This document shows, piece after piece, positions 1 through 53,587 of a stretch of 53,587 nt of DNA; the stretch's first letter is position 1; each line of letters begins with the position of its first letter. The translations under genes were made by a program, and so were the position numbers. Where the stretch lies: NCBI RefSeq assembly GCF_017471675.1, contig NZ_JAFUSK010000077.1, positions 1 through 53,587 on the forward strand. Direction: 5' to 3'. Below the pieces are notes generated by a model. That model had not been told where the DNA came from. It searched no databases and saw only the letters and a program-made list of their open reading frames with translations. This DNA is from Pseudobutyrivibrio sp. (GTDB lineage Bacteria; Bacillota; Clostridia; Lachnospirales; Lachnospiraceae).

Positions 1-22
1 ATTATATACCGGATTTGGGTCA

Positions 23-52
23 CAGCCATAGGTCTGTGGCTCATTTTTTTAA
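23..52 (+). terminator. Rho-independent terminator of an upstream gene
   Basis: A CACAG/CTGTG stem with inner CC/GG pairs is followed by a run of seven T. It presumably ends a gene that lies before the window. Confidence 0.6.
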
Positions 53-59
53 TAAAAGA

Positions 60-120
60 GGAGTGAAATCCGAAGATTTCACTCCTTACCTTTTAGGGGA
101 GTTTTTTAACAGCCCCTTTT
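60..120 (+). terminator. Two consecutive hairpins, the second a terminator
   Basis: Positions 60-70 pair perfectly with 75-85 (11 bp, loop CGAA). A second hairpin of GGGG and GTT paired with AAC and CCCC lies at about 97-117 and runs into six T. Together with the hairpin at 23-52 this makes a triple barrier before the next promoter. A role as a leader attenuator is less likely, because a good promoter lies downstream of both. Confidence 0.6.
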
Positions 121-163
121 TTAGTTAGCAGTTAAGAGCATCGCTGTAATTCTTCGCCTAAAC

Positions 164-192
164 TTGTATAATTCACGAGGATTAATTATAAT
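164..192 (+). promoter_or_regulatory. Sigma-A-type promoter for the foldase/ABC exporter operon
   Basis: TTGTAT (164-169) and TATAAT (187-192) are separated by 17 bp. The predicted transcript starts near 199, about 40 nt before the ATG at 241. Confidence 0.65.
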
Positions 193-240
193 AAAAAGGC
201 TTGAATATATTTGGGTGGGGACACTCAGGAGGAATTTATA

Positions 241-1308
241 ATGAATAGAAAAATGGTAAAGACAGCTGGTCTTACTGCACTTTCAGCAGTAATGCTTATG
301 ACTGGTTGTGGTAAGATTAATCCAAACGAGACACTTGTAACAATTAACACAGGGGATGCTAAGGATACTATTTCTTTAGGTTATGGTAATTTTGCTGCCA
401 GATATCAGCAGTCTATGTATGATCAGTATTTGCTTTCATACTATGGCGAGGATATGTGGAAATCAGATATGTCAGGAAGTGGTTCTACACTTGAGGCAGA
501 TACAAAGGACGGAGTCCTTGAGGAGATGGAATCTCAATATCTTACAAAGCTTCACGCTGGTGATTATAAGATAGAGCTTTCTAAGGATCAGAAGAACGAT
601 ATTGCAAAAGCTGCAAAGAAGTTCATCTCTGATAATAGCAAGGAATCTCTTGAGGCTATGGGTGCCACAGAGGAATATGTTAAGGAATATCTTGAATATA
701 GAACATACTATTCTCTAGTTAGTGCAGCAGCAAAGGAAGCATCTGATGCTGACATTAAAGATGAGGATTGTTGGATGCGTACATTTACCTATGTTCTCTT
801 TGATACAACAGGTAAGAAGGACGAAGAAGGTAATGTAACAGAGTATACAGATGATGAGATTACTGAATTAAAGACTCAGGCTAAGGAGCTTTCTACATCA
901 GAGGATTTTGATGCAAAGGTAGAGGAACTTGGTCTTACAACACAGAATTATTCTTATCTTAAGGGCGAGTCAGAAGATAACACAATGGATATGTCGATAA
1001 TCTCTGAGGCTGAGAAGCTTAAAGAGGGTGAGCAGTCAGGTGTTATTGTTGTTGATGGTGTAGGCTTCTATGTAATTAAGCTTACTGCAGATCATGATGA
1101 GGACGCTTCACAGAGCAAGAGAGAGTCACTTCAGTCAGAGGCATTTGATAAGCTTTTAGACGAATGGAAGGAAGCTATCACTTGGAAAGTAAATGACAAG
1201 GCTTGGGAGAAGGTTAAGTTCGATAGCTTATTCAAGGCTCCTGAGACAGAAGAATCTAAGGAAGATACAACAGCTACTGAATCGACTGAGGAAACAGAAG
1301 CGGAGTAA
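241..1308 (+). CDS. Lipoprotein, PrsA/SurA-like peptidyl-prolyl isomerase family
   Basis: The 355-residue product has a lipoprotein signal peptide with lipobox LMTGC (Cys23), so it should be anchored on the outer face of the membrane. The charged, helix-rich body with a C-terminal segment around VIVVDGVGFYVIKL resembles the SurA-N/parvulin architecture of extracellular foldases. Parvulin active-site residues are not obvious, so it may be a chaperone without isomerase activity. The ATG at 241 is chosen over the upstream GTG at 211 because AGGAGG lies at 227-232 and the signal peptide begins there. The C-terminal tail is very rich in Glu and Thr. The next gene starts 3 nt after the stop, so the lipoprotein is probably co-transcribed with the ABC exporter. 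Confidence 0.65.
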   Translation: MNRKMVKTAGLTALSAVMLMTGCGKINPNETLVTINTGDAKDTISLGYGNFAARYQQSMYDQYLLSYYGEDMWKSDMSGSGSTLEADTKDGVLEEMESQYLTKLHAGDYKIELSKDQKNDIAKAAKKFISDNSKESLEAMGATEEYVKEYLEYRTYYSLVSAAAKEASDADIKDEDCWMRTFTYVLFDTTGKKDEEGNVTEYTDDEITELKTQAKELSTSEDFDAKVEELGLTTQNYSYLKGESEDNTMDMSIISEAEKLKEGEQSGVIVVDGVGFYVIKLTADHDEDASQSKRESLQSEAFDKLLDEWKEAITWKVNDKAWEKVKFDSLFKAPETEESKEDTTATESTEETEAE

Positions 1309-1311
1309 TTT

Positions 1312-3060
1312 ATGAGTTTTGTTTTAAAATATCTTAAACAATATAAGGTTAAGGCATTTTTAGCCCCACTCTTCAAAATGTTAGAGGCGATATTTGAACT
1401 GCTGGTACCACTTGTTATGGCATCAATCATTAACAAGGGAATTGCCAGTTCAGATACCCACTACATCCTAAGGATGAGTGGGGTTCTTTTATTACTGGCA
1501 GTTGTGGGCCTTATATTTTCTATCACAGCCCAGTATTTCAGCGCATATGTTGCAGTGTTTACAGCAGCAGAAATAAGAAGAGACTTATTTGCCAAAATCA
1601 TGTCTTTGTCACAGGGCGTGAAGGAAAGTATTGGTGAAGAAGTTCTTACCACTAGAATCACAAATGATATTAATCAGATTCAAAATGCTATCAATATGGT
1701 GCTTAGATTATTCTTACGTTCACCATTTATAGTGGCAGGTGCTATAGTAATGGCGTTTGTGGTAGATGTTAAATCAGCATTTGTTTTTGTGCTGGTGGTA
1801 GCTTTGCTATCTATCATAGTGTATTTTATTATGCGCTATACACTGCCAAGGTATAAGGCTATAGCTGCTAAGCTTGAAAAAGTACTGCATGCTGTTTCAG
1901 AAAACTTAGAAGGCTCTAGAGTGCTTAGAGCATTCTGCCAGGTGGATGAAGAAAAGGAAAGCTTTGAGATTAAGACAGGTGAGCTTGCAATGATGCAGAT
2001 TGGAACTGGCAAGGTTTCAGCCCTTTTAAATCCAGTTACATACGTGGTAGTAAATCTTGGCATAGTATTCCTTATCTATGTAGCCATGCACAGGGTTGAT
2101 AATGGATTTATATTACAGGGTGACGTGGTAGCCTTGGTTAATTACATGAGCCAGATACTTATAGAGCTTATAAAGCTTGCCAATCTTATAGTTCTTTTGA
2201 TGAAGGCATTTCCATCTGCTGATAGAGTACAAGAGCTTATGGAGATGAAGTCAGATGAGCGAAGCCTTGTTAAATTAAATGATAATTTAATTATATGCGG
2301 TTCGGATGCGCCTGAGCAAATCTCCATTAAGAACGTATCCTTTAGCTACAATGGCACAGCGGATATGGACCTTGAAGATATTAATTTGGAAATTCCTGCT
2401 GGTTCTACACTAGGCATTATTGGTGGTACAGGTTCAGGTAAGAGCACACTGCTTAAGCTCCTTAATCATACCTATGATGTTACTAAGGGCTCTATCGAAA
2501 TAGGTGGCACTAATGTAAATCAGTTTGATGATAGCTATTTAGCTAAATGCTTTGGTATAGTTCCCCAGAAGGCATATCTATTTAGCGGCACTGTTAGAAG
2601 TAATATGGAAATGGCTGGAACTAATCCAGATGATGATGAAATTAAATCAGCACTTAATATAGCACAAGCTATAGATTTTGTTGAAGCAAAGGAAGGTGGC
2701 ATTGATACAGAGGTGAAGGGACGAGGCTCTAACTTCTCTGGAGGCCAAAGACAGAGGCTAACAATCGCAAGGGCTCTAATTGGACAGCCTAAATATTTAT
2801 TATTAGATGATTCAGCCAGCGCACTTGACCTTGCCACAGAAGCAAAGCTTAAAAAGGCTCTTATGAATCTTAGCTGGCATCCTACACTTATCATAGTATC
2901 CCAAAGAGCTTCATCCGTAATTGAGGCTGATCAGATATTGGTACTTGATGATGGTAAATGTGTAGGCCTTGGAAATCATGATAAACTAATTAAGGACTGC
3001 GAAACATATCAGGAGATATATTATTGCCAGTATCCTAGAGAGGAGGCTGCAAATGAATAA
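1312..3060 (+). CDS. ABC exporter half-transporter, degenerate ATPase subunit
   Basis: This 582-residue protein has an N-terminal six-helix exporter domain (about residues 1-310) followed by a nucleotide-binding domain. Walker A (GGTGSGKST) is near residue 371 and the signature FSGGQRQR near 475. The Walker B region reads LLLDDSASALD, so the catalytic Glu is Asp, and the H-loop reads IVSQRASS, so the switch His is Gln. These changes mark the degenerate half of a heterodimeric exporter of the TM287/288 or BmrCD type. It overlaps the partner gene by 8 nt, which implies coupled translation. The substrate is unknown. The family exports drugs, lipids or peptides. Confidence 0.85.
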   Translation: MSFVLKYLKQYKVKAFLAPLFKMLEAIFELLVPLVMASIINKGIASSDTHYILRMSGVLLLLAVVGLIFSITAQYFSAYVAVFTAAEIRRDLFAKIMSLSQGVKESIGEEVLTTRITNDINQIQNAINMVLRLFLRSPFIVAGAIVMAFVVDVKSAFVFVLVVALLSIIVYFIMRYTLPRYKAIAAKLEKVLHAVSENLEGSRVLRAFCQVDEEKESFEIKTGELAMMQIGTGKVSALLNPVTYVVVNLGIVFLIYVAMHRVDNGFILQGDVVALVNYMSQILIELIKLANLIVLLMKAFPSADRVQELMEMKSDERSLVKLNDNLIICGSDAPEQISIKNVSFSYNGTADMDLEDINLEIPAGSTLGIIGGTGSGKSTLLKLLNHTYDVTKGSIEIGGTNVNQFDDSYLAKCFGIVPQKAYLFSGTVRSNMEMAGTNPDDDEIKSALNIAQAIDFVEAKEGGIDTEVKGRGSNFSGGQRQRLTIARALIGQPKYLLLDDSASALDLATEAKLKKALMNLSWHPTLIIVSQRASSVIEADQILVLDDGKCVGLGNHDKLIKDCETYQEIYYCQYPREEAANE

Positions 3061-4801
3061 TAGGTCTCAAGGTAAAATATTAAATCGCGTTTTAATAGAA
3101 TTGAAAACCTACAGTTTTCAAATAATTATCTCTTTAATATGTGCTCTTGCTACAGTTTACCTAACACTTAGAATTCCTATCCTTACCGGTAGGGCGGTGG
3201 ACTGTATAGTGGCAAAGGGTGAGATTGATTATGATAAGCTTATAGCTGTGTTACAACAGATGGCCGTTACAGTAGCCGCTACATTCTTCACACAGTGGAT
3301 TATGAACAGGGTGAATAATTCAATCACCTACAACGTAACTAAGAGCCTTCGCGATAGGGCTTTTAGAAAGCTACAGCACATGAAGCTATCTCAGATAGAT
3401 TCACACCCACATGGAGATTATGTAAGCCGAATCGTTTCTGATGCAGATACATTTGCAGATGGACTACTCATGGGCTTTACCCAGTTTTTTACAGGAGTGC
3501 TTACAATACTTGGTACAATCTATTTTATGCTGATGATTTCAGTGAAGATTGCGCTGATAGTAATTATTGCAACACCTGCATCTTTATTGCTTGCCAAGTT
3601 TATCTCGGAAAAGACTTACAAGTTTTTCGGAGAGCAGGCCAAGCTTAGAGGAACAGAAACTTCTTATATAGAAGAGATGATTACTGGCAAAAACATTGTA
3701 AGAAACATGGATTACGAAGCTACGGCTATAGAGAAGTTTGACAAGATGAATAATAGTCTTCGAGATGCTTCTATGAAAGCAACATTTTATTCATCAACAG
3801 TTAATCCTAGTACAAGGCTTATAAATAACATTATCTATGCTGCTGTTGGCGTGTTTGGTGCAATTCTTGCAATAGGTGGCGGCATTACAGTAGGAGGGCT
3901 TACCAGCTTCCTTTCTTATGCCAGCACATACGCTAAGCCATTTAACGAGATATCAGGAGTTATTACAGAATTCCAAAACGCATTGGCATGTGCAGCCAGA
4001 TTATTTGAAATGATAGACGCTGAGGTTGAGGTAGATGAAGGCGAAAAAGCTATAAATGATATTAGAGGAGAGATAGAGTTTAAGGATGTGTTCTTCTCTT
4101 ATGATAAGAGCAAGAAGCTTATTGAACATCTGAATCTATCTGTTAAGAGTGGTCAGCGCATCGCCATAGTAGGACCAACAGGTGCAGGAAAAAGTACAAT
4201 CATTAATCTTCTTATGAGATTTTATGATATTGATAATGGTCAAATCCTTATAGACGGGGTGGATATCAGAGATATTCCAATTAACGATTTGCGTCAAAGC
4301 TTTGGTATGGTTCTTCAGGAGACATGGCTTAAGAATGCCAGCGTAAAGGAAAATCTTAGAATGGCAAATCCTGATGCCACAGATGAAGAAATAATAGAGG
4401 CAGCCAAGGCCACATATGCACATAGCTTTATAAAAAGAATGCCTTACGGCTATGATACAATCCTTTCGTCAGAAGGGGGAGCTTTGTCCCAAGGGCAGAT
4501 GCAGCTTTTGTGTATAACACGTGTTATGCTTAATATTCCACCAATGTTAATACTTGACGAAGCTACAAGTTCAATTGATACTCGTACCGAGCAGAAAATA
4601 CAATCAGCATTTAATAAGATGATGAAGGGCAGAACTACATTCATTGTAGCCCATAGATTGTCAACAATTAGAGAAGCAGATGTGATTCTATTTGTAAAAG
4701 ACGGAAGTATAGTGGAGCAAGGAAGTCATTCAGAATTGTTGCAGAAAAACGGCTTTTATGCTAAATTATATCAGAGTCAGTCTAAAGAGGAATCAGCTTA
4801 G
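3053..4801 (+). CDS. ABC exporter half-transporter, catalytic ATPase subunit
   Basis: This is the 582-residue partner of the preceding gene, with a transmembrane exporter domain and then a nucleotide-binding domain. Walker A is GPTGAGKST near residue 374, Walker B is MLILDEATSSID with the catalytic Glu intact, and the H-loop is VAHRLST with its His. Its signature motif reads LSQGQ instead of LSGGQ. In the dimer, its intact Walker and His residues would face the intact signature of the partner to form the single active site. The opposite site combines all the deviations. The stop codon lies inside a terminator hairpin. Confidence 0.87.
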   Translation: MNNRSQGKILNRVLIELKTYSFQIIISLICALATVYLTLRIPILTGRAVDCIVAKGEIDYDKLIAVLQQMAVTVAATFFTQWIMNRVNNSITYNVTKSLRDRAFRKLQHMKLSQIDSHPHGDYVSRIVSDADTFADGLLMGFTQFFTGVLTILGTIYFMLMISVKIALIVIIATPASLLLAKFISEKTYKFFGEQAKLRGTETSYIEEMITGKNIVRNMDYEATAIEKFDKMNNSLRDASMKATFYSSTVNPSTRLINNIIYAAVGVFGAILAIGGGITVGGLTSFLSYASTYAKPFNEISGVITEFQNALACAARLFEMIDAEVEVDEGEKAINDIRGEIEFKDVFFSYDKSKKLIEHLNLSVKSGQRIAIVGPTGAGKSTIINLLMRFYDIDNGQILIDGVDIRDIPINDLRQSFGMVLQETWLKNASVKENLRMANPDATDEEIIEAAKATYAHSFIKRMPYGYDTILSSEGGALSQGQMQLLCITRVMLNIPPMLILDEATSSIDTRTEQKIQSAFNKMMKGRTTFIVAHRLSTIREADVILFVKDGSIVEQGSHSELLQKNGFYAKLYQSQSKEESA

Positions 4802-4814
4802 CCGATTCCTTTTT
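4788..4814 (+). terminator. Terminator overlapping the ABC exporter stop codon
   Basis: AGGAATC (4788-4794) pairs with GATTCCT (4804-4810), followed by a T run. The TAG stop at 4799-4801 sits in the loop region. Confidence 0.75.
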
Positions 4815-4853
4815 AATGACTCGTTTCTTAAGTTAGAGATTATAGGAGATAAA

Positions 4854-6149
4854 ATGGAACAGTATGTTATTAAAGGTGGTACTGCGCTTTCTGGAGAGGT
4901 AGAGATTAGCGGTGCCAAAAATGCAGCGCTAGGTATTTTAGCTGGTGCCATTATGGCAGACGAGACTGTTACAATTGAAAATTTGCCAAATGTTAAAGAT
5001 ATTAATGTCTTGATTGGGGCTATCGAAGATATTGGGGCTAAGATTAACCGTGTGGATGACCACACAGTAGAGATTAACGGCGCTAGTATAAATAGACTTT
5101 CTGTAGACTATGAGTACATCAAGAAGATTCGTGCTTCCTATTATTTAATGGGTGCACTTCTTGGAAAATATAAGAGTGCAGAGGTAGCGCTTCCAGGTGG
5201 TTGCCTTATTGGTTCACGTCCAATCGATTTACACGTAAAGGGACTTAAGGCTCTTGGTGCTAATGTAGATGTATCATATGGTCTTTGGTCTGCCAGGGCA
5301 GATAAGCTTGTAGGTAGTCATATTTATCTTGATAAGGTATCTGTTGGTGCTACTATCAATATTATGCTTGCTGCTGTACTTGCAGAGGGTAAGACTACTA
5401 TCGAAAATGCTGCTAAGGAGCCACACGTGGTAGATGTTGCATCTTTTTTAAACAGTATGGGTGCTAATATCCGTGGTGCTGGTACAGATGTTATTCGTAT
5501 TGTTGGTGTTTCTAAGCTTCACGGTACTACTTACGCAGTTATTCCAGATCAGATTGAAGCTGGTACTTATATGTGTGCAGCTGCGGCAACACACGGCGAT
5601 GTTCTTATTAAGAATGTTATTCCTAAGCATTTGGAGGCTACATCAGCTAAGCTTGTTGAAGCAGGCTGTGTTATTGAAGAATATGATGATGCTGTTAGAG
5701 TAATCGCTAAGGGACGTAAGCTTACACATACACATGTAACTACACTTCCTTATCCTGGCTTCCCTACTGATATGCAGCCAGAAATCACAGCAGTTCTTGC
5801 CATAGCAGATGGTACTAGCACTGTTACAGAATCGATTTTTGAGAACCGTTTCAAATATGTAGATGAGCTTGCCAGAATGGGAGCTAACATTAAGGTTGAG
5901 GGTACTGTTGCAATCGTCACTGGTGTAGAGCGCTACACAGGTGCACAGGTGCAGGCACCAGACCTTAGAGCAGGCGCTGCGCTTATCATTGCAGGTCTTG
6001 CTGCAGATGGTATCACCACTATTGATGATATCAAGTTCATCCAGCGAGGCTACGAAGATATCGTTGGTAAGTTCACCAAGCTTGGCGCATCCTTCGCCCA
6101 GGTAGATAACGAACACGATTTACAAAAGTTCAAACTAAAGGTAGGCTAA
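4854..6149 (+). CDS. murA: UDP-N-acetylglucosamine 1-carboxyvinyltransferase (MurA)
   Basis: The enzyme transfers enolpyruvate from PEP to UDP-GlcNAc, the first committed step of peptidoglycan synthesis in the cytoplasm. The 431-residue length is normal. The N-terminus contains SGAKNAALGILAG, and the catalytic loop PGGCLIGSRPIDLH carries the active-site Cys at about residue 117, the residue fosfomycin alkylates. Conserved segments around PYPGFPTDMQ and ENRF are also present. The ATG at 4854 is chosen because AGGAG lies at 4844-4848 and the family N-terminus starts there. A longer reading from 4758 would run back into the ABC gene. It is separated from the exporter by a terminator, so it likely has its own promoter. 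Confidence 0.95.
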   Translation: MEQYVIKGGTALSGEVEISGAKNAALGILAGAIMADETVTIENLPNVKDINVLIGAIEDIGAKINRVDDHTVEINGASINRLSVDYEYIKKIRASYYLMGALLGKYKSAEVALPGGCLIGSRPIDLHVKGLKALGANVDVSYGLWSARADKLVGSHIYLDKVSVGATINIMLAAVLAEGKTTIENAAKEPHVVDVASFLNSMGANIRGAGTDVIRIVGVSKLHGTTYAVIPDQIEAGTYMCAAAATHGDVLIKNVIPKHLEATSAKLVEAGCVIEEYDDAVRVIAKGRKLTHTHVTTLPYPGFPTDMQPEITAVLAIADGTSTVTESIFENRFKYVDELARMGANIKVEGTVAIVTGVERYTGAQVQAPDLRAGAALIIAGLAADGITTIDDIKFIQRGYEDIVGKFTKLGASFAQVDNEHDLQKFKLKVG

Positions 6150-6157
6150 TCCGTAAT

Positions 6158-6400
6158 ATGGAGCATTACAAGTTTTTTCAGAACAAAGAATGTGAATATT
6201 TTCCTTGCCATGAGACAGATAAACCAGAAGAGTTTAACTGTCTCTTTTGTTATTGCCCACTTTATCATTTGGGTAAAGACTGTGGAGGAAATTTTTATTA
6301 CACAGACAAAGGTGTAAAGTCTTGTGTTAATTGCATAAGACCTCACATTAAAGACAATTATGAAGAAATAGTGAAAAAATTAAAAAACGATATAAATTAA
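6158..6400 (+). CDS. Cysteine-rich small metal-binding domain protein
   Basis: This 80-residue protein has eight Cys and several His, including NKECEYFPCH near the start, FNCLFCYCPLYHLGKDCGG in the middle and SCVNCIRPH near residue 57. The pattern matches the cysteine-rich small domain family (PF04071 by recollection), thought to bind zinc or another metal and found alone or fused to cobalamin and other enzymes. It starts 8 nt after murA and may share its transcript. No enzymatic activity can be assigned. Confidence 0.75.
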   Translation: MEHYKFFQNKECEYFPCHETDKPEEFNCLFCYCPLYHLGKDCGGNFYYTDKGVKSCVNCIRPHIKDNYEEIVKKLKNDIN

Positions 6401-6476
6401 CAAAAATATAACAATTTTGGACTATGATGAACTCAAATTTACGAGTATGCAAACGAGGAATCGGTGATATTATACA

Positions 6477-6608
6477 CTTACAGAAAGTGCTAACCAGATT
6501 GCAACAGAAAGTCAGGGCGTAGAGGATGTAGCAAATTCTGTTTCAGATTCAGCGCTTGCTATCAATGATGAACTTTCTAAGTTCAAGATTGAATCTGATA
6601 ATCAATAA
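6477..6608 (+). pseudogene. Relic of a methyl-accepting chemotaxis protein C-terminus
   Basis: The frame opens just after a TGA at 6465-6467, has no start codon, and encodes 43 residues. LTESANQIATESQGVEDVAN and then DSALAINDELSKF read like the last helix of a chemoreceptor signalling domain. A terminator follows 27 nt after the stop, as expected for a gene 3-prime end. The rest of the gene has been lost, and murA and the Cys-rich gene lie immediately upstream instead. Confidence 0.6.
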
Positions 6609-6634
6609 GTGTAGTAGCGCTACAATCATATATA

Positions 6635-6677
6635 GAGGGGGCCACGGCGGTTAATCTGTCGTGGCCTCTTCACTTTT
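6635..6677 (+). terminator. Rho-independent terminator
   Basis: GGCCACG (6640-6646) pairs with CGTGGCC (6660-6666), extended by GAG/CTC, and a T run follows at about 6673-6677. Confidence 0.8.
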
Positions 6678-6821
6678 TCAATCCTGGGTAAAAATGGGTG
6701 TTATGAAAGTTTTGTGAAGATTCTATAAAATTCACATTATTTTCAAAAAAATGTTGTTATACTTAGTATGATACGTGGGGGAATGTGAATTGTAACCAAT
6801 GTATTAATGGAGGACATTAAT

Positions 6822-8312
6822 ATGAACGAAGAAGCTGAGAAGATTGATATTAAAACCAAGCAGATGCTGGAAAAAAACAGACTTGCAAGGTACTGTGGGA
6901 CTATAACATGTATCGCACTTGTATTTTTTGCGGTCAGGTCACTTATTATGGACGGGGTAAATCCCCTTGACGTGGTTCGTTTAGTTACAGCAGTATTAGA
7001 TATTATATTATTCCAGGTATGCTACATGAGTTTTGGCGAACAGTATAAATACAAATTCTGCATCACATTATCTATGGTTGCCATGTTCCTTATGAACATC
7101 TATGTGCCTAGTGATAATCATATGTATTTGTTCATGTATACTATCATCCTTATTGTAATGATTTATGGTGAGGCTTCTACAGTTAGGATTGGATGTATTA
7201 TCGCAAATGTGTGTCTTATTACATCTGGTTTCATAGAGATTAACAGAGGTCGACTTACTGGTCGTGATTTGATAACAGAGCTTGGATTTAGTATCATAGC
7301 CTGCACTATAGCCGTAGTTGTATGTAAGCAGCAACGTAATCAGACAACAGAGGCACTTGATACTATCAAGGATCATGCAGCAGATTTGAAGGAAACATCA
7401 GAGGCAATTGTGGATTTGGCTGACCAGTTGAACCAGAAATTTGAAGAAGCTAACGATGTTTCTAACAGACTTAATGAGTCTATGGAGACAGTACATTCAT
7501 CAGTTGCTGATATTGTTGAAGGTACAAGAAACACAGCTGAGGCTGTAGAAAATCAGACTAGCAAGACAGCGGTCATCCAAGAAAGTATTCAGACTGTTGG
7601 TACAGAAGCAAACAACATTGATGATGTTTCAATGCGTGTAGAGGAATCTGTAAACGAAGGCGTAGACCTTATCAATCAGCTTAAGAGTCAGGCTGAGAAG
7701 GTTGCAAACATAAATATCGAAACCAGTGAAACAACACAGGCACTTAACGAAAGTATTCAGGATATTCAGGGTATTACCGAAACAATCCTTGGAATTTCCA
7801 GCCAGACAAATCTGCTTGCGCTTAATGCATCTATTGAGGCTGCAAGAGCTGGTGAGGCAGGTAAAGGCTTTGCCGTTGTTGCAGACGAAATCAGAGCACT
7901 TTCTGAAAGCACCAGAGAGGCTACAGAAGAGATTGCAAAGATTATTGAGCGTCTTACATCAGATGCCCGTTCAGCAGCTTCTGCCATGTCTAAATCAGCA
8001 GAATATGCTAACAAGCAAAACGAGCTTATTTCTGAGACAGGAACCAAGCTTGATACAATCAAGGAAGGTACAGATGAGCTGAGAGAAGGCGTTGTTCAGG
8101 TTAAGTCTTCCGTAGATGAGGTTATCGCAGCAAATACTCAGATTATGGATAACATCACTAATCTATCTGCAACCAGTCAGCAGGTTGCAGCAGCAACAGA
8201 TACTGTTGGCTCTGTAAGTGATGATGCTATGGATGCCCTTACAAACATGAATGATACTCTTGCAGTTATTAATAAAATTGCAAGAGAAATGGAAGAGATG
8301 GCATTGAAGTAA
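6822..8312 (+). CDS. Methyl-accepting chemotaxis protein with a multi-helix membrane N-terminus
   Basis: The 496-residue protein has about six predicted membrane helices in residues 25-180, for example [17 protein letters not shown] and [16 protein letters not shown], with almost no extracellular sensor. A cytoplasmic coiled-coil signalling domain follows, whose hairpin tip [20 protein letters not shown] (about residues 324-343) is the near-invariant CheA/CheW contact site. The protein should therefore signal to flagellar chemotaxis, perhaps sensing membrane state or an internal cue. The ATG at 6822 is preferred because GGAGG lies 8 nt upstream. An upstream in-frame ATG at 6807 overlaps that site. 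Confidence 0.9.
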
Positions 8313-8343
8313 GAAATCGTGTACAATAGAACAGTGAAGTAGC

Positions 8344-8373
8344 AGAGGTGTAGCAGATGCTACACCTCTATTT
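8344..8373 (+). terminator. Strong hairpin after the chemoreceptor gene
   Basis: An 11-bp perfect stem (8344-8354 with 8359-8369) encloses AGAT. The T-rich tail is short (TATTTGTG), so termination may be partial. The next gene starts 23 nt after the stem. Confidence 0.6.
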
Positions 8374-8391
8374 GTGTAAGGAGTTTATAAA

Positions 8392-8613
8392 ATGGACATT
8401 ACAGAAAAAATCGAATTACATGATTGCCCAATTTGCGGTGGCGCAGGAATACTAGAGGAAGAGGATATGGGATATTATGTGGCTTGCTTGGATTGCGGCA
8501 GTTATACAGGAACTGTAGGCTATAAGGACGAATCAGGAAAGCTTACAGCGGCAGAAAAGTCAGCAATGCTGTGGAATACAGGCAAAGTAATTAATAGTGC
8601 ACCTGGAGAGTAA
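8392..8613 (+). CDS. Lar-like small zinc-ribbon protein
   Basis: This 73-residue protein has two CxxC knuckles (CPICGGAG near residue 12 and CLDCGSYTG near residue 32) and a C-terminal AMLWNTGK segment. The layout resembles restriction-alleviation (Lar) family proteins, common in phages but also found alone in chromosomes. RBS AAGGAG lies 8 nt before the ATG. No phage genes surround it. It precedes pncB by 16 nt and may be co-transcribed, with no clear functional link. Confidence 0.6.
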   Translation: MDITEKIELHDCPICGGAGILEEEDMGYYVACLDCGSYTGTVGYKDESGKLTAAEKSAMLWNTGKVINSAPGE

Positions 8614-8629
8614 AGAAAGAAGGTAGAGT

Positions 8630-10132
8630 ATGAAGCAGACACAGGATAAGGCACGTAACCTTACGATGATGATGGATGAGTATGAGCTTACAATGGCTAA
8701 TGCTTATTTTAACGACCCTACAATTGATAATAATACTAGGGTTAGCTTTGATGTGTTTTATAGAGTGAATCCAGATGGCGGCGGTTTTGCTATATTTGCA
8801 GGCTTGCAGCAGGTAAAGGATTATCTTTTGAATATGCATTTTACAGATGAGGATATTGAGTATCTGAGAAGTGTTGGACATTTTACCGAGGATTTCCTTG
8901 CCTACCTTAAGGATTTCAAGTTTACAGGTGATGTGGATGCATTTAAAGAGGGTACTATCATGTATCCTAATGAGCCAATCATTACTGTTACAGCCCCAAT
9001 TATCGAGGCTCAGCTGGTGGAGACAGAGCTATTAGCTCAGGTAAATCATCAGTCTCTTATAGCTACTAAGGCTAGCAGAATCGTCCGTGCAGCAGCAGGC
9101 AGGGCTGTTTCGGATTTCGGTGCAAGACGTGCCCATAATAACGATGCTGCTATTTACGGCGCAAGAGCTGCCTATATCGGAGGTGCCAGCGGTACAGCTA
9201 CTGTTTCTGCAGGCCAGTATTTTGATATCCCTATTGGTGGCACAATGGCTCACAGCTACGTAATGTATTTCACATCTGATGATAATGATTATCGTACATC
9301 GGAGCTTGCAGCTTTTAGAAGCTTTGCAAAGAGCTACCCTAATAACTGCATTCTTCTTGTTGATACATATAATGTACTTAAGTCTGGCGTGCCTAATGCT
9401 ATTAAGGTATTTCAGGAGATGAAGGATGCCGGCATCGAATCTAGGAGCTTTGGTATCCGTATTGATTCAGGTGACCTTGCATACCTTACCAAGAAGGCCA
9501 GAAAGATGCTAGATGATGCAGGCTTTGAAAAGGCTAAGATTATCGTTAGCAATTCACTGGACGAGTATACTATCACATCTATCCTTCAGCAGGGTGGTCA
9601 GGTAGATTCATTTGGTGTTGGTGAGAGACTTATCACTGCCAAGTCGGAGCCTGTATTTGGTGCAGTTTACAAGCTTTGCGCTGTTACAAACCCTAAGACT
9701 GGTGAGATTATCCCTAAGATTAAGATTTCTGAAACAGTAGAGAAAATTACAAATCCAGGCCTTAAGGATGTGTACCGTATCAAGGATGCAAGTGGAAGAG
9801 CAGTGGCAGATTTGCTTGCAATCAAGGGTGAGAAGATTGATATGAGTGTGGAGGGTGGCTACAAGTTTGTAGACCCAGAGCAGCCATGGAAGAGTACACA
9901 CATCTTTGAAAATTGTACTGCAGAGCCATTGCAGCATCCTCTTATTAGGGACGGTAAGGCTGTATGCGAGGACGAGGATATGCAGGCGATTAGAGCCAGG
10001 GTTCAGGCACAGCTTAATGATAGCGTATGGCCTGAGGAGCAGCGTTTTGAGAATCCTCATAAGCATTATCTGGATATGACTCCAAATTACTACAACATGA
10101 AGATGGATCTTCTTCGTAAAGAGGATAAATAG
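8630..10132 (+). CDS. pncB: Nicotinate phosphoribosyltransferase
   Basis: The enzyme converts nicotinate, PRPP and ATP to nicotinate mononucleotide, the entry step of the Preiss-Handler NAD salvage route. The 500-residue length fits the bacterial class. The N-terminus MMMDEYELTMANAYF, the central motif RIDSGDLAYLTKKAR (about residues 275-289) and the downstream SNSLDEYTI and FGVGERL segments are characteristic. The start is supported by a purine-rich site (AGAAGG) 9 nt upstream. The next gene starts 2 nt after the stop. Confidence 0.92.
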   Translation: MKQTQDKARNLTMMMDEYELTMANAYFNDPTIDNNTRVSFDVFYRVNPDGGGFAIFAGLQQVKDYLLNMHFTDEDIEYLRSVGHFTEDFLAYLKDFKFTGDVDAFKEGTIMYPNEPIITVTAPIIEAQLVETELLAQVNHQSLIATKASRIVRAAAGRAVSDFGARRAHNNDAAIYGARAAYIGGASGTATVSAGQYFDIPIGGTMAHSYVMYFTSDDNDYRTSELAAFRSFAKSYPNNCILLVDTYNVLKSGVPNAIKVFQEMKDAGIESRSFGIRIDSGDLAYLTKKARKMLDDAGFEKAKIIVSNSLDEYTITSILQQGGQVDSFGVGERLITAKSEPVFGAVYKLCAVTNPKTGEIIPKIKISETVEKITNPGLKDVYRIKDASGRAVADLLAIKGEKIDMSVEGGYKFVDPEQPWKSTHIFENCTAEPLQHPLIRDGKAVCEDEDMQAIRARVQAQLNDSVWPEEQRFENPHKHYLDMTPNYYNMKMDLLRKEDK

Positions 10133-10134
10133 AA

Positions 10135-10827
10135 TTGATATCAAAAGATGTAATAGAACAGTATAATTTAAAGCTCGCAGATAGAGGGCTGGCCCTGATT
10201 CAAACAGATGAGGGGCTTAGCCTTAGCTCTGGCGAGCTTTCTATAATGGCGGACTTTAGAGATATGCTGCCAAGGCTAAAAAAGAGCAACCTGGAGAGGG
10301 AGATGCTTGTTAAGGTGGCTCGCATTAAGGGACAGCCTATGCCACAGAGCCTAGTGGACGCCACGGCAGGCTTTGGGGAGGATTCACTTATTCTTGCTGC
10401 AGCAGGCTTTGATGTGAGGCTGTATGAGTTTGATGAGGTTATAGCACTGCTGCTACAGGATTGCATGGAAAGAGCTATGGAGATTCCTGAGCTTAAGGAA
10501 GCAGTAGGAAGAATGACCTTGGTGTGCGGTGACAGTACAATCGCCATGAAAAGCTTAGATTATAAGCCTGATATCGTGCTACTGGACCCTATGTTTCCAG
10601 AAAGACAAAAGAGCGCTTTGATTAAGAAAAAGTTTCAGCTTTTGCAAAAGTTAGAAAGCCCTTGTTCTAATGAGGAGCAGCTACTAGAGGCAGCCATAGC
10701 AGCAGAGCCTAAGAGAATCGTAATAAAGCGCCCTTTAAAGGGGCCATATCTTGCAGATAAAAAGCCTAGCTATAGCTTAGATGGTAAGGCAATCAGGTAT
10801 GATTGCATGGTGTTTGCCAGAAACTAG
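10135..10827 (+). CDS. rsmJ: RsmJ-like SAM-dependent rRNA methyltransferase
   Basis: The 230-residue product matches RsmJ, which methylates a guanine (G1516 in E. coli numbering) of 16S rRNA. VDATAGFGEDSLILAAAGFD (about residues 79-98) is the SAM-binding motif I, and IVLLDPMFPERQKSALIKKK with the later IVIKRPLKGP are family hallmarks. It begins with TTG at 10135, two bases after the pncB stop. GAGG lies at 10121-10124, inside the end of pncB, which suggests translational coupling. No in-frame ATG gives a complete N-terminus. Confidence 0.85.
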   Translation: MISKDVIEQYNLKLADRGLALIQTDEGLSLSSGELSIMADFRDMLPRLKKSNLEREMLVKVARIKGQPMPQSLVDATAGFGEDSLILAAAGFDVRLYEFDEVIALLLQDCMERAMEIPELKEAVGRMTLVCGDSTIAMKSLDYKPDIVLLDPMFPERQKSALIKKKFQLLQKLESPCSNEEQLLEAAIAAEPKRIVIKRPLKGPYLADKKPSYSLDGKAIRYDCMVFARN

Positions 10828-10929
10828 GGATATTTCATCAAATGACACGGTTTTTTCACGAAAAACCCTCAAATTTATAATAAGATAAATGATATACAAG
10901 TGTGCGTATTATCTTTTTGAGGGATAGAT

Positions 10930-12306
10930 ATGGAAAAAACTAAGAGAACTACCATAAAAAGCAGAATAACAAGGCATGTGGTTATAGCCATTATTATTAC
11001 AGTAGGGTTTATGACTGTTGTTAATCTCGTATATCTTTCTAGGCGTATTATAGAGCAGCAGGAGATGAAGCTGGAGCTGGCTACTCAGATGAGCGCTAAC
11101 AAGGTGGAAAACTGGGTTAATGATATGGCTACTGTTACAGAGGATATGGCAAGTACTCTTACTGCAAACGGTGATTTGAGCAAGGATACAGTAAGGGCTG
11201 TTGTAGATAGGGTAGCTCTTAATCATCCTGAATTTTACTTCGTTTATTTTTCAGATAAGCTGGGAAATATGACCATGGCCAGAGGCGTGGACTTTGCTCA
11301 GGGGGTAGACCCTAGAGAGCGTGGCTGGTACAAAAAGGCAGAGGCAGCAGGACATACGGTAGTTCTTGACCCATATGCCAGTGCCACCAGACCGGATGTA
11401 ATGATGGTAACAGTTGCAACACCGGTATATTGGGGAACTATGATGGTAGGTGTTGTGGCAGTTGATGCAAATATTGAATCTGTTCAGCAATTTATGGGAA
11501 CCATTAATTTTGAAGAAGGCTCCTATGGATTCCTGCTAGATAGTCAAAACAATATCATTGTTCATCCAGATGCAGATTACAATCCTACTGCAGAAAAGAT
11601 AACAGCAGCAGTGGATGTAATGCCAGAGCTTGAAAAGGTTCTTTCTTCATCTAAGAAGGATGAGTACGTAACTAACAAGGACTATACAGGAACCAGCATG
11701 GTTTATTCAGCTACAACCATTGAAAACAGTAATTGGACAATAGCAGTTGCTTATCCTGAGTCAAACTTCTTAGCTCACGTAGATAGAGGGATAAGGATAA
11801 GCTTACTTGTAGCAGTATTTTGTATAGCTTTAGCACTTGGGGATATTACAGTTACCATTAGAAAGGTGCTTAAGCCTCTAGAACAAATTAATCCAGCTAT
11901 GGATAAGATCATGGAGGGCGATTTTACATCTAAGCTGAATTTCGCAACTGCAAATGATGAGATTGGGGATTTGCAAAACAAACTTGCTGTTACGCTAGAA
12001 ACATTGTCCAAGGTAATTCAGGAACAGAAGCATGTGTTATCTGAGATGGAAAAGGGAAACCTGATTGTTGAAAACATAGACGACTTCCCTGGAGAGCTTA
12101 ATGAGATTGCAACATCAGTTAATTCCATCAAGGAGTCATTTAACGATATTATCAGTGATATTCAGTTCTCAGCTATAAACCTGCAGAGCTTTGCAATGGG
12201 CATCAATGAATCCAGCGACTTAGAGGAAATGAGGTCAGTGTTTGAGGAGCTTTCAGCTGAGGCAAATGCCCTGATGGAAAAAACATCCAAGTTCACCACA
12301 ATGTAA
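10930..12306 (+). CDS. Cache-HAMP sensor protein lacking the chemoreceptor tip
   Basis: The 458-residue protein has TM1 (about residues 17-37), an extracellular double-Cache domain (about 40-275, with RGVDFAQGVDPRERGWYKKA and the PYAS...PDVMMVTVATPV strand), TM2 (about 283-303), a HAMP domain starting RKVLKPLEQINPAM, and a second HAMP-like segment. This is the sensory half of a chemoreceptor. The conserved signalling hairpin is absent. The last 50 residues resemble the N- and C-terminal ends of a signalling domain joined directly. It may be an internally deleted receptor that cannot bind CheA/CheW, or a decoy subunit. The ATG at 10930 is preceded by GAGGGA. Confidence 0.8.
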   Translation: MEKTKRTTIKSRITRHVVIAIIITVGFMTVVNLVYLSRRIIEQQEMKLELATQMSANKVENWVNDMATVTEDMASTLTANGDLSKDTVRAVVDRVALNHPEFYFVYFSDKLGNMTMARGVDFAQGVDPRERGWYKKAEAAGHTVVLDPYASATRPDVMMVTVATPVYWGTMMVGVVAVDANIESVQQFMGTINFEEGSYGFLLDSQNNIIVHPDADYNPTAEKITAAVDVMPELEKVLSSSKKDEYVTNKDYTGTSMVYSATTIENSNWTIAVAYPESNFLAHVDRGIRISLLVAVFCIALALGDITVTIRKVLKPLEQINPAMDKIMEGDFTSKLNFATANDEIGDLQNKLAVTLETLSKVIQEQKHVLSEMEKGNLIVENIDDFPGELNEIATSVNSIKESFNDIISDIQFSAINLQSFAMGINESSDLEEMRSVFEELSAEANALMEKTSKFTTM

Positions 12307-12333
12307 TAAAAGTAAACAAGATAGATATCAAGG

Positions 12334-12364
12334 AAAGTCTTCACAAGGTGTGGAGACTTTTTTT
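12334..12364 (+). terminator. Rho-independent terminator
   Basis: AAAGTCT pairs with AGACTTT, with an inner CACA/TGTG stem, followed by a run of T. Confidence 0.8.
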
Positions 12365-12383
12365 GTTTGTTTTTTACAAAAAG

Positions 12384-12423
12384 TGCGCAACCGATTGCAA
12401 ATGTAAATTTAGTGTGCTAACGT
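12384..12423 (+). promoter_or_regulatory. Candidate LacI-type operator and promoter of the regulator gene
   Basis: GCAACCGATTGC (12387-12398) is an imperfect palindrome resembling LacI/GalR operators and the perfect site at 13529-13538. It overlaps a candidate -35 box (TTGCAA, 12395-12400). A weak -10 (TAACGT, 12418-12423) follows after 17 bp. The arrangement suggests autoregulation. Confidence 0.5.
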
Positions 12424-12451
12424 AAGATGTTAGAAAGAGAAGAGGTTAATT

Positions 12452-13441
12452 ATGAGCCATACATTAGATTCTATTGCCAAAGAATTAGGCCTAAGCAAGA
12501 CAACAGTGAGCCGTGCTATTTCAGGAAAGGGCCGAATTTCAGAGGAAACCAGGAAAAAGGTTAATGAATATATTAAGGAGATAAACTATAGACCAAGTGC
12601 TGTAGCCAGGTCTCTTGCTTCTAATCGCACATACAATGTGGGATTAGTTGTGCCTGCAGATTCTGCATTAGGGGAGATGCCATATTTCCAGACACTTATG
12701 ACAGGTGTTTGCGATAGAGCTATGGAATTTGAGTATGATGTACTTATCATCCTTGCGGATAATGATGGTATTGCAGCCTTAAGACATGCTGTATCTAACA
12801 GAAAGATAGATGCTGTTATTGTCAGCCGATGCGAGCGTGATTCCAAGGTTATCAACTTCTTAAAGGAGTCTGATATACCTTATATTGTTGTGGGAAATCC
12901 TATGGACGAAGGGGTTCCTTATGTGGATCACGACAACGAGGGCGCTGCATCTAGAATGATAGAAACCCTTATAGATGCTGGCATTACCAGAATGGCTCTT
13001 ATAGGCGGTGGTGAAAATATCAATGTTACCCATAGCCGTTTGGAGGGCTTTAAAAAGGGCTTTATAAATAAGGGGTTAAAGGCAGATGAATCCCTTATTT
13101 TCTTAAACATGCATAAAAGTGCGCGAATGGATTCTGTTCTAAAGGAATCAATTGCAGAAGGGGCAGAGTGTATAGTTTGCATGGATGATATGCTTTGTAA
13201 TTCTGTGCTTAATTGCCTACATAACGATGGCATTTCTGTACCAGAAGATATCAAGCTTTGTTCTTTTTATGATTCTAATTTGCTTTCTACATCAAAACCA
13301 TCTATTACCAGCCTTTATTTTGATGCAAAGAAGTTAGGTGGCCAGTGCTTAGAGATTTTGATGCGCAACTTGGATGGGGAAAGCATCACAAGTCAGACTC
13401 TCACCGACTTTAATATCCAAATGAGGGATAGCACGCTTTAG
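12452..13441 (+). CDS. LacI/GalR-family transcriptional regulator
   Basis: The 329-residue protein has an N-terminal LacI helix-turn-helix (SIAKELGLSKTTVSRAISGK, about residues 7-26), a hinge ending in YRPSAVARSLA, and a periplasmic-binding-protein-like effector domain (NVGLVVPAD near residue 63, later DDMLCNSVLNCL and a FYDSN segment). It probably represses the downstream sugar importer. Related palindromes lie upstream of both this gene and the binding-protein gene. The effector is likely a malto-oligosaccharide, inferred only from the neighbour. Confidence 0.88.
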   Translation: MSHTLDSIAKELGLSKTTVSRAISGKGRISEETRKKVNEYIKEINYRPSAVARSLASNRTYNVGLVVPADSALGEMPYFQTLMTGVCDRAMEFEYDVLIILADNDGIAALRHAVSNRKIDAVIVSRCERDSKVINFLKESDIPYIVVGNPMDEGVPYVDHDNEGAASRMIETLIDAGITRMALIGGGENINVTHSRLEGFKKGFINKGLKADESLIFLNMHKSARMDSVLKESIAEGAECIVCMDDMLCNSVLNCLHNDGISVPEDIKLCSFYDSNLLSTSKPSITSLYFDAKKLGGQCLEILMRNLDGESITSQTLTDFNIQMRDSTL

Positions 13442-13486
13442 TAAAATTAACAAAATTATCACAAAATAGTTGTACAAATTGCTATA

Positions 13487-13515
13487 TTGACCAAAATCGG
13501 TTCAAGATATAGGAT
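13487..13515 (+). promoter_or_regulatory. Promoter of the sugar importer operon
   Basis: TTGACC (13487-13492) and TAGGAT (13510-13515) are spaced by 17 bp. Transcription would start near 13522, just ahead of the operator at 13529. Confidence 0.55.
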
Positions 13516-13528
13516 TATTTATGTAGAA

Positions 13529-13538
13529 CAACCGGTTG
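13529..13538 (+). promoter_or_regulatory. Perfect palindromic operator for the LacI-type regulator
   Basis: CAACCGGTTG is a perfect 10-bp palindrome. It lies just downstream of the predicted transcription start, where a bound repressor would block initiation or elongation. Confidence 0.6.
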
Positions 13539-13600
13539 CACATTGGGGAGCAACCTGGGAGTATAAAGTTAAGATTTACGAAGAAAATGGAGGAGTAAAA

Positions 13601-14887
13601 ATGAAGAAAAAGATTGTTTCAGCACTTCTTGTGTCAACAATGGTAGCAACTGCATTTGCAGGATGTGGTTCAAAAGCAGAGGAGACAACAGACACTGCAG
13701 CAACAGAGAGCACAGATGCATCTGCAGAGGACAGCTCAACAGATGATGCTATCGCAAACCTTATTGCAGCAACAGAGGGTACAGTAAATATTGACCTTTG
13801 GTGCTCAGAGACGGAGGAATATCAGACAGTTATGAAGAAGCTTTGCGATGATTTCGCAGCTCAGTATCCAGATGTTGATTTTAACATCACACTTGGTGCT
13901 GTTTCAGAAGCTGATATGAAGGATAGAGTGTTAGAGGATGTGGAAGCAGCAGCTGATGTATTCGTATTCCCAGATGATCAGCTTGAGGCACTTGTTAAGG
14001 CAGGCGCTCTTAACGAAGTAGCAGCTCAGTACACATACGACATGAACGAAACAGATACAGAGGCAACAGTTGAGGCTGGCCAGTACGATGGTAAGCAGTA
14101 TGGCTATCCATTCACAGCTTCAAACGGATATTTCTTATACTATGATAAGAATCAGCTTTCAGACGAGGATGTAGCTTCTTGGGAGGCACTTACAGCTAAG
14201 GCTGAGGAGCTTGGCAAGGAAGTTGGTTGCGAAATCGCAAACGGCTGGTATCTATACGGATTCTTCCAGGGTGCAGGATGTACTCTTACAGAGAACGAGG
14301 ATCAGTCAAACAACTGTGATTGGAACAACGAGACAGGTCTTGCAGCAGCTGAGTCACTTCAGACTATCACATCTTCAAAGGCATTCAAGGCTTATGGTAA
14401 TGATGACCTTCTTGCAAACCTTAATGATGGTAAGGTAGCAGCTTATGTATCAGGTACATGGAATGTTAATGCATTCTCAGAGGCTTATGGTGATGGATAT
14501 GCAGCTACAAAGCTTCCTACATTCAAGGTAAATGGTGAAGACAAGCAGATGGCTTCATACTCAGGATACAAGTTCGTAGGTGTTAATGCTTATGCAGAGA
14601 ACACAGGTTGGTCAATGCTTCTTGCTGAGTACCTTACAAACGCAGCTTCACAGGAAGCAGTTTACGAGGCAACAGGCGAGGGTCCTTCAAACACAGAGGC
14701 ACTTGCAAAGGCTTCTTCTCCAGCACTTGACGCTCTTGCAGCACAGTCTGAGTTCGCACAGCTTCAGAGAGTTGGTGGTAACTACTGGACACCAGCAGAG
14801 TCACTTGGAAAGAACATCCTTGATGGCAAGGTAAGCCAGAAGGTTCTTGATGATGCTGTAGCTGGAATAACACAACCTGTAGAATAA
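13601..14887 (+). CDS. Maltose/maltodextrin-type ABC substrate-binding lipoprotein
   Basis: The 428-residue precursor has a lipobox signal peptide (FAGC, Cys22), an acidic Thr/Ser linker, and a cluster-1 solute-binding fold (VNIDLWCSETEEYQTVMKKL, DVFVFPDDQLEALVKAGAL, later YVSGTWNVNAF). Its similarity in layout to MalE, and the MalF/MalG-like permeases that follow, point to a malto-oligosaccharide substrate. Codon use is strongly biased and the RBS GGAGGAG is strong, suggesting high expression. The ATG at 13601 starts the signal peptide; an upstream in-frame extension to 13487 crosses the operator and promoter and is rejected. Confidence 0.87.
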   Translation: MKKKIVSALLVSTMVATAFAGCGSKAEETTDTAATESTDASAEDSSTDDAIANLIAATEGTVNIDLWCSETEEYQTVMKKLCDDFAAQYPDVDFNITLGAVSEADMKDRVLEDVEAAADVFVFPDDQLEALVKAGALNEVAAQYTYDMNETDTEATVEAGQYDGKQYGYPFTASNGYFLYYDKNQLSDEDVASWEALTAKAEELGKEVGCEIANGWYLYGFFQGAGCTLTENEDQSNNCDWNNETGLAAAESLQTITSSKAFKAYGNDDLLANLNDGKVAAYVSGTWNVNAFSEAYGDGYAATKLPTFKVNGEDKQMASYSGYKFVGVNAYAENTGWSMLLAEYLTNAASQEAVYEATGEGPSNTEALAKASSPALDALAAQSEFAQLQRVGGNYWTPAESLGKNILDGKVSQKVLDDAVAGITQPVE

Positions 14888-14891
14888 TAAC

Positions 14892-15085
14892 AAGCCTTCC
14901 CCCCTCTGGGGTTGCTAGGCTCCAGTGGAGCCTGTTTAGCAACGACCGAGCCAGAGGCGAGACAAGGTGGCAGCGTAGCTGACGGATGAGGGTGTGTGTA
15001 AAAAATATAAGATGCTTAGCGTCTTTACATACATTTACCCTCATCAGTCACTGCGTGACAGCTTCTCCCAGAGGGAGAAGCCTTT
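14892..15085 (+). repeat. Palindromic MITE-like intergenic repeat
   Basis: The 194-bp element begins AAGCCTT and ends with the inverse, and its two ends are imperfect inverted repeats of about 60 bp. The block 14964-14993 differs from 50826-50855 by one base in 30. The left arm also contains a nested hairpin at 14911-14943 (GTTGCTA GGCTCC paired with GGAGCC TAGCAAC). Similar sequences are, from memory, common in Lachnospiraceae and related genomes. It separates the binding-protein gene from its permeases, and the RNA structure may lower downstream expression or protect the upstream mRNA end. Confidence 0.75.
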
Positions 15086-15103
15086 TATATGAAGAGGACA
15101 AAG

Positions 15104-16516
15104 ATGAAGAAAATAGGCAACTACTTTAAAGATTTTGGTCAAGCCGTTGTGCATGGCGACATTTGGGTTAAATTATCACTTGTAATAATGGGTGCAGGCT
15201 ATTTCGGAAGAAAGCAGTTTGTACGCGGAATACTTATGACTTTACTTGAGGTGGGAGTTTTAGCCTCAATTTTTGGTGTATTCGCACCTTATCTATCAAA
15301 GCTTAACACTCTTGGTACAGTTCAAAGAGAAGAAGTCTTTGATATAGTAACTATGAAAAAAACTGTTAATGATTATGATAACTCATTACTAATCCTTCTT
15401 TACGGAATTATTGCTATCTTAGTAATCATTGCATTTATCGTATTATATTTACAGAATATAAAAGCTGTTTACCGTATTCAGAAGATGAGTGAAAATGGTG
15501 AACACATTAATAACATTAAGGATGATATTGCTTCATTCAAAAACGAAAGATTTCACATCACACTTCTTACCTTGCCAAGTATTGGTGTAATTCTTATTAA
15601 TATTATTCCTATACTTTTCATGGTATGTATCGCATTTACAAATTATGATGAGAATCATCAGCCACCATCATATTTATTTACATGGGTTGGTTTTAAAAAT
15701 TTCGTAAATCTGTTTACAACAAGCCAGACAATCACATTTGGTTATGCATTTATAAGAGTATTAATATGGACTTTAGTTTGGGCAGTTTTAGCAACAGCTA
15801 CAACATTCCTTGGTGGTATCCTTCTCGCTCAGTTTATCAACCATGAGGACACTAAATTCAAGGGAATGTGGAGAACACTTTTTGTAATCACAATCGGTAT
15901 TCCACAGTTCGTTACCCTTCTTCTTATCAGTAAGATGTTTGGTGATAATGGTATCGTAAATACGTTTTGCTCAAATGTAGGAATCCTTGATTTCTTCAAG
16001 AACATTGGATTGCTTAATGCAGGCGATGCATGCATCCCATTTTTATCGCGTCCAATTTGGGCACACATAACAATTATTCTTGTAAATATCTGGGTAGGTA
16101 TTCCTTATCAGATGCTTGTTGCTACAGGTATTCTTATGAATATTCCATCAGACCAGATTGAATCTGCAAAGATTGATGGTGCAAACAAGTTCCAGATTTT
16201 CTGGAAGATAACAATGCCTTATGTAATGTTTATTACTGGCCCATCACTTATTCAGTCAGTTATCGGTAATATTAATAACTTTAATGTTATTTACTTACTT
16301 ACATACAATTACCAGACAACAAATATGGCTATGGCTAATTCACACGCCAACGAGGTTGACTTGCTTATTACCTGGTTATTCAGACTGACAAACGAGTACA
16401 GTAACTTCAAGATGGCATCAGTAATCGGTATTGTAACATTCGTAGTTTGTGCAGCCCTTTCACTTCTTACTTTCTCAAGAATGATAGGTGGAGATAAAGA
16501 GGGGGTATACAGATAA
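15104..16516 (+). CDS. MalF-like ABC sugar permease
   Basis: The 470-residue membrane protein has an extended N-terminal part and then a typical permease core, as in MalF of maltose systems. The cytoplasmic EAA loop reads ESAKIDGANKFQIFWKITMP (about residues 353-372), where the ATPase docks. The ATG at 15104 is preferred over the in-frame ATG at 15089 because AGAGGA lies 5 nt before it. The 15089 codon falls at the edge of the inserted repeat. The 3-prime end overlaps the next gene by one base. No ATPase gene is nearby, so a shared MsmX-type ATPase elsewhere is likely. Confidence 0.87.
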   Translation: MKKIGNYFKDFGQAVVHGDIWVKLSLVIMGAGYFGRKQFVRGILMTLLEVGVLASIFGVFAPYLSKLNTLGTVQREEVFDIVTMKKTVNDYDNSLLILLYGIIAILVIIAFIVLYLQNIKAVYRIQKMSENGEHINNIKDDIASFKNERFHITLLTLPSIGVILINIIPILFMVCIAFTNYDENHQPPSYLFTWVGFKNFVNLFTTSQTITFGYAFIRVLIWTLVWAVLATATTFLGGILLAQFINHEDTKFKGMWRTLFVITIGIPQFVTLLLISKMFGDNGIVNTFCSNVGILDFFKNIGLLNAGDACIPFLSRPIWAHITIILVNIWVGIPYQMLVATGILMNIPSDQIESAKIDGANKFQIFWKITMPYVMFITGPSLIQSVIGNINNFNVIYLLTYNYQTTNMAMANSHANEVDLLITWLFRLTNEYSNFKMASVIGIVTFVVCAALSLLTFSRMIGGDKEGVYR

Positions 16517-17358
16517 TGAAAAAAACATGGAAAATAGTTGGAAGACATATCTTCCTTGCAGTACTTGCATTTATTTGGTTGATACCAATCTTTTGGTTGG
16601 TTGTAACAACATTTAGTGTGGAAAAGGGAATTAATACAAATCATTTCTTCCCAGAACAGTGGACACTTGCAAACTATCATCAGCTTTTCTTTGAGCCAGA
16701 TGCAGCAGCAAATTTCCCTGCATGGTTTAAGAATTCAATGATTATTGGTGTATTCAGCTGTCTTGTTTCATCAATATTTGTAATCATGACAGCTTATGCA
16801 TTTTCATTTATTGAATTTAAGGGTAGAAAGAAGCTTATGAGCTTTTCACTCATCCTTGGTATGTTCCCAGGCGTACTTTCAATGATTGCTATGTACTTCA
16901 TTTTGAAGATGCTTGGACTTACTGATAGCGTAGTAGGACTTATAATCCTTTATTCAGGAGCATCAGGTCTTGGTTACCTGATTTTGAAGGGATTCTTTGA
17001 TACAATTCCTACTTCACTTCACGAAGCAGCAAAGCTTGAGGGTGCATCAGAGGCAACAATATTTGCCAAGATTGTAGTACCTCTTTCAAAGCCAATGATT
17101 GTTTACACAGTTATCAACTCATTCCTTAATCCTTGGATGGATTTCGTAATGGTAAGACTTATGATTAAGTCAAAGGATGCAGCTGACTGGACAATGGCGC
17201 TTGGACTTTTCAACCTGCTTCAGAGAGCACTTGTTAACCAGTACTTCGCATACTTCTGCTGCGGTGGTTTGATGATTGCGGTACCTATTTCAATCCTATT
17301 CATCATCATGCAGAAGTTCTACGTTGAAGGTGTTACAGGTGGTGCTGTTAAGGGCTAA
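16516..17358 (+). CDS. MalG-like ABC sugar permease
   Basis: The 280-residue protein has six predicted membrane helices and the EAA loop LHEAAKLEGASEATIFAKIV (about residues 167-186) followed by PLSKP. It is the partner of the preceding permease and overlaps its stop codon (TAATG), implying translational coupling. The C-terminus FYVEGVTGGAVKG is the common MalG ending. Confidence 0.88.
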   Translation: MKKTWKIVGRHIFLAVLAFIWLIPIFWLVVTTFSVEKGINTNHFFPEQWTLANYHQLFFEPDAAANFPAWFKNSMIIGVFSCLVSSIFVIMTAYAFSFIEFKGRKKLMSFSLILGMFPGVLSMIAMYFILKMLGLTDSVVGLIILYSGASGLGYLILKGFFDTIPTSLHEAAKLEGASEATIFAKIVVPLSKPMIVYTVINSFLNPWMDFVMVRLMIKSKDAADWTMALGLFNLLQRALVNQYFAYFCCGGLMIAVPISILFIIMQKFYVEGVTGGAVKG

Positions 17359-17534
17359 ACTTTGCCGAGGTGCGCTTTCCCGCTTGCATATGTATGAATC
17401 AAGTGTGAATTGCACCACACCCCAATATACTATTTACGAATAGTTCATAGATTTTGCTTACTATATACACATTTATGATGTAATATATTGCCATATAACG
17501 GGAGAGCTATGAATCCTAAAAAGGAGGATCCCAT

Positions 17535-17795
17535 ATGGATAATGAATTTAGAGAGTATATTACATTTGTGGTGAATACCAGAGATGGTGACGAAGTCGAA
17601 ATGGCAGTCATAGATCAGTTTGAATTCGAAAATAAATCATACGTTGCAGCAGCTCTTGTTGAAGGAGATACGGTGAGCGACGAAGGGTGTTTTATTTACC
17701 GAATAAAGGTTGGCGAGGATGACTTCAAGGTGGAGAAGATTACCAACCAGATTGACTATAATAGGATTGCCGAAGCGTATATGGAAATGATATGA
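17535..17795 (+). CDS. DUF1292 family protein
   Basis: This 86-residue acidic protein contains the YITFVVNTRDGDEVEMAVID opening, a FEFENKSYVA strand and an EGCFIYRIKVGEDDFKVEKI strand, all typical of DUF1292 proteins widespread in Firmicutes and of unknown function. AAGGAGG sits upstream of the ATG. It is monocistronic, with a terminator just after it. Confidence 0.8.
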   Translation: MDNEFREYITFVVNTRDGDEVEMAVIDQFEFENKSYVAAALVEGDTVSDEGCFIYRIKVGEDDFKVEKITNQIDYNRIAEAYMEMI

Positions 17796-17805
17796 CATGA
17801 TAATA

Positions 17806-17836
17806 AAAAGGACCAGTATTTTTTACTGGTTCTTTT
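17806..17836 (+). terminator. Bidirectional-type terminator after the DUF1292 gene
   Basis: ACCAGTA pairs with TACTGGT, flanked by AAAAAGG and TTCTTTTT, giving a T run on both strands. Confidence 0.8.
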
Positions 17837-17846
17837 TGTTATCCAC

Positions 17847-17884
17847 GACGCACCTCGCGCGCAGCGCATTTAAATAGGTGCGTC
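17847..17884 (+). repeat. Inverted repeat upstream of larB
   Basis: GACGCACCT (17847-17855) pairs with AGGTGCGTC (17876-17884) around a GC-rich loop. No T run follows. A similar GGTGCG...TTCCCG string occurs at about 17370-17384, on the other side of the DUF1292 gene. An extended -10 (TGATATAAT) lies just after it and may be the larB promoter. Confidence 0.5.
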
Positions 17885-17941
17885 TTCCCGTATTGTGATA
17901 TAATATGACCACAAAGGCATAGTCGTACAGGAGGAGCTCAC

Positions 17942-18616
17942 ATGGATTTTGCAAGATTAGACCACGACAGAAAAAGACGCACAGGATTTCCAGAGGTGAT
18001 TTTCTGCGAAGGAAAGCCAGATGAGTTTTTGGTGGATATTTATAAAAAGATGTATGAAAGAGAAGGCCAGGTATTTGGCACCAGAGCATCAGAGCATCAA
18101 TATGAGATAGTAAAGGCGGCTTTGCCTGAGGCAAGCTACGATAAGGTAAGTCGCATACTAAAGGTGGTTTCTACAGATTATAAAAAGCCTGAGCTTATAG
18201 GCGAGATTGCAGTGGTCACAGCTGGAACAGCGGACATCCCTGTGGCAGAAGAGGCAGCCCAGACAGCTGAGTATTTTGGAAGTAAGGTGAATAGGGTGTT
18301 TGATGTGGGAGTCAGCGGAATACATCGCTTGCTTTCAAATGTGGATGTGCTCAACAGTGCCAACTGCGTGGTGGCAGTGGCAGGAATGGAGGGCGCCCTT
18401 GCTTCTGTTGTAGGAGGCCTTGTAAAGGTTCCTGTGATTGCAGTTCCTACCAGCGTAGGTTACGGTGCAAATATGGGTGGAATTTCCGCACTTCTAACCA
18501 TGATTAATTCCTGTGCAAATGGAATATCAGTGGTTAATATAGATAATGGATATGGGGCTGGCTACATCGCCACCCAAATAAATAGATTGGCAGTAGGATA
18601 TAAGGATGAAGAATAA
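17942..18616 (+). CDS. larB: Nickel-pincer cofactor biosynthesis protein LarB
   Basis: LarB carboxylates nicotinate adenine dinucleotide and hydrolyses it, the first step of the nickel-pincer nucleotide cofactor of lactate racemase and related enzymes. The 224-residue protein has the LarB N-terminus (LDHDRKRRTGFPEVIFCEGK) and a PurE-like C-terminal domain (IAVVTAGTADIPVAEEA, AVAGMEGALASVVGGL, PVIAVPTSVGYGA). RBS AGGAGGAG precedes the ATG. LarC, LarE and racemase genes are not in this window. It overlaps the next gene by 11 nt. Confidence 0.9.
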   Translation: MDFARLDHDRKRRTGFPEVIFCEGKPDEFLVDIYKKMYEREGQVFGTRASEHQYEIVKAALPEASYDKVSRILKVVSTDYKKPELIGEIAVVTAGTADIPVAEEAAQTAEYFGSKVNRVFDVGVSGIHRLLSNVDVLNSANCVVAVAGMEGALASVVGGLVKVPVIAVPTSVGYGANMGGISALLTMINSCANGISVVNIDNGYGAGYIATQINRLAVGYKDEE

Positions 18617-19346
18617 GAAGACTAGAAGAATAGTAATAGGTGTTGTTTTAGTAGTGCTGGTGGTGTTTATTGTTAGCAAGTTTTATAGCTATGTGGATAA
18701 CTATTATAGAGCCACCGATGAGGCGTGGACATTCATTAATGAGCCAGCTGAGGGGGTAGAGGTTGAATATGTAGATAACACAATCTTGTTTAGACCAGAA
18801 AACCCTGTGGCAGGGTTCATATTCTATCCAGGTGGATTAGTAGAAACAGAGGCTTACGCCCCTCTTATGGAGAGCTTAGCAGAGCAGGGAATATTTGGTG
18901 TGGTAGTAAAAATGCCTTATTACCTGGCTATGTTTGATGCCAATGGAGCCAGGGGAATCCAGGCTAAATACCCTGAAATAACGGATTGGTACATCGGCGG
19001 CCACAGCTTAGGCGGCGCCATGGCGTGCTTGTACGCTGACAGACATCAGAGTGAATATGAGGGCTTGATACTTCTTGCGGCGTATTCTACAAAGGATCTT
19101 ACAGATGAGCCTGCAGTAGCCACAATTTCTATCAGAGGCTCCGAGGACGGCGTGCTCAACATGGAAAAGTACGAAGAGTGTAAGGCAAACCTTCCGTCAG
19201 ATTTTGAGGAAGTGGTAATCGAAGGTGGCTGCCACGGATATTTCGGTGATTACGGAATGCAAACCGGTGACGGTGAGCCTAGCATTAGCGTACAACAGCA
19301 GACCAGCGAGACTGTGGATGCAATAGTAGATTTTGTGGAAAAGTAG
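18606..19346 (+). CDS. Membrane-anchored alpha/beta hydrolase
   Basis: The 246-residue protein begins with one membrane helix (IVIGVVLVVLVVFIVSKFY) and then an alpha/beta-hydrolase fold. The nucleophile elbow GGHSLGGAM places the Ser near residue 133. A later GSEDGVLN supplies a candidate Asp, and GGCHGYFGDYG a candidate His near residue 210. It belongs to the small esterase/dienelactone-hydrolase-like group with unknown substrate. It overlaps larB and probably shares its transcript. Confidence 0.8.
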   Translation: MKNKKTRRIVIGVVLVVLVVFIVSKFYSYVDNYYRATDEAWTFINEPAEGVEVEYVDNTILFRPENPVAGFIFYPGGLVETEAYAPLMESLAEQGIFGVVVKMPYYLAMFDANGARGIQAKYPEITDWYIGGHSLGGAMACLYADRHQSEYEGLILLAAYSTKDLTDEPAVATISIRGSEDGVLNMEKYEECKANLPSDFEEVVIEGGCHGYFGDYGMQTGDGEPSISVQQQTSETVDAIVDFVEK

Positions 19347-19363
19347 AAAGTGAAAAAGAAATT

Positions 19364-19397
19364 AGGGATATATCTGAAAGGGTATATCCTTTTTTTA
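19364..19397 (+). terminator. Rho-independent terminator
   Basis: GGATATA pairs with TATATCC around a ten-base loop, followed by seven T. Confidence 0.8.
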
Positions 19398-19547
19398 TTG
19401 CTGGGGTTGGCAGTGGGGTGGTTATTTCTGAGGTGATTTGTAAAGAAAATTCGCAACATTCTGTGAATAAAAGTGTATTTTGAGACAGAAAGGGTTAAAA
19501 TAAAATAGAGTATGTATAAGGTTTGCCAAATCAGGAGGCAATGGGGG

Positions 19548-20915
19548 ATGCGAAAGTATAAGTTTAAACAGGTTGAGAAGTATATAGAGCTGTTTAGGAA
19601 GCTGAATGAGGGGGTGTATGAGGAACTCAAGAATGATAATCTAGCAAAATGTTCGGAGTATCTTCAGATTGCCCAGCAAAGAGCGATAGACCTTGGTACA
19701 TTAATTGAAGATAGCGAAGGATTGGGCCATCCTACTGTTGGCGTGTTGGAGCAGTTTTGCGAAGAACTTTATCAGATAAATGAAGAAGTATTATCTGAGA
19801 GGGGATTATCTCCTGATTCTGCAAAGCTCAGACTAGATAGTATAGTAAATAAAATCGATAAAAGCACAAATAGCGAGATTAAGCAGCAAAAGCTGGTGGT
19901 GTTTCTGCCATACAAGGCAAGCATGTGGGATTCATTAGAAAGTGTTTGGATGGCGCTTGATGCAGAGGAAGATACTACTGCACTAGTAATACCTATCCCA
20001 TATTTTGATAAAAATCCAGACGGTAGTATGAAAGAGATGCATTATGAAGGGAATGATTATCCTGATAATGTGCCAATTACATCCTTTGAAGAATTTGATT
20101 TTGAAGGTGCTCATCCTGATGAAATATACATTCATAACCCTTATGATGATATGAACTTTGTAACATCAGTTCATCCATTTTTTTATACAGAAAACCTGAA
20201 AAAGTATACTGATAAATTGATATATATTCCTTATTTTGTTTTGGCAGAACCTGATTTAGACAATCTGACTGATGAAGTAATTGAAAGCTATAGAGGCTTT
20301 GTACTCACAAAAGGAGTGGTAAATTCTCATGAAGTAAGGGTCCAATCTGAGGCTATGAAAAAAGTGTACGTAATGATTTTGACAGAACACTTTGGAGCAG
20401 ATACTAGGAATGCATGGGAAGATAAAATAAAGGGAACTGGTTCACCAAAATTTGAAAAAATAAAGAGGATGAAACGTGAGGAACAAGAGATTCCTGAAGA
20501 CTGGTTAAGACTGATGAAAAAACCTGATGGAAGCATGAAAAAGGTAATATTGTACAATACTAGTGTAGTATCATTGCTGAATCAGGAACAAAAGATGATA
20601 GATAAAATTAAGGATGCATTGGAGGTGTTTAAAGAGTGCAAGGATGATGTGACACTGCTGTGGCGTCCTCATCCATTGATAAAAGCTACACTAGATAGCA
20701 TGATTCCTGAACTTGCAAAACAATACGAAGAAATAGTAAGGACTTACAAAGCAGAGGGATGGGGTATTTATGATGATACTCCAGATATGGATAGAGCGAT
20801 TATTATCAGTGATGCATATTATGGGGACAGCAGTAGTATCGTGCAGTTATATGAAACACTGGAAAAGCCGATAATGATACAGAATGTTGATGTGCTGGAG
20901 AAGGAGGGAGTATGA
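19548..20915 (+). CDS. CDP-glycerol/ribitol phosphotransferase-like protein
   Basis: The 455-residue protein has a helical N-terminus (about residues 1-100) and a C-terminal half resembling the CDP-glycerol glycerophosphotransferase (TagB/TagF/TarL) fold, with LLWRPHPL near residue 375 and SDAYYGDSSSIVQLYETLEK near 425. These enzymes transfer polyol phosphate from CDP-polyol in teichoic acid synthesis. It lies directly upstream of genes that could make CDP-ribitol, which supports this reading. The ATG at 19548 is chosen because AGGAGG (19533-19538) lies 9 nt before it. The stop overlaps the next start by 4 nt. Confidence 0.72.
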   Translation: MRKYKFKQVEKYIELFRKLNEGVYEELKNDNLAKCSEYLQIAQQRAIDLGTLIEDSEGLGHPTVGVLEQFCEELYQINEEVLSERGLSPDSAKLRLDSIVNKIDKSTNSEIKQQKLVVFLPYKASMWDSLESVWMALDAEEDTTALVIPIPYFDKNPDGSMKEMHYEGNDYPDNVPITSFEEFDFEGAHPDEIYIHNPYDDMNFVTSVHPFFYTENLKKYTDKLIYIPYFVLAEPDLDNLTDEVIESYRGFVLTKGVVNSHEVRVQSEAMKKVYVMILTEHFGADTRNAWEDKIKGTGSPKFEKIKRMKREEQEIPEDWLRLMKKPDGSMKKVILYNTSVVSLLNQEQKMIDKIKDALEVFKECKDDVTLLWRPHPLIKATLDSMIPELAKQYEEIVRTYKAEGWGIYDDTPDMDRAIIISDAYYGDSSSIVQLYETLEKPIMIQNVDVLEKEGV

Positions 20916-21574
20916 GTTTTGAATTAACCGCTTCTATGATGTGCGCTAATTATGGCCACTTAGCTAGAGAAGTAACAGAACTGGAAAACGCAGGAATCGA
21001 TTCGTTTCATATAGACATAATGGATGGAAGATTTGTTGCGAATTTTGCCATGTCTTTGAACGATTTAAGCTATATAGCCAAAACAACAAATAAGCCGCTA
21101 GATGTACATTTGATGGTGGAGCATCCAAATAATACGGTAGAACTATTTATAAGAAATTTACGAAAAGGGGATACTATATACATTCACCCAGAGGCAGAGT
21201 ATCATCCTTCAGCAACGCTGTTAAAAATTATTAATGCAGGAATGGTCCCAGGCATCGCCATTAATCCCGGTACAAGCATAGAGACAATCATGGAGATGCT
21301 TAGGATTGTAGATAAAGTGCTTGTAATGTCGGTAAATCCGGGGGATGCCGGTCAGATGTATCTGCCTTATGTTGGACAAAAAATCGATAGGTTGCTAAAA
21401 CTTAAGGATGAAATGGAATTCAAAATCTATTGGGATGGAGCTTGCTCAAGGGAGAAAGTATTAGAGTATGCTCCAAAGGGTGTGGATGGTTTTGTCCTTG
21501 GTACCACACTTTTATTTGGAAAAGATAGACCATACAAAGATATCATAAATGACATTAGAGCATTGAATATATAG
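20912..21574 (+). CDS. Ribulose-phosphate 3-epimerase family protein
   Basis: The 220-residue TIM-barrel protein carries the family motifs FHIDIMDGRFVANF (metal ligands His and Asp), DVHLMVEHP, VMSVNPGDAGQMYLP and WDGACS. It should interconvert xylulose 5-phosphate and ribulose 5-phosphate or a related pair. Its place between a polyol-phosphate transferase and a TarI/TarJ-like pair suggests it supplies ribulose 5-phosphate for ribitol 5-phosphate synthesis. A second housekeeping copy elsewhere is likely. Confidence 0.82.
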   Translation: MSFELTASMMCANYGHLAREVTELENAGIDSFHIDIMDGRFVANFAMSLNDLSYIAKTTNKPLDVHLMVEHPNNTVELFIRNLRKGDTIYIHPEAEYHPSATLLKIINAGMVPGIAINPGTSIETIMEMLRIVDKVLVMSVNPGDAGQMYLPYVGQKIDRLLKLKDEMEFKIYWDGACSREKVLEYAPKGVDGFVLGTTLLFGKDRPYKDIINDIRALNI

Positions 21575-21580
21575 GTGAAT

Positions 21581-22276
21581 ATGAATATAGCAATAATACT
21601 ATCTGGTGGTGTAGGAAGCAGGATGGGGCTGGATGTGCCTAAGCAATATGTTGAGGTGGCAGACATGCCAATAATCTGCTATTCACTAAAAACACTAGAT
21701 GCAAGTAATAGAATAGATGCCATTTGGATTGTGGCTGCGGATGAATGGCTTCCACAGATTAAAGAATGGGTTGATAAGTATGGAATCTCAGGGAAAATAT
21801 GTGGATATTCAAAGCCTGGGGAGAATCGTCAGCTGTCTATTTATAATGCATTAATGGATATAAATAAATCCGCTAGCGCAGGGGACTATGTATTTATACA
21901 TGATGCAGCCAGACCAATGCTTAATGTAGCGATGATAGAGGAAAGTATTGATGGTATGAAAGGCTATGATGGTGTAATTCCAGTGCTTACAATGAAGGAT
22001 ACGGTGTATCTTAGTCACCATGGAAAGCAGATAGATTCACTTTTGAATAGGAGCGAAATATATGCTGGACAGGCACCAGAGACATTTGTGTTTGGAAAAT
22101 ATTTGGAGGCTAATAGGGCGCTGTTTGATTCTGGAGCTATAAAAAAGATAAACGGTTCTACAGAACCTGCGATTATGTCGGGTATGAAGATGCATATGAT
22201 ACCAGGCGATGAGAGGAACATAAAAATAACAACAAAGGCAGATTTGGTTCGTTTTCAGGAAATGATTAAGGAGTGA
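21581..22276 (+). CDS. TarI/IspD-like cytidylyltransferase, copy 1
   Basis: The 231-residue protein has the nucleotidyltransferase signature LSGGVGSRMGLDVPKQY, then VFIHDAARPM, DGVIPVLTMKDTV and EPAIMSGMKMHMIPGDERN. IspD makes CDP-methylerythritol, and the close relative TarI makes CDP-ribitol. A dehydrogenase follows directly, as in tarIJ operons, so I favour ribitol 5-phosphate as substrate. The ATG at 21581 (after AGGTG) is preferred over the GTG at 21575. A paralogue lies at 46362-47057. Confidence 0.8.
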   Translation: MNIAIILSGGVGSRMGLDVPKQYVEVADMPIICYSLKTLDASNRIDAIWIVAADEWLPQIKEWVDKYGISGKICGYSKPGENRQLSIYNALMDINKSASAGDYVFIHDAARPMLNVAMIEESIDGMKGYDGVIPVLTMKDTVYLSHHGKQIDSLLNRSEIYAGQAPETFVFGKYLEANRALFDSGAIKKINGSTEPAIMSGMKMHMIPGDERNIKITTKADLVRFQEMIKE

Positions 22277-22278
22277 TA

Positions 22279-23301
22279 ATGAAGGCTCTGGTGCTCAATG
22301 ATGTGGGAAAGTTAACAGTGAAGGATGTTCCCGTTCCCAAAGTAGGGGAGGAAGAGGTTTTAGTAAAGGTAGGAGCCTGCGGAATTTGCGGCTCAGATAT
22401 ACCTAGGGTCTATAGGGATGGAGCTCATGTGATGCCTTTAGTGATAGGACACGAATTCGCTGGGACAGTTGCTGAGGACGGTAGACGTGTGGGAGTTTTC
22501 CCACTGATTCCTTGCATGAAGTGTGAGTGTTGTAGGAATCGTAAATACGAAATGTGTTCTAATTATTCTTATTTGGGCAGCCGCAGGGACGGAGGCTTTG
22601 CAGAATATGTAACCGTACCAAAGTGGAATCTTATTGATTTACCAGAAAGCGTCACCATGGAGCAGGCTGCTATGTTAGAGCCAATGGCTGTGGCAGTGCA
22701 TGCTATTAGGCAGGTGAAGCCTTCAGCAGATGATAAGGTTGCTGTTATGGGCCTTGGAACTATAGGGCTTTTGATAGTGATGTTTTTGCTTGATATGGGA
22801 GTTAAAAACGTATATACGATAGGCAATAAAGAGTCACAGAAAAAGATGGTGATGGAGCTAGGAGTTCCTAGTGACCACTATTTAGATGGAACTAAGGCAG
22901 ATATTTTAGAGCATGTTAAGGTAGATGTGTTCTTTGAATGTATAGGAAAACAGGAAAGTTTGTTAGCGGGAATTGCGATGGCAAATCCAAACGGAAGGAT
23001 TTGTACGGTAGGTAATCCTCACAGTGATATGCATATAGATAGAAATATTTACTGGAAAATCCTTCGTAGACAATTAACTCTGGTTGGAACCTGGAATTCA
23101 TCATTTATACACGATGAGCATGACGACTGGCACTATGTACTTCATAGATTGCAGCAGGGGGCAGTTCATCCAGAAAAGCTGATTACACATAGGTATGGGC
23201 TGGAGAACATCGTGGATGGGTTCGAGATGATGAGAGATAGGAAGGAAGAGTATGGGAAGGTAATGTGGATGGCGAAAGATATCAGAAAAGGAGCTTGCTG
23301 A
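22279..23301 (+). CDS. TarJ-like zinc-dependent alcohol dehydrogenase, copy 1
   Basis: The 340-residue medium-chain dehydrogenase has the catalytic-zinc Cys in GACGICGSDIPR, GHEFAG with its His-Glu pair, a structural-zinc cluster CMKCECCRNRKYEMC (about residues 79-93) and a Rossmann motif VMGLGTIGLLI. TarJ reduces ribulose 5-phosphate to ribitol 5-phosphate with NADPH. Pairing with a cytidylyltransferase points to that reaction, but polyol dehydrogenases look alike. AAGGAG (22268-22273) supports the ATG at 22279. A clear paralogue is at 47035-48045. Confidence 0.82.
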   Translation: MKALVLNDVGKLTVKDVPVPKVGEEEVLVKVGACGICGSDIPRVYRDGAHVMPLVIGHEFAGTVAEDGRRVGVFPLIPCMKCECCRNRKYEMCSNYSYLGSRRDGGFAEYVTVPKWNLIDLPESVTMEQAAMLEPMAVAVHAIRQVKPSADDKVAVMGLGTIGLLIVMFLLDMGVKNVYTIGNKESQKKMVMELGVPSDHYLDGTKADILEHVKVDVFFECIGKQESLLAGIAMANPNGRICTVGNPHSDMHIDRNIYWKILRRQLTLVGTWNSSFIHDEHDDWHYVLHRLQQGAVHPEKLITHRYGLENIVDGFEMMRDRKEEYGKVMWMAKDIRKGAC

Positions 23302-23362
23302 AAGAACAGGGACAGGCAGTCAGTTTCTGATGGAAAAGTGGCAAAAATAAGGACAAAACGGG

Positions 23363-23391
23363 TTGGAAAAGTGGCAAAAAAGTAATATACT
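23363..23391 (+). promoter_or_regulatory. Promoter of the DUF4143 ATPase gene
   Basis: TTGGAA (23363-23368) and TATACT (23386-23391) are 17 bp apart. The spacer contains AAGTGGCAAAAA, part of a 16-bp direct repeat whose other copy is at about 23332-23347. This may be a binding site. Confidence 0.55.
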
Positions 23392-23423
23392 ATCCATATA
23401 AGTTGGAAAATAGAGGTTAAATT

Positions 23424-24785
23424 ATGTATAGAAAAGTTCAAGCAAAAATAGAAAATTGGATAAAAGAGGATAGTAAGCATGCACTGTTGGTGACTGGTGC
23501 GAGACAGATAGGAAAGACATATATAATTAGAGAAGCGCTTAACAATTTGAAGTGTGACTATATAGAAATAAATTTTATTGAAAACCCTAGTATGACAGAA
23601 TTATTCTCTGAATATACTAACGTCAAAGATTTTGAGTTAAGATTAAGTTTAGCAACAAATCATAAATTACAACCTGGGAAAACAATAATATTTTTTGATG
23701 AGGTGCAGGAAGTAAAAGATATTATTACAATGTCCAAATTCCTAGTTCAAGATACACCCTATAAATATGTTATGTCAGGCTCGTTGCTTGGTGTTGAAAT
23801 AAAGGATATAAGATCAGTGCCTGTTGGATATATGCGCATTATAGATATGTATCCTATGGATTTAAGTGAATTTTATAGAGCAGTAGGTGTTGGTGCCGAT
23901 ATAATAAAAACTATTGAGAATGCTTATATAAACAGAAAACCTGTTGATGAATTTGTACATAAGAGATTGATGTCCATATTCAACATATATTTAATAGTTG
24001 GAGGGATGCCTGAAGCTGTAAAAAAGTACATAGATACTAATGATTTAAGAAGTGTTGCTGAAGTGCAGTCAAGTATTATAGAGTTATACAAGGAGGATTT
24101 TTCAAAATATAATAAAAAAGAAAAACTAATCCTAAATGAAATATATGATGCGATTCCAGGTGAATTAAACGAGAAAAATAAGAGATATTATATAAATCAC
24201 GTTGAAGGTAAAGTCAAATTTGACTTAGTGAAGAATAATTTCCTATGGTTAAGTAATGCAGGTGTTGCAATACCTGTTTGCAATGTGACAGAGGCAAAAA
24301 CACCATTACAAATGAGTGAAAAGAGAAGCCTTTTTAAGCTCTTCTTATCTGATGTTGGCATGCTTACAAATATGTTTCCAGATGAGACAAAAATTAAAAT
24401 AATAAACGGTGATGCTAGCATTAATAACGGAGCAATATTTGAAAACTATGTTGCGCAGGAACTAAAAACGCATGGTTATAAGGTCTATTATTATAATAGT
24501 AAGAAACAAGGAGAAGTTGATTTTGTAATTGAACACGATGGGAAAGTGTTACCTATAGAAGTGAAATCAGGAAAAGACTATAAAAAGCATAGTGCCTTAA
24601 ACAATCTGCTAGAAAATGATGAATATAAAATAGGAGAGGCAATTGTGTTAAGTAATGCAAATGTTTCGAATGAAAATGGAAAAATTTATTTGCCAATTTA
24701 TATGACTATGTTTTTGGAGGAGAAAAAGATGGATATGGTGATAAAGCCGGATTTAACTGGATTAAATGGAAAAAGAGAAAAATAA
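23424..24785 (+). CDS. AAA ATPase with DUF4143/nuclease-like C-terminus
   Basis: The 453-residue protein has a P-loop GARQIGKTY (residues 25-33), Walker B IIFFDEVQE (Asp92-Glu93), the mid-protein GGMPEAVKKYI typical of DUF4143 proteins, and a C-terminal PD-(D/E)XK-like core (GEVDFVIEHDG then LPIEVKSGK, around residue 370). This family is common in gut Firmicutes and Bacteroidetes, often in multiple strain-variable copies, and its function is unknown. Base composition is more AT-rich than the upstream genes, and it marks the left edge of the accessory block. Confidence 0.85.
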   Translation: MYRKVQAKIENWIKEDSKHALLVTGARQIGKTYIIREALNNLKCDYIEINFIENPSMTELFSEYTNVKDFELRLSLATNHKLQPGKTIIFFDEVQEVKDIITMSKFLVQDTPYKYVMSGSLLGVEIKDIRSVPVGYMRIIDMYPMDLSEFYRAVGVGADIIKTIENAYINRKPVDEFVHKRLMSIFNIYLIVGGMPEAVKKYIDTNDLRSVAEVQSSIIELYKEDFSKYNKKEKLILNEIYDAIPGELNEKNKRYYINHVEGKVKFDLVKNNFLWLSNAGVAIPVCNVTEAKTPLQMSEKRSLFKLFLSDVGMLTNMFPDETKIKIINGDASINNGAIFENYVAQELKTHGYKVYYYNSKKQGEVDFVIEHDGKVLPIEVKSGKDYKKHSALNNLLENDEYKIGEAIVLSNANVSNENGKIYLPIYMTMFLEEKKMDMVIKPDLTGLNGKREK

Positions 24786-24857
24786 ATAATAACTTGATAG
24801 GCTCCTCGTGCGAAGTAATGGCTTTGTATGGGGAGCTTATTGTTAATGAAACAAATC

Positions 24858-25017
24858 TGTAACGGGGTCAGGCACGAAATATCAGTTACCAATAACTGGA
24901 AAAATCTAGCTTCTAAATATGGTGTTGGAAGAGGAGAAATTGAACGAATGAAAGTGGCATTTGTTTAGTTTGGGACCATTTAAGGATGTAATAATATTGT
25001 AACGGGGACAGGCACGA
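24858..25017 (+). repeat. GGGGACAGGCAC-type direct repeats
   Basis: TGTAACGGGG(T/A)CAGGCACGA occurs at 24858-24877 and 24998-25017, exactly 140 bp apart, differing at one base. A related AACAGGGACAGGCAGT lies at 23305-23320. From memory, this motif recurs beside REP-like or IS200-like elements in Firmicutes. No transposase is present here. Confidence 0.6.
24876..24968 (+). pseudogene. C-terminal coding relic, possibly HipA-like
   Basis: An open frame without a start codon encodes NNWKNLASKYGVGRGEIERM and ends six residues later. The WxxLAxKxGxxRxEIExM spacing resembles C-termini of HipA-type kinases, but the piece is too short to be sure. Confidence 0.3.
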
Positions 25018-25091
25018 TAGTTTTTATGCAAGTTTTAGCTTATATGTTATAATCTTATATAAGATGTAGTAGAGTCGTTTGAGGAGATATT

Positions 25092-25529
25092 ATGCTTTCA
25101 ATTTATTTTGGTGAAAAAGATAATGTAATGCACGGTCCATCATGGTTTAAGTTTAATTACAATCCGGAATGGTTTAAAGATGAGTTAGTTCAGCAAATGA
25201 TTGAAGATATTGATAAATCAAAGGTTGTAAGTGATCAATTGATACAAAGTGAAGTTCTTGGGCCTATCCCTCCCGAAAGATTGTCAGGTGGCGTTCAGAC
25301 ATTGATTAGTGCTTATGGTAGACCGGATTTAGTTTTTAATGCAACAAGCTGTGGTGAAAATTGCGCAAAATGGTTGCTGAAGATAGGAGAAGTAAAAGAT
25401 ATTACTGTAAATCTGAGATATTTTATGCCATTCAATGATATGGAACCTTTTAAAATTAAAATATTGAATAATGATATTATTGTTACGAATATGGATGAGT
25501 ATACAGACGTAGCATTAGATTATATTTAA
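25092..25529 (+). CDS. DUF4869-like protein
   Basis: The 145-residue protein begins MLSIYFGEKDN and contains PERLSGGVQTLI and NATSCGENCAKWLLKIG. I recognise this as the DUF4869 type, of unknown function. GAGGAG precedes the ATG. It is followed after 9 nt by a P-loop ATPase gene, and I believe the two families often occur as a pair in Clostridia. The pair may act together. Confidence 0.65.
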   Translation: MLSIYFGEKDNVMHGPSWFKFNYNPEWFKDELVQQMIEDIDKSKVVSDQLIQSEVLGPIPPERLSGGVQTLISAYGRPDLVFNATSCGENCAKWLLKIGEVKDITVNLRYFMPFNDMEPFKIKILNNDIIVTNMDEYTDVALDYI

Positions 25530-25538
25530 GGTGAACAT

Positions 25539-26513
25539 ATGAAGGGAAAACATAAAGTAATAATAGAAGCCGAAAGACTTAAATATGAGTTTACAATAAA
25601 AAGAAATATCACAGTAATCCAAGGAAATAGTGCTACGGGCAAGACTACACTAATTGATTTGTTGCAGACCTATGGAAGATTCAGGGAAGAGTCAGGGATA
25701 AGAATAACCTCAGATGTTCCTTGTGTTGCTTTTACTGGTGATTCTAGTATATGGGATGTGCTAATAAAATCTTATGAAAATACAATAGTATTTATCGATG
25801 AAGACTATTCGTTTGTTTTCACAGAAGAATTTGCCAGTGTAATTAAAAATACATCAAATTACTATGTTTTGATAACTAGACAGCCATTATATAATTTGCC
25901 ATATAGTGTAAATGAGATATATGGAATAAGGACAACGGGGAAATATCATTTCCCTGAAAAAATATATAATGAGTTATATCCAATTTATTCACCACTGAAA
26001 GTTGATAAAAAGAAATATGTTATTTTAGTTGAGGACGAAAAATCAGGTTTTCAGTTTTTTGCCAAGATATTAAATGAAAATAAGTGTGTTAGCGCAGGTG
26101 GAAATTCTAATATAATTCCGAAATTAAAGGAATTATCAAGTGATAATCCAGTTATTGTTATAGCTGATGGCGCAGCTTTTGGCGCCTATGTTGCACAAGT
26201 GGTAGCTCATTCAAATATGAGTGGAAATGTAGGTATGTATTTTCCTGAGTCTTTTGAATGGCTGATTTTAAAGTCAGGTATTATTGATATCAAAGGAATA
26301 GATGATATTTTAGAACGCACTGAAGAATATGTTGAAAGTAGCGATTTCTTTAGTTGGGAGCGATACTATACAAAACTATTAGAGGATGCTACTAAGGATG
26401 ATCCTGTTAAAAGATATCAGAAAGCACATTTAGGTGAATATTATCTAGAGGGAAAGAATAAAGACAGTATATTACGAATTCTTCCGAAGGATGTTCTTAA
26501 TGTATTGAAGTAG
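25539..26513 (+). CDS. P-loop protein with possible Toprim-like C-terminus, partner of DUF4869
   Basis: The 324-residue protein has a Walker A motif VIQGNSATGKTTLIDLL (about residues 29-45) and a Walker B-like TIVFIDEDYSFVF (about 85-97). The second half contains YVILVEDEKSGFQFFAKIL (about residue 165) and NPVIVIADGAAFGAYVA (about 205), which resemble the Glu strand and the acidic strand of a Toprim fold as in OLD-family proteins. Only one Asp of the usual DxD is visible, so catalysis is doubtful. No ABC signature motif is obvious. Expressed with the preceding gene. Confidence 0.6.
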   Translation: MKGKHKVIIEAERLKYEFTIKRNITVIQGNSATGKTTLIDLLQTYGRFREESGIRITSDVPCVAFTGDSSIWDVLIKSYENTIVFIDEDYSFVFTEEFASVIKNTSNYYVLITRQPLYNLPYSVNEIYGIRTTGKYHFPEKIYNELYPIYSPLKVDKKKYVILVEDEKSGFQFFAKILNENKCVSAGGNSNIIPKLKELSSDNPVIVIADGAAFGAYVAQVVAHSNMSGNVGMYFPESFEWLILKSGIIDIKGIDDILERTEEYVESSDFFSWERYYTKLLEDATKDDPVKRYQKAHLGEYYLEGKNKDSILRILPKDVLNVLK

Positions 26514-26518
26514 AGATG

Positions 26519-26549
26519 AAAGAGATGGCGAGTAAGGCTATCTCTTTTT
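26519..26549 (+). terminator. Rho-independent terminator
   Basis: AAAGAGAT (26519-26526) pairs with ATCTCTTT (26540-26547), with inner GC pairs, and T bases follow. It closes the DUF4869/ATPase unit. Confidence 0.75.
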
Positions 26550-26715
26550 GGTTTCTTATGTCTAAAAGATGGTATATTCTGAGTGTCTTTTGTTCATTTT
26601 GCCAGATTATAAGGTGGTCATTTAAGGAACCTATCCGACTGGATTTATGCAGTGTACTTGAATACAATTATATAGCATAAATATGAAATAGTTGGAATTA
26701 ATAAGGGGGAAAGAT

Positions 26716-27753
26716 ATGGATGAAAAACATGAATTAAACCCAATTTTGAAGTTACTGAAGGATAATAATCAATACCATCATAGAAATGGAAAAAGAATTA
26801 GCGTCTATTTAAAGGAAAGATATGACTTTTATATAAAATCTTTGGAACAGTCTATAAAAGAAGATAATTTTATTGATAGCTCCTTTATTGATGAGCTGAG
26901 AAAGAGGTTACCTTCAATTAAAGCAACTACTGATAACATATTAAAATCATATGAATTATATGAGGAAAACAAGTTACTAGAGGCGGAATGCATATCTAAA
27001 AAGGTACTTTTTGATAATAGTAACAATATGATAATACGTTCTCTTGGGCGTAAGGAAGAAAGGAGTATGTACAGAATAAGACCGAATGATAACTACCCTA
27101 TAAAGAGAAGAGAACTTTTTCATGTGCCCATGAGTACGAGAGAGATTTGCAAGGATGGACGTTTTAGTAAAAAAGGAGTACCGTGCTTATATCTAGCAAC
27201 ACAGTTGCCTTTATCATGGCTAGAAATGGATAAACCTGAAATATGCATGGCTGCTAAATTTGCATTAAATGATAATTATTATAATAAAATAAAAGTGGTT
27301 GATATATCAGGAAAACAGATTTCGGATGCGTATCAACTGTTTGCAGATATTAGTAATAATAGAAATAAAGGGAAGAACCTTTCTGCAAGTTATGAATATT
27401 TAATAAAAGTAATATGTATGATACCAATTAGATTGGCAACAACAATTCCTTCAGAAGAGAATGAGAACAAACAAGAATACTATTTCTCACAGGTATTTTT
27501 GGAGTGGGCTAAAGATAACAAAATCGCTGATGGTATAATATATGAATCATGTAAAAGTGAAGAAGCATGGGCTTATTTTGGATGTAATCTTGCCTTTTTT
27601 GTTAATGAAGTAGATGAAGAGGGATATGACATAAAGTTAAGATCTATTTTTAATATGTCAAAACCTCATGTTTTAAAAGATATTAAAAGACCTGAAGATT
27701 TGTTTTGGGAAGAGTTTTCTGAGATTAAATCTTTAAGTGAAAGTTTAGAATAA
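26716..27753 (+). CDS. RES-domain protein
   Basis: The 345-residue protein has a helical N-terminal third and then an RES-like domain: MYRIRPNDNYPI, RRELFHVPMSTRE, RFSKKGVPCLYLATQLPLSW. The Arg...Arg-Phe...Gly-x-Pro-x-Leu-Tyr-Leu-Ala pattern matches RES proteins, whose small members are NAD+-degrading or ADP-ribosylating toxins. Here no antitoxin gene is adjacent, and the long N-terminus may be a regulatory or sensing part. The ATG at 26716 is chosen because AGGGGG (26704-26709) precedes it. The gene is AT-rich and flanked by defence-like genes. Confidence 0.65.
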   Translation: MDEKHELNPILKLLKDNNQYHHRNGKRISVYLKERYDFYIKSLEQSIKEDNFIDSSFIDELRKRLPSIKATTDNILKSYELYEENKLLEAECISKKVLFDNSNNMIIRSLGRKEERSMYRIRPNDNYPIKRRELFHVPMSTREICKDGRFSKKGVPCLYLATQLPLSWLEMDKPEICMAAKFALNDNYYNKIKVVDISGKQISDAYQLFADISNNRNKGKNLSASYEYLIKVICMIPIRLATTIPSEENENKQEYYFSQVFLEWAKDNKIADGIIYESCKSEEAWAYFGCNLAFFVNEVDEEGYDIKLRSIFNMSKPHVLKDIKRPEDLFWEEFSEIKSLSESLE

Positions 27754-27844
27754 TAGATATTAAATATTCTATTTCACCCTTTAAACAAAATATTTCGGTA
27801 TAAATATGAACATGAAATATTGTTGTTGAAATGGAGGGGTTACA

Positions 27845-28594
27845 ATGGCAAAAATCGATGAGGAACTTAAGGCGTCTAAAAAATATTATTTAGAGGAAGA
27901 AAAGGGTTTTACTGTAAAGGACGGCAGGCTGCTAGTGAAACTGTCAAAAGATAATGTGGCTCGAGTGGAGGCTATGATACATCATAATTCTGATTATGGG
28001 TCAGCTTTTGATGTGATGAATCCGGTTAAATCGGCATGTAAATTCCAAGAACTTAAAAAGGTTCTAGAAGGAACTGAAGTGAAATCGGAAAAAGCTTATA
28101 GAGAACTAATTGAAAAGGTAGTCGCTTCAATTGATAAAGAAAATTCAACTCATCTTAATTCTGATGGGTGTGGTATAAAAGCGATTTCAAAACGTATTGC
28201 AGATATTGAGCAGGATGAACTGGTGTACCTGCTGAAAAATCCTAAAGAAACAGATTATAAGTTAATTGAAATTATTGCAAAAGAAACAAAACCAGTAGGA
28301 CAAAGTGATAAAGGAAATCCGCATAGAGGCAGAAGAAATCTATCTTTCGCCAGCAAGTTCTGCCACTATGCTTGTTTCTATTTGTTTGATGGGAAACACA
28401 GAGACAACTATTCCATATACGATAGTATCGTGAACAAGGCGCTTCCCTCATATATGGAGCGATATGGAATTGAGAAAAAGAGAATTACTACCTATGCCGA
28501 ATATCAGGAGGCTATCGATGAGGTTATAAAGAAATCAAAGTCGGGTATCAGTAGGAATGGATTTGATCATTTATTATGGTATTGCTATAAGTAG
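27845..28594 (+). CDS. Unknown protein, possibly OGG/HhH-glycosylase-fold
   Basis: The 249-residue protein begins at an ATG after GGAGGGG. I do not recognise it confidently. The segment RRNLSFASKFCHYACFYLF followed by YSIYDSIVNKALPSYMERYG resembles small 8-oxoguanine-glycosylase-fold proteins that contain a FASK...IYDS...KAL pattern. The C-terminus GFDHLLWYCYK is compact. Codon use resembles its neighbours. It is the last gene before the glycan operon promoter. Confidence 0.55.
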   Translation: MAKIDEELKASKKYYLEEEKGFTVKDGRLLVKLSKDNVARVEAMIHHNSDYGSAFDVMNPVKSACKFQELKKVLEGTEVKSEKAYRELIEKVVASIDKENSTHLNSDGCGIKAISKRIADIEQDELVYLLKNPKETDYKLIEIIAKETKPVGQSDKGNPHRGRRNLSFASKFCHYACFYLFDGKHRDNYSIYDSIVNKALPSYMERYGIEKKRITTYAEYQEAIDEVIKKSKSGISRNGFDHLLWYCYK

Positions 28595-28658
28595 CATATA
28601 GCCAGTTCGAAGAACAACGAATACCTTGTGACAATTCTGTGTCCACACCCCATATTTA

Positions 28659-28687
28659 TTGAATAACCCCACCATATTCAATATAAT
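28659..28687 (+). promoter_or_regulatory. Consensus promoter of the glycan operon
   Basis: TTGAAT (28659-28664) and a perfect TATAAT (28682-28687) are separated by 17 bp. Transcription would start near 28694. Confidence 0.7.
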
Positions 28688-28703
28688 TAATACATAATGA
28701 TTA

Positions 28704-28730
28704 ATCCGTGGAGTAAATCTGGCCACGGAT
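28704..28730 (+). promoter_or_regulatory. 5-prime leader hairpin
   Basis: ATCCGTGG (28704-28711) pairs perfectly with CCACGGAT (28723-28730) around an 11-nt loop. No T run follows. It lies at the very start of the transcript, a position typical of recruitment hairpins. Confidence 0.6.
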
Positions 28731-28795
28731 AGGGAAGCTAGGCTAATTTAAAACTGAATGCTTGGTGGGGAGTAATGGTAATATGGTAATAATTC

Positions 28796-28831
28796 AAGGG
28801 CTTCGCACCTAGTGGTGCGGTGCCCTTTTTT
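28796..28831 (+). terminator. Leader terminator ahead of the glycan operon
   Basis: AAGGGC and CGCACC (28796-28809) pair with GGTGCG and GCCCTT (28814-28827), with a TT/GT internal loop, followed by six T. No gene ends upstream on this transcript, so the terminator acts inside the leader. Confidence 0.8.
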
Positions 28832-28904
28832 AGTATAAATAAATGATGAAAAAGCTCCGATATAGACTATATGTGAATTATAAAACACAGAAAGGAAAAG
28901 AAAC

Positions 28905-29840
28905 ATGAAGGCATTAATTACAGGTGGGGCAGGGTTTATAGGATCTAATTTGGTTGAATTACTGGTGAAAGAAGGTCATGAAGTTAGAGTCTTTGATAAT
29001 TTATCATCAGGTCACATTGAAAACATATCAGAATATATAAATGACAAAGATATTGAATATATTGGGGGAGATGTAAGAGATGCGGATGCATTATGTAGAG
29101 CTATGAAAAACATTGATGTTGTTTATCATATGGCAGCTTCAGTTGGTCGCCAAAGATCTATAGATAATCCTGCGTTGGATTCAACAATCAATCTTGTTGG
29201 AACTGTTAATGTCTTGGAGGGGATGAGACATAATGATGTGCACAAGATTGTTTATTCGTCTTCAGCAGCAATATTTGGAGAGTTAAAGACTCCTTCTATT
29301 GACGAAGACCATATACAGAATGCGGATTCGCCTTATGGAGTTAGTAAATTAGCGGCTGAAAAAATGATATTATCATATTCTGGGATTCATAATATAGTAG
29401 GTATTTGTTTGAGATATTTTAACATATATGGTAAAAATCAACGATTTGACGCATATGGAAATGTTATTCCTATTTTTGCCAAAAGAATATTTGATGGTGA
29501 GCATATTAGCATTTATGGAGATGGAGAACAAACAAGAGATTTTGTAAATGTATCAGATGTTGCAAGAGCAAATTATATAAGTTCTATTAAATGTGAACAA
29601 ACATCAATTTATAATTTAGGTAGTGGCACAACAATAACAATAAACGAACTTGCGAGCATGATGAAGAAGATTGCTAATAAAGACGTAATAATTGATTATT
29701 TACCAGAGAGAGTGGGAGATGTGAAACATTGCAAAGCGGACGCTTCTAAGATTGCAAGAGAGCTGGGATTTAGAGTAGAAAAGGACTTGGATGAGGGATT
29801 AAATGAATATATTTCATGGTATAGAGATAATTGTGTTTAA
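28905..29840 (+). CDS. NAD-dependent nucleotide-sugar epimerase/dehydratase
   Basis: The 311-residue short-chain dehydrogenase has an N-terminal NAD motif ITGGAGFIGSNLVELLVKEG, the catalytic Ser in VYSSSAAIFGE and the YxxxK pair in SPYGVSKLAAEKM (about residues 146-150), then YGDGEQTRDFVNVSDVA. The length and motifs fit UDP-glucose 4-epimerase-like enzymes. It is the first gene of the operon and probably makes a sugar donor for the glycosyltransferases that follow. RBS AAAGGAAAAG precedes the ATG. Confidence 0.88.
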   Translation: MKALITGGAGFIGSNLVELLVKEGHEVRVFDNLSSGHIENISEYINDKDIEYIGGDVRDADALCRAMKNIDVVYHMAASVGRQRSIDNPALDSTINLVGTVNVLEGMRHNDVHKIVYSSSAAIFGELKTPSIDEDHIQNADSPYGVSKLAAEKMILSYSGIHNIVGICLRYFNIYGKNQRFDAYGNVIPIFAKRIFDGEHISIYGDGEQTRDFVNVSDVARANYISSIKCEQTSIYNLGSGTTITINELASMMKKIANKDVIIDYLPERVGDVKHCKADASKIARELGFRVEKDLDEGLNEYISWYRDNCV

Positions 29841-29869
29841 TTCTTAGAAGATTAAAAAGTAGGTTATTA

Positions 29870-31039
29870 ATGGTGAAAAAGCTAGTATCGATAATTATAC
29901 CTGTATACAATGGATCAAATTATGTGACCGAGGCAGTTGAAAGTGCACTGAATCAAACATATGAAAACGTAGAGGTTATAGTAGTAAATGATGGTTCTGA
30001 CGATAATGGTAAGACAAGAGAAGTTCTGAAACGATACGATAATCGTATCAAATATATAGAAAAAGAAAATGGTGGTGTTGCATCTGCGTTAAATGTTGGA
30101 ATTAGGAATATGTCAGGCGATTATTTCGCCTGGTTATCACATGATGATATCTTTGAAAAGACAAAAATAGAAAAGCAGATGAATGCAATAAATGCCTGTG
30201 GTGACATGATGAGAATATCTGTAATGAATTATGTCTTTTTTGATGATAAAACTAAGCAGGAGGTCGCAACAGATTTTCAGAATTATTATCCGATAGATAC
30301 ATTAGAAAATTCCATTTTTTTGCTACTATGGGGAGAACTTCATTTTAGCAGTTTGTTATTTAGCAAAAAGCATTTTGATAGAGTCGGTCTTTTTAATGAA
30401 CAATTAAAAACTGCTCAAGATAACGAGTTTTTGTTTAGGCTACTACGAAACCAAAGAATAAGCTTTATAAATGATGTTGGAAGTTATGTAAGATTGCATG
30501 AAAATGCAGGTACATCGCAATATAGAAGTGTAGTTCAGGCTGAGAATAAAAAATTCTATGAATGGGTAAGTAATATGTTAACCGTTGAGGAATTAAAAAG
30601 CATTGGAGGTTTGGAAAAGAGGACTAAGGACAAAATAAATGGAATAATACAAAGCCTTGGACCATATAAGGAGAGCAACGTATCTAATAAAGAGATATGC
30701 GAATTAAATCTTGTGATATGTGGCGCAGGAGTATATGGAAGACGATTAAATTTTGAATTATATTCTAATAATCTGAGACCGTATTGTTTTATTGACAATG
30801 ATAGAATGAAAAATGGAATGATTATAGATGGGACTAGATGTATGGCAATGAATAAATGCAGTCTGCCTAAAGATTCTATTGTAATTATTTCAAATAAATT
30901 CTATGAACCCTTATTGAAAATATTAAATGAGAATGGAATAAAAAGAATACTGAAAAAAATAGACATAGACGCAATGATTTTGAAGTATTCAGATGAAGAT
31001 TTGAAGGAAATGATAAAAAGGAAGATGGACAATGTCTAG
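29870..31039 (+). CDS. GT2 glycosyltransferase with C-terminal Rossmann-like domain
   Basis: The 389-residue protein has a GT-A glycosyltransferase (VSIIIPVYNGSNYV, EVIVVNDGSDD, WLSHDDIFEKTKI with a DxD-like HDD) in about residues 1-230. A separate domain begins near residue 278 with LVICGAGVYGRRLNFELY and then CFIDNDRMKNGMIIDG. This second domain recurs across the operon. The ATG at 29870 is chosen over the TTG at 29831 because family homology starts there, though its RBS (TAGG) is weak. Overlaps the next gene by 8 nt. Confidence 0.85.
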   Translation: MVKKLVSIIIPVYNGSNYVTEAVESALNQTYENVEVIVVNDGSDDNGKTREVLKRYDNRIKYIEKENGGVASALNVGIRNMSGDYFAWLSHDDIFEKTKIEKQMNAINACGDMMRISVMNYVFFDDKTKQEVATDFQNYYPIDTLENSIFLLLWGELHFSSLLFSKKHFDRVGLFNEQLKTAQDNEFLFRLLRNQRISFINDVGSYVRLHENAGTSQYRSVVQAENKKFYEWVSNMLTVEELKSIGGLEKRTKDKINGIIQSLGPYKESNVSNKEICELNLVICGAGVYGRRLNFELYSNNLRPYCFIDNDRMKNGMIIDGTRCMAMNKCSLPKDSIVIISNKFYEPLLKILNENGIKRILKKIDIDAMILKYSDEDLKEMIKRKMDNV

Positions 31040-31475
31040 AATATTAAGACAGCTAAAACAGCATGATAAGGATATTTGTATATATGGATTAGGGAAGATG
31101 GGGGCATGTATGTTTTGGTCTTTTAGAGAGTGCGGAATGCAAGAAGACTATTACGCAGATAAAGATCCTAATAAACAAAATCTTAATATTGACGGTATTA
31201 AATGTATTTCTTTTGATGACTTGTTGAAGAAAGACAGAAGTATCATTCTTATAGTAGCACTGTATGACTATAAATCGGTTGTAAAATCGTTTGTTACAAT
31301 GGGATTTAAAAACGTATATAACTACAAAGAGGTACTGCATGCTATAAGAAAAGAGCCTAAGAGAAATTTTAAGCAGATAAGGAGTTATGAGGAAGCATAT
31401 AAAGTAAAGCAAGTTGTAAAAGAATGGCTATGTAGAGGTGTCAAACTAAATATAAATGATTTGCTTGAGGGTTGA
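31032..31475 (+). CDS. Stand-alone Rossmann-like domain protein
   Basis: The 147-residue protein consists almost entirely of the operon's shared domain: ICIYGLGKMGACMFWSF (about residues 14-30), DYYADKDPNKQNLNIDGIKC, and SIILIVALYDYKSVVKSFV. It has no catalytic domain and a short basic C-terminal tail. The GxGxxG loop suggests nucleotide or nucleotide-sugar binding. It could be a detached scaffold or regulatory subunit. It starts within the end of the GT2 gene. Confidence 0.65.
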   Translation: MSRILRQLKQHDKDICIYGLGKMGACMFWSFRECGMQEDYYADKDPNKQNLNIDGIKCISFDDLLKKDRSIILIVALYDYKSVVKSFVTMGFKNVYNYKEVLHAIRKEPKRNFKQIRSYEEAYKVKQVVKEWLCRGVKLNINDLLEG

Positions 31476-31477
31476 TA

Positions 31478-32695
31478 ATGAAAGTATTAGAAGTAAACTT
31501 TGCAGATTTGATGGGACATATTTTTAATGGTTATGATTTGATGAATTCATTAAATCTCAAGAAAGAATTTGATATAAAACAAGTTGTCGAGCATAAGAAA
31601 TCAGAAAATCCCAATGTTTTAAAGGTATCTGATTATAGCGGTATTTATTATGACCTATACAAGGAATTAGAGAATAGATGCCATGTTAGTCATCTTTTTA
31701 CTGGAACGGGAGAGCAAATATTGCAGTTAAAAGAATATCAAGAAGCGGATATAGTGCATTTCCATATACTACACAATAGATTTATATCATTACTAGATTA
31801 TCCAGATTTATTTAATAATAAAAAAAGTATTTGGACAATTCACGATCCATGGATTTTGACGGCGAATTGTGTCTACCCATTAGAATGTCAGAAATGGAAG
31901 ACATTTTGTAATAAGTGCCCAAAAGAAGGAGATTTTAGATATGGAAAAGACAATCTTGCAAATAGCTTTATGTGGGATGTAAAGAAAAATGTATTAGCTT
32001 CAATCAATCCCCATATCGTGGTTTCTTGCGACTATATGAAGCAGTTGCTAGAACAGAGTCCGCTAACAAAGCATTTAACCAAAATACATGAAATACCATT
32101 TGGTATAGACGCTGGAAAATATATTTATAATCAAAAAATTCAAAAAAGAAAAAAATATGGATTAAGTGAAGATAAATTGGTAATTGGCTTTAGAACAGGT
32201 GGGAAAATTAAGGGAGGTCAGTATTTATACAAGGCCTTAAAGAAAATAAAGATTAAAGAACCAATAGAATTGGTTGTAATTGGAGGGGAAGAAAAAATCG
32301 GTTATCTGGGTAATAAAATAAAAGTACATCAGTTAGGATGGCTGTACAAAGAAGCCGATGTGATAGATTTTCTGGAATGTTGTGATATTTTTGCAATGCC
32401 GTCTTTAGCAGAGACTTTTGGATTGATGGCAATAGAAGCAATGGCTGCAGGGTGTGCTGTAATATGCTTTAATAACACAATTCTTGAAAAAATAACGAAT
32501 TCGCCTAAATGTGGAGTGGCAGCAGATTATTGTTCTGTCAATTCCTTGAAAAATGAAATAGAAAGAATGATAAATAACCCAGATGAAATAAAGCAAAGAG
32601 GAAAACTATCCAGGAAGTTTGTTGAAGAAACATATAAATATGACGATTATGTTCGTAAACATGCTCAGCTTTATAAAGAGATTTATGAGGAGTAA
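31478..32695 (+). CDS. GT4-family glycosyltransferase
   Basis: The 405-residue GT-B protein contains HIFNGYDLMNSLN near the start, WTIHDPWILTANCVYP (about residue 126) and the C-terminal donor-binding motif PSLAETFGLMAIEAMAAG (Glu-x7-Glu, about residue 310). A CxxC-like cluster (CQKWKTFCNKC) near residue 140 is typical of a subset of GT4 enzymes. GAGGG precedes the ATG at 31478. It starts 2 nt after the previous stop. Confidence 0.87.
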   Translation: MKVLEVNFADLMGHIFNGYDLMNSLNLKKEFDIKQVVEHKKSENPNVLKVSDYSGIYYDLYKELENRCHVSHLFTGTGEQILQLKEYQEADIVHFHILHNRFISLLDYPDLFNNKKSIWTIHDPWILTANCVYPLECQKWKTFCNKCPKEGDFRYGKDNLANSFMWDVKKNVLASINPHIVVSCDYMKQLLEQSPLTKHLTKIHEIPFGIDAGKYIYNQKIQKRKKYGLSEDKLVIGFRTGGKIKGGQYLYKALKKIKIKEPIELVVIGGEEKIGYLGNKIKVHQLGWLYKEADVIDFLECCDIFAMPSLAETFGLMAIEAMAAGCAVICFNNTILEKITNSPKCGVAADYCSVNSLKNEIERMINNPDEIKQRGKLSRKFVEETYKYDDYVRKHAQLYKEIYEE

Positions 32696-32697
32696 AG

Positions 32698-33654
32698 ATG
32701 TATACGTTTCCATACTATTTATGCAAAAAGAATAGCAATATAGTTTTATATGGCGCAGGTAAATGCGGTCTATCATTTTATGTTCAACTTAGAATGAATG
32801 GATATTGTAATGTGCTTGCCTGGGTAGATAAACAATTCGATTCAGATGTGAAGCCCCCATTTGAAAGCGTAAATAATATTAATAAGTACGATTATGATTA
32901 TATAGTTATTGCCATTGAGAATTTTCATGTGGCAATGGACGTTAAAGATATACTAATAAAAAATGGTGTCAACTCAGAGAAAATCGTATGGTCAGCACAA
33001 TATATAATGACAGATGCCTTTTTTCCATCAGATATGAAGCGTTTGTATGAAGAGTTTGATTTTTATATGGATATCTTTGATGAGTATATGAAGGGGAATA
33101 TAGAATATGGGGCCGATCAGTATTACCAGAGTAACAAGTTGTTAAATTTGTCAGGGGCAAGAAATACAGAATACAGAATTCAAGAATATGAAATTAAAAA
33201 ATTCTTAAATAAGAAAATGAATGTTTTAAATATTGGCTGCAATACTGGATTTTTAGACATTCAAATAGCACCATTTGTCAATCATATTACAGGCATAGAT
33301 ATAAATAGGGGAGTTGTAAATGTTGCAAATAAAACTGCGATGCATTTGGAAGTAGAAAATGCTAATTTTATTTGTAAAGATGTTATTTCAAAAGGTGTCA
33401 GTAATAAATATAACGCCATTTTGCTTTTGGCAGTGCATGGAATATTTGAAGATAGTAAAGAGTTTTTAAAAATCACAGGGGCAATAGAAGAAAAGGGGTA
33501 CTTGTTATTTGAATCTCATGAAGTCCCTGGAGACGAAACAAGATATATTAATAGATTAAAGCTATTAGAAGAAAATGGATTTAACAGTTGCTTGTTTAAG
33601 ATTATCAAAGATGGCGGGATTACTCGAATGTATAGTATTTTACGGAAGGGTTAG
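32698..33654 (+). CDS. Methyltransferase with N-terminal Rossmann-like domain
   Basis: The 318-residue protein begins with the shared domain (IVLYGAGKCGLSFYVQL, about residues 14-30, then VLAWVDKQFDSD). A class I SAM methyltransferase domain follows, with VLNIGCNTGFLDIQIA near residue 176, ITGIDINRGVVNVA, and a hydrophobic strand before LLAVHGIFEDSKEF. The likely role is O- or N-methylation of a sugar or lipid-linked intermediate. RBS GAGGAG lies 5 nt upstream. Confidence 0.8.
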   Translation: MYTFPYYLCKKNSNIVLYGAGKCGLSFYVQLRMNGYCNVLAWVDKQFDSDVKPPFESVNNINKYDYDYIVIAIENFHVAMDVKDILIKNGVNSEKIVWSAQYIMTDAFFPSDMKRLYEEFDFYMDIFDEYMKGNIEYGADQYYQSNKLLNLSGARNTEYRIQEYEIKKFLNKKMNVLNIGCNTGFLDIQIAPFVNHITGIDINRGVVNVANKTAMHLEVENANFICKDVISKGVSNKYNAILLLAVHGIFEDSKEFLKITGAIEEKGYLLFESHEVPGDETRYINRLKLLEENGFNSCLFKIIKDGGITRMYSILRKG

Positions 33655-33663
33655 ATAATTCAT

Positions 33664-34626
33664 ATGAATCAGTATAGTGACATAGAATCTTTGTGTGATG
33701 ATAAGCTATTTCTTTCGAGAGCCGAAGAATGTGAGATTTCTGATGAGCTGGATATACTTATACAAAAGGCTAAAAGAATTATACGAGAATGCTATCCCAA
33801 TGAGGTATATACATATTCGTTGCCAGAAAAAGGACATAGATGCAATGTAAAATTGATTCAAAATGACGCAATAAAATATATTATTTCATTTCCTGATAAT
33901 ACGATTAAAAATGATTTGCGTGAGATAACCAGGATTAAAGAGGCTTTGGGACTAAATAGAGAGCTTATAGTGTATGAAGAAGATGGTTTTTATATAATGC
34001 AAAAAGCAGATGAGGTGATTGATTGGAATAGGTCAATTATTGTCGATTGTATAAAGAAACTTCGTCAAATGCATAATAGTAATTTATCAATCAACAGAGC
34101 ATTTGTTAATAACTATAGGATTCTAGAAAAAAAATTCAGAGATTCAATAACGGATGCAAAGATTACTGAATTATTTGGATGGGATGTATCTGCATGGATT
34201 GATACTGAAATAATGACGTACCTCAACAAATATAAGCCGGTCTTATGTCATGGAGATGCTTCATATGGAAATGTTTTGCTGTTCAACAATAAGGCCGAAT
34301 GGATAGATTGGGAATTGCTCCAGATGAGTAATCCGATGTTTGATATTTTTTATTTTTTTGAAAGCTTGTACAGCGGAAATATGATGAGCGAGCAGATGTC
34401 CATACAAGATTTTTTGCATGTTTATTATGAAGATAGAAATTTATCGTCAAAAGAAAAAATGAATGTGATTTGCATGGGAATATATTTCCTGTATTGGAGA
34501 ATTTTAAATAACGCAAAGTCTGGAATAATAGACGAGGAAACAATCAGGGTTATCAACAGAATGAAACTGCTCTGGCAGAAAAAGAAATTTGATGAAATAT
34601 ATAAATATTATATGGGGGACGACTGA
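33664..34626 (+). CDS. Choline/ethanolamine kinase-like phosphotransferase
   Basis: The 320-residue protein has the aminoglycoside-phosphotransferase/choline-kinase fold. The Brenner motif is VLCHGDASYGNVLLF (about residue 197), followed by the Mg-binding EWIDWELLQMSNPMFDIFYF. The N-terminal lobe contains CNVKLI and YIISFPDN strands. LicA-type kinases make phosphocholine for surface decoration, but a sugar or amino-sugar kinase is also possible. Its end overlaps the next start by one base. Confidence 0.75.
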   Translation: MNQYSDIESLCDDKLFLSRAEECEISDELDILIQKAKRIIRECYPNEVYTYSLPEKGHRCNVKLIQNDAIKYIISFPDNTIKNDLREITRIKEALGLNRELIVYEEDGFYIMQKADEVIDWNRSIIVDCIKKLRQMHNSNLSINRAFVNNYRILEKKFRDSITDAKITELFGWDVSAWIDTEIMTYLNKYKPVLCHGDASYGNVLLFNNKAEWIDWELLQMSNPMFDIFYFFESLYSGNMMSEQMSIQDFLHVYYEDRNLSSKEKMNVICMGIYFLYWRILNNAKSGIIDEETIRVINRMKLLWQKKKFDEIYKYYMGDD

Positions 34627-35786
34627 TGAAGTGGACAAATAGAGGGCATGAATTTGATAAAATAGGTGAAAATTTCAAAAATAAGCAAATTATATTTTAT
34701 GATATGGCAGAGGACACATACCATCTCTTTAATAGATTACAAAGGATTAATAAAAATCTTATTGCTGCAATCGTAGTCGATGGAGATAAAAACGATGAAG
34801 AAATATGCGCAGTTAAAACTATTACAAAGCTGGAGTTTGCTTCTATGCCGATTGACAATTATATAGTGGTTCTCTGTTGTACAAATGCCGCCAATTATCG
34901 GGCCCAAGCGCATAGGCAGGCAATCAATTTGGGATATAAAGATGGAGAATCATTGTTCTATTATGATACTTTTGAATACTACTATCTGCCGATTTTTTTA
35001 TATTATTCACTTGGAATATTATATTTTAAGACTTTAAATATGGTGATAACCACAGTGTGTAACTTAAACTGTAAAGGATGCTTAAATTACACTTCATATA
35101 ATAGTAATAAACACAGTTTCACTCTAGAAGAATTAAAGAGAAATGTAGACGTGGTGTTTAATAGAGTTGATTTTACCGGGCTATTCTTGATATCAGGAGG
35201 AGAACCTTTTCTTCATAAGGATATCATTCCTTTAGTAGATTACATCGGTGAGAAATATCGAAAAAACATACTGCGATTAAGTATAGTTACAAACGGAACT
35301 ATTATTCCATCGGAAGAATTAGTTAAATGCTTAAAACGGAACAATGTATATGTGCAGATTGATGATTACGGTAGATCAATAGAATCGCTTTCTAAGGCAT
35401 CCGATATAGAATATATATTAAATGATTACGGTATTAAATGTGAAGTTTTGAGAGTACCATATTGGATTAATATGGATCCAGTAGATGAGGACGGCGTTGA
35501 TATTTTGGCAAAAGTAAATGCCTGCAATGTACCGTTTACCGGAACTAAATCCGGCAGATTATTTGGTTGTACATATAATCAATTTGCAATCGAAGCAGGG
35601 CTTATATCAGTTGACAATTTGGATAATGAATCTCTTGATTTAGAAAAAATATCGGATAAACGTACTATACTTGAAATGCAGATGGGATATAGTCCAAATG
35701 GATTTTGGGAATTTTGTAAGATGTGTCCTGGGCATGAATGGATGAACAACGATAGTATCGTACCAGGACAACAACTCGGGAAGTAG
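34626..35786 (+). CDS. Radical SAM enzyme with N-terminal Rossmann-like domain
   Basis: The 386-residue protein has an N-terminal region resembling the operon's shared domain but with a degenerate loop (IIFYDMAEDTYHLF, about residues 22-35). A radical SAM core follows whose 4Fe-4S Cys are Cys145, Cys149 and Cys152 (CNLNCKGC), with LFLISGGEPFLHKDI next. Extra Cys residues near the C-terminus (CKMCPG, also ACNVPF) may bind a second cluster. The reaction is unknown; sugar epimerisation or dehydration would fit the context. No precursor peptide is nearby. Confidence 0.82.
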   Translation: MKWTNRGHEFDKIGENFKNKQIIFYDMAEDTYHLFNRLQRINKNLIAAIVVDGDKNDEEICAVKTITKLEFASMPIDNYIVVLCCTNAANYRAQAHRQAINLGYKDGESLFYYDTFEYYYLPIFLYYSLGILYFKTLNMVITTVCNLNCKGCLNYTSYNSNKHSFTLEELKRNVDVVFNRVDFTGLFLISGGEPFLHKDIIPLVDYIGEKYRKNILRLSIVTNGTIIPSEELVKCLKRNNVYVQIDDYGRSIESLSKASDIEYILNDYGIKCEVLRVPYWINMDPVDEDGVDILAKVNACNVPFTGTKSGRLFGCTYNQFAIEAGLISVDNLDNESLDLEKISDKRTILEMQMGYSPNGFWEFCKMCPGHEWMNNDSIVPGQQLGK

Positions 35787-35796
35787 GTGATATATT

Positions 35797-36999
35797 ATGA
35801 AGATTCTTTTGCTTAGCGATTTGCCTCCGTGTATTAATCATACGGGGGGATTATTTCTAGATAGATTATGTACATATTTAATCGAAAGTGGATGCGAAAT
35901 AGTTGCATATATCGTTAAAAATGATGAAGTGTACACTGTTCTGCCGGAAGACAAAAAGCAAAGTATAAAATTTAAATTTGACAGGAAACCAAGAGAAAAT
36001 GTAGGACATACTAAAGGGCCTGTAGCCTCATTAGTATTTGATAGATTTACAAATATTACGTATATACCCAAGTTGGAAAAGCGTATCCTAGATTTTATAA
36101 ACACTGAAAAACCTGATTTGATTTGGGGCGTAATTCAAGGACAAACAATGACAAAAATTGTTAGACCTATAGCTGAAAAGAGCAATGTGAAATATATTAT
36201 ACAGTTTTATGATGCCATTAGTTGGTGGTTTCAAGCTAATAGAGTAGACAGGCTGACTCAAAAAAGAGTAATGAAAGAATATGGAAAGATGTTGAAAAAT
36301 TCGTATTGTTTCATAGGTGCGTCAGACGAAATGGCAAGGGATTATGCAAAGAAATATGATATAGCTCGAAGCGTGGGAATAATGATGCCGTTTGATAAAG
36401 GAAATCAATATAGTGAAAAAGTGGAAAGAGATGACAGTGATTTTGTTATAGCAATCTCGGGACAATTGTATGCACGAAGTACTATTGCAGCAATGACAGA
36501 AGCTCTATCACAAATGAAATGGCAATATAGGGGTAAAAGAATAGTATTTAGAATCTATGGACCCGAAATAGTTTTCTACGGTCTACAAAATGCATATATC
36601 GAGTATAGAGGTTGGATTGAACAAGAACAATTATTATACGAACTAAATGAAGCAGATTTATTATATTGTCCGTATAGGTTTGACGAAGATTTTAGAGAAG
36701 TAGCAAGCTATTCATTTCCAGGAAAGCTATCAACATATATGAAAACAGGTGTACCTATAGTTGTTCATGCACCTGATTATTCATCAATATCGAAGTTTAT
36801 AAATAAACATAAATGTGGTTATATTATAAACACTGTAGATGTCGAAAAAGTAAAAACAATAATTCAAGAAATCATTATATCTAAGGATAAGAATAAATAT
36901 GTTGAAAGGGCAAATGAGACAGCTAATGTGTTCTTATCGGAAGAAACGACGAAAAGGAAAATGTTATATTCTGTGGGATTGAGAGATACATATGATTGA
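35797..36999 (+). CDS. GT4-like glycosyltransferase
   Basis: The 400-residue protein has a GT-B layout: KILLLSDLPPCINHTGGLFL at the N-terminus, KPDLIWGVIQGQTM, and a C-terminal donor domain with FVIAISGQLYARSTIAAM, YIEYRGWIEQEQLL, LNEADLLYCPYRF and FPGKLSTYMKTGVPIVVH. The Glu-x7-Glu motif is not clear, so the donor is uncertain. RBS TAGGTG precedes the ATG. It overlaps the next gene by 8 nt. Confidence 0.8.
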   Translation: MKILLLSDLPPCINHTGGLFLDRLCTYLIESGCEIVAYIVKNDEVYTVLPEDKKQSIKFKFDRKPRENVGHTKGPVASLVFDRFTNITYIPKLEKRILDFINTEKPDLIWGVIQGQTMTKIVRPIAEKSNVKYIIQFYDAISWWFQANRVDRLTQKRVMKEYGKMLKNSYCFIGASDEMARDYAKKYDIARSVGIMMPFDKGNQYSEKVERDDSDFVIAISGQLYARSTIAAMTEALSQMKWQYRGKRIVFRIYGPEIVFYGLQNAYIEYRGWIEQEQLLYELNEADLLYCPYRFDEDFREVASYSFPGKLSTYMKTGVPIVVHAPDYSSISKFINKHKCGYIINTVDVEKVKTIIQEIIISKDKNKYVERANETANVFLSEETTKRKMLYSVGLRDTYD

Positions 37000-38257
37000 T
37001 TATAGGATGCTAAAATCGAAGACTATAATAGTTTATGGCACAGGGGAACGAGCTGAATCTGCTATTAATCATTTAAAGAATAATGGATTAATTGAAGAAG
37101 TAAAGGGGTTCACAAATAGTTTTATAGAAGAAGAGGATGTGTTATTGGGTAAAACTGTTTATCCATTACAGAAAGTATTATTACTGTTTGAAGATGCATT
37201 TTTTTATATATCGCCGATAGAACCTGTTAAAAGCGAAATCATTGCGAGCTTGACACAAATAGGAATACCAATCGATAGAATAATTAATGCAACCGTTAGA
37301 TTCCTGAGTTGTGACGAATTACAAAAAGGGATAATAATAGCAACGTCAGGATTGGTAAGCTGTTGTGCTGAGCCGGGAAAGAATAAGCCGTTTGAATCGA
37401 AATGGGACGATTTTGAAACGATAGAAGTAGCGATTGGGGATTATTGGGAAAACCGAAATAAGAATATTGAATTATTAAAAAGTAACGAAGGCGCATGTGG
37501 TTCATGTACTTATGCAAAAGTAAAACCGTGGAGTAAAGATCAACAAATCGAAATAGTTAACATAGGGTTATATTATCCATGCCAATTATCGTGCTGTTAT
37601 TGTAATTGGATATGTAATGCGGCACATAAGAATAGTTTAGAGAAGAAAAAACGTATAGAAAAAGCACAAAATATTGATGTTGGAAGAGTAATTCGCTACA
37701 TGGAAGAGCAAAAAATGTTTTCTAAAGAAGGATTAGTATCTATTGCATCAGGTGAGTTTACATTGGCGAATAGACGTGACGAAGTACTAGAACTGATAGG
37801 AGAACATAAGCTTGCAGTTTTGACTAATGGTATCTTTTTTAATGAAAAGATAGCTAAAATGACTGCTAGAAATGACGGGAGTTATTTAAATGTTTCACTT
37901 GATGCAGGTACAAAGCAAACGTATTTCGAGGTAAAAGGATTAAATGTTTTTGAACGCGTATGCGAAAATTTATTGCGATATAAATCATTTGGTTCAAATA
38001 TTCAATTAAAATATATTTTCTTAGAATCAAATATTTCCGAAGAAAATATTATTGGTTTTATAAATATTGTTAAAAGGATAAAACCAAGCGTGGTTATTGT
38101 ATCATTTGATTATAATTTAGGAAGAGTCGATATAGATGAAAGAATAGTTTTAGCGATTTCAAAGATGATAAGGCTGTTGGATAAACTTAACATTCAGTAC
38201 TCATTTGTAGATGCTCTTGGCAAGGACAACATAGATAATATCAAAAAGTATATATGA
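36992..38257 (+). CDS. Second radical SAM enzyme with N-terminal Rossmann-like domain
   Basis: The 421-residue protein starts with the shared domain (IIVYGTGERAESAINHL, about residues 8-24). The radical SAM Cys motif is Cys197, Cys201 and Cys204 (CQLSCCYC), preceded by another Cys group, GACGSCTYAK. Later segments IASGEFTLANRRDEVLELI and LNVSLDAGTKQTYFEV fit the core barrel. The protein differs enough from the first radical SAM enzyme to suggest a distinct step. It overlaps the next gene by 4 nt (ATGA). Confidence 0.82.
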   Translation: MIDYRMLKSKTIIVYGTGERAESAINHLKNNGLIEEVKGFTNSFIEEEDVLLGKTVYPLQKVLLLFEDAFFYISPIEPVKSEIIASLTQIGIPIDRIINATVRFLSCDELQKGIIIATSGLVSCCAEPGKNKPFESKWDDFETIEVAIGDYWENRNKNIELLKSNEGACGSCTYAKVKPWSKDQQIEIVNIGLYYPCQLSCCYCNWICNAAHKNSLEKKKRIEKAQNIDVGRVIRYMEEQKMFSKEGLVSIASGEFTLANRRDEVLELIGEHKLAVLTNGIFFNEKIAKMTARNDGSYLNVSLDAGTKQTYFEVKGLNVFERVCENLLRYKSFGSNIQLKYIFLESNISEENIIGFINIVKRIKPSVVIVSFDYNLGRVDIDERIVLAISKMIRLLDKLNIQYSFVDALGKDNIDNIKKYI

Positions 38258-39408
38258 GGATTGTATTAATGATGGAGTTTATTGAAAAAGTAGTAATTAG
38301 GACGCAATGCACTTGTTATTATTGTGGAGAAATATGGTTTTTCTCGAATGAGATAAATGCACTCTTTAAAATTAATCCACAGACAATGCAATCGAAGTAT
38401 GTAACATCGATTGAAGGATATCCTATAAATACAGGATGGTTATTCACTAAAATGATTCCATATAAGGATAGATTGATTCTTATACCTTTTGTGGCAAAAA
38501 GATTAATTATTTATTGTCCAAACACTAAAGAGACAAAATATATAGAATTTAATCTAGAGGATGATAGTCCGTATTTTGTTGTTAGTGAGATGTTCGATCA
38601 GCACTCAATTATACTATTTCCTGCAATTAAGCATGGATATTATTATATATATAATCTTGAAGATGAGATGGTTACACGTCATAGACTGGAATCTAATATG
38701 TTTATAAACGGCTCAGACAAAACATTGGAGATAGTAAGTTCTGGCGTAATGCATGATGATAGATATATTATAAATATACTAAAGTCGAATAGATTAATGT
38801 ATTTTAAGAATAATTCTTGTAGTTTAAAGTTTGATAATATAACTACGCTGAAAAAGCGAGTATGCGCAATCGAAAAGTATAACGAAAAGTATTTTATAGC
38901 GTTAGATTCAACCGGTGATAATCTTTTTATGGTAGATTATGATGGGAAAATTACGGAAGAATATTGTTTAGGAGCGGTTCATGGTGAAAAACTCTATATG
39001 TTTGAAGAGCTTATGGGGTATTCTGCAATAAAGAATCTTGGAAATGAATTGGTTATGGCTATTCCGGTTAAAGGGAATGATTTGATAATACTATATGATG
39101 GGGAAGTAATTCGTTTGAAATTAAACTGGGAGTTTATAAAAACTACATGTGATAATGCAAAACCGTTTTCAGATGTAATAGTAGATCAAAACTATTATTA
39201 TTTAATGCCATATCAAAGTAGTACAATAGTCCAAATAAGTATAAAAAACTATACAATAGAGTATTTTGAAAGACCTGATGTTTCGACGCAAGTTATCTAT
39301 GCAAAAGTTGATTTATATACAAATAAGGAAAATAAGAATCTTATACTACAAGAAGGGGATATTACGATTGAAGACTATATAAAAGTAATTCGAAAAAATA
39401 TTAAGTGA
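38254..39408 (+). CDS. Unknown protein, possible beta-propeller
   Basis: The 384-residue protein is unrecognised. It consists of repeated short strands with aromatic and Asp/Asn turns (GEIWFFSNEINALFKINPQT, NLFMVDYDGKITEEYC, YYYLMPYQSSTIVQISIKNY). This suggests a beta-propeller like those that read or bind polymers. There is no signal peptide, so it should be cytoplasmic. Its tight position in the operon (ATGA overlap with the radical SAM gene) implies a role in the same pathway. Confidence 0.6.
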   Translation: MRIVLMMEFIEKVVIRTQCTCYYCGEIWFFSNEINALFKINPQTMQSKYVTSIEGYPINTGWLFTKMIPYKDRLILIPFVAKRLIIYCPNTKETKYIEFNLEDDSPYFVVSEMFDQHSIILFPAIKHGYYYIYNLEDEMVTRHRLESNMFINGSDKTLEIVSSGVMHDDRYIINILKSNRLMYFKNNSCSLKFDNITTLKKRVCAIEKYNEKYFIALDSTGDNLFMVDYDGKITEEYCLGAVHGEKLYMFEELMGYSAIKNLGNELVMAIPVKGNDLIILYDGEVIRLKLNWEFIKTTCDNAKPFSDVIVDQNYYYLMPYQSSTIVQISIKNYTIEYFERPDVSTQVIYAKVDLYTNKENKNLILQEGDITIEDYIKVIRKNIK

Positions 39409-39438
39409 AGAATAATAAATTAGTATATGAGGAGATAT

Positions 39439-40437
39439 ATGGTAAACGTGGAAAATAATGAAGAATGTTTTGATTTGTTTTTGTCGATAGGTCATAATTG
39501 CACACCAGCATTCAATTTGCGTGATAATTATTTGAGAATTATTTCGGCGCCATTAGATTGGATGTATGGATACTCATTAAATACGGTTTTACATTTATTT
39601 AAAAGTGGTTTTACTGATTTTTTTATTCAATATGAGATAGATTAGGCTAACCCTAATGGAGATACGGGTAAATTAAGAGTGAATGACACTTTAAATAACA
39701 TAGTGTCAATTCATCATTTTCCAAAAGATATTTGGTTAGATACGTCATATTCGCAATTTGTTTCGAAAATGGGTTCTCGAATTAAAAAAATGGATATATT
39801 TTTAAAGAAGTCTAGTAGTATAGTTTTAGTGGGGAATCGTAGTGAAACACGAGAGGAAATATGTTTATTTTTAAGAGAGTTCTCTAATATTTATCCCCAT
39901 GTAAATGTTCGTTTAATTAATATGCGAAATGATGATGGTATTAATTACAATGAATATATAGAAAAGAGGATATTTAGAGAGGGAAAAATAGATTATATAG
40001 AATATTTACTTAATGATACACAACAAGGTGTCAAAGTATTAGAGGGTAATGCGTACGTATGGGCGCAGATATTGTCAAAGTATAATACTAAAGAGCAACT
40101 TATGATAAAAAAAGAGTGGACACGTTTTCGCGAGGAGAATAAACTTGTTGTAATTTATGGAGCTGGAAAAAGGTGCATTTCTACAATAAACTGGTTAAAA
40201 ACGTTTGGGGTAAGTATTGATGGAATTGCTGTTTCTTCGATGAAGGATAATCCAGAGGAAATTGATAGAATTCCTGTCAAAATGTATTCCTTGTATCCAT
40301 ATGATGTTGCGATAATTATAAGTATAGCTAGTAAAATCGAGGCAAAGATGGTTTATAAACTGCTTGATTCACGTGGATATAAGAATATCTCATATATTAA
40401 TGAACAAAATATGAAGAGAATCACAGAAGAGGAATAA
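39439..40437 (+). pseudogene. DUF1796-Rossmann fusion gene interrupted by one in-frame TAG
   Basis: Two open frames in the same reading frame are split only by TAG at 39643-39645. The first part (CFDLFLSIGHNCTPAFNL, SAPLDWMYGYSLNTVLHL) matches the start of DUF1796, a putative papain-like cysteine peptidase family. The second part continues it (NNIVSIHHFPKDIWLD, SIVLVGNRSETREEICLFL) and ends in the operon's shared domain (VVIYGAGKRCISTINWL). GAGGAG (39429-39434) supports an ATG at 39439. The downstream part could start at GTG 39679, but no clear RBS is seen. Either a nonsense mutation, a sequencing error or stop readthrough. Confidence 0.72.
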
Positions 40438-40451
40438 GGATTATATATAAT

Positions 40452-42479
40452 ATGTTGTCAAAAGCGTTTATTAATCATTTTTATTCCATAGCACTCTACG
40501 GTCTTGGTACCGAAACAGAAAGGCTCATTTCCCAGTGGGGAAGTGGGCCTAAAATAGTTGGTTTATTAGATGGCTTTAAGGAATCGGGAGAAGCATTTGG
40601 TTATCCAATTATATCATTGCAGCAGGCGGTGGATGCTAAAGTGGAAGCTATTATAGTTGTAGCCCGTCCTGGCTCGTGCAAAGTAATAGCTAAAAGGATA
40701 AAAGCAGTATGCCAGTCTAACGGTATACTTGTTTATGATGTTCGTGGAAATGATTTGTTAGCTGAGACAAAAGTATTATATGATTTTGGAAATATTAACG
40801 TATATACGAAATCAGATTTATTGGCAAAAGTGCAAGAGTCGGATGTAATTAGCTTTGATTTATTTGATACCCTAATAGCTAGAAAAGTGCTTTATTATAC
40901 AGATATATTCGAGCTAATTGATGCTAAATTGCGCGAGCAAAAAATTTATATACCTGAATTCTCAAAGCTAAGACTTGCTGCAGAAAAAGAGCTGTCAAAG
41001 AATGCAGCGCCAAAACTCAGTAATATTTATGATTGGGTGATTAGTCAGCATCCAGAATGTAATCTTTCTTCCAATGAATTAGCCGAAATAGAGTGGCAAA
41101 TTGATAAGCCTATCATGTATACTCGCGATGGTATGAAGGATTTATTATCTGAAATAACTACTTTAGGAAAGAGGATTGTAGTTACCACAGATACATATTA
41201 TAGCAAACAGCAGATTGAGGAATTGTTGGCGCTGATGGGATATAAACACATTGATAAAGTGTATGTATCCAGCGAATATAATGTTTCTAAAGCTAATGGA
41301 TTATTTGAAATAGTTAAAAATGACAATAGGGACCAAAGTATTCTACACATCGGAGATGATGAATACGTAGATATCGAAAAGGCTTCAGAGTATGGTCTTA
41401 ATAACTATCGTATATACGGAGCGAAAGATATATTTGATGAAGTAGGTGCCTTTGGATTATCATCGAATATTAAATCGTACTCCGATAATGTGAAGGCGGG
41501 ATTAGCGTTGTCAAAATTATTTTCTAATCCATTCCAGTTTGAAACATCAAACAAAAAGATATCAATAAATAACGCAAAAGATATAGGATATTTCATCTGC
41601 GGGCCAATGGTTTTAGATTTCGCTTTTTGGTTTGAAGATAAGCTGAGACATATTGGGGCCGAAAATGCTTTATTGTGCGCTAGAGATGGATATTTGTTAA
41701 AGAAAATATTCGATCGAATAGATTCGGAAGTTAATTCGGTATATTTCCTAACTTCCCGCACCTCTGCAATACGTGCAGGCATCGAAAATGAGGATGACAT
41801 AGCCTATGTTGATAGCATGAAGTTCTTTGGAACACAGGAAGAAAGCATGATTGCACGATATGGTATCACTTTAAAGAATGATGTAGATAGAAATATCACA
41901 ATCATTAATAAAGCTAAATTGCAACGCGAAAATTATCAAAAATATATATCAAATCTGAATCTTAAAGACGTTCCAACAGCTGTCTTTGATTTTGTTGCTA
42001 AAGGAACAACCCAATTATTCCTTCAGAAGATAATGAATCAGCCACTCAAAGGATTGTATTTCTTACAGCTTGAGCCAGAGTTTATGGCTGATAAAGGAAT
42101 AGACATAGAATCTTTCTACACAGAAAAAGAGCGTGATACCAGTGCTATATTTGATAACTATTATATTCTAGAAACTATTTTGACATCGCCTATGCCATCT
42201 GTTGATGAATTTGATGAAGCGGGACAACCTGTCTATGCAAAAGAAACTAGAAGCGATGAGAATCTGGAATGTGTATCGCGAATGCAGCAGGGAATTATGC
42301 AGTATGTAGATGATTATCTAGAAATTGTTCCCGTATCCATGAGACAGCAGAATAAAATGTTGGATGAGGCATTTTTAACTTTAATTGGAAAGTTGGAAAT
42401 TACAGATCAGTCATTTAAGAATCTTGTTGTAGAAGATCCATTTTTTGGAAGGATGACAAATATAGTTGATGTGATGTAA
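40452..42479 (+). CDS. Large HAD-family protein with N-terminal Rossmann-like domain
   Basis: The 675-residue protein begins with the shared domain (SIALYGLGTETERLISQW, about residues 11-28). A HAD phosphatase domain follows with motif I SFDLFDTLIARK (Asp136, Asp139), a VVTTDTYYS segment and LHIGDDEYVDIEKA. A third region (FICGPMVLDFAFWF, LLCARDGYLLKKIFDRI, AVFDFVAKGTTQLFL) is shared by large HAD proteins found in polysaccharide loci. It may remove a phosphate from a glycan intermediate. It is the last gene of the operon. Confidence 0.78.
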   Translation: MLSKAFINHFYSIALYGLGTETERLISQWGSGPKIVGLLDGFKESGEAFGYPIISLQQAVDAKVEAIIVVARPGSCKVIAKRIKAVCQSNGILVYDVRGNDLLAETKVLYDFGNINVYTKSDLLAKVQESDVISFDLFDTLIARKVLYYTDIFELIDAKLREQKIYIPEFSKLRLAAEKELSKNAAPKLSNIYDWVISQHPECNLSSNELAEIEWQIDKPIMYTRDGMKDLLSEITTLGKRIVVTTDTYYSKQQIEELLALMGYKHIDKVYVSSEYNVSKANGLFEIVKNDNRDQSILHIGDDEYVDIEKASEYGLNNYRIYGAKDIFDEVGAFGLSSNIKSYSDNVKAGLALSKLFSNPFQFETSNKKISINNAKDIGYFICGPMVLDFAFWFEDKLRHIGAENALLCARDGYLLKKIFDRIDSEVNSVYFLTSRTSAIRAGIENEDDIAYVDSMKFFGTQEESMIARYGITLKNDVDRNITIINKAKLQRENYQKYISNLNLKDVPTAVFDFVAKGTTQLFLQKIMNQPLKGLYFLQLEPEFMADKGIDIESFYTEKERDTSAIFDNYYILETILTSPMPSVDEFDEAGQPVYAKETRSDENLECVSRMQQGIMQYVDDYLEIVPVSMRQQNKMLDEAFLTLIGKLEITDQSFKNLVVEDPFFGRMTNIVDVM

Positions 42480-42506
42480 TATAATTGTAATTATCGGGAT
42501 TCTGAA

Positions 42507-42536
42507 TTGACATAGCCGTACGGCGAAATGTATAAT
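42507..42536 (+). promoter_or_regulatory. Consensus promoter with an operator inside its spacer
   Basis: TTGACA (42507-42512) and TATAAT (42531-42536) are both perfect, spaced by 18 bp. The first TAGCCGTACGGC copy (42513-42526) fills the spacer, so a bound protein would block RNA polymerase. Confidence 0.75.
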
Positions 42537-42604
42537 CAAAATAAGATTATATAGCCGTACGGCTAATTTTATACAATGAAAAGGTAAATATAGCCGTACG
42601 GCTA
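42513..42604 (+). promoter_or_regulatory. Three evenly spaced palindromic operators
   Basis: The palindrome TAGCCGTACGGCTA is perfect at 42552-42565 and 42591-42604, and nearly so at 42513-42526 (ends GA). The starts are exactly 39 bp apart. The last copy ends just before the ribosome binding site of the XRE gene, its likely binder. Confidence 0.75.
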
Positions 42605-42614
42605 AGAGGTGTTT

Positions 42615-42827
42615 ATGAAAGTAACAGATTCAAATTCATTTGGAATAGCAATAAAAAACAAAAGAAAAAAACTAGGGTATACGCAGAAGTATATTTCAGA
42701 ATTTACGGGAATAAGTGCAAGCTTTTTGTCTGATTTGGAAAATGGAAAAAAGACTATTGAATTAGACAAGGCTCTGAGAATAGCAAATCTATTAGGGCTT
42801 GATGTTGAGTTGAATGAGAGAGGGTAA
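42615..42827 (+). CDS. XRE-family regulator, HipB-like
   Basis: This 70-residue protein is a single helix-turn-helix domain (IKNKRKKLGYTQKYISEFTG, then ISASFLSDLENGKKTIELDK and ALRIANLLGLDVELNERG). Its length and C-terminus resemble HipB antitoxins. AGAGG lies 5 nt before the ATG at 42615. The three upstream palindromes suggest strong self-repression. No intact toxin or other target gene follows, so it may be an orphan antitoxin or regulate a gene elsewhere. Confidence 0.75.
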   Translation: MKVTDSNSFGIAIKNKRKKLGYTQKYISEFTGISASFLSDLENGKKTIELDKALRIANLLGLDVELNERG

Positions 42828-43005
42828 TATATTCCACCCTTCCTGCCGATATAAAGAATATAAAACAAAAGAATTGATTCTTTCGGCAGGAAGACCAAAT
42901 CTCCGTTGGGTGATTTGACAAAGGTCAGGTTGGCTGACGCGAAGGCACAGCAGAAGGACAATTCAAGAAAGGAACTAAATAATGACATTATCAGTATTCG
43001 CTTAA

Positions 43006-43051
43006 GAGCTGCTTTTTGACTTCTGAATGAGGTTGAGAGGCAGCTCGTTTT
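43006..43051 (+). terminator. Candidate terminator
   Basis: GAGCTGC (43006-43012) pairs with GCAGCTC (43040-43046) across a 27-nt loop, and GTTTT follows. The long loop makes this moderate. Confidence 0.45.
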
Positions 43052-43128
43052 ATGCCATGCGTGTAAAGAAATTAATTAGTTAACAAAACGTGTGCCAGCC
43101 TCCATAATATGTCTAAGGAGATATTTCT

Positions 43129-43191
43129 ATGTCAAATGAGCGTAATGCAGGGCGTAAGCCAAAAATCACTGATGAACAATTAATTGAATAA
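43129..43191 (+). pseudogene. Truncated gene start, possible recombinase/HTH relic
   Basis: AAGGAG and an ATG at 43129 begin MSNERNAGRKPKITDEQLIE, which ends at TAA after 20 codons. AGRKPK(I/L)TDEQ is a frequent opening of helix-turn-helix or resolvase-like proteins, so this looks like the first part of a lost gene. Confidence 0.4.
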
Positions 43192-43222
43192 AATCATTTC
43201 CCGCCATGAATCAGGGGGAAAC

Positions 43223-43359
43223 GTTTCAACTTTACATAATCTCGTGTTAAAATAGAGATTAAGTAAAGTTGAAACGAAAGAACATATTGAAATCAACCTA
43301 AAAACGTATTAGAATCTACTTAAAGATACAAAATAATCGAGATTAAGAAGAGTTGAGGG
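43223..43359 (+). repeat. Inverted repeat pair plus a third copy over a ribosome binding site
   Basis: The 21-nt arms 43223-43243 and 43255-43275 are inverted repeats with one mismatch (11-nt loop). A third, more diverged copy (43339-43359, GAGATTAAG...GTTGAGGG) is in the orientation of the second arm and contains the GAGGG used by the ATPase gene. It may be an operator array or an RNA switch. Confidence 0.6.
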
Positions 43360-43364
43360 CTAAT

Positions 43365-44783
43365 ATGATAATAGGAAGAGAAAAAGAACTTGAAATATTA
43401 AATTCAACACTGCAAGACGATTATTCTCATTTTGTAGCTATTTATGGCCGTAGAAGAATCGGTAAGACTTTCCTTATCAGAGAGGCTTTTAATTATAGAT
43501 TTACTTTTCAGCATGCGGGATTATCAGAAGGGGGACTGAAAGACCAACTATTTGCTTTTGAGTCATCTATAAAAGATGCTGGTGGCAAGCCTGAAAAGAA
43601 AAGGAAGAATTGGTTAGAAGCATTTGAAGACCTTAAAGATGTAATTCGAAACTCAACAGAAAAAAAGAAAATTATATTTATTGACGAGTTATCATGGATG
43701 GATACCCAAAATAGTGATTTGATGGTAGCTCTAGAGAATTTTTGGAATGGCTGGGCTTCAGGTAGAAGAGATGTGGTTTTAATAGTATGCGCTTCTGCTA
43801 CATCATGGATGCTATCAAAAATAGTTCATAATAAAGGTGGTTTGTATAACCGATTGACCGAGCAAATACATCTCCAAAGTTTTACATTATCGGAATGTCG
43901 GGAATATGTACAATCTAAAAATTTAGTACTGACGGAAAGTCAGATACTTCAGTATTATATGATTTTTGGTGGCGTACCTTTTTATTGGGGATTTTTAAAG
44001 AAAGGCCTAAGCCTACCACAAAATATCGATGAAATACTTTTTGCGAAAAACGCACCTTTAGCAGATGAGTTTAAATACTTGTATTCATCAATATTTAAGA
44101 AGCCAGAAACATATATAAAAATTATCGAGACATTGGCTACCAAAAAAGTCGGGATGACTCGTGAAGAGATAATTGCAAATTCGGGAATTGCAAATTCAGG
44201 AGATTTGACCAAAAAACTTGAAGAACTTGAGAGCTGTGGTTTTATTAGAAAATACGATTCTTTTGGGATGAAGAAAAAGAATGCTGTTTATCAATTGATT
44301 GATAATTATACGCTGTTCTATTACCAGTTCCTTAAGAACAAGCCTTCTGATGAAAGATTCTGGTCTAACCAGATAAATATGCCACAGATAAATACATGGC
44401 AGGGGCTTGCGTTTGAGAGAGTGTGCTTGGAACACATTAGTGAAATTAAAAGTAAGCTCGGTATATCTGGTGTTCAAACAGATGTGAACTCGTGGTATTG
44501 TACACGTGATGTAGATAAAGGGATAAATGGTTCTCAGATTGACTTATTGATTGTTAGAAGAGATCAAGTGATAAATTTATGCGAGATTAAGTTTTCTAAT
44601 TCTGATTTCACAGTAACAGAAAGTGTGGATGAGAGTATTAGAAAAAAAATTGCTGACTTTGTAAATATTACAAAAACAAAGTACGCAATATATCCTACAT
44701 TAATAACCACATATGGTATGGTTCAGAATTCCTACTCTGGAAATATACAATCGGTTATTACTCTTAAAGATTTATTTACATAG
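43365..44783 (+). CDS. AAA ATPase with DUF234/nuclease-like C-terminus
   Basis: The 472-residue protein opens MIIGREKELEILNS and has Walker A YGRRRIGKTFL (about residues 27-37) and Walker B KKIIFIDELSWMD (about 107-119). The mid region GGVPFYWGFL is followed by a winged-helix-like part and a C-terminal PD-(D/E)XK-like core (QIDLLIVRRDQVINLCEIKF). This matches the archaeal-type ATPase/DUF234 family, of unknown function and often strain-variable. GAGGG precedes the ATG at 43365. It is unrelated in detail to the DUF4143 ATPase at 23424 but plays the same kind of accessory role in gene content. Confidence 0.82.
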   Translation: MIIGREKELEILNSTLQDDYSHFVAIYGRRRIGKTFLIREAFNYRFTFQHAGLSEGGLKDQLFAFESSIKDAGGKPEKKRKNWLEAFEDLKDVIRNSTEKKKIIFIDELSWMDTQNSDLMVALENFWNGWASGRRDVVLIVCASATSWMLSKIVHNKGGLYNRLTEQIHLQSFTLSECREYVQSKNLVLTESQILQYYMIFGGVPFYWGFLKKGLSLPQNIDEILFAKNAPLADEFKYLYSSIFKKPETYIKIIETLATKKVGMTREEIIANSGIANSGDLTKKLEELESCGFIRKYDSFGMKKKNAVYQLIDNYTLFYYQFLKNKPSDERFWSNQINMPQINTWQGLAFERVCLEHISEIKSKLGISGVQTDVNSWYCTRDVDKGINGSQIDLLIVRRDQVINLCEIKFSNSDFTVTESVDESIRKKIADFVNITKTKYAIYPTLITTYGMVQNSYSGNIQSVITLKDLFT

Positions 44784-44865
44784 CGGGAGTGAGTACGAAA
44801 ACAACAGATTCAGTAAGTGATTTAGCGCGGGGGCTAATCGCGTGGTACAACTTTAAAAAGAATGG

Positions 44866-44915
44866 AAAAGCACTTCTAATTACAGGGAACTTCCCTGCCT
44901 TTGAGGTGCTTTTTT
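44866..44915 (+). terminator. Terminator after the DUF234 ATPase gene
   Basis: AAAAGCACTTC (44866-44876) pairs with GAGGTGCTTTT, with an inner CAGGGA/TCCCTG stem, and six T follow. The structure explains most of a 60-codon open frame here. Confidence 0.7.
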
Positions 44916-44981
44916 CTGTATTTGAGGATGTGGGAATGCATATCGGACGAGCTGGAAAAATCACTGCTTGAGAATAACTAG

Positions 44982-45026
44982 CCTCTTGTTATTATAACGG
45001 TTAACCGATATAATAACAAGAGGAGG
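44982..45026 (+). promoter_or_regulatory. 42-bp palindrome over promoter and RBS of the toxin-antitoxin operon
   Basis: The 15-bp arms 44982-44996 and 45009-45023 are perfect inverted repeats around a palindromic core CGGTTAACCG (44998-45007). TTGTTA (44987-44992) and TATAAT (45009-45014) could form a promoter with a 16-bp spacer. The right arm also contains the start of AGGAGG (45021-45026). It is a likely operator for the XRE antitoxin, and as RNA it could hide the RBS. Confidence 0.7.
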
Positions 45027-45033
45027 TTGTATC

Positions 45034-45555
45034 ATGAATATTAAAAGATATTTAAAAGAAAATGACATATCCCTTAAAACAATGTCTGAAATCACAACAA
45101 TTCCTTATACAACACTTTCAGATATAGTTAATGAGAAGGTTGATTTATATGAGTGCAAATACAAGACTTTAAAGAAGCTTTCTTTATTTTTGAAGATATC
45201 TATAGATGATTTAGTTTATGAGAAAGAGGACTTTCAAACTTTTAGGAATAATCTTCATCATGAAATAAAAAATAGTGGCCTTCTAGAAGTTGCGGCAGAT
45301 GTTTTACAGCGAAAACGTATTGATTACTATTATCAGAATGATGATATTGTAAAGGCTTTGTATCTTTTGAGCTTGGTTGACTATGTCTGTAGGATAAATG
45401 AAATAGCTCTTTGTGAGGATTATGCCAATTTGCGAAATAAGAAACTTAAGGAACCTTTTTATGTAGGCGATTTAGTTGAAGCTAGTAATCCCAAGTATAT
45501 TATGGAATTTAAAAATCATAATATCTACGAAGGAGAGTTGACAGATGCAGTATAA
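45034..45555 (+). CDS. XRE-type antitoxin of a nucleotidyltransferase pair
   Basis: The 173-residue protein has an N-terminal helix-turn-helix (MSEITTIPYTTLSDIVNEKV, about residues 18-37, then LKKLSLFLKISIDDLV). The helical C-terminal part (residues 70-173) probably binds the partner. AGGAGG precedes the ATG by 7 nt. It overlaps the nucleotidyltransferase gene by 11 nt, the usual toxin-antitoxin arrangement. The upstream palindrome suggests self-repression. Confidence 0.75.
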   Translation: MNIKRYLKENDISLKTMSEITTIPYTTLSDIVNEKVDLYECKYKTLKKLSLFLKISIDDLVYEKEDFQTFRNNLHHEIKNSGLLEVAADVLQRKRIDYYYQNDDIVKALYLLSLVDYVCRINEIALCEDYANLRNKKLKEPFYVGDLVEASNPKYIMEFKNHNIYEGELTDAV

Positions 45556-46279
45556 TTCAGACAAAACCTTAATCACTAATGAAAATGCGTATGGGATATT
45601 AAAAGCTTTTGCTAACGAATATAAAAGGCAAAATGGTGAAGCTCCTGCTGAGATAATTATCGTAGGTGGTGGAAGTATAATGCTTAATTATGGCTTTAGA
45701 AAATCTACCCAGGATTTTGACATAATGATAAGTGGTGGCGGGACAGACATAAAAAATATTATTCATTATGTTGCAGATAAATATAATCTACCTAATGATT
45801 GGATGAATACAGATTTTAAACGCACGATTTCTTATTCTAGCAAGCTAAGGCAGGTATCTTCACATATGTTTTCGTTTAATCATAATTCACTGGAAATAAG
45901 AACTGTTAAAGATGAATACCTAATTGCTATGAAAATGATATCGGCTAGGCAATATAGAAATGATTTGTCTGATATTGTGGGAATTTTGTTATTTGCAAAG
46001 CAGAATAATAACCCTATAGCCTATAGAACTATTGAAAATGCAATAATAGAGCTTTATGATTCTACAAGGAATATTAAAAGTGAGGTTATAGAAAGAGTAA
46101 AAAGATATTCATCAATGAATGAAAGTGAACTTAGTGATGAATATTCAAAGTTAAAAGAAGATGAGAATAAAACCTTAGAAGATCTTCAGGACATAGATAA
46201 TAAGTATAAAGGTGTAGTGAATGAAGCAAGTGTGGATACTGTAATAGCTGCTTTAAGAAGAAAGGAAAACAAATCTTAA
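45545..46279 (+). CDS. DUF6036-like nucleotidyltransferase, putative toxin
   Basis: The 244-residue protein has a nucleotidyltransferase core: EIIIVGGGSIMLNYGFRKST with QDFDIMISGG, giving the Gly-Gly...Asp-x-Asp pattern, followed by RTVKDEYLIAMKMISARQYR. It belongs with AbiEii/MenT-like and DUF6036 enzymes, some of which modify tRNA or other RNA. With the overlapping XRE gene it forms a likely type II or IV toxin-antitoxin module. The Glu/Lys-rich C-terminal tail after residue 190 is unusual and may be a regulatory arm. Confidence 0.75.
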   Translation: MQYNSDKTLITNENAYGILKAFANEYKRQNGEAPAEIIIVGGGSIMLNYGFRKSTQDFDIMISGGGTDIKNIIHYVADKYNLPNDWMNTDFKRTISYSSKLRQVSSHMFSFNHNSLEIRTVKDEYLIAMKMISARQYRNDLSDIVGILLFAKQNNNPIAYRTIENAIIELYDSTRNIKSEVIERVKRYSSMNESELSDEYSKLKEDENKTLEDLQDIDNKYKGVVNEASVDTVIAALRRKENKS

Positions 46280-46361
46280 AAATGTTTAGCAGGTAATAGC
46301 CACACTTCACCCCAATTTTACATTCCCCCGCTAGACTCCTATTCATAAAGGAGTGAGGCTT

Positions 46362-47057
46362 ATGAATATAGGAATTTTACTAGCAGGAGGATGTGGCAGT
46401 CGCATGAAGTGCGATATGCCCAAGCAACTAATAAAGATAAACAATAAGCCGCTTATGTGTTATGCATTAGCGGCTTTTTTGGACTGCAAAATGATTGACC
46501 AGGTGCAGATTGTCATCAGTGATGATTGCCTAGAAAAGGTGGCGGATGACATTATTGCCATGGGAAATACTGAGAAAATAATGGGATTTTCAAGGGCGGG
46601 CGCCACCAGGCAGGAGTCAATTCTAAACGCCCTAAACGATATGGTGTATAGGATATCAGAAGAAGATGTGGTGGTGATTCACGATGGGGCAAGGCCACTG
46701 GCGTCCCAACAGCTGTTTGAAAAATTAATCACATCTATGGAAGGCTGCGACGGAGTAATCCCAGTGCTGCCGGTGAAGGATACCATATATAGATGTGCCG
46801 ATGGAATCTGGATTGATGAGGCTTTAGACAGAAGTCATCTGGTGGCAGGGCAATCGCCGGAAGCGTTTTTATATGGAAAATATCTAAAGGTCAACAGGCT
46901 TTTAGAAAAGCAAAATCGTATATGCGATATCTGTAGTTCCACCGAGGCGGCGATTTTGGCAGGAATGAAAATAAAAATGATTGAAGGTGAAGAGAACAAT
47001 TTTAAGATTACAACTCAGGAGGATTTGAAACGTTTTGAAAGCATTATTGCTAAGTGA
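46362..47057 (+). CDS. TarI/IspD-like cytidylyltransferase, copy 2
   Basis: The 231-residue protein carries LLAGGCGSRMKCDMPKQLIK, VVIHDGARPLASQQL, DGVIPVLPVKDTIY and EAAILAGMKIKMIEGEENN. It is the same length as copy 1 at 21581 and clearly paralogous, with different residues around the substrate loop. It probably makes CDP-ribitol or a related CDP-polyol. AAGGAG (46348-46353) supports the ATG at 46362. It overlaps the dehydrogenase gene by 23 nt. Confidence 0.82.
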   Translation: MNIGILLAGGCGSRMKCDMPKQLIKINNKPLMCYALAAFLDCKMIDQVQIVISDDCLEKVADDIIAMGNTEKIMGFSRAGATRQESILNALNDMVYRISEEDVVVIHDGARPLASQQLFEKLITSMEGCDGVIPVLPVKDTIYRCADGIWIDEALDRSHLVAGQSPEAFLYGKYLKVNRLLEKQNRICDICSSTEAAILAGMKIKMIEGEENNFKITTQEDLKRFESIIAK

Positions 47058-48045
47058 TATAGGAAAACTAGAGATACTTGAACGACCTGTGCCACTCCTT
47101 GAGTCTAACCATGTGTTAGTAGAGGTGAAGGCTTGCGGCATCTGCGGCTCAGACATCCCACGGGCATATACTGATGGAGCCCATCGTATGCCGATAGTGC
47201 CAGGACATGAGTTTGCAGGGGTGGTTAAAGATGTGTCGGCGGATGTGGATAAAAGCTGGCTTAACAAAAGAGTAGGTGTATTTCCATTACTTCCATGCAT
47301 GAAATGCAGCCAATGTAGAAAACAGCACTACGAAATGTGTGAAAACTATTCCTATCTAGGTTCTAGGACAGATGGTGGTTTCGCAGAATATGTATCAGTG
47401 CCAAGCTGGAATCTGATTGAACTACCAGACACTGTAACCTTCAAGCAGGCTGCCATGCTAGAGCCGCTTGCTGTAGTAGCTCACGCTATTAGAAAGCCAG
47501 CAGTAAAGCCTAATGACGAGGTCACAGTTATAGGCCTTGGGGCAATCGGATTACTTACAACCATGCTGCTAAAAGAGGTGGGTGTAGATATCGTATATAC
47601 GATAGGAAACAAATCATATCAGAATGAGTATGCTGCAACCCTTGGAGCCTGTCCTATTACACCAGCGGAAAGTTCATCAGCTGTGGTTTTTGAATGTGTT
47701 GGAAGTGAACAATCCTTGCAGCAGGCAATAGAGCTGGCTGCCCCGGCTGGCACCATTGTCCTTATAGGCAATCCAAGGCAGGATATGAACTTGCCAAAAG
47801 AAATATATTGGAAGATTTTACGCAAACAACTAAAGATAATAGGAAGTTGGAATTCAACCTTTAACCATGATAAAAACGATGATTGGCACTTTATCCTATC
47901 CATTCTTGCCAACCAGGAAAACAAAGATTTTCATCCAGAAAAATTTATCACCCACGAATTCAGTTTATGCAATATCCGGGATGGCTTTGAAATTATGCGA
48001 TTAAAGCAAGAGCCTTACGTGAAAATCATGATGGTAGCAGAGTAG
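47035..48045 (+). CDS. TarJ-like zinc-dependent alcohol dehydrogenase, copy 2
   Basis: The 336-residue protein has KACGICGSDIPRAY, PGHEFAG, the structural-zinc cluster CMKCSQCRKQHYEMC and the Rossmann motif VIGLGAIGLLT. Alignment to copy 1 at 22279 is nearly collinear, especially around GVFPLLPCMKC and NYSYLGSR. It starts with TTG at 47035, inside the cytidylyltransferase gene, with AGGAGG 12 nt upstream. The likely reaction is ribulose 5-phosphate reduction to ribitol 5-phosphate. Confidence 0.82.
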   Translation: MKALLLSDIGKLEILERPVPLLESNHVLVEVKACGICGSDIPRAYTDGAHRMPIVPGHEFAGVVKDVSADVDKSWLNKRVGVFPLLPCMKCSQCRKQHYEMCENYSYLGSRTDGGFAEYVSVPSWNLIELPDTVTFKQAAMLEPLAVVAHAIRKPAVKPNDEVTVIGLGAIGLLTTMLLKEVGVDIVYTIGNKSYQNEYAATLGACPITPAESSSAVVFECVGSEQSLQQAIELAAPAGTIVLIGNPRQDMNLPKEIYWKILRKQLKIIGSWNSTFNHDKNDDWHFILSILANQENKDFHPEKFITHEFSLCNIRDGFEIMRLKQEPYVKIMMVAE

Positions 48046-48062
48046 TAAAAGGGAGGAATTTG

Positions 48063-49028
48063 ATGCACAAAATAGGTATACAAACAGCAAACATAGTAAA
48101 GGATGAAGCCCCAAAAGAGGGCTTTAGGCGCATAGCAAATGCTGGCTTTGATTGTGTTGACTTTAGCCTTGATACGTATTTACGATATGAGGAATTTGCA
48201 CCAGATTATAGCGGCAGATTTTTTGACAAATCCTTGGATGAATTATTTGGATTTTTCACGCCACACAAAAATGCAGCTAAAAGCCTTAATATCAAAATCA
48301 ACCAAATGCACATGCCCTTTCCCATGTTTGCAACCAATATCAGCCGCGAAGCCAATGAATATATAAGGTATCAGGTTCTGCCCAAATCCTTGGAGATATG
48401 CGCCTTCATGGATTGTTCTAATATCGTAGCCCATCTATTCAACCTACCAAACAAGGTTCCAGACAAGACCTGCGCTCTGGAGCAGGAGGGAATTGAATGG
48501 CGTGCAAATGCAGAAGTACTTCATGAGCTGGCGCCATTAGCAGCAAAGTGTGGCATTACAATCTGCCTTGAGAATCTGTATAAGCCAGGACAACGTAGGC
48601 TTAGCGAAGGCCCGTGCTGCGACCCTGTAAAGCTATCGGCCAGAATCGATTACTTCAATGCCAAATATAAATCCGAAGTTCTAGGCGCCTGCTTCGACAC
48701 AGGCCACGCCAATCTCACAGATATGGACATGGCATCTTACCTGAAAATCCTTGGCCCAAGGGTGAAGACCTTGCACATCCATGACAATGATTGCATGACT
48801 GACCTGCACCAAATTCCCTATACCTTTACCAACACCAGGGACAAAATCTGCAGCACAAATTGGGATGAATTCCTGCGCACGCTTAAGGCTATAGGCTTCA
48901 CAGGAGTCTTAAGCTTTGAGACAGCTCCAGCTCTTAAGGCTTTCCCTCAGGAGCTTGCAGATGATGTACTGCATTTTATCGCCTCCATCGGAAAATACTT
49001 CGCCAAGGAACTGGACAATGCAAAATAA
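48063..49028 (+). CDS. Sugar-phosphate isomerase/epimerase-like TIM-barrel protein
   Basis: The 321-residue protein shows the AP-endonuclease-2/xylose-isomerase-like barrel with metal-ligand segments ITICLENLYK, GACFDTGHANLTDMDM, TLHIHDNDCMTD and GVLSFETAPAL. It may isomerise or epimerise a keto-sugar that feeds the adjacent dehydrogenase/cytidylyltransferase pair, as the epimerase at 20912 may do for the other pair. GGGAGGAA precedes the ATG at 48063. Confidence 0.8.
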   Translation: MHKIGIQTANIVKDEAPKEGFRRIANAGFDCVDFSLDTYLRYEEFAPDYSGRFFDKSLDELFGFFTPHKNAAKSLNIKINQMHMPFPMFATNISREANEYIRYQVLPKSLEICAFMDCSNIVAHLFNLPNKVPDKTCALEQEGIEWRANAEVLHELAPLAAKCGITICLENLYKPGQRRLSEGPCCDPVKLSARIDYFNAKYKSEVLGACFDTGHANLTDMDMASYLKILGPRVKTLHIHDNDCMTDLHQIPYTFTNTRDKICSTNWDEFLRTLKAIGFTGVLSFETAPALKAFPQELADDVLHFIASIGKYFAKELDNAK

Positions 49029-49051
49029 ATGTGAAAAAGTGTTCCTATTCC

Positions 49052-49080
49052 TTGAAATGAAACCTCTTTTATTATAAAAT
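49052..49080 (+). promoter_or_regulatory. Promoter of pgi
   Basis: TTGAAA (49052-49057) and TAAAAT (49075-49080) are separated by 17 bp. The leader to the ATG would be about 50 nt. Confidence 0.55.
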
Positions 49081-49135
49081 TTTCTCGATATCGTTTTAGT
49101 AAACACATTATTCACATAATAAAGGAGTGATCAAA

Positions 49136-50719
49136 ATGATAGAATGGAAGAATTTTGATAAGCTCGAGTCTTACAAGACTCTCCAGGGGCTTAAGAATCA
49201 AGTAGAATTAAAGTCTGCAATGGCAGGAGCAAACGGTGCTAAGCGTGTGGCTGAGTACGTAGTTCCAATGTCTAATGGAATGGTTTACAACTTTGCTTCA
49301 AAGCAGGTAGACGACACAGTTCTTGATGCACTTGCGAAGCTTGCTGACGAGGCACAGCTTGTAGATAAGTATGCAGCCCTCTACAACGGAGAGGTTATCA
49401 ATACAGGTGAGAAGAGATTAGTTCTTCACCAGCTTACACGTGGTCAGCTTGGAGATGATGTTACAGCTGATGGCGTTAATAAGAGAGAGTTTTATGTAAA
49501 GCAGCAGGAGCGTATCGCTGATTTCGCTAACAAGGTTCATGCAGGTGAAATCGTTAATGAGAAGGGTGAGAAGTTCACATCAGTAGTTCAGATTGGTATA
49601 GGCGGTTCTGACCTTGGCCCACGCGCTATGTATCTTGCACTTGAGAATTGGGCAAAGGTTACAGGCACATTCAAGATGGGGGCTCACTTCATTTCAAATG
49701 TAGACCCTGACGATGCAGCTGCAGTACTTGCAGGCGTTGATGTTGCTCATTCAATCTTTATCCTTGTTTCAAAGAGTGGTACAACACTTGAGACACTTAC
49801 AAATGAGTCATTTGTTAAGGATGCCCTTGCAAAGGCTGGCTTAGATGCAAGCAAGCACATGATTGCTGTTACATCTGAGACATCACCACTTGCAAAGTCA
49901 TCTGATTACTTAGATGCATTCTTCATGGATGATTACATCGGTGGCCGTTACTCATCTACATCTTCAGTAGGTGGTGCAGTGCTTTCACTTGCATTTGGTC
50001 CAGATGTATTCGCTAGATTCTTAAATGGTGCAGCAGCAGAGGATGCACTTGCAAAGAATGCTGATATCCGCAAGAACCCAGCACTTCTTGATGCACTTAT
50101 TGGTGTTTATGAAAGAAACGTACTTGGCTACGAGTCAACAGCAGTTCTTCCATATTCACAGGGCTTAAGCCGTTTCCCAGCTCACTTACAGCAGCTTGAT
50201 ATGGAGTCAAACGGTAAGAGCGTTAACAGATTTGGTGAGCCAGTTGATTACGTTACAGGACCAGTTATCTTTGGTGAGCCTGGTACAAACGGTCAGCACA
50301 GCTTCTACCAGTTATTACATCAGGGAACAAACATCATTCCTCTTCAGTTCGTAGGCTTCAAGAAGAGCCAGATGGCAACAGATGTTGTTATCGAAGGCAG
50401 CACATCACAGCAGAAGCTTAAGGCTAATGTTGCAGCTCAGATTATGGCTTTCGCATGCGGTAAGGATGATGACAACAGAAACAAATACTTCGAAGGTAAC
50501 AGACCTTCTTCAATCATCGTAGGCGAGCAGCTTACACCAGAGACACTTGGTGCACTTCTTGCTCACTTCGAGAACAAGGTAATGTTCCAGGGATTCGTAT
50601 GGAATCTTAACTCATTCGATCAGGAAGGCGTTCAGCTTGGTAAGGTACTTGCTAAGAAGGTACTTGCTGGCGATACATCAGATGCTCTTGCAGCATACGC
50701 TAAGCTTCTTGATATCTAA
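49136..50719 (+). CDS. pgi: Glucose-6-phosphate isomerase
   Basis: The enzyme interconverts glucose 6-phosphate and fructose 6-phosphate in glycolysis. The 527-residue protein has the sugar-phosphate loop QIGIGGSDLGPRAMYLALE (about residue 141), ILVSKSGTTLETLTNESFV, and GEPGTNGQHSFYQLLHQGTN with the family Glu and His. Its length is closer to the long E. coli-type enzyme than to the about 450-residue form common in Firmicutes. Codon use is strongly biased, as for a highly expressed gene. AAGGAGTG precedes the ATG at 49136. Confidence 0.93.
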   Translation: MIEWKNFDKLESYKTLQGLKNQVELKSAMAGANGAKRVAEYVVPMSNGMVYNFASKQVDDTVLDALAKLADEAQLVDKYAALYNGEVINTGEKRLVLHQLTRGQLGDDVTADGVNKREFYVKQQERIADFANKVHAGEIVNEKGEKFTSVVQIGIGGSDLGPRAMYLALENWAKVTGTFKMGAHFISNVDPDDAAAVLAGVDVAHSIFILVSKSGTTLETLTNESFVKDALAKAGLDASKHMIAVTSETSPLAKSSDYLDAFFMDDYIGGRYSSTSSVGGAVLSLAFGPDVFARFLNGAAAEDALAKNADIRKNPALLDALIGVYERNVLGYESTAVLPYSQGLSRFPAHLQQLDMESNGKSVNRFGEPVDYVTGPVIFGEPGTNGQHSFYQLLHQGTNIIPLQFVGFKKSQMATDVVIEGSTSQQKLKANVAAQIMAFACGKDDDNRNKYFEGNRPSSIIVGEQLTPETLGALLAHFENKVMFQGFVWNLNSFDQEGVQLGKVLAKKVLAGDTSDALAAYAKLLDI

Positions 50720-50756
50720 TAGCTTAGGCTTCTATTATTAAATGTTTATTAAAAAT

Positions 50757-50787
50757 GGCTATCGCGTCTTGCGGTAGCCGTTTTTTT
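50757..50787 (+). terminator. Terminator of pgi
   Basis: GGCTATCGC pairs with GCGGTAGCC (one G-U pair) around GTCTT, followed by seven T. Confidence 0.85.
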
Positions 50788-50805
50788 ACGCTAGGATATG
50801 TAAGA

Positions 50806-50858
50806 AAGCCTTCTCCCTGTGGGAGAAGGTGGCAGCGCAGCTGACGGATGAGGGTAAA
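50806..50858 (+). repeat. Half copy of the MITE-like intergenic repeat
   Basis: AAGCCTTCTCCC...GGGAGAAGG followed by the block 50826-50855, which is 29/30 identical to 14964-14993. Only one arm is present. Its end (GAGGG, 50850-50854) is placed as the ribosome binding site of the next gene. Confidence 0.75.
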
Positions 50859-50860
50859 CA

Positions 50861-51559
50861 ATGAATAATTTTACAGACAAAGAACAAGAAGCAGTTAAAA
50901 AGACTTGGGCAGGGGAAAAAGCAAAGCTTAAACAGATGTCCTTTGGCGAAAAGCTGGAATACATCTGGGCTTATTATAAGCTACATATATTAGTGGTATT
51001 GCTGATAATCGGTGCAATCACCTGGGGCGTTCATCATGCCCTTACCTATGTGGAGTATCGTATTTACGGTATGGTAATTAATTCAGGTCAGTTCAACGAA
51101 GAACTAAACACTACTCTTCATGATAAGCTGGGCATGGCTAAGCACGATGGAGTCAACATCACTGCAGACCTATACACAGATGAAAGCGCGAACATGGGCG
51201 GCTACGGCAATCGCCTTGATATCTATGTAATGTCTGGTCAGCTTGACTTTGCATTTACAGATAAAGAAGGTGTTGATTATCTGGTAAACATGGGAGCAAT
51301 TAGAGCCATCGAGGATCTTGCACCAGATTACCTATTAGCTGAGTGGTCAGATGATAAGCTTTACGAAGCCTCAGTTGTTGGAGATGATGGTAACACCTAC
51401 TCTGGCAATGTGGCTGTTGATATTTCAGATAGCCCAATTCATGAATACTTCGGTTTAGATGATAATATCAATTATCTAGTGCTTGCTGATTTAAGTGGCA
51501 GCGAAGAATACATGAATAATTTTTATAAATTACTATATGAAATAGAAAAAGGAGAATAA
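50861..51559 (+). CDS. Unknown membrane-anchored protein
   Basis: The 232-residue protein has a charged N-terminus, one membrane helix (LHILVVLLIIGAITWGVHHA, about residues 41-60) and an extracellular domain of about 170 residues. I do not recognise the domain, although segments such as RLDIYVMSGQLDFAFTDKEG resemble a binding-protein strand-helix pattern. It starts 3 nt after the repeat, from which its RBS derives, and is followed 4 nt later by a DUF624 protein gene, likely in the same operon. Confidence 0.65.
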   Translation: MNNFTDKEQEAVKKTWAGEKAKLKQMSFGEKLEYIWAYYKLHILVVLLIIGAITWGVHHALTYVEYRIYGMVINSGQFNEELNTTLHDKLGMAKHDGVNITADLYTDESANMGGYGNRLDIYVMSGQLDFAFTDKEGVDYLVNMGAIRAIEDLAPDYLLAEWSDDKLYEASVVGDDGNTYSGNVAVDISDSPIHEYFGLDDNINYLVLADLSGSEEYMNNFYKLLYEIEKGE

Positions 51560-51563
51560 GGTT

Positions 51564-52199
51564 TTGGGAAAGTTTTTTAACAGTAGATTTTTTGAGGGAA
51601 TATCAAAGGCAACAGATGTAATACTTGTGGGACTGTATTTTATAGTATGTTCCTTACATATATTTAAAATTGGAGCTAGCGAAACAGAATTATACTACGC
51701 AACACACAAGTGCATCTACAAGGGACGTGGCTACACTACAGAGTTCTTCCACTCATTCAAGGACAACTTTAAGCAGTCCACATTATCCTGGTTAATCTTT
51801 ATGGTATTGTTTGGAATCCTTGCAGGAGATATTTACATAACCAGAAATTTCATTCCAGCTGATAGCCCAATTGCAGCAGCATCAATCTTCTTTTTAGTGT
51901 TGATGGTATTTTCTATTGTTTGGGCAATCTATCATTTCGCTTACATTGCCAGATTTGAAAACAGCTTTAAGGAGTCCTTTAAAGTCTCAGCAATATTTAT
52001 GATTGCAAACATCGGATGGTCAATTGCAATAGTAGGTGTTGTTGTTCTTGGACTTTTATTAATGTACAGATTCATGATTTTAATCGTGTTTGCTCCAGGA
52101 TTATTCGCCTGCGCATTTCATCCTATCCTTGAGAAAGTCTTCCGCAAGTACATGTCCGCCGAAGACATCGCCAAGGAGGACGAGGATAAATATTACTAA
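51564..52199 (+). CDS. DUF624/YesL-like membrane protein
   Basis: The 211-residue protein has about five membrane helices and the DUF624 pattern: ILVGLYFIVCSLHIFKIGAS, TLSWLIFMVLFGILAGD, YHFAYIARFENSFKESFKVS and a final MILIVFAPGLFACAFHP. YesL-type proteins often sit with sugar transport or cell envelope genes, and their function is unknown. It starts with TTG at 51564, with AAGGAG 9 nt upstream. Confidence 0.75.
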   Translation: MGKFFNSRFFEGISKATDVILVGLYFIVCSLHIFKIGASETELYYATHKCIYKGRGYTTEFFHSFKDNFKQSTLSWLIFMVLFGILAGDIYITRNFIPADSPIAAASIFFLVLMVFSIVWAIYHFAYIARFENSFKESFKVSAIFMIANIGWSIAIVGVVVLGLLLMYRFMILIVFAPGLFACAFHPILEKVFRKYMSAEDIAKEDEDKYY

Positions 52200-52212
52200 G
52201 AATATTATTTAA

Positions 52213-52249
52213 TAGAGGCATCCTATAGAAGGAATGCCTCTATTTTTTT
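52213..52249 (+). terminator. Bidirectional terminator between convergent genes
   Basis: TAGAGGCAT (52213-52221) pairs with ATGCCTCTA (52234-52242), with CC/GG inside and seven T after it. It ends the DUF624 gene and lies at the end of the minus-strand gene, whose stop codon falls inside it. Confidence 0.8.
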
Positions 52250-53017
52250 GTCGACAATGAATGAATCCAGTGGGTCATCGCTTGTTTCAAAAGAAGCAAT
52301 AAGCTGCTTTCCAGGCCAATAGCCAGCCCTTTCATACATAAATAATTTTAGCAAGTTGTTAACACTGTAGTTGTCATCGTCAGTAAGGCCAAAATGTTCC
52401 CAGATAAGAGTCTGCCTTGTCCTCTTGTTTAATACTATGAAATCGGGATATTTTAGATGCTCATTTATAACTAGCTTAGGCTCATAAACATAGGGTATCT
52501 CGAAATCTAAAAGTCTATCTGCAATTATTTTCTCAGATTTGGAGCGAACCAGTTCTCCCTTTTTGGTGCAAATACCTTTATCAATTGTATAAGAGTTTTG
52601 ACTTCCAGGATTTTTATCATACCAATCCTTAATAAAGGTATTGATATCTGGAATAATCGGTGTAATAAGTGATCTTCTTCCAGGATTAAAGGAAAAATAG
52701 ATGTTATCCATTTCTAAATACAAATCTACATGAATCCCTTTTCTTATTTTATTAATTAATTCCCGCATTCTTTTTGAAACTTTTATCAAATAATCCCTTT
52801 GACAAATAGAGGTAATGAAACCTATATTGTCTGCGGATAAATATTGCCCCTTAGTGTCTGAACGGTTCTTGTAGTAATAGAATCTGGGGTACCCCTTACT
52901 GCTTTCTAAGCGAATGAAGCCCTTAGGTGCCGACAGTAATTCTTTATCAGCGATATCCATTAGGTTGTTTACGGATACTACTAGTTTGTTCAGGTCTATA
53001 ACAGGTGTTGATGACAT
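52223..53017 (-). CDS. PD-(D/E)XK nuclease-like protein
   Basis: The 264-residue protein has a helical N-terminus and a C-terminal nuclease-like core: VRSKSEKIIADRLLDFEIPY (about residues 165-184), YPDFIVLNKRTRQTLIWEHF and GLTDDDNYSVNN. The Glu of SEK, the Asp of PDF and the Glu of WEH fit the E...D...ExH variant of the PD-(D/E)XK fold. Similar stand-alone proteins are common in Lachnospiraceae and their role is unknown. The start at 53017 is chosen because AAGGAG precedes it; the longer frame to 53074 has no RBS. A repeat array lies directly upstream. Confidence 0.7.
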   Translation of the reverse strand: MSSTPVIDLNKLVVSVNNLMDIADKELLSAPKGFIRLESSKGYPRFYYYKNRSDTKGQYLSADNIGFITSICQRDYLIKVSKRMRELINKIRKGIHVDLYLEMDNIYFSFNPGRRSLITPIIPDINTFIKDWYDKNPGSQNSYTIDKGICTKKGELVRSKSEKIIADRLLDFEIPYVYEPKLVINEHLKYPDFIVLNKRTRQTLIWEHFGLTDDDNYSVNNLLKLFMYERAGYWPGKQLIASFETSDDPLDSFIVDKKIEAFLL

Positions 53018-53499
53018 AAAATCTCCTTTCAAAGTAAAAATTAATATAAATATATTGGTAAATTGCAGCAGCAAATCAGGCGAATTCCATTCTTAGAAAT
53101 GAACTTAAGTGTAAATACTAATTTTGATTTATTCACTTATATGCTATATGTGAATAAGTTAAGTGAAATAGCGAGAATACAAAATTCACTTAAAAACTGA
53201 TTTTGCTGTTAAGTGTAGATAGATTTTATTAAAATAAACTTAAATGAAAATAGAAAAATCAGCTGTTTGTTAAGTGGAAAAAAAGTTTTAGAGGGAAAAA
53301 CTTAACAAGCTGCCTTGCTTGGTTAAGTGAAAATATAGAAATGTATATTAAACTTAAGTGTAGCTAAAAAGTTTTAACGTAACTTAAGTGAAAATATTTT
53401 TTTCATATAGAAACTTAACAGCAAAATCAATTTTTAAGTGGGAATTGAGTCAAGTCCATATTTGTGTGTAAATTCATCTTTCAGTTAATATTGTATTCC
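53018..53499. repeat. Array of TTAAGTG motifs in both orientations
   Basis: Between 53104 and 53440 the heptamer TTAAGTG or its inverse occurs at least nine times (for example 53105-53111, 53159-53165, inverted 53187-53193, 53209-53215, 53270-53276, 53323-53329, 53354-53360, 53384-53390, 53434-53440), some as CTTAAG palindromes. The segments about 53183-53217 and 53411-53446 are near-exact inverted copies of each other. The stretch has no gene and is very AT-rich. It could be a MITE, a protein-binding array or an RNA. Confidence 0.7.
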
Positions 53500-53587
53500 T
53501 CAGGCCACTCTCATTTTTATGAGCTCCTTTTGTATTTTATTGAGGTTATCGTAGTACTCCTGCATGTCAAAAAGCCTCTGAGCTACG
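53500..53587 (-). CDS. Partial gene C-terminus at the window edge
   Basis: Read from the window end on the minus strand, 28 codons are open (AQRLFDMQEYYDNLNKIQ and a basic end) before TGA. The sequence is protein-like and helical, but too short to name. Confidence 0.35.
   Translation of the reverse strand, partial: VAQRLFDMQEYYDNLNKIQKELIKMRVA

Follow-up and report, generated by a model that had tools for sequence, protein, structure and literature searches.

Seven proteins encoded in an operon of a gut bacterium share one specific accessory module, a stretch of about 80–95 residues with a Rossmann-type signature, as shown by a profile search. Across related loci, counts show that this module marks glycan-acting enzymes (transferases, methyltransferases, and radical SAM modifiers) in islands that are nearly free of membrane proteins.

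The Operon and Its Shared Module

The operon lies within a window of 53,587 nucleotides, the whole stretch of DNA analyzed, with all of its genes on the + strand. It contains an NAD-dependent sugar epimerase/dehydratase (28905–29840; PF16363, 5e-58; PF01370, 8e-56) that has a catalytic Rossmann fold of its own, which is not the module. The GT2 glycosyltransferase (29873–31039; PF00535, 8.5e-31) carries the module at its C-terminus (30707–30976, E 1.4e-21) and is followed by a stand-alone module protein of 147 residues (31032–31475; module 31065–31343, E 2.3e-26) whose Pfam matches are weak. Next are a GT4-type glycosyltransferase without the module (31472–32695; PF00534, 1.5e-23), a methyltransferase with an N-terminal module (32698–33654; PF13847, 5.7e-11; module 32728–33009, E 3.3e-14), and a phosphotransferase resembling APH and choline kinases that lacks it (33664–34626; PF01636, 4.9e-7). 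Two radical SAM enzymes carry the module N-terminally, the first in degenerate form (34626–35786; PF04055, 1.6e-14; module 34677–34979, E 9.1e-12) and the second at 36992–38257 (PF04055, 1.6e-7; module 37016–37288, E 2.6e-10). Between them lies a second GT4-like protein without the module (35797–36999; PF13692, 9.4e-7). A 384-residue protein without the module (38254–39408) matches no known family, either in Pfam (E ≤ 1) or in NCBIfam (E ≤ 0.1). The DUF1796 gene is split by an in-frame TAG at 39643–39645, so that PF08795 (1.4e-8) is matched on the N-terminal piece (39439–39645) and the C-terminal module (40138–40413, E 9.2e-16) sits on the downstream piece (39679–40437). The last member is a HAD-superfamily protein of 675 residues (40452–42479; TIGR02253, 4.9e-8, under the curated cut-off) with an N-terminal module (40482–40721, E 6.0e-10). 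By hydropathy count, each operon protein has at most one hydrophobic segment. The window's two ends each hold a pair of IspD and dehydrogenase genes. Gene content is mosaic among near-identical strains; the second radical SAM enzyme is missing from the near-identical cluster in a relative (L003).

A test profile was seeded by the stand-alone protein alone, and the relatives used to train it left out both the window and its orthologous cluster (L050). Among the 78 window ORFs searched, with E values stated for 100 sequences, it recovers exactly the seven proteins to which the preliminary description had assigned one shared domain, at values from 1e-22 to 6e-5: the stand-alone protein (9.6e-23), GT2 (1.3e-17), the downstream part of DUF1796 (2.3e-12), the methyltransferase (1.8e-9), HAD (1.1e-7), radical SAM enzyme 2 (1.2e-6), and radical SAM enzyme 1 (6.2e-5). 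The next-best real window ORF scores 0.045, as does the best of 20 × 78 shuffled proteins. The true Rossmann enzymes of the window are unmatched by this profile (Zn-dehydrogenase, 0.073; epimerase, 0.2), which means that the module represents one particular family of the Rossmann superfamily and not just the fold. A generic Rossmann coincidence is ruled out on the same ground. In the whole genome there are 12 module matches at E ≤ 0.01, seven of them inside the operon.

Signature Residues and Nearest Known Domains

The module family shows the NAD(P)-type Rossmann signature, a GxGxxG strand and an acidic residue ending strand 2. Conservation among aligned modules is 96% for G5, 83% for G7, 68% for G10, and 80% for D29, and G5, G7, and D29 are jointly present in 88 of 138 aligned rows. 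All seven window proteins and their motifs are found where the preliminary description had placed them. Three of the seven copies retain all four signature residues and four are incomplete. The first radical SAM enzyme, already described as degenerate, has indeed lost all three glycines. Both the third glycine and the second-strand Asp are gone from the modules of DUF1796 and radical SAM enzyme 2, and the HAD copy deviates by the third glycine only.

Among proteins of known structure, the closest are Rossmann proteins that bind nucleotides, namely 3nkl (8e-11), Rex (3e-9), and VioB (2e-7). The commonest Pfam relative is the N-terminal domain of PglD, NeuD, and VioB (PF17836). At E ≤ 0.01 it is matched by 16/80 modules, not by the family taken together, and not by the window's stand-alone copy. 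In PglD, this domain precedes a hexapeptide acyltransferase, and no such partner is found among one representative per module partner group. CoA_binding (PF02629), the Rex C-terminal domain, is matched by 9/80 modules, and no Rex-like DNA-binding partner is found in the window carriers or the partner-group representatives. Five of 80 match the C-methyltransferase C-terminal domain (PF08484), which is likewise fused to sugar methyltransferases and is known with that one partner type only.

Like the module, PF13727 of WbaP- and PglF-type enzymes is a small accessory domain on glycan enzymes, and the module profile matches a PF13727 dehydratase at 4e-9, the single match in one locus of the PF02397 type. 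PF13727 occurs on membrane phosphoglycosyltransferases and dehydratases, whereas the module's carriers are soluble enzymes that fall into about 40 groups; PF13727 is listed for 0/80 modules at E ≤ 0.01 and is absent from the 20 families listed. According to the available portion of one report, the accessory domain of WbaP makes most of the dimer contacts and responds to UMP/UDP (PMC10942596). In literature searches aimed at the module, the titles and opening abstract lines of the papers listed contain no description of it.

Partners and Co-Localization in Relatives

The module is seen 132 times in 20 relative loci, on about 40 partner groups that carry it at either the N- or the C-terminus. 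The weakest of 140 matches (L043, 14516–15856), a UDP-glucose dehydrogenase, is false and was dropped; it is absent from the alignment, the tree, and the GT2 counts. A set of 21 loci contains 17 short stand-alone ORFs, of which some three may be fragments, and seven stand-alone copies have a hydrophobic N-terminus. Such recurrence is adaptor-like and agrees with a scaffold, one of the roles proposed earlier for the stand-alone copy. The preliminary description had also proposed a profile search for co-localization across genomes. In the other sampled Lachnospiraceae genomes, drawn irrespective of the module, 65 of 89 matches have a second match within 10 kb against 3.5 expected, which is clustering and not random placement.

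Within the 20 islands, the module is on 26/33 GT2s and 23/24 radical SAM ORFs, with GT2 and radical SAM profiles built from module carriers; because the islands were picked for holding the module, 26/33 is not a population rate. The module is on none of the 57 GT2s in 20 PF02397-type loci of Lachnospiraceae. Few nucleotide-sugar precursor enzymes carry it (2/38, a rough figure that takes Pfam tallies from 141 of 195 non-module ORFs as disjoint). Epimerases and nucleotidyltransferases are the most frequent families among the non-module neighbors, which also give four Hexapep matches; the 141 scanned genes include five LicD and five IspD.

Of the 221 ORFs lying between module genes, 1 is polytopic; the corresponding counts are 28/290 in the PF02397 loci and 16/337 in flagellin-centered loci. 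The PF02397 loci by choice center on a membrane protein and were therefore recounted without the PF02397 enzymes, giving 23/270. The hydropathy count is crude, detecting polytopic ORFs in just 12 of the 20 PF02397 loci. With two query proteins, no PF02397-like ORF that could be the initiator of a Wzx/Wzy-type locus is found in the window or the islands, and no operon protein is polytopic, as the flippase or polymerase of such a locus is. A polysaccharide locus initiated by PF02397 was rejected, both for the missing PF02397-like ORF and for the modules missing from the GT2s of such loci. Four Maf-like ORFs occur across three islands, and the module is present on three of these ORFs; the window has no Maf-like match.

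Link to Flagella and Flagellin

Of the 17 carrier genomes, 15 encode flagellin, including all 12 with two or more copies of the module, and two give no flagellin match; among the 43 other genomes the figure is 15. Rex-sized matches (open frame about 210–250 residues), which occur singly and away from islands in the family sample, were removed before this count, reducing 30 genomes to 17. In a hand-compiled table of 47 islands, 22 have flagellin no more than 45 kb away, where chance would give at most 5.8 by an upper-bound estimate. Most of the islands counted as unlinked sit on a different draft-assembly contig from flagellin. One of the 47 (G054) has two modules 366 bases apart. One island, with GT2 and HAD modules that rank among the nearest to those of the window, lies one ORF from two flagellin genes.

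The source genome (G000) is flagellated, with seven Flagellin_N matches, none on the window contig C51. Islands of the L003 genome (G448) and of a congener (G153) are also not on a flagellin contig; the flagellin-bearing contig C20 of G448 was rejected as the site of the L003 island, whose module matches are on C18. The distance from island to flagellin is 445 kb in a one-contig genome (G265) and 121 kb in the genome G299. In 20 flagellin-centered loci (≤20 kb; 12 from carrier genomes), the module is on 0/9 GT2s. These loci, which extend roughly 10 kb to either side of hand-picked hag-sized flagellins, hold no module except one Rex-sized ORF. Owing to this lack of modules right around flagellins, the link is weakened to a neighborhood of tens of kb.

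In the available text of one report, flagella of Pseudobutyrivibrio ruminis OR77 are described in general as glycosylated (PMC2914790). Flagellin glycosylation islands of Clostridium, Geobacillus, and C. difficile are variable sets of glycan genes in flagellated Gram-positives, by the accessible portions of their reports (PMC13317340, PMC5109656, PMC10714395). They share methyltransferases and nucleotidyltransferases with the module islands, and C. difficile has a phospho-linked modification. Those portions mention no shared accessory domain, and the word Rossmann is absent from PMC5109656 and PMC10714395. Unlike these known islands, the window island is not beside flagellin.

Module Tree

On the tree, modules cluster strongly by partner type (45 changes observed, 71–81 when shuffled). 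Same-cluster modules are barely more alike than chance, with 105 locus changes against 106–117 when shuffled and 100–113 when shuffled within partner type. Given this weak cluster likeness and strong partner-type clustering, any ligand is expected to be of a general kind. The preliminary description had suggested a shared ligand or docking module that makes the enzymes act on one carrier-bound intermediate or lets them assemble together. This is partly supported by the module's shared and co-localized nature, its presence on most island GT2 and radical SAM ORFs, and its scarcity on precursor enzymes; the locus changes give no support to a ligand specific to one carrier-bound intermediate, and no evidence was found for CDP-polyol, named there as a candidate. 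Recent duplication inside the operon was rejected: none of the five modules with an L050 orthologue is closest to its operon neighbors, since each has as its nearest relative the orthologue on the same partner or, in the HAD case, a different HAD module.

Proposed Role and Alternatives

The best explanation, tentative and slightly short of an even chance, is that the module is an accessory part of acceptor-side enzymes in a cytosolic glycan pathway, probably flagellin glycosylation, where it would dock to a presumed target, sense a putative nucleotide ligand, or both. As the islands are nearly without membrane proteins, assembly of the product probably takes place in the cytosol, with a soluble molecule as acceptor. 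This acceptor is most likely flagellin, given the association of the islands with flagellated genomes and with flagellin genes, and the case is weaker for the window. Modules may pair with other modules, with stand-alone copies serving as adaptors, and this pairing would keep successive enzymes close to one acceptor. By analogy with the WbaP accessory domain, a nucleotide could bind in the GxGxxG pocket as a regulator. The window island being off the flagellin contig counts against the flagellin reading, and the incomplete signatures of four window copies, together with the lack of cluster-specific likeness, count against the explanation as a whole. If true, a portable domain shows which glycan enzymes form one cytosolic pathway, accounts for hypervariable glycosylation islands taking in new enzymes, and offers a handle for wiring together sugar-modifying enzymes. 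About 40 loosely annotated enzyme groups, radical SAM proteins included, would become testable candidates for modifying flagellin or other protein glycans. A more speculative and distinctly unlikely extension makes the module a universal docking code of protein glycosylation in the cytosol. In a pathway that no lipid carrier tethers to a membrane, flagellated Bacillota would append the module to acceptor-side enzymes, so that an acquired transferase, methyltransferase, or radical SAM enzyme joins a flagellin assembly organized by stand-alone, sometimes membrane-anchored, modules.

It is possible, though rather unlikely, that the module is a nucleotide or NDP-sugar sensor only, binding UMP, UDP, CDP, or NAD and tuning the enzyme that carries it, in which case the proteins would not assemble with one another. 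The nucleotide-binding solved relatives, the conservation of G5 and D29, and the UMP/UDP response of WbaP all fit such a sensor. The short stand-alone copies, however, have no enzyme to tune, and four window copies are incomplete. The GT2s of PF02397 loci, presumably users of nucleotide sugars, are without the module. The radical SAM, DUF362, and deacetylase partners are not known to use a nucleotide sugar.

Equally doubtful is that the islands build a polymer of the cell surface, for instance a glycan resembling teichoic acid, and merely share a chromosomal neighborhood with flagellin. The IspD and dehydrogenase pairs at the window's ends, the LicD and IspD genes among the neighbors, and the unlinked window island agree with this, but polytopic proteins are nearly absent between module genes, Maf-like ORFs occur and mostly carry the module, and the association with flagellated genomes holds also where islands are unlinked. 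Evolutionary hitch-hiking, in which a recombination-prone domain is dispersed among glycan genes with no common function, is very unlikely. It would suit the modules' tracking of partner type, the degenerate copies, and the mosaic gene content of near-identical strains; the absence from GT2s of PF02397 loci and the repeated attachment to about 40 groups, at either end, are hard to explain without selection.

Shared Module

The operon in the 3.1-Mb draft genome (contig C51) encodes, in order, an epimerase, a GT2, a stand-alone protein, a GT4, a methyltransferase, an APH-like kinase, radical SAM 1, a GT4-like protein, radical SAM 2, an unknown protein, a DUF1796 protein, and a HAD protein. The Rossmann-type module ascribed to seven of these draws weak, scattered hints from Pfam. 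The stand-alone copy matches 2-Hacid_dh_C, CoA_binding, and Methyltransf_14, each under its cut-off; used as a query, it picks up the C-terminal part of the GT2 at E 0.03. An iterated profile over 21 loci, comprising the window and 20 relative loci from 18 genomes, identified 140 modules in 138 ORFs, including seven in the window. A stricter profile, seeded with the stand-alone copy and excluding the window sequence and its orthologous cluster (L050), recovered precisely the seven module proteins, bearing out the preliminary description. The module is almost certainly a real family. One of the 140 hits is false: it falls in a UDP-glucose dehydrogenase and is that enzyme's own domain.

Distribution and Partners

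Modules match at E ≤ 1e-8 in 30 of 60 sampled Lachnospiraceae genomes, with 17 carriers once Rex-sized hits are removed. The proposed co-localisation across genomes holds: beyond the window's own genome, 65 of 89 hits lie no more than 10 kb from another, where random placement gives a mean of 3.5. Across the phylum, 149 sampled genomes include 19 with a hit at E ≤ 1e-10; two are Lachnospiraceae, six hold Rex-sized hits only, and among the other 11, six carry at least two modules and span five families.

Sorted by sequence, the partners form 42 groups, or 41 once the false hit is removed; because this strict grouping leaves some groups overlapping in Pfam family, the figure is about 40. A Pfam scan of one representative from every group extends the window's partners to GT2, GT4, GT8, GT11, GT92, WbsX, TOD1, NKWYS, RgpF, Caps_synth, WcbI, TupA ATP-grasp, Maf/MptE-like, FkbM, TylF, other methyltransferases, DUF4422, DUF362, DUF268, deacetylase, FrhB, epimerase, and cytidylyltransferase; a few representatives match nothing in Pfam, or no partner family. 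Counting the false hit, the module is N-terminal in 66 cases, C-terminal in 51, internal in 6, and stand-alone in 17. On the module tree, partner labels require 45 changes versus 71–81 when shuffled, and locus labels 105 versus 106–117. Partner labels are therefore clustered and locus labels hardly so, meaning that modules travel with their own enzyme. Radical SAM ORFs of islands L033–L052 bear the module in 23 of 24 cases.

Pathway and Acceptor

PF02397 initiating enzymes are present in 59 of 60 family genomes. In 20 PF02397 loci, among the first 21 listed, none of 57 GT2s carries the module, versus 26 of 33 in the islands, and two PF02397 enzymes used as queries found no match in the window or islands. 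Polytopic ORFs number 1 of 221 between outermost module genes. In PF02397 loci they number 28 of 290, or 23 of 270 once the PF02397 enzymes are set aside, and flagellin-centred loci have 16 of 337; window operon proteins have at most one hydrophobic segment each. Given the near-absence between module genes, the simplest interpretation is a soluble acceptor, and the islands very probably serve a soluble glycan pathway.

Flagellin is, on balance, the probable target of this island class. Flagellin_N genes occur in all 25 first-tested island genomes, including the own genome, and at E ≤ 1e-25 in 30 of 60 sampled genomes: carriers have them in 15 of 17 cases and non-carriers in 15 of 43 (Fisher p 4e-4), and all 12 carriers with at least two module copies have them. 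They also occur in 13 of 13 further genomes, 11 non-Lachnospiraceae, and in 13 of 14 additional ones, the exception having a single module. For 47 islands with at least two modules, flagellin lies on the same contig in 24 and within 45 kb in 22 (upper-bound expectation 5.8). In locus L046, two flagellin genes lie one ORF from the island; the modules on its GT2 and HAD proteins belong to those closest to the window's.

For the window's own island, flagellin is a tentative target. Several findings speak against the flagellin reading: no linkage was found for the islands of the window, its congener G153, or G448, and no GT2 of flagellin-centred loci (0/9) bears the module. Island and flagellin also lie 445 kb apart in the one-contig genome G265 and 121 kb apart in G299. 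One account describes glycosylated flagella in P. ruminis OR77 and, in Butyrivibrio proteoclasticus, flagellar genes flanked by two exopolysaccharide loci (PMC2914790); another places Clostridium modification genes at times remote from the flagellar locus (PMC13317340).

Possible Function of the Module

The best-conserved positions include loop G5, G7, and G10, plus D29 and G77; G5, G7, and D29 are all retained in 88 of 138 aligned rows, one a fragment. Among solved structures the closest chains are those of 3nkl, Rex, and VioB, and the profile also matches a PF13727 dehydratase. The PF13727 domain of WbaP, described as combining dimerisation with nucleotide response (PMC10942596), is a published precedent for both. 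A docking role is plausible, and the module may also sense a nucleotide, its presumed ligand; the two are compatible.

Among the 17 stand-alone copies, seven are extended at the N-terminus and contain a hydrophobic stretch there (17-residue maximum 1.4 to 2.7): L040 4399-4938 and 7853-8323, L041 2634-3113, L044 12112-12600, L047 7584-8090, L048 9179-9652, and L051 12642-13145. From sequence, these are possibly membrane-anchored adaptors; the window's copy lacks the stretch. Stand-alone copies pairing as adaptors with enzyme-borne modules would fit, as a lead only. Six of the seven have Trp then a hydrophobic residue 20 to 30 residues upstream of the module, as do 5 of 5 WbsX-group members (four checked by Pfam); most show a Trp-containing helix like that preceding the WbsX transferase module.

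Variation of the Operon

The operon is 96.9% identical to a Pseudobutyrivibrio ruminis SIG311 contig across 8.2 kb. The near-identical cluster in L003 is without the DUF1796 and radical SAM 2 genes. The DUF1796 gene (39439-40437) has an in-frame TAG at 39643-39645, reflecting either a broken gene, read-through, or assembly error. The HAD gene matches L003 DNA at 76% in its N-terminal part and 94% at its end, with an unmatched middle (40909-41982), a pattern that suggests recombination within the gene. At 38254-39408 lies a 384-residue product with no family match; L003 has at the corresponding position a 373-residue protein that begins similarly. Two IspD-like and zinc-dehydrogenase pairs (CDP-ribitol type) lie at 21575-23298 and 46353-48042, one per end of the variable island, and a ribulose-phosphate epimerase precedes the former.
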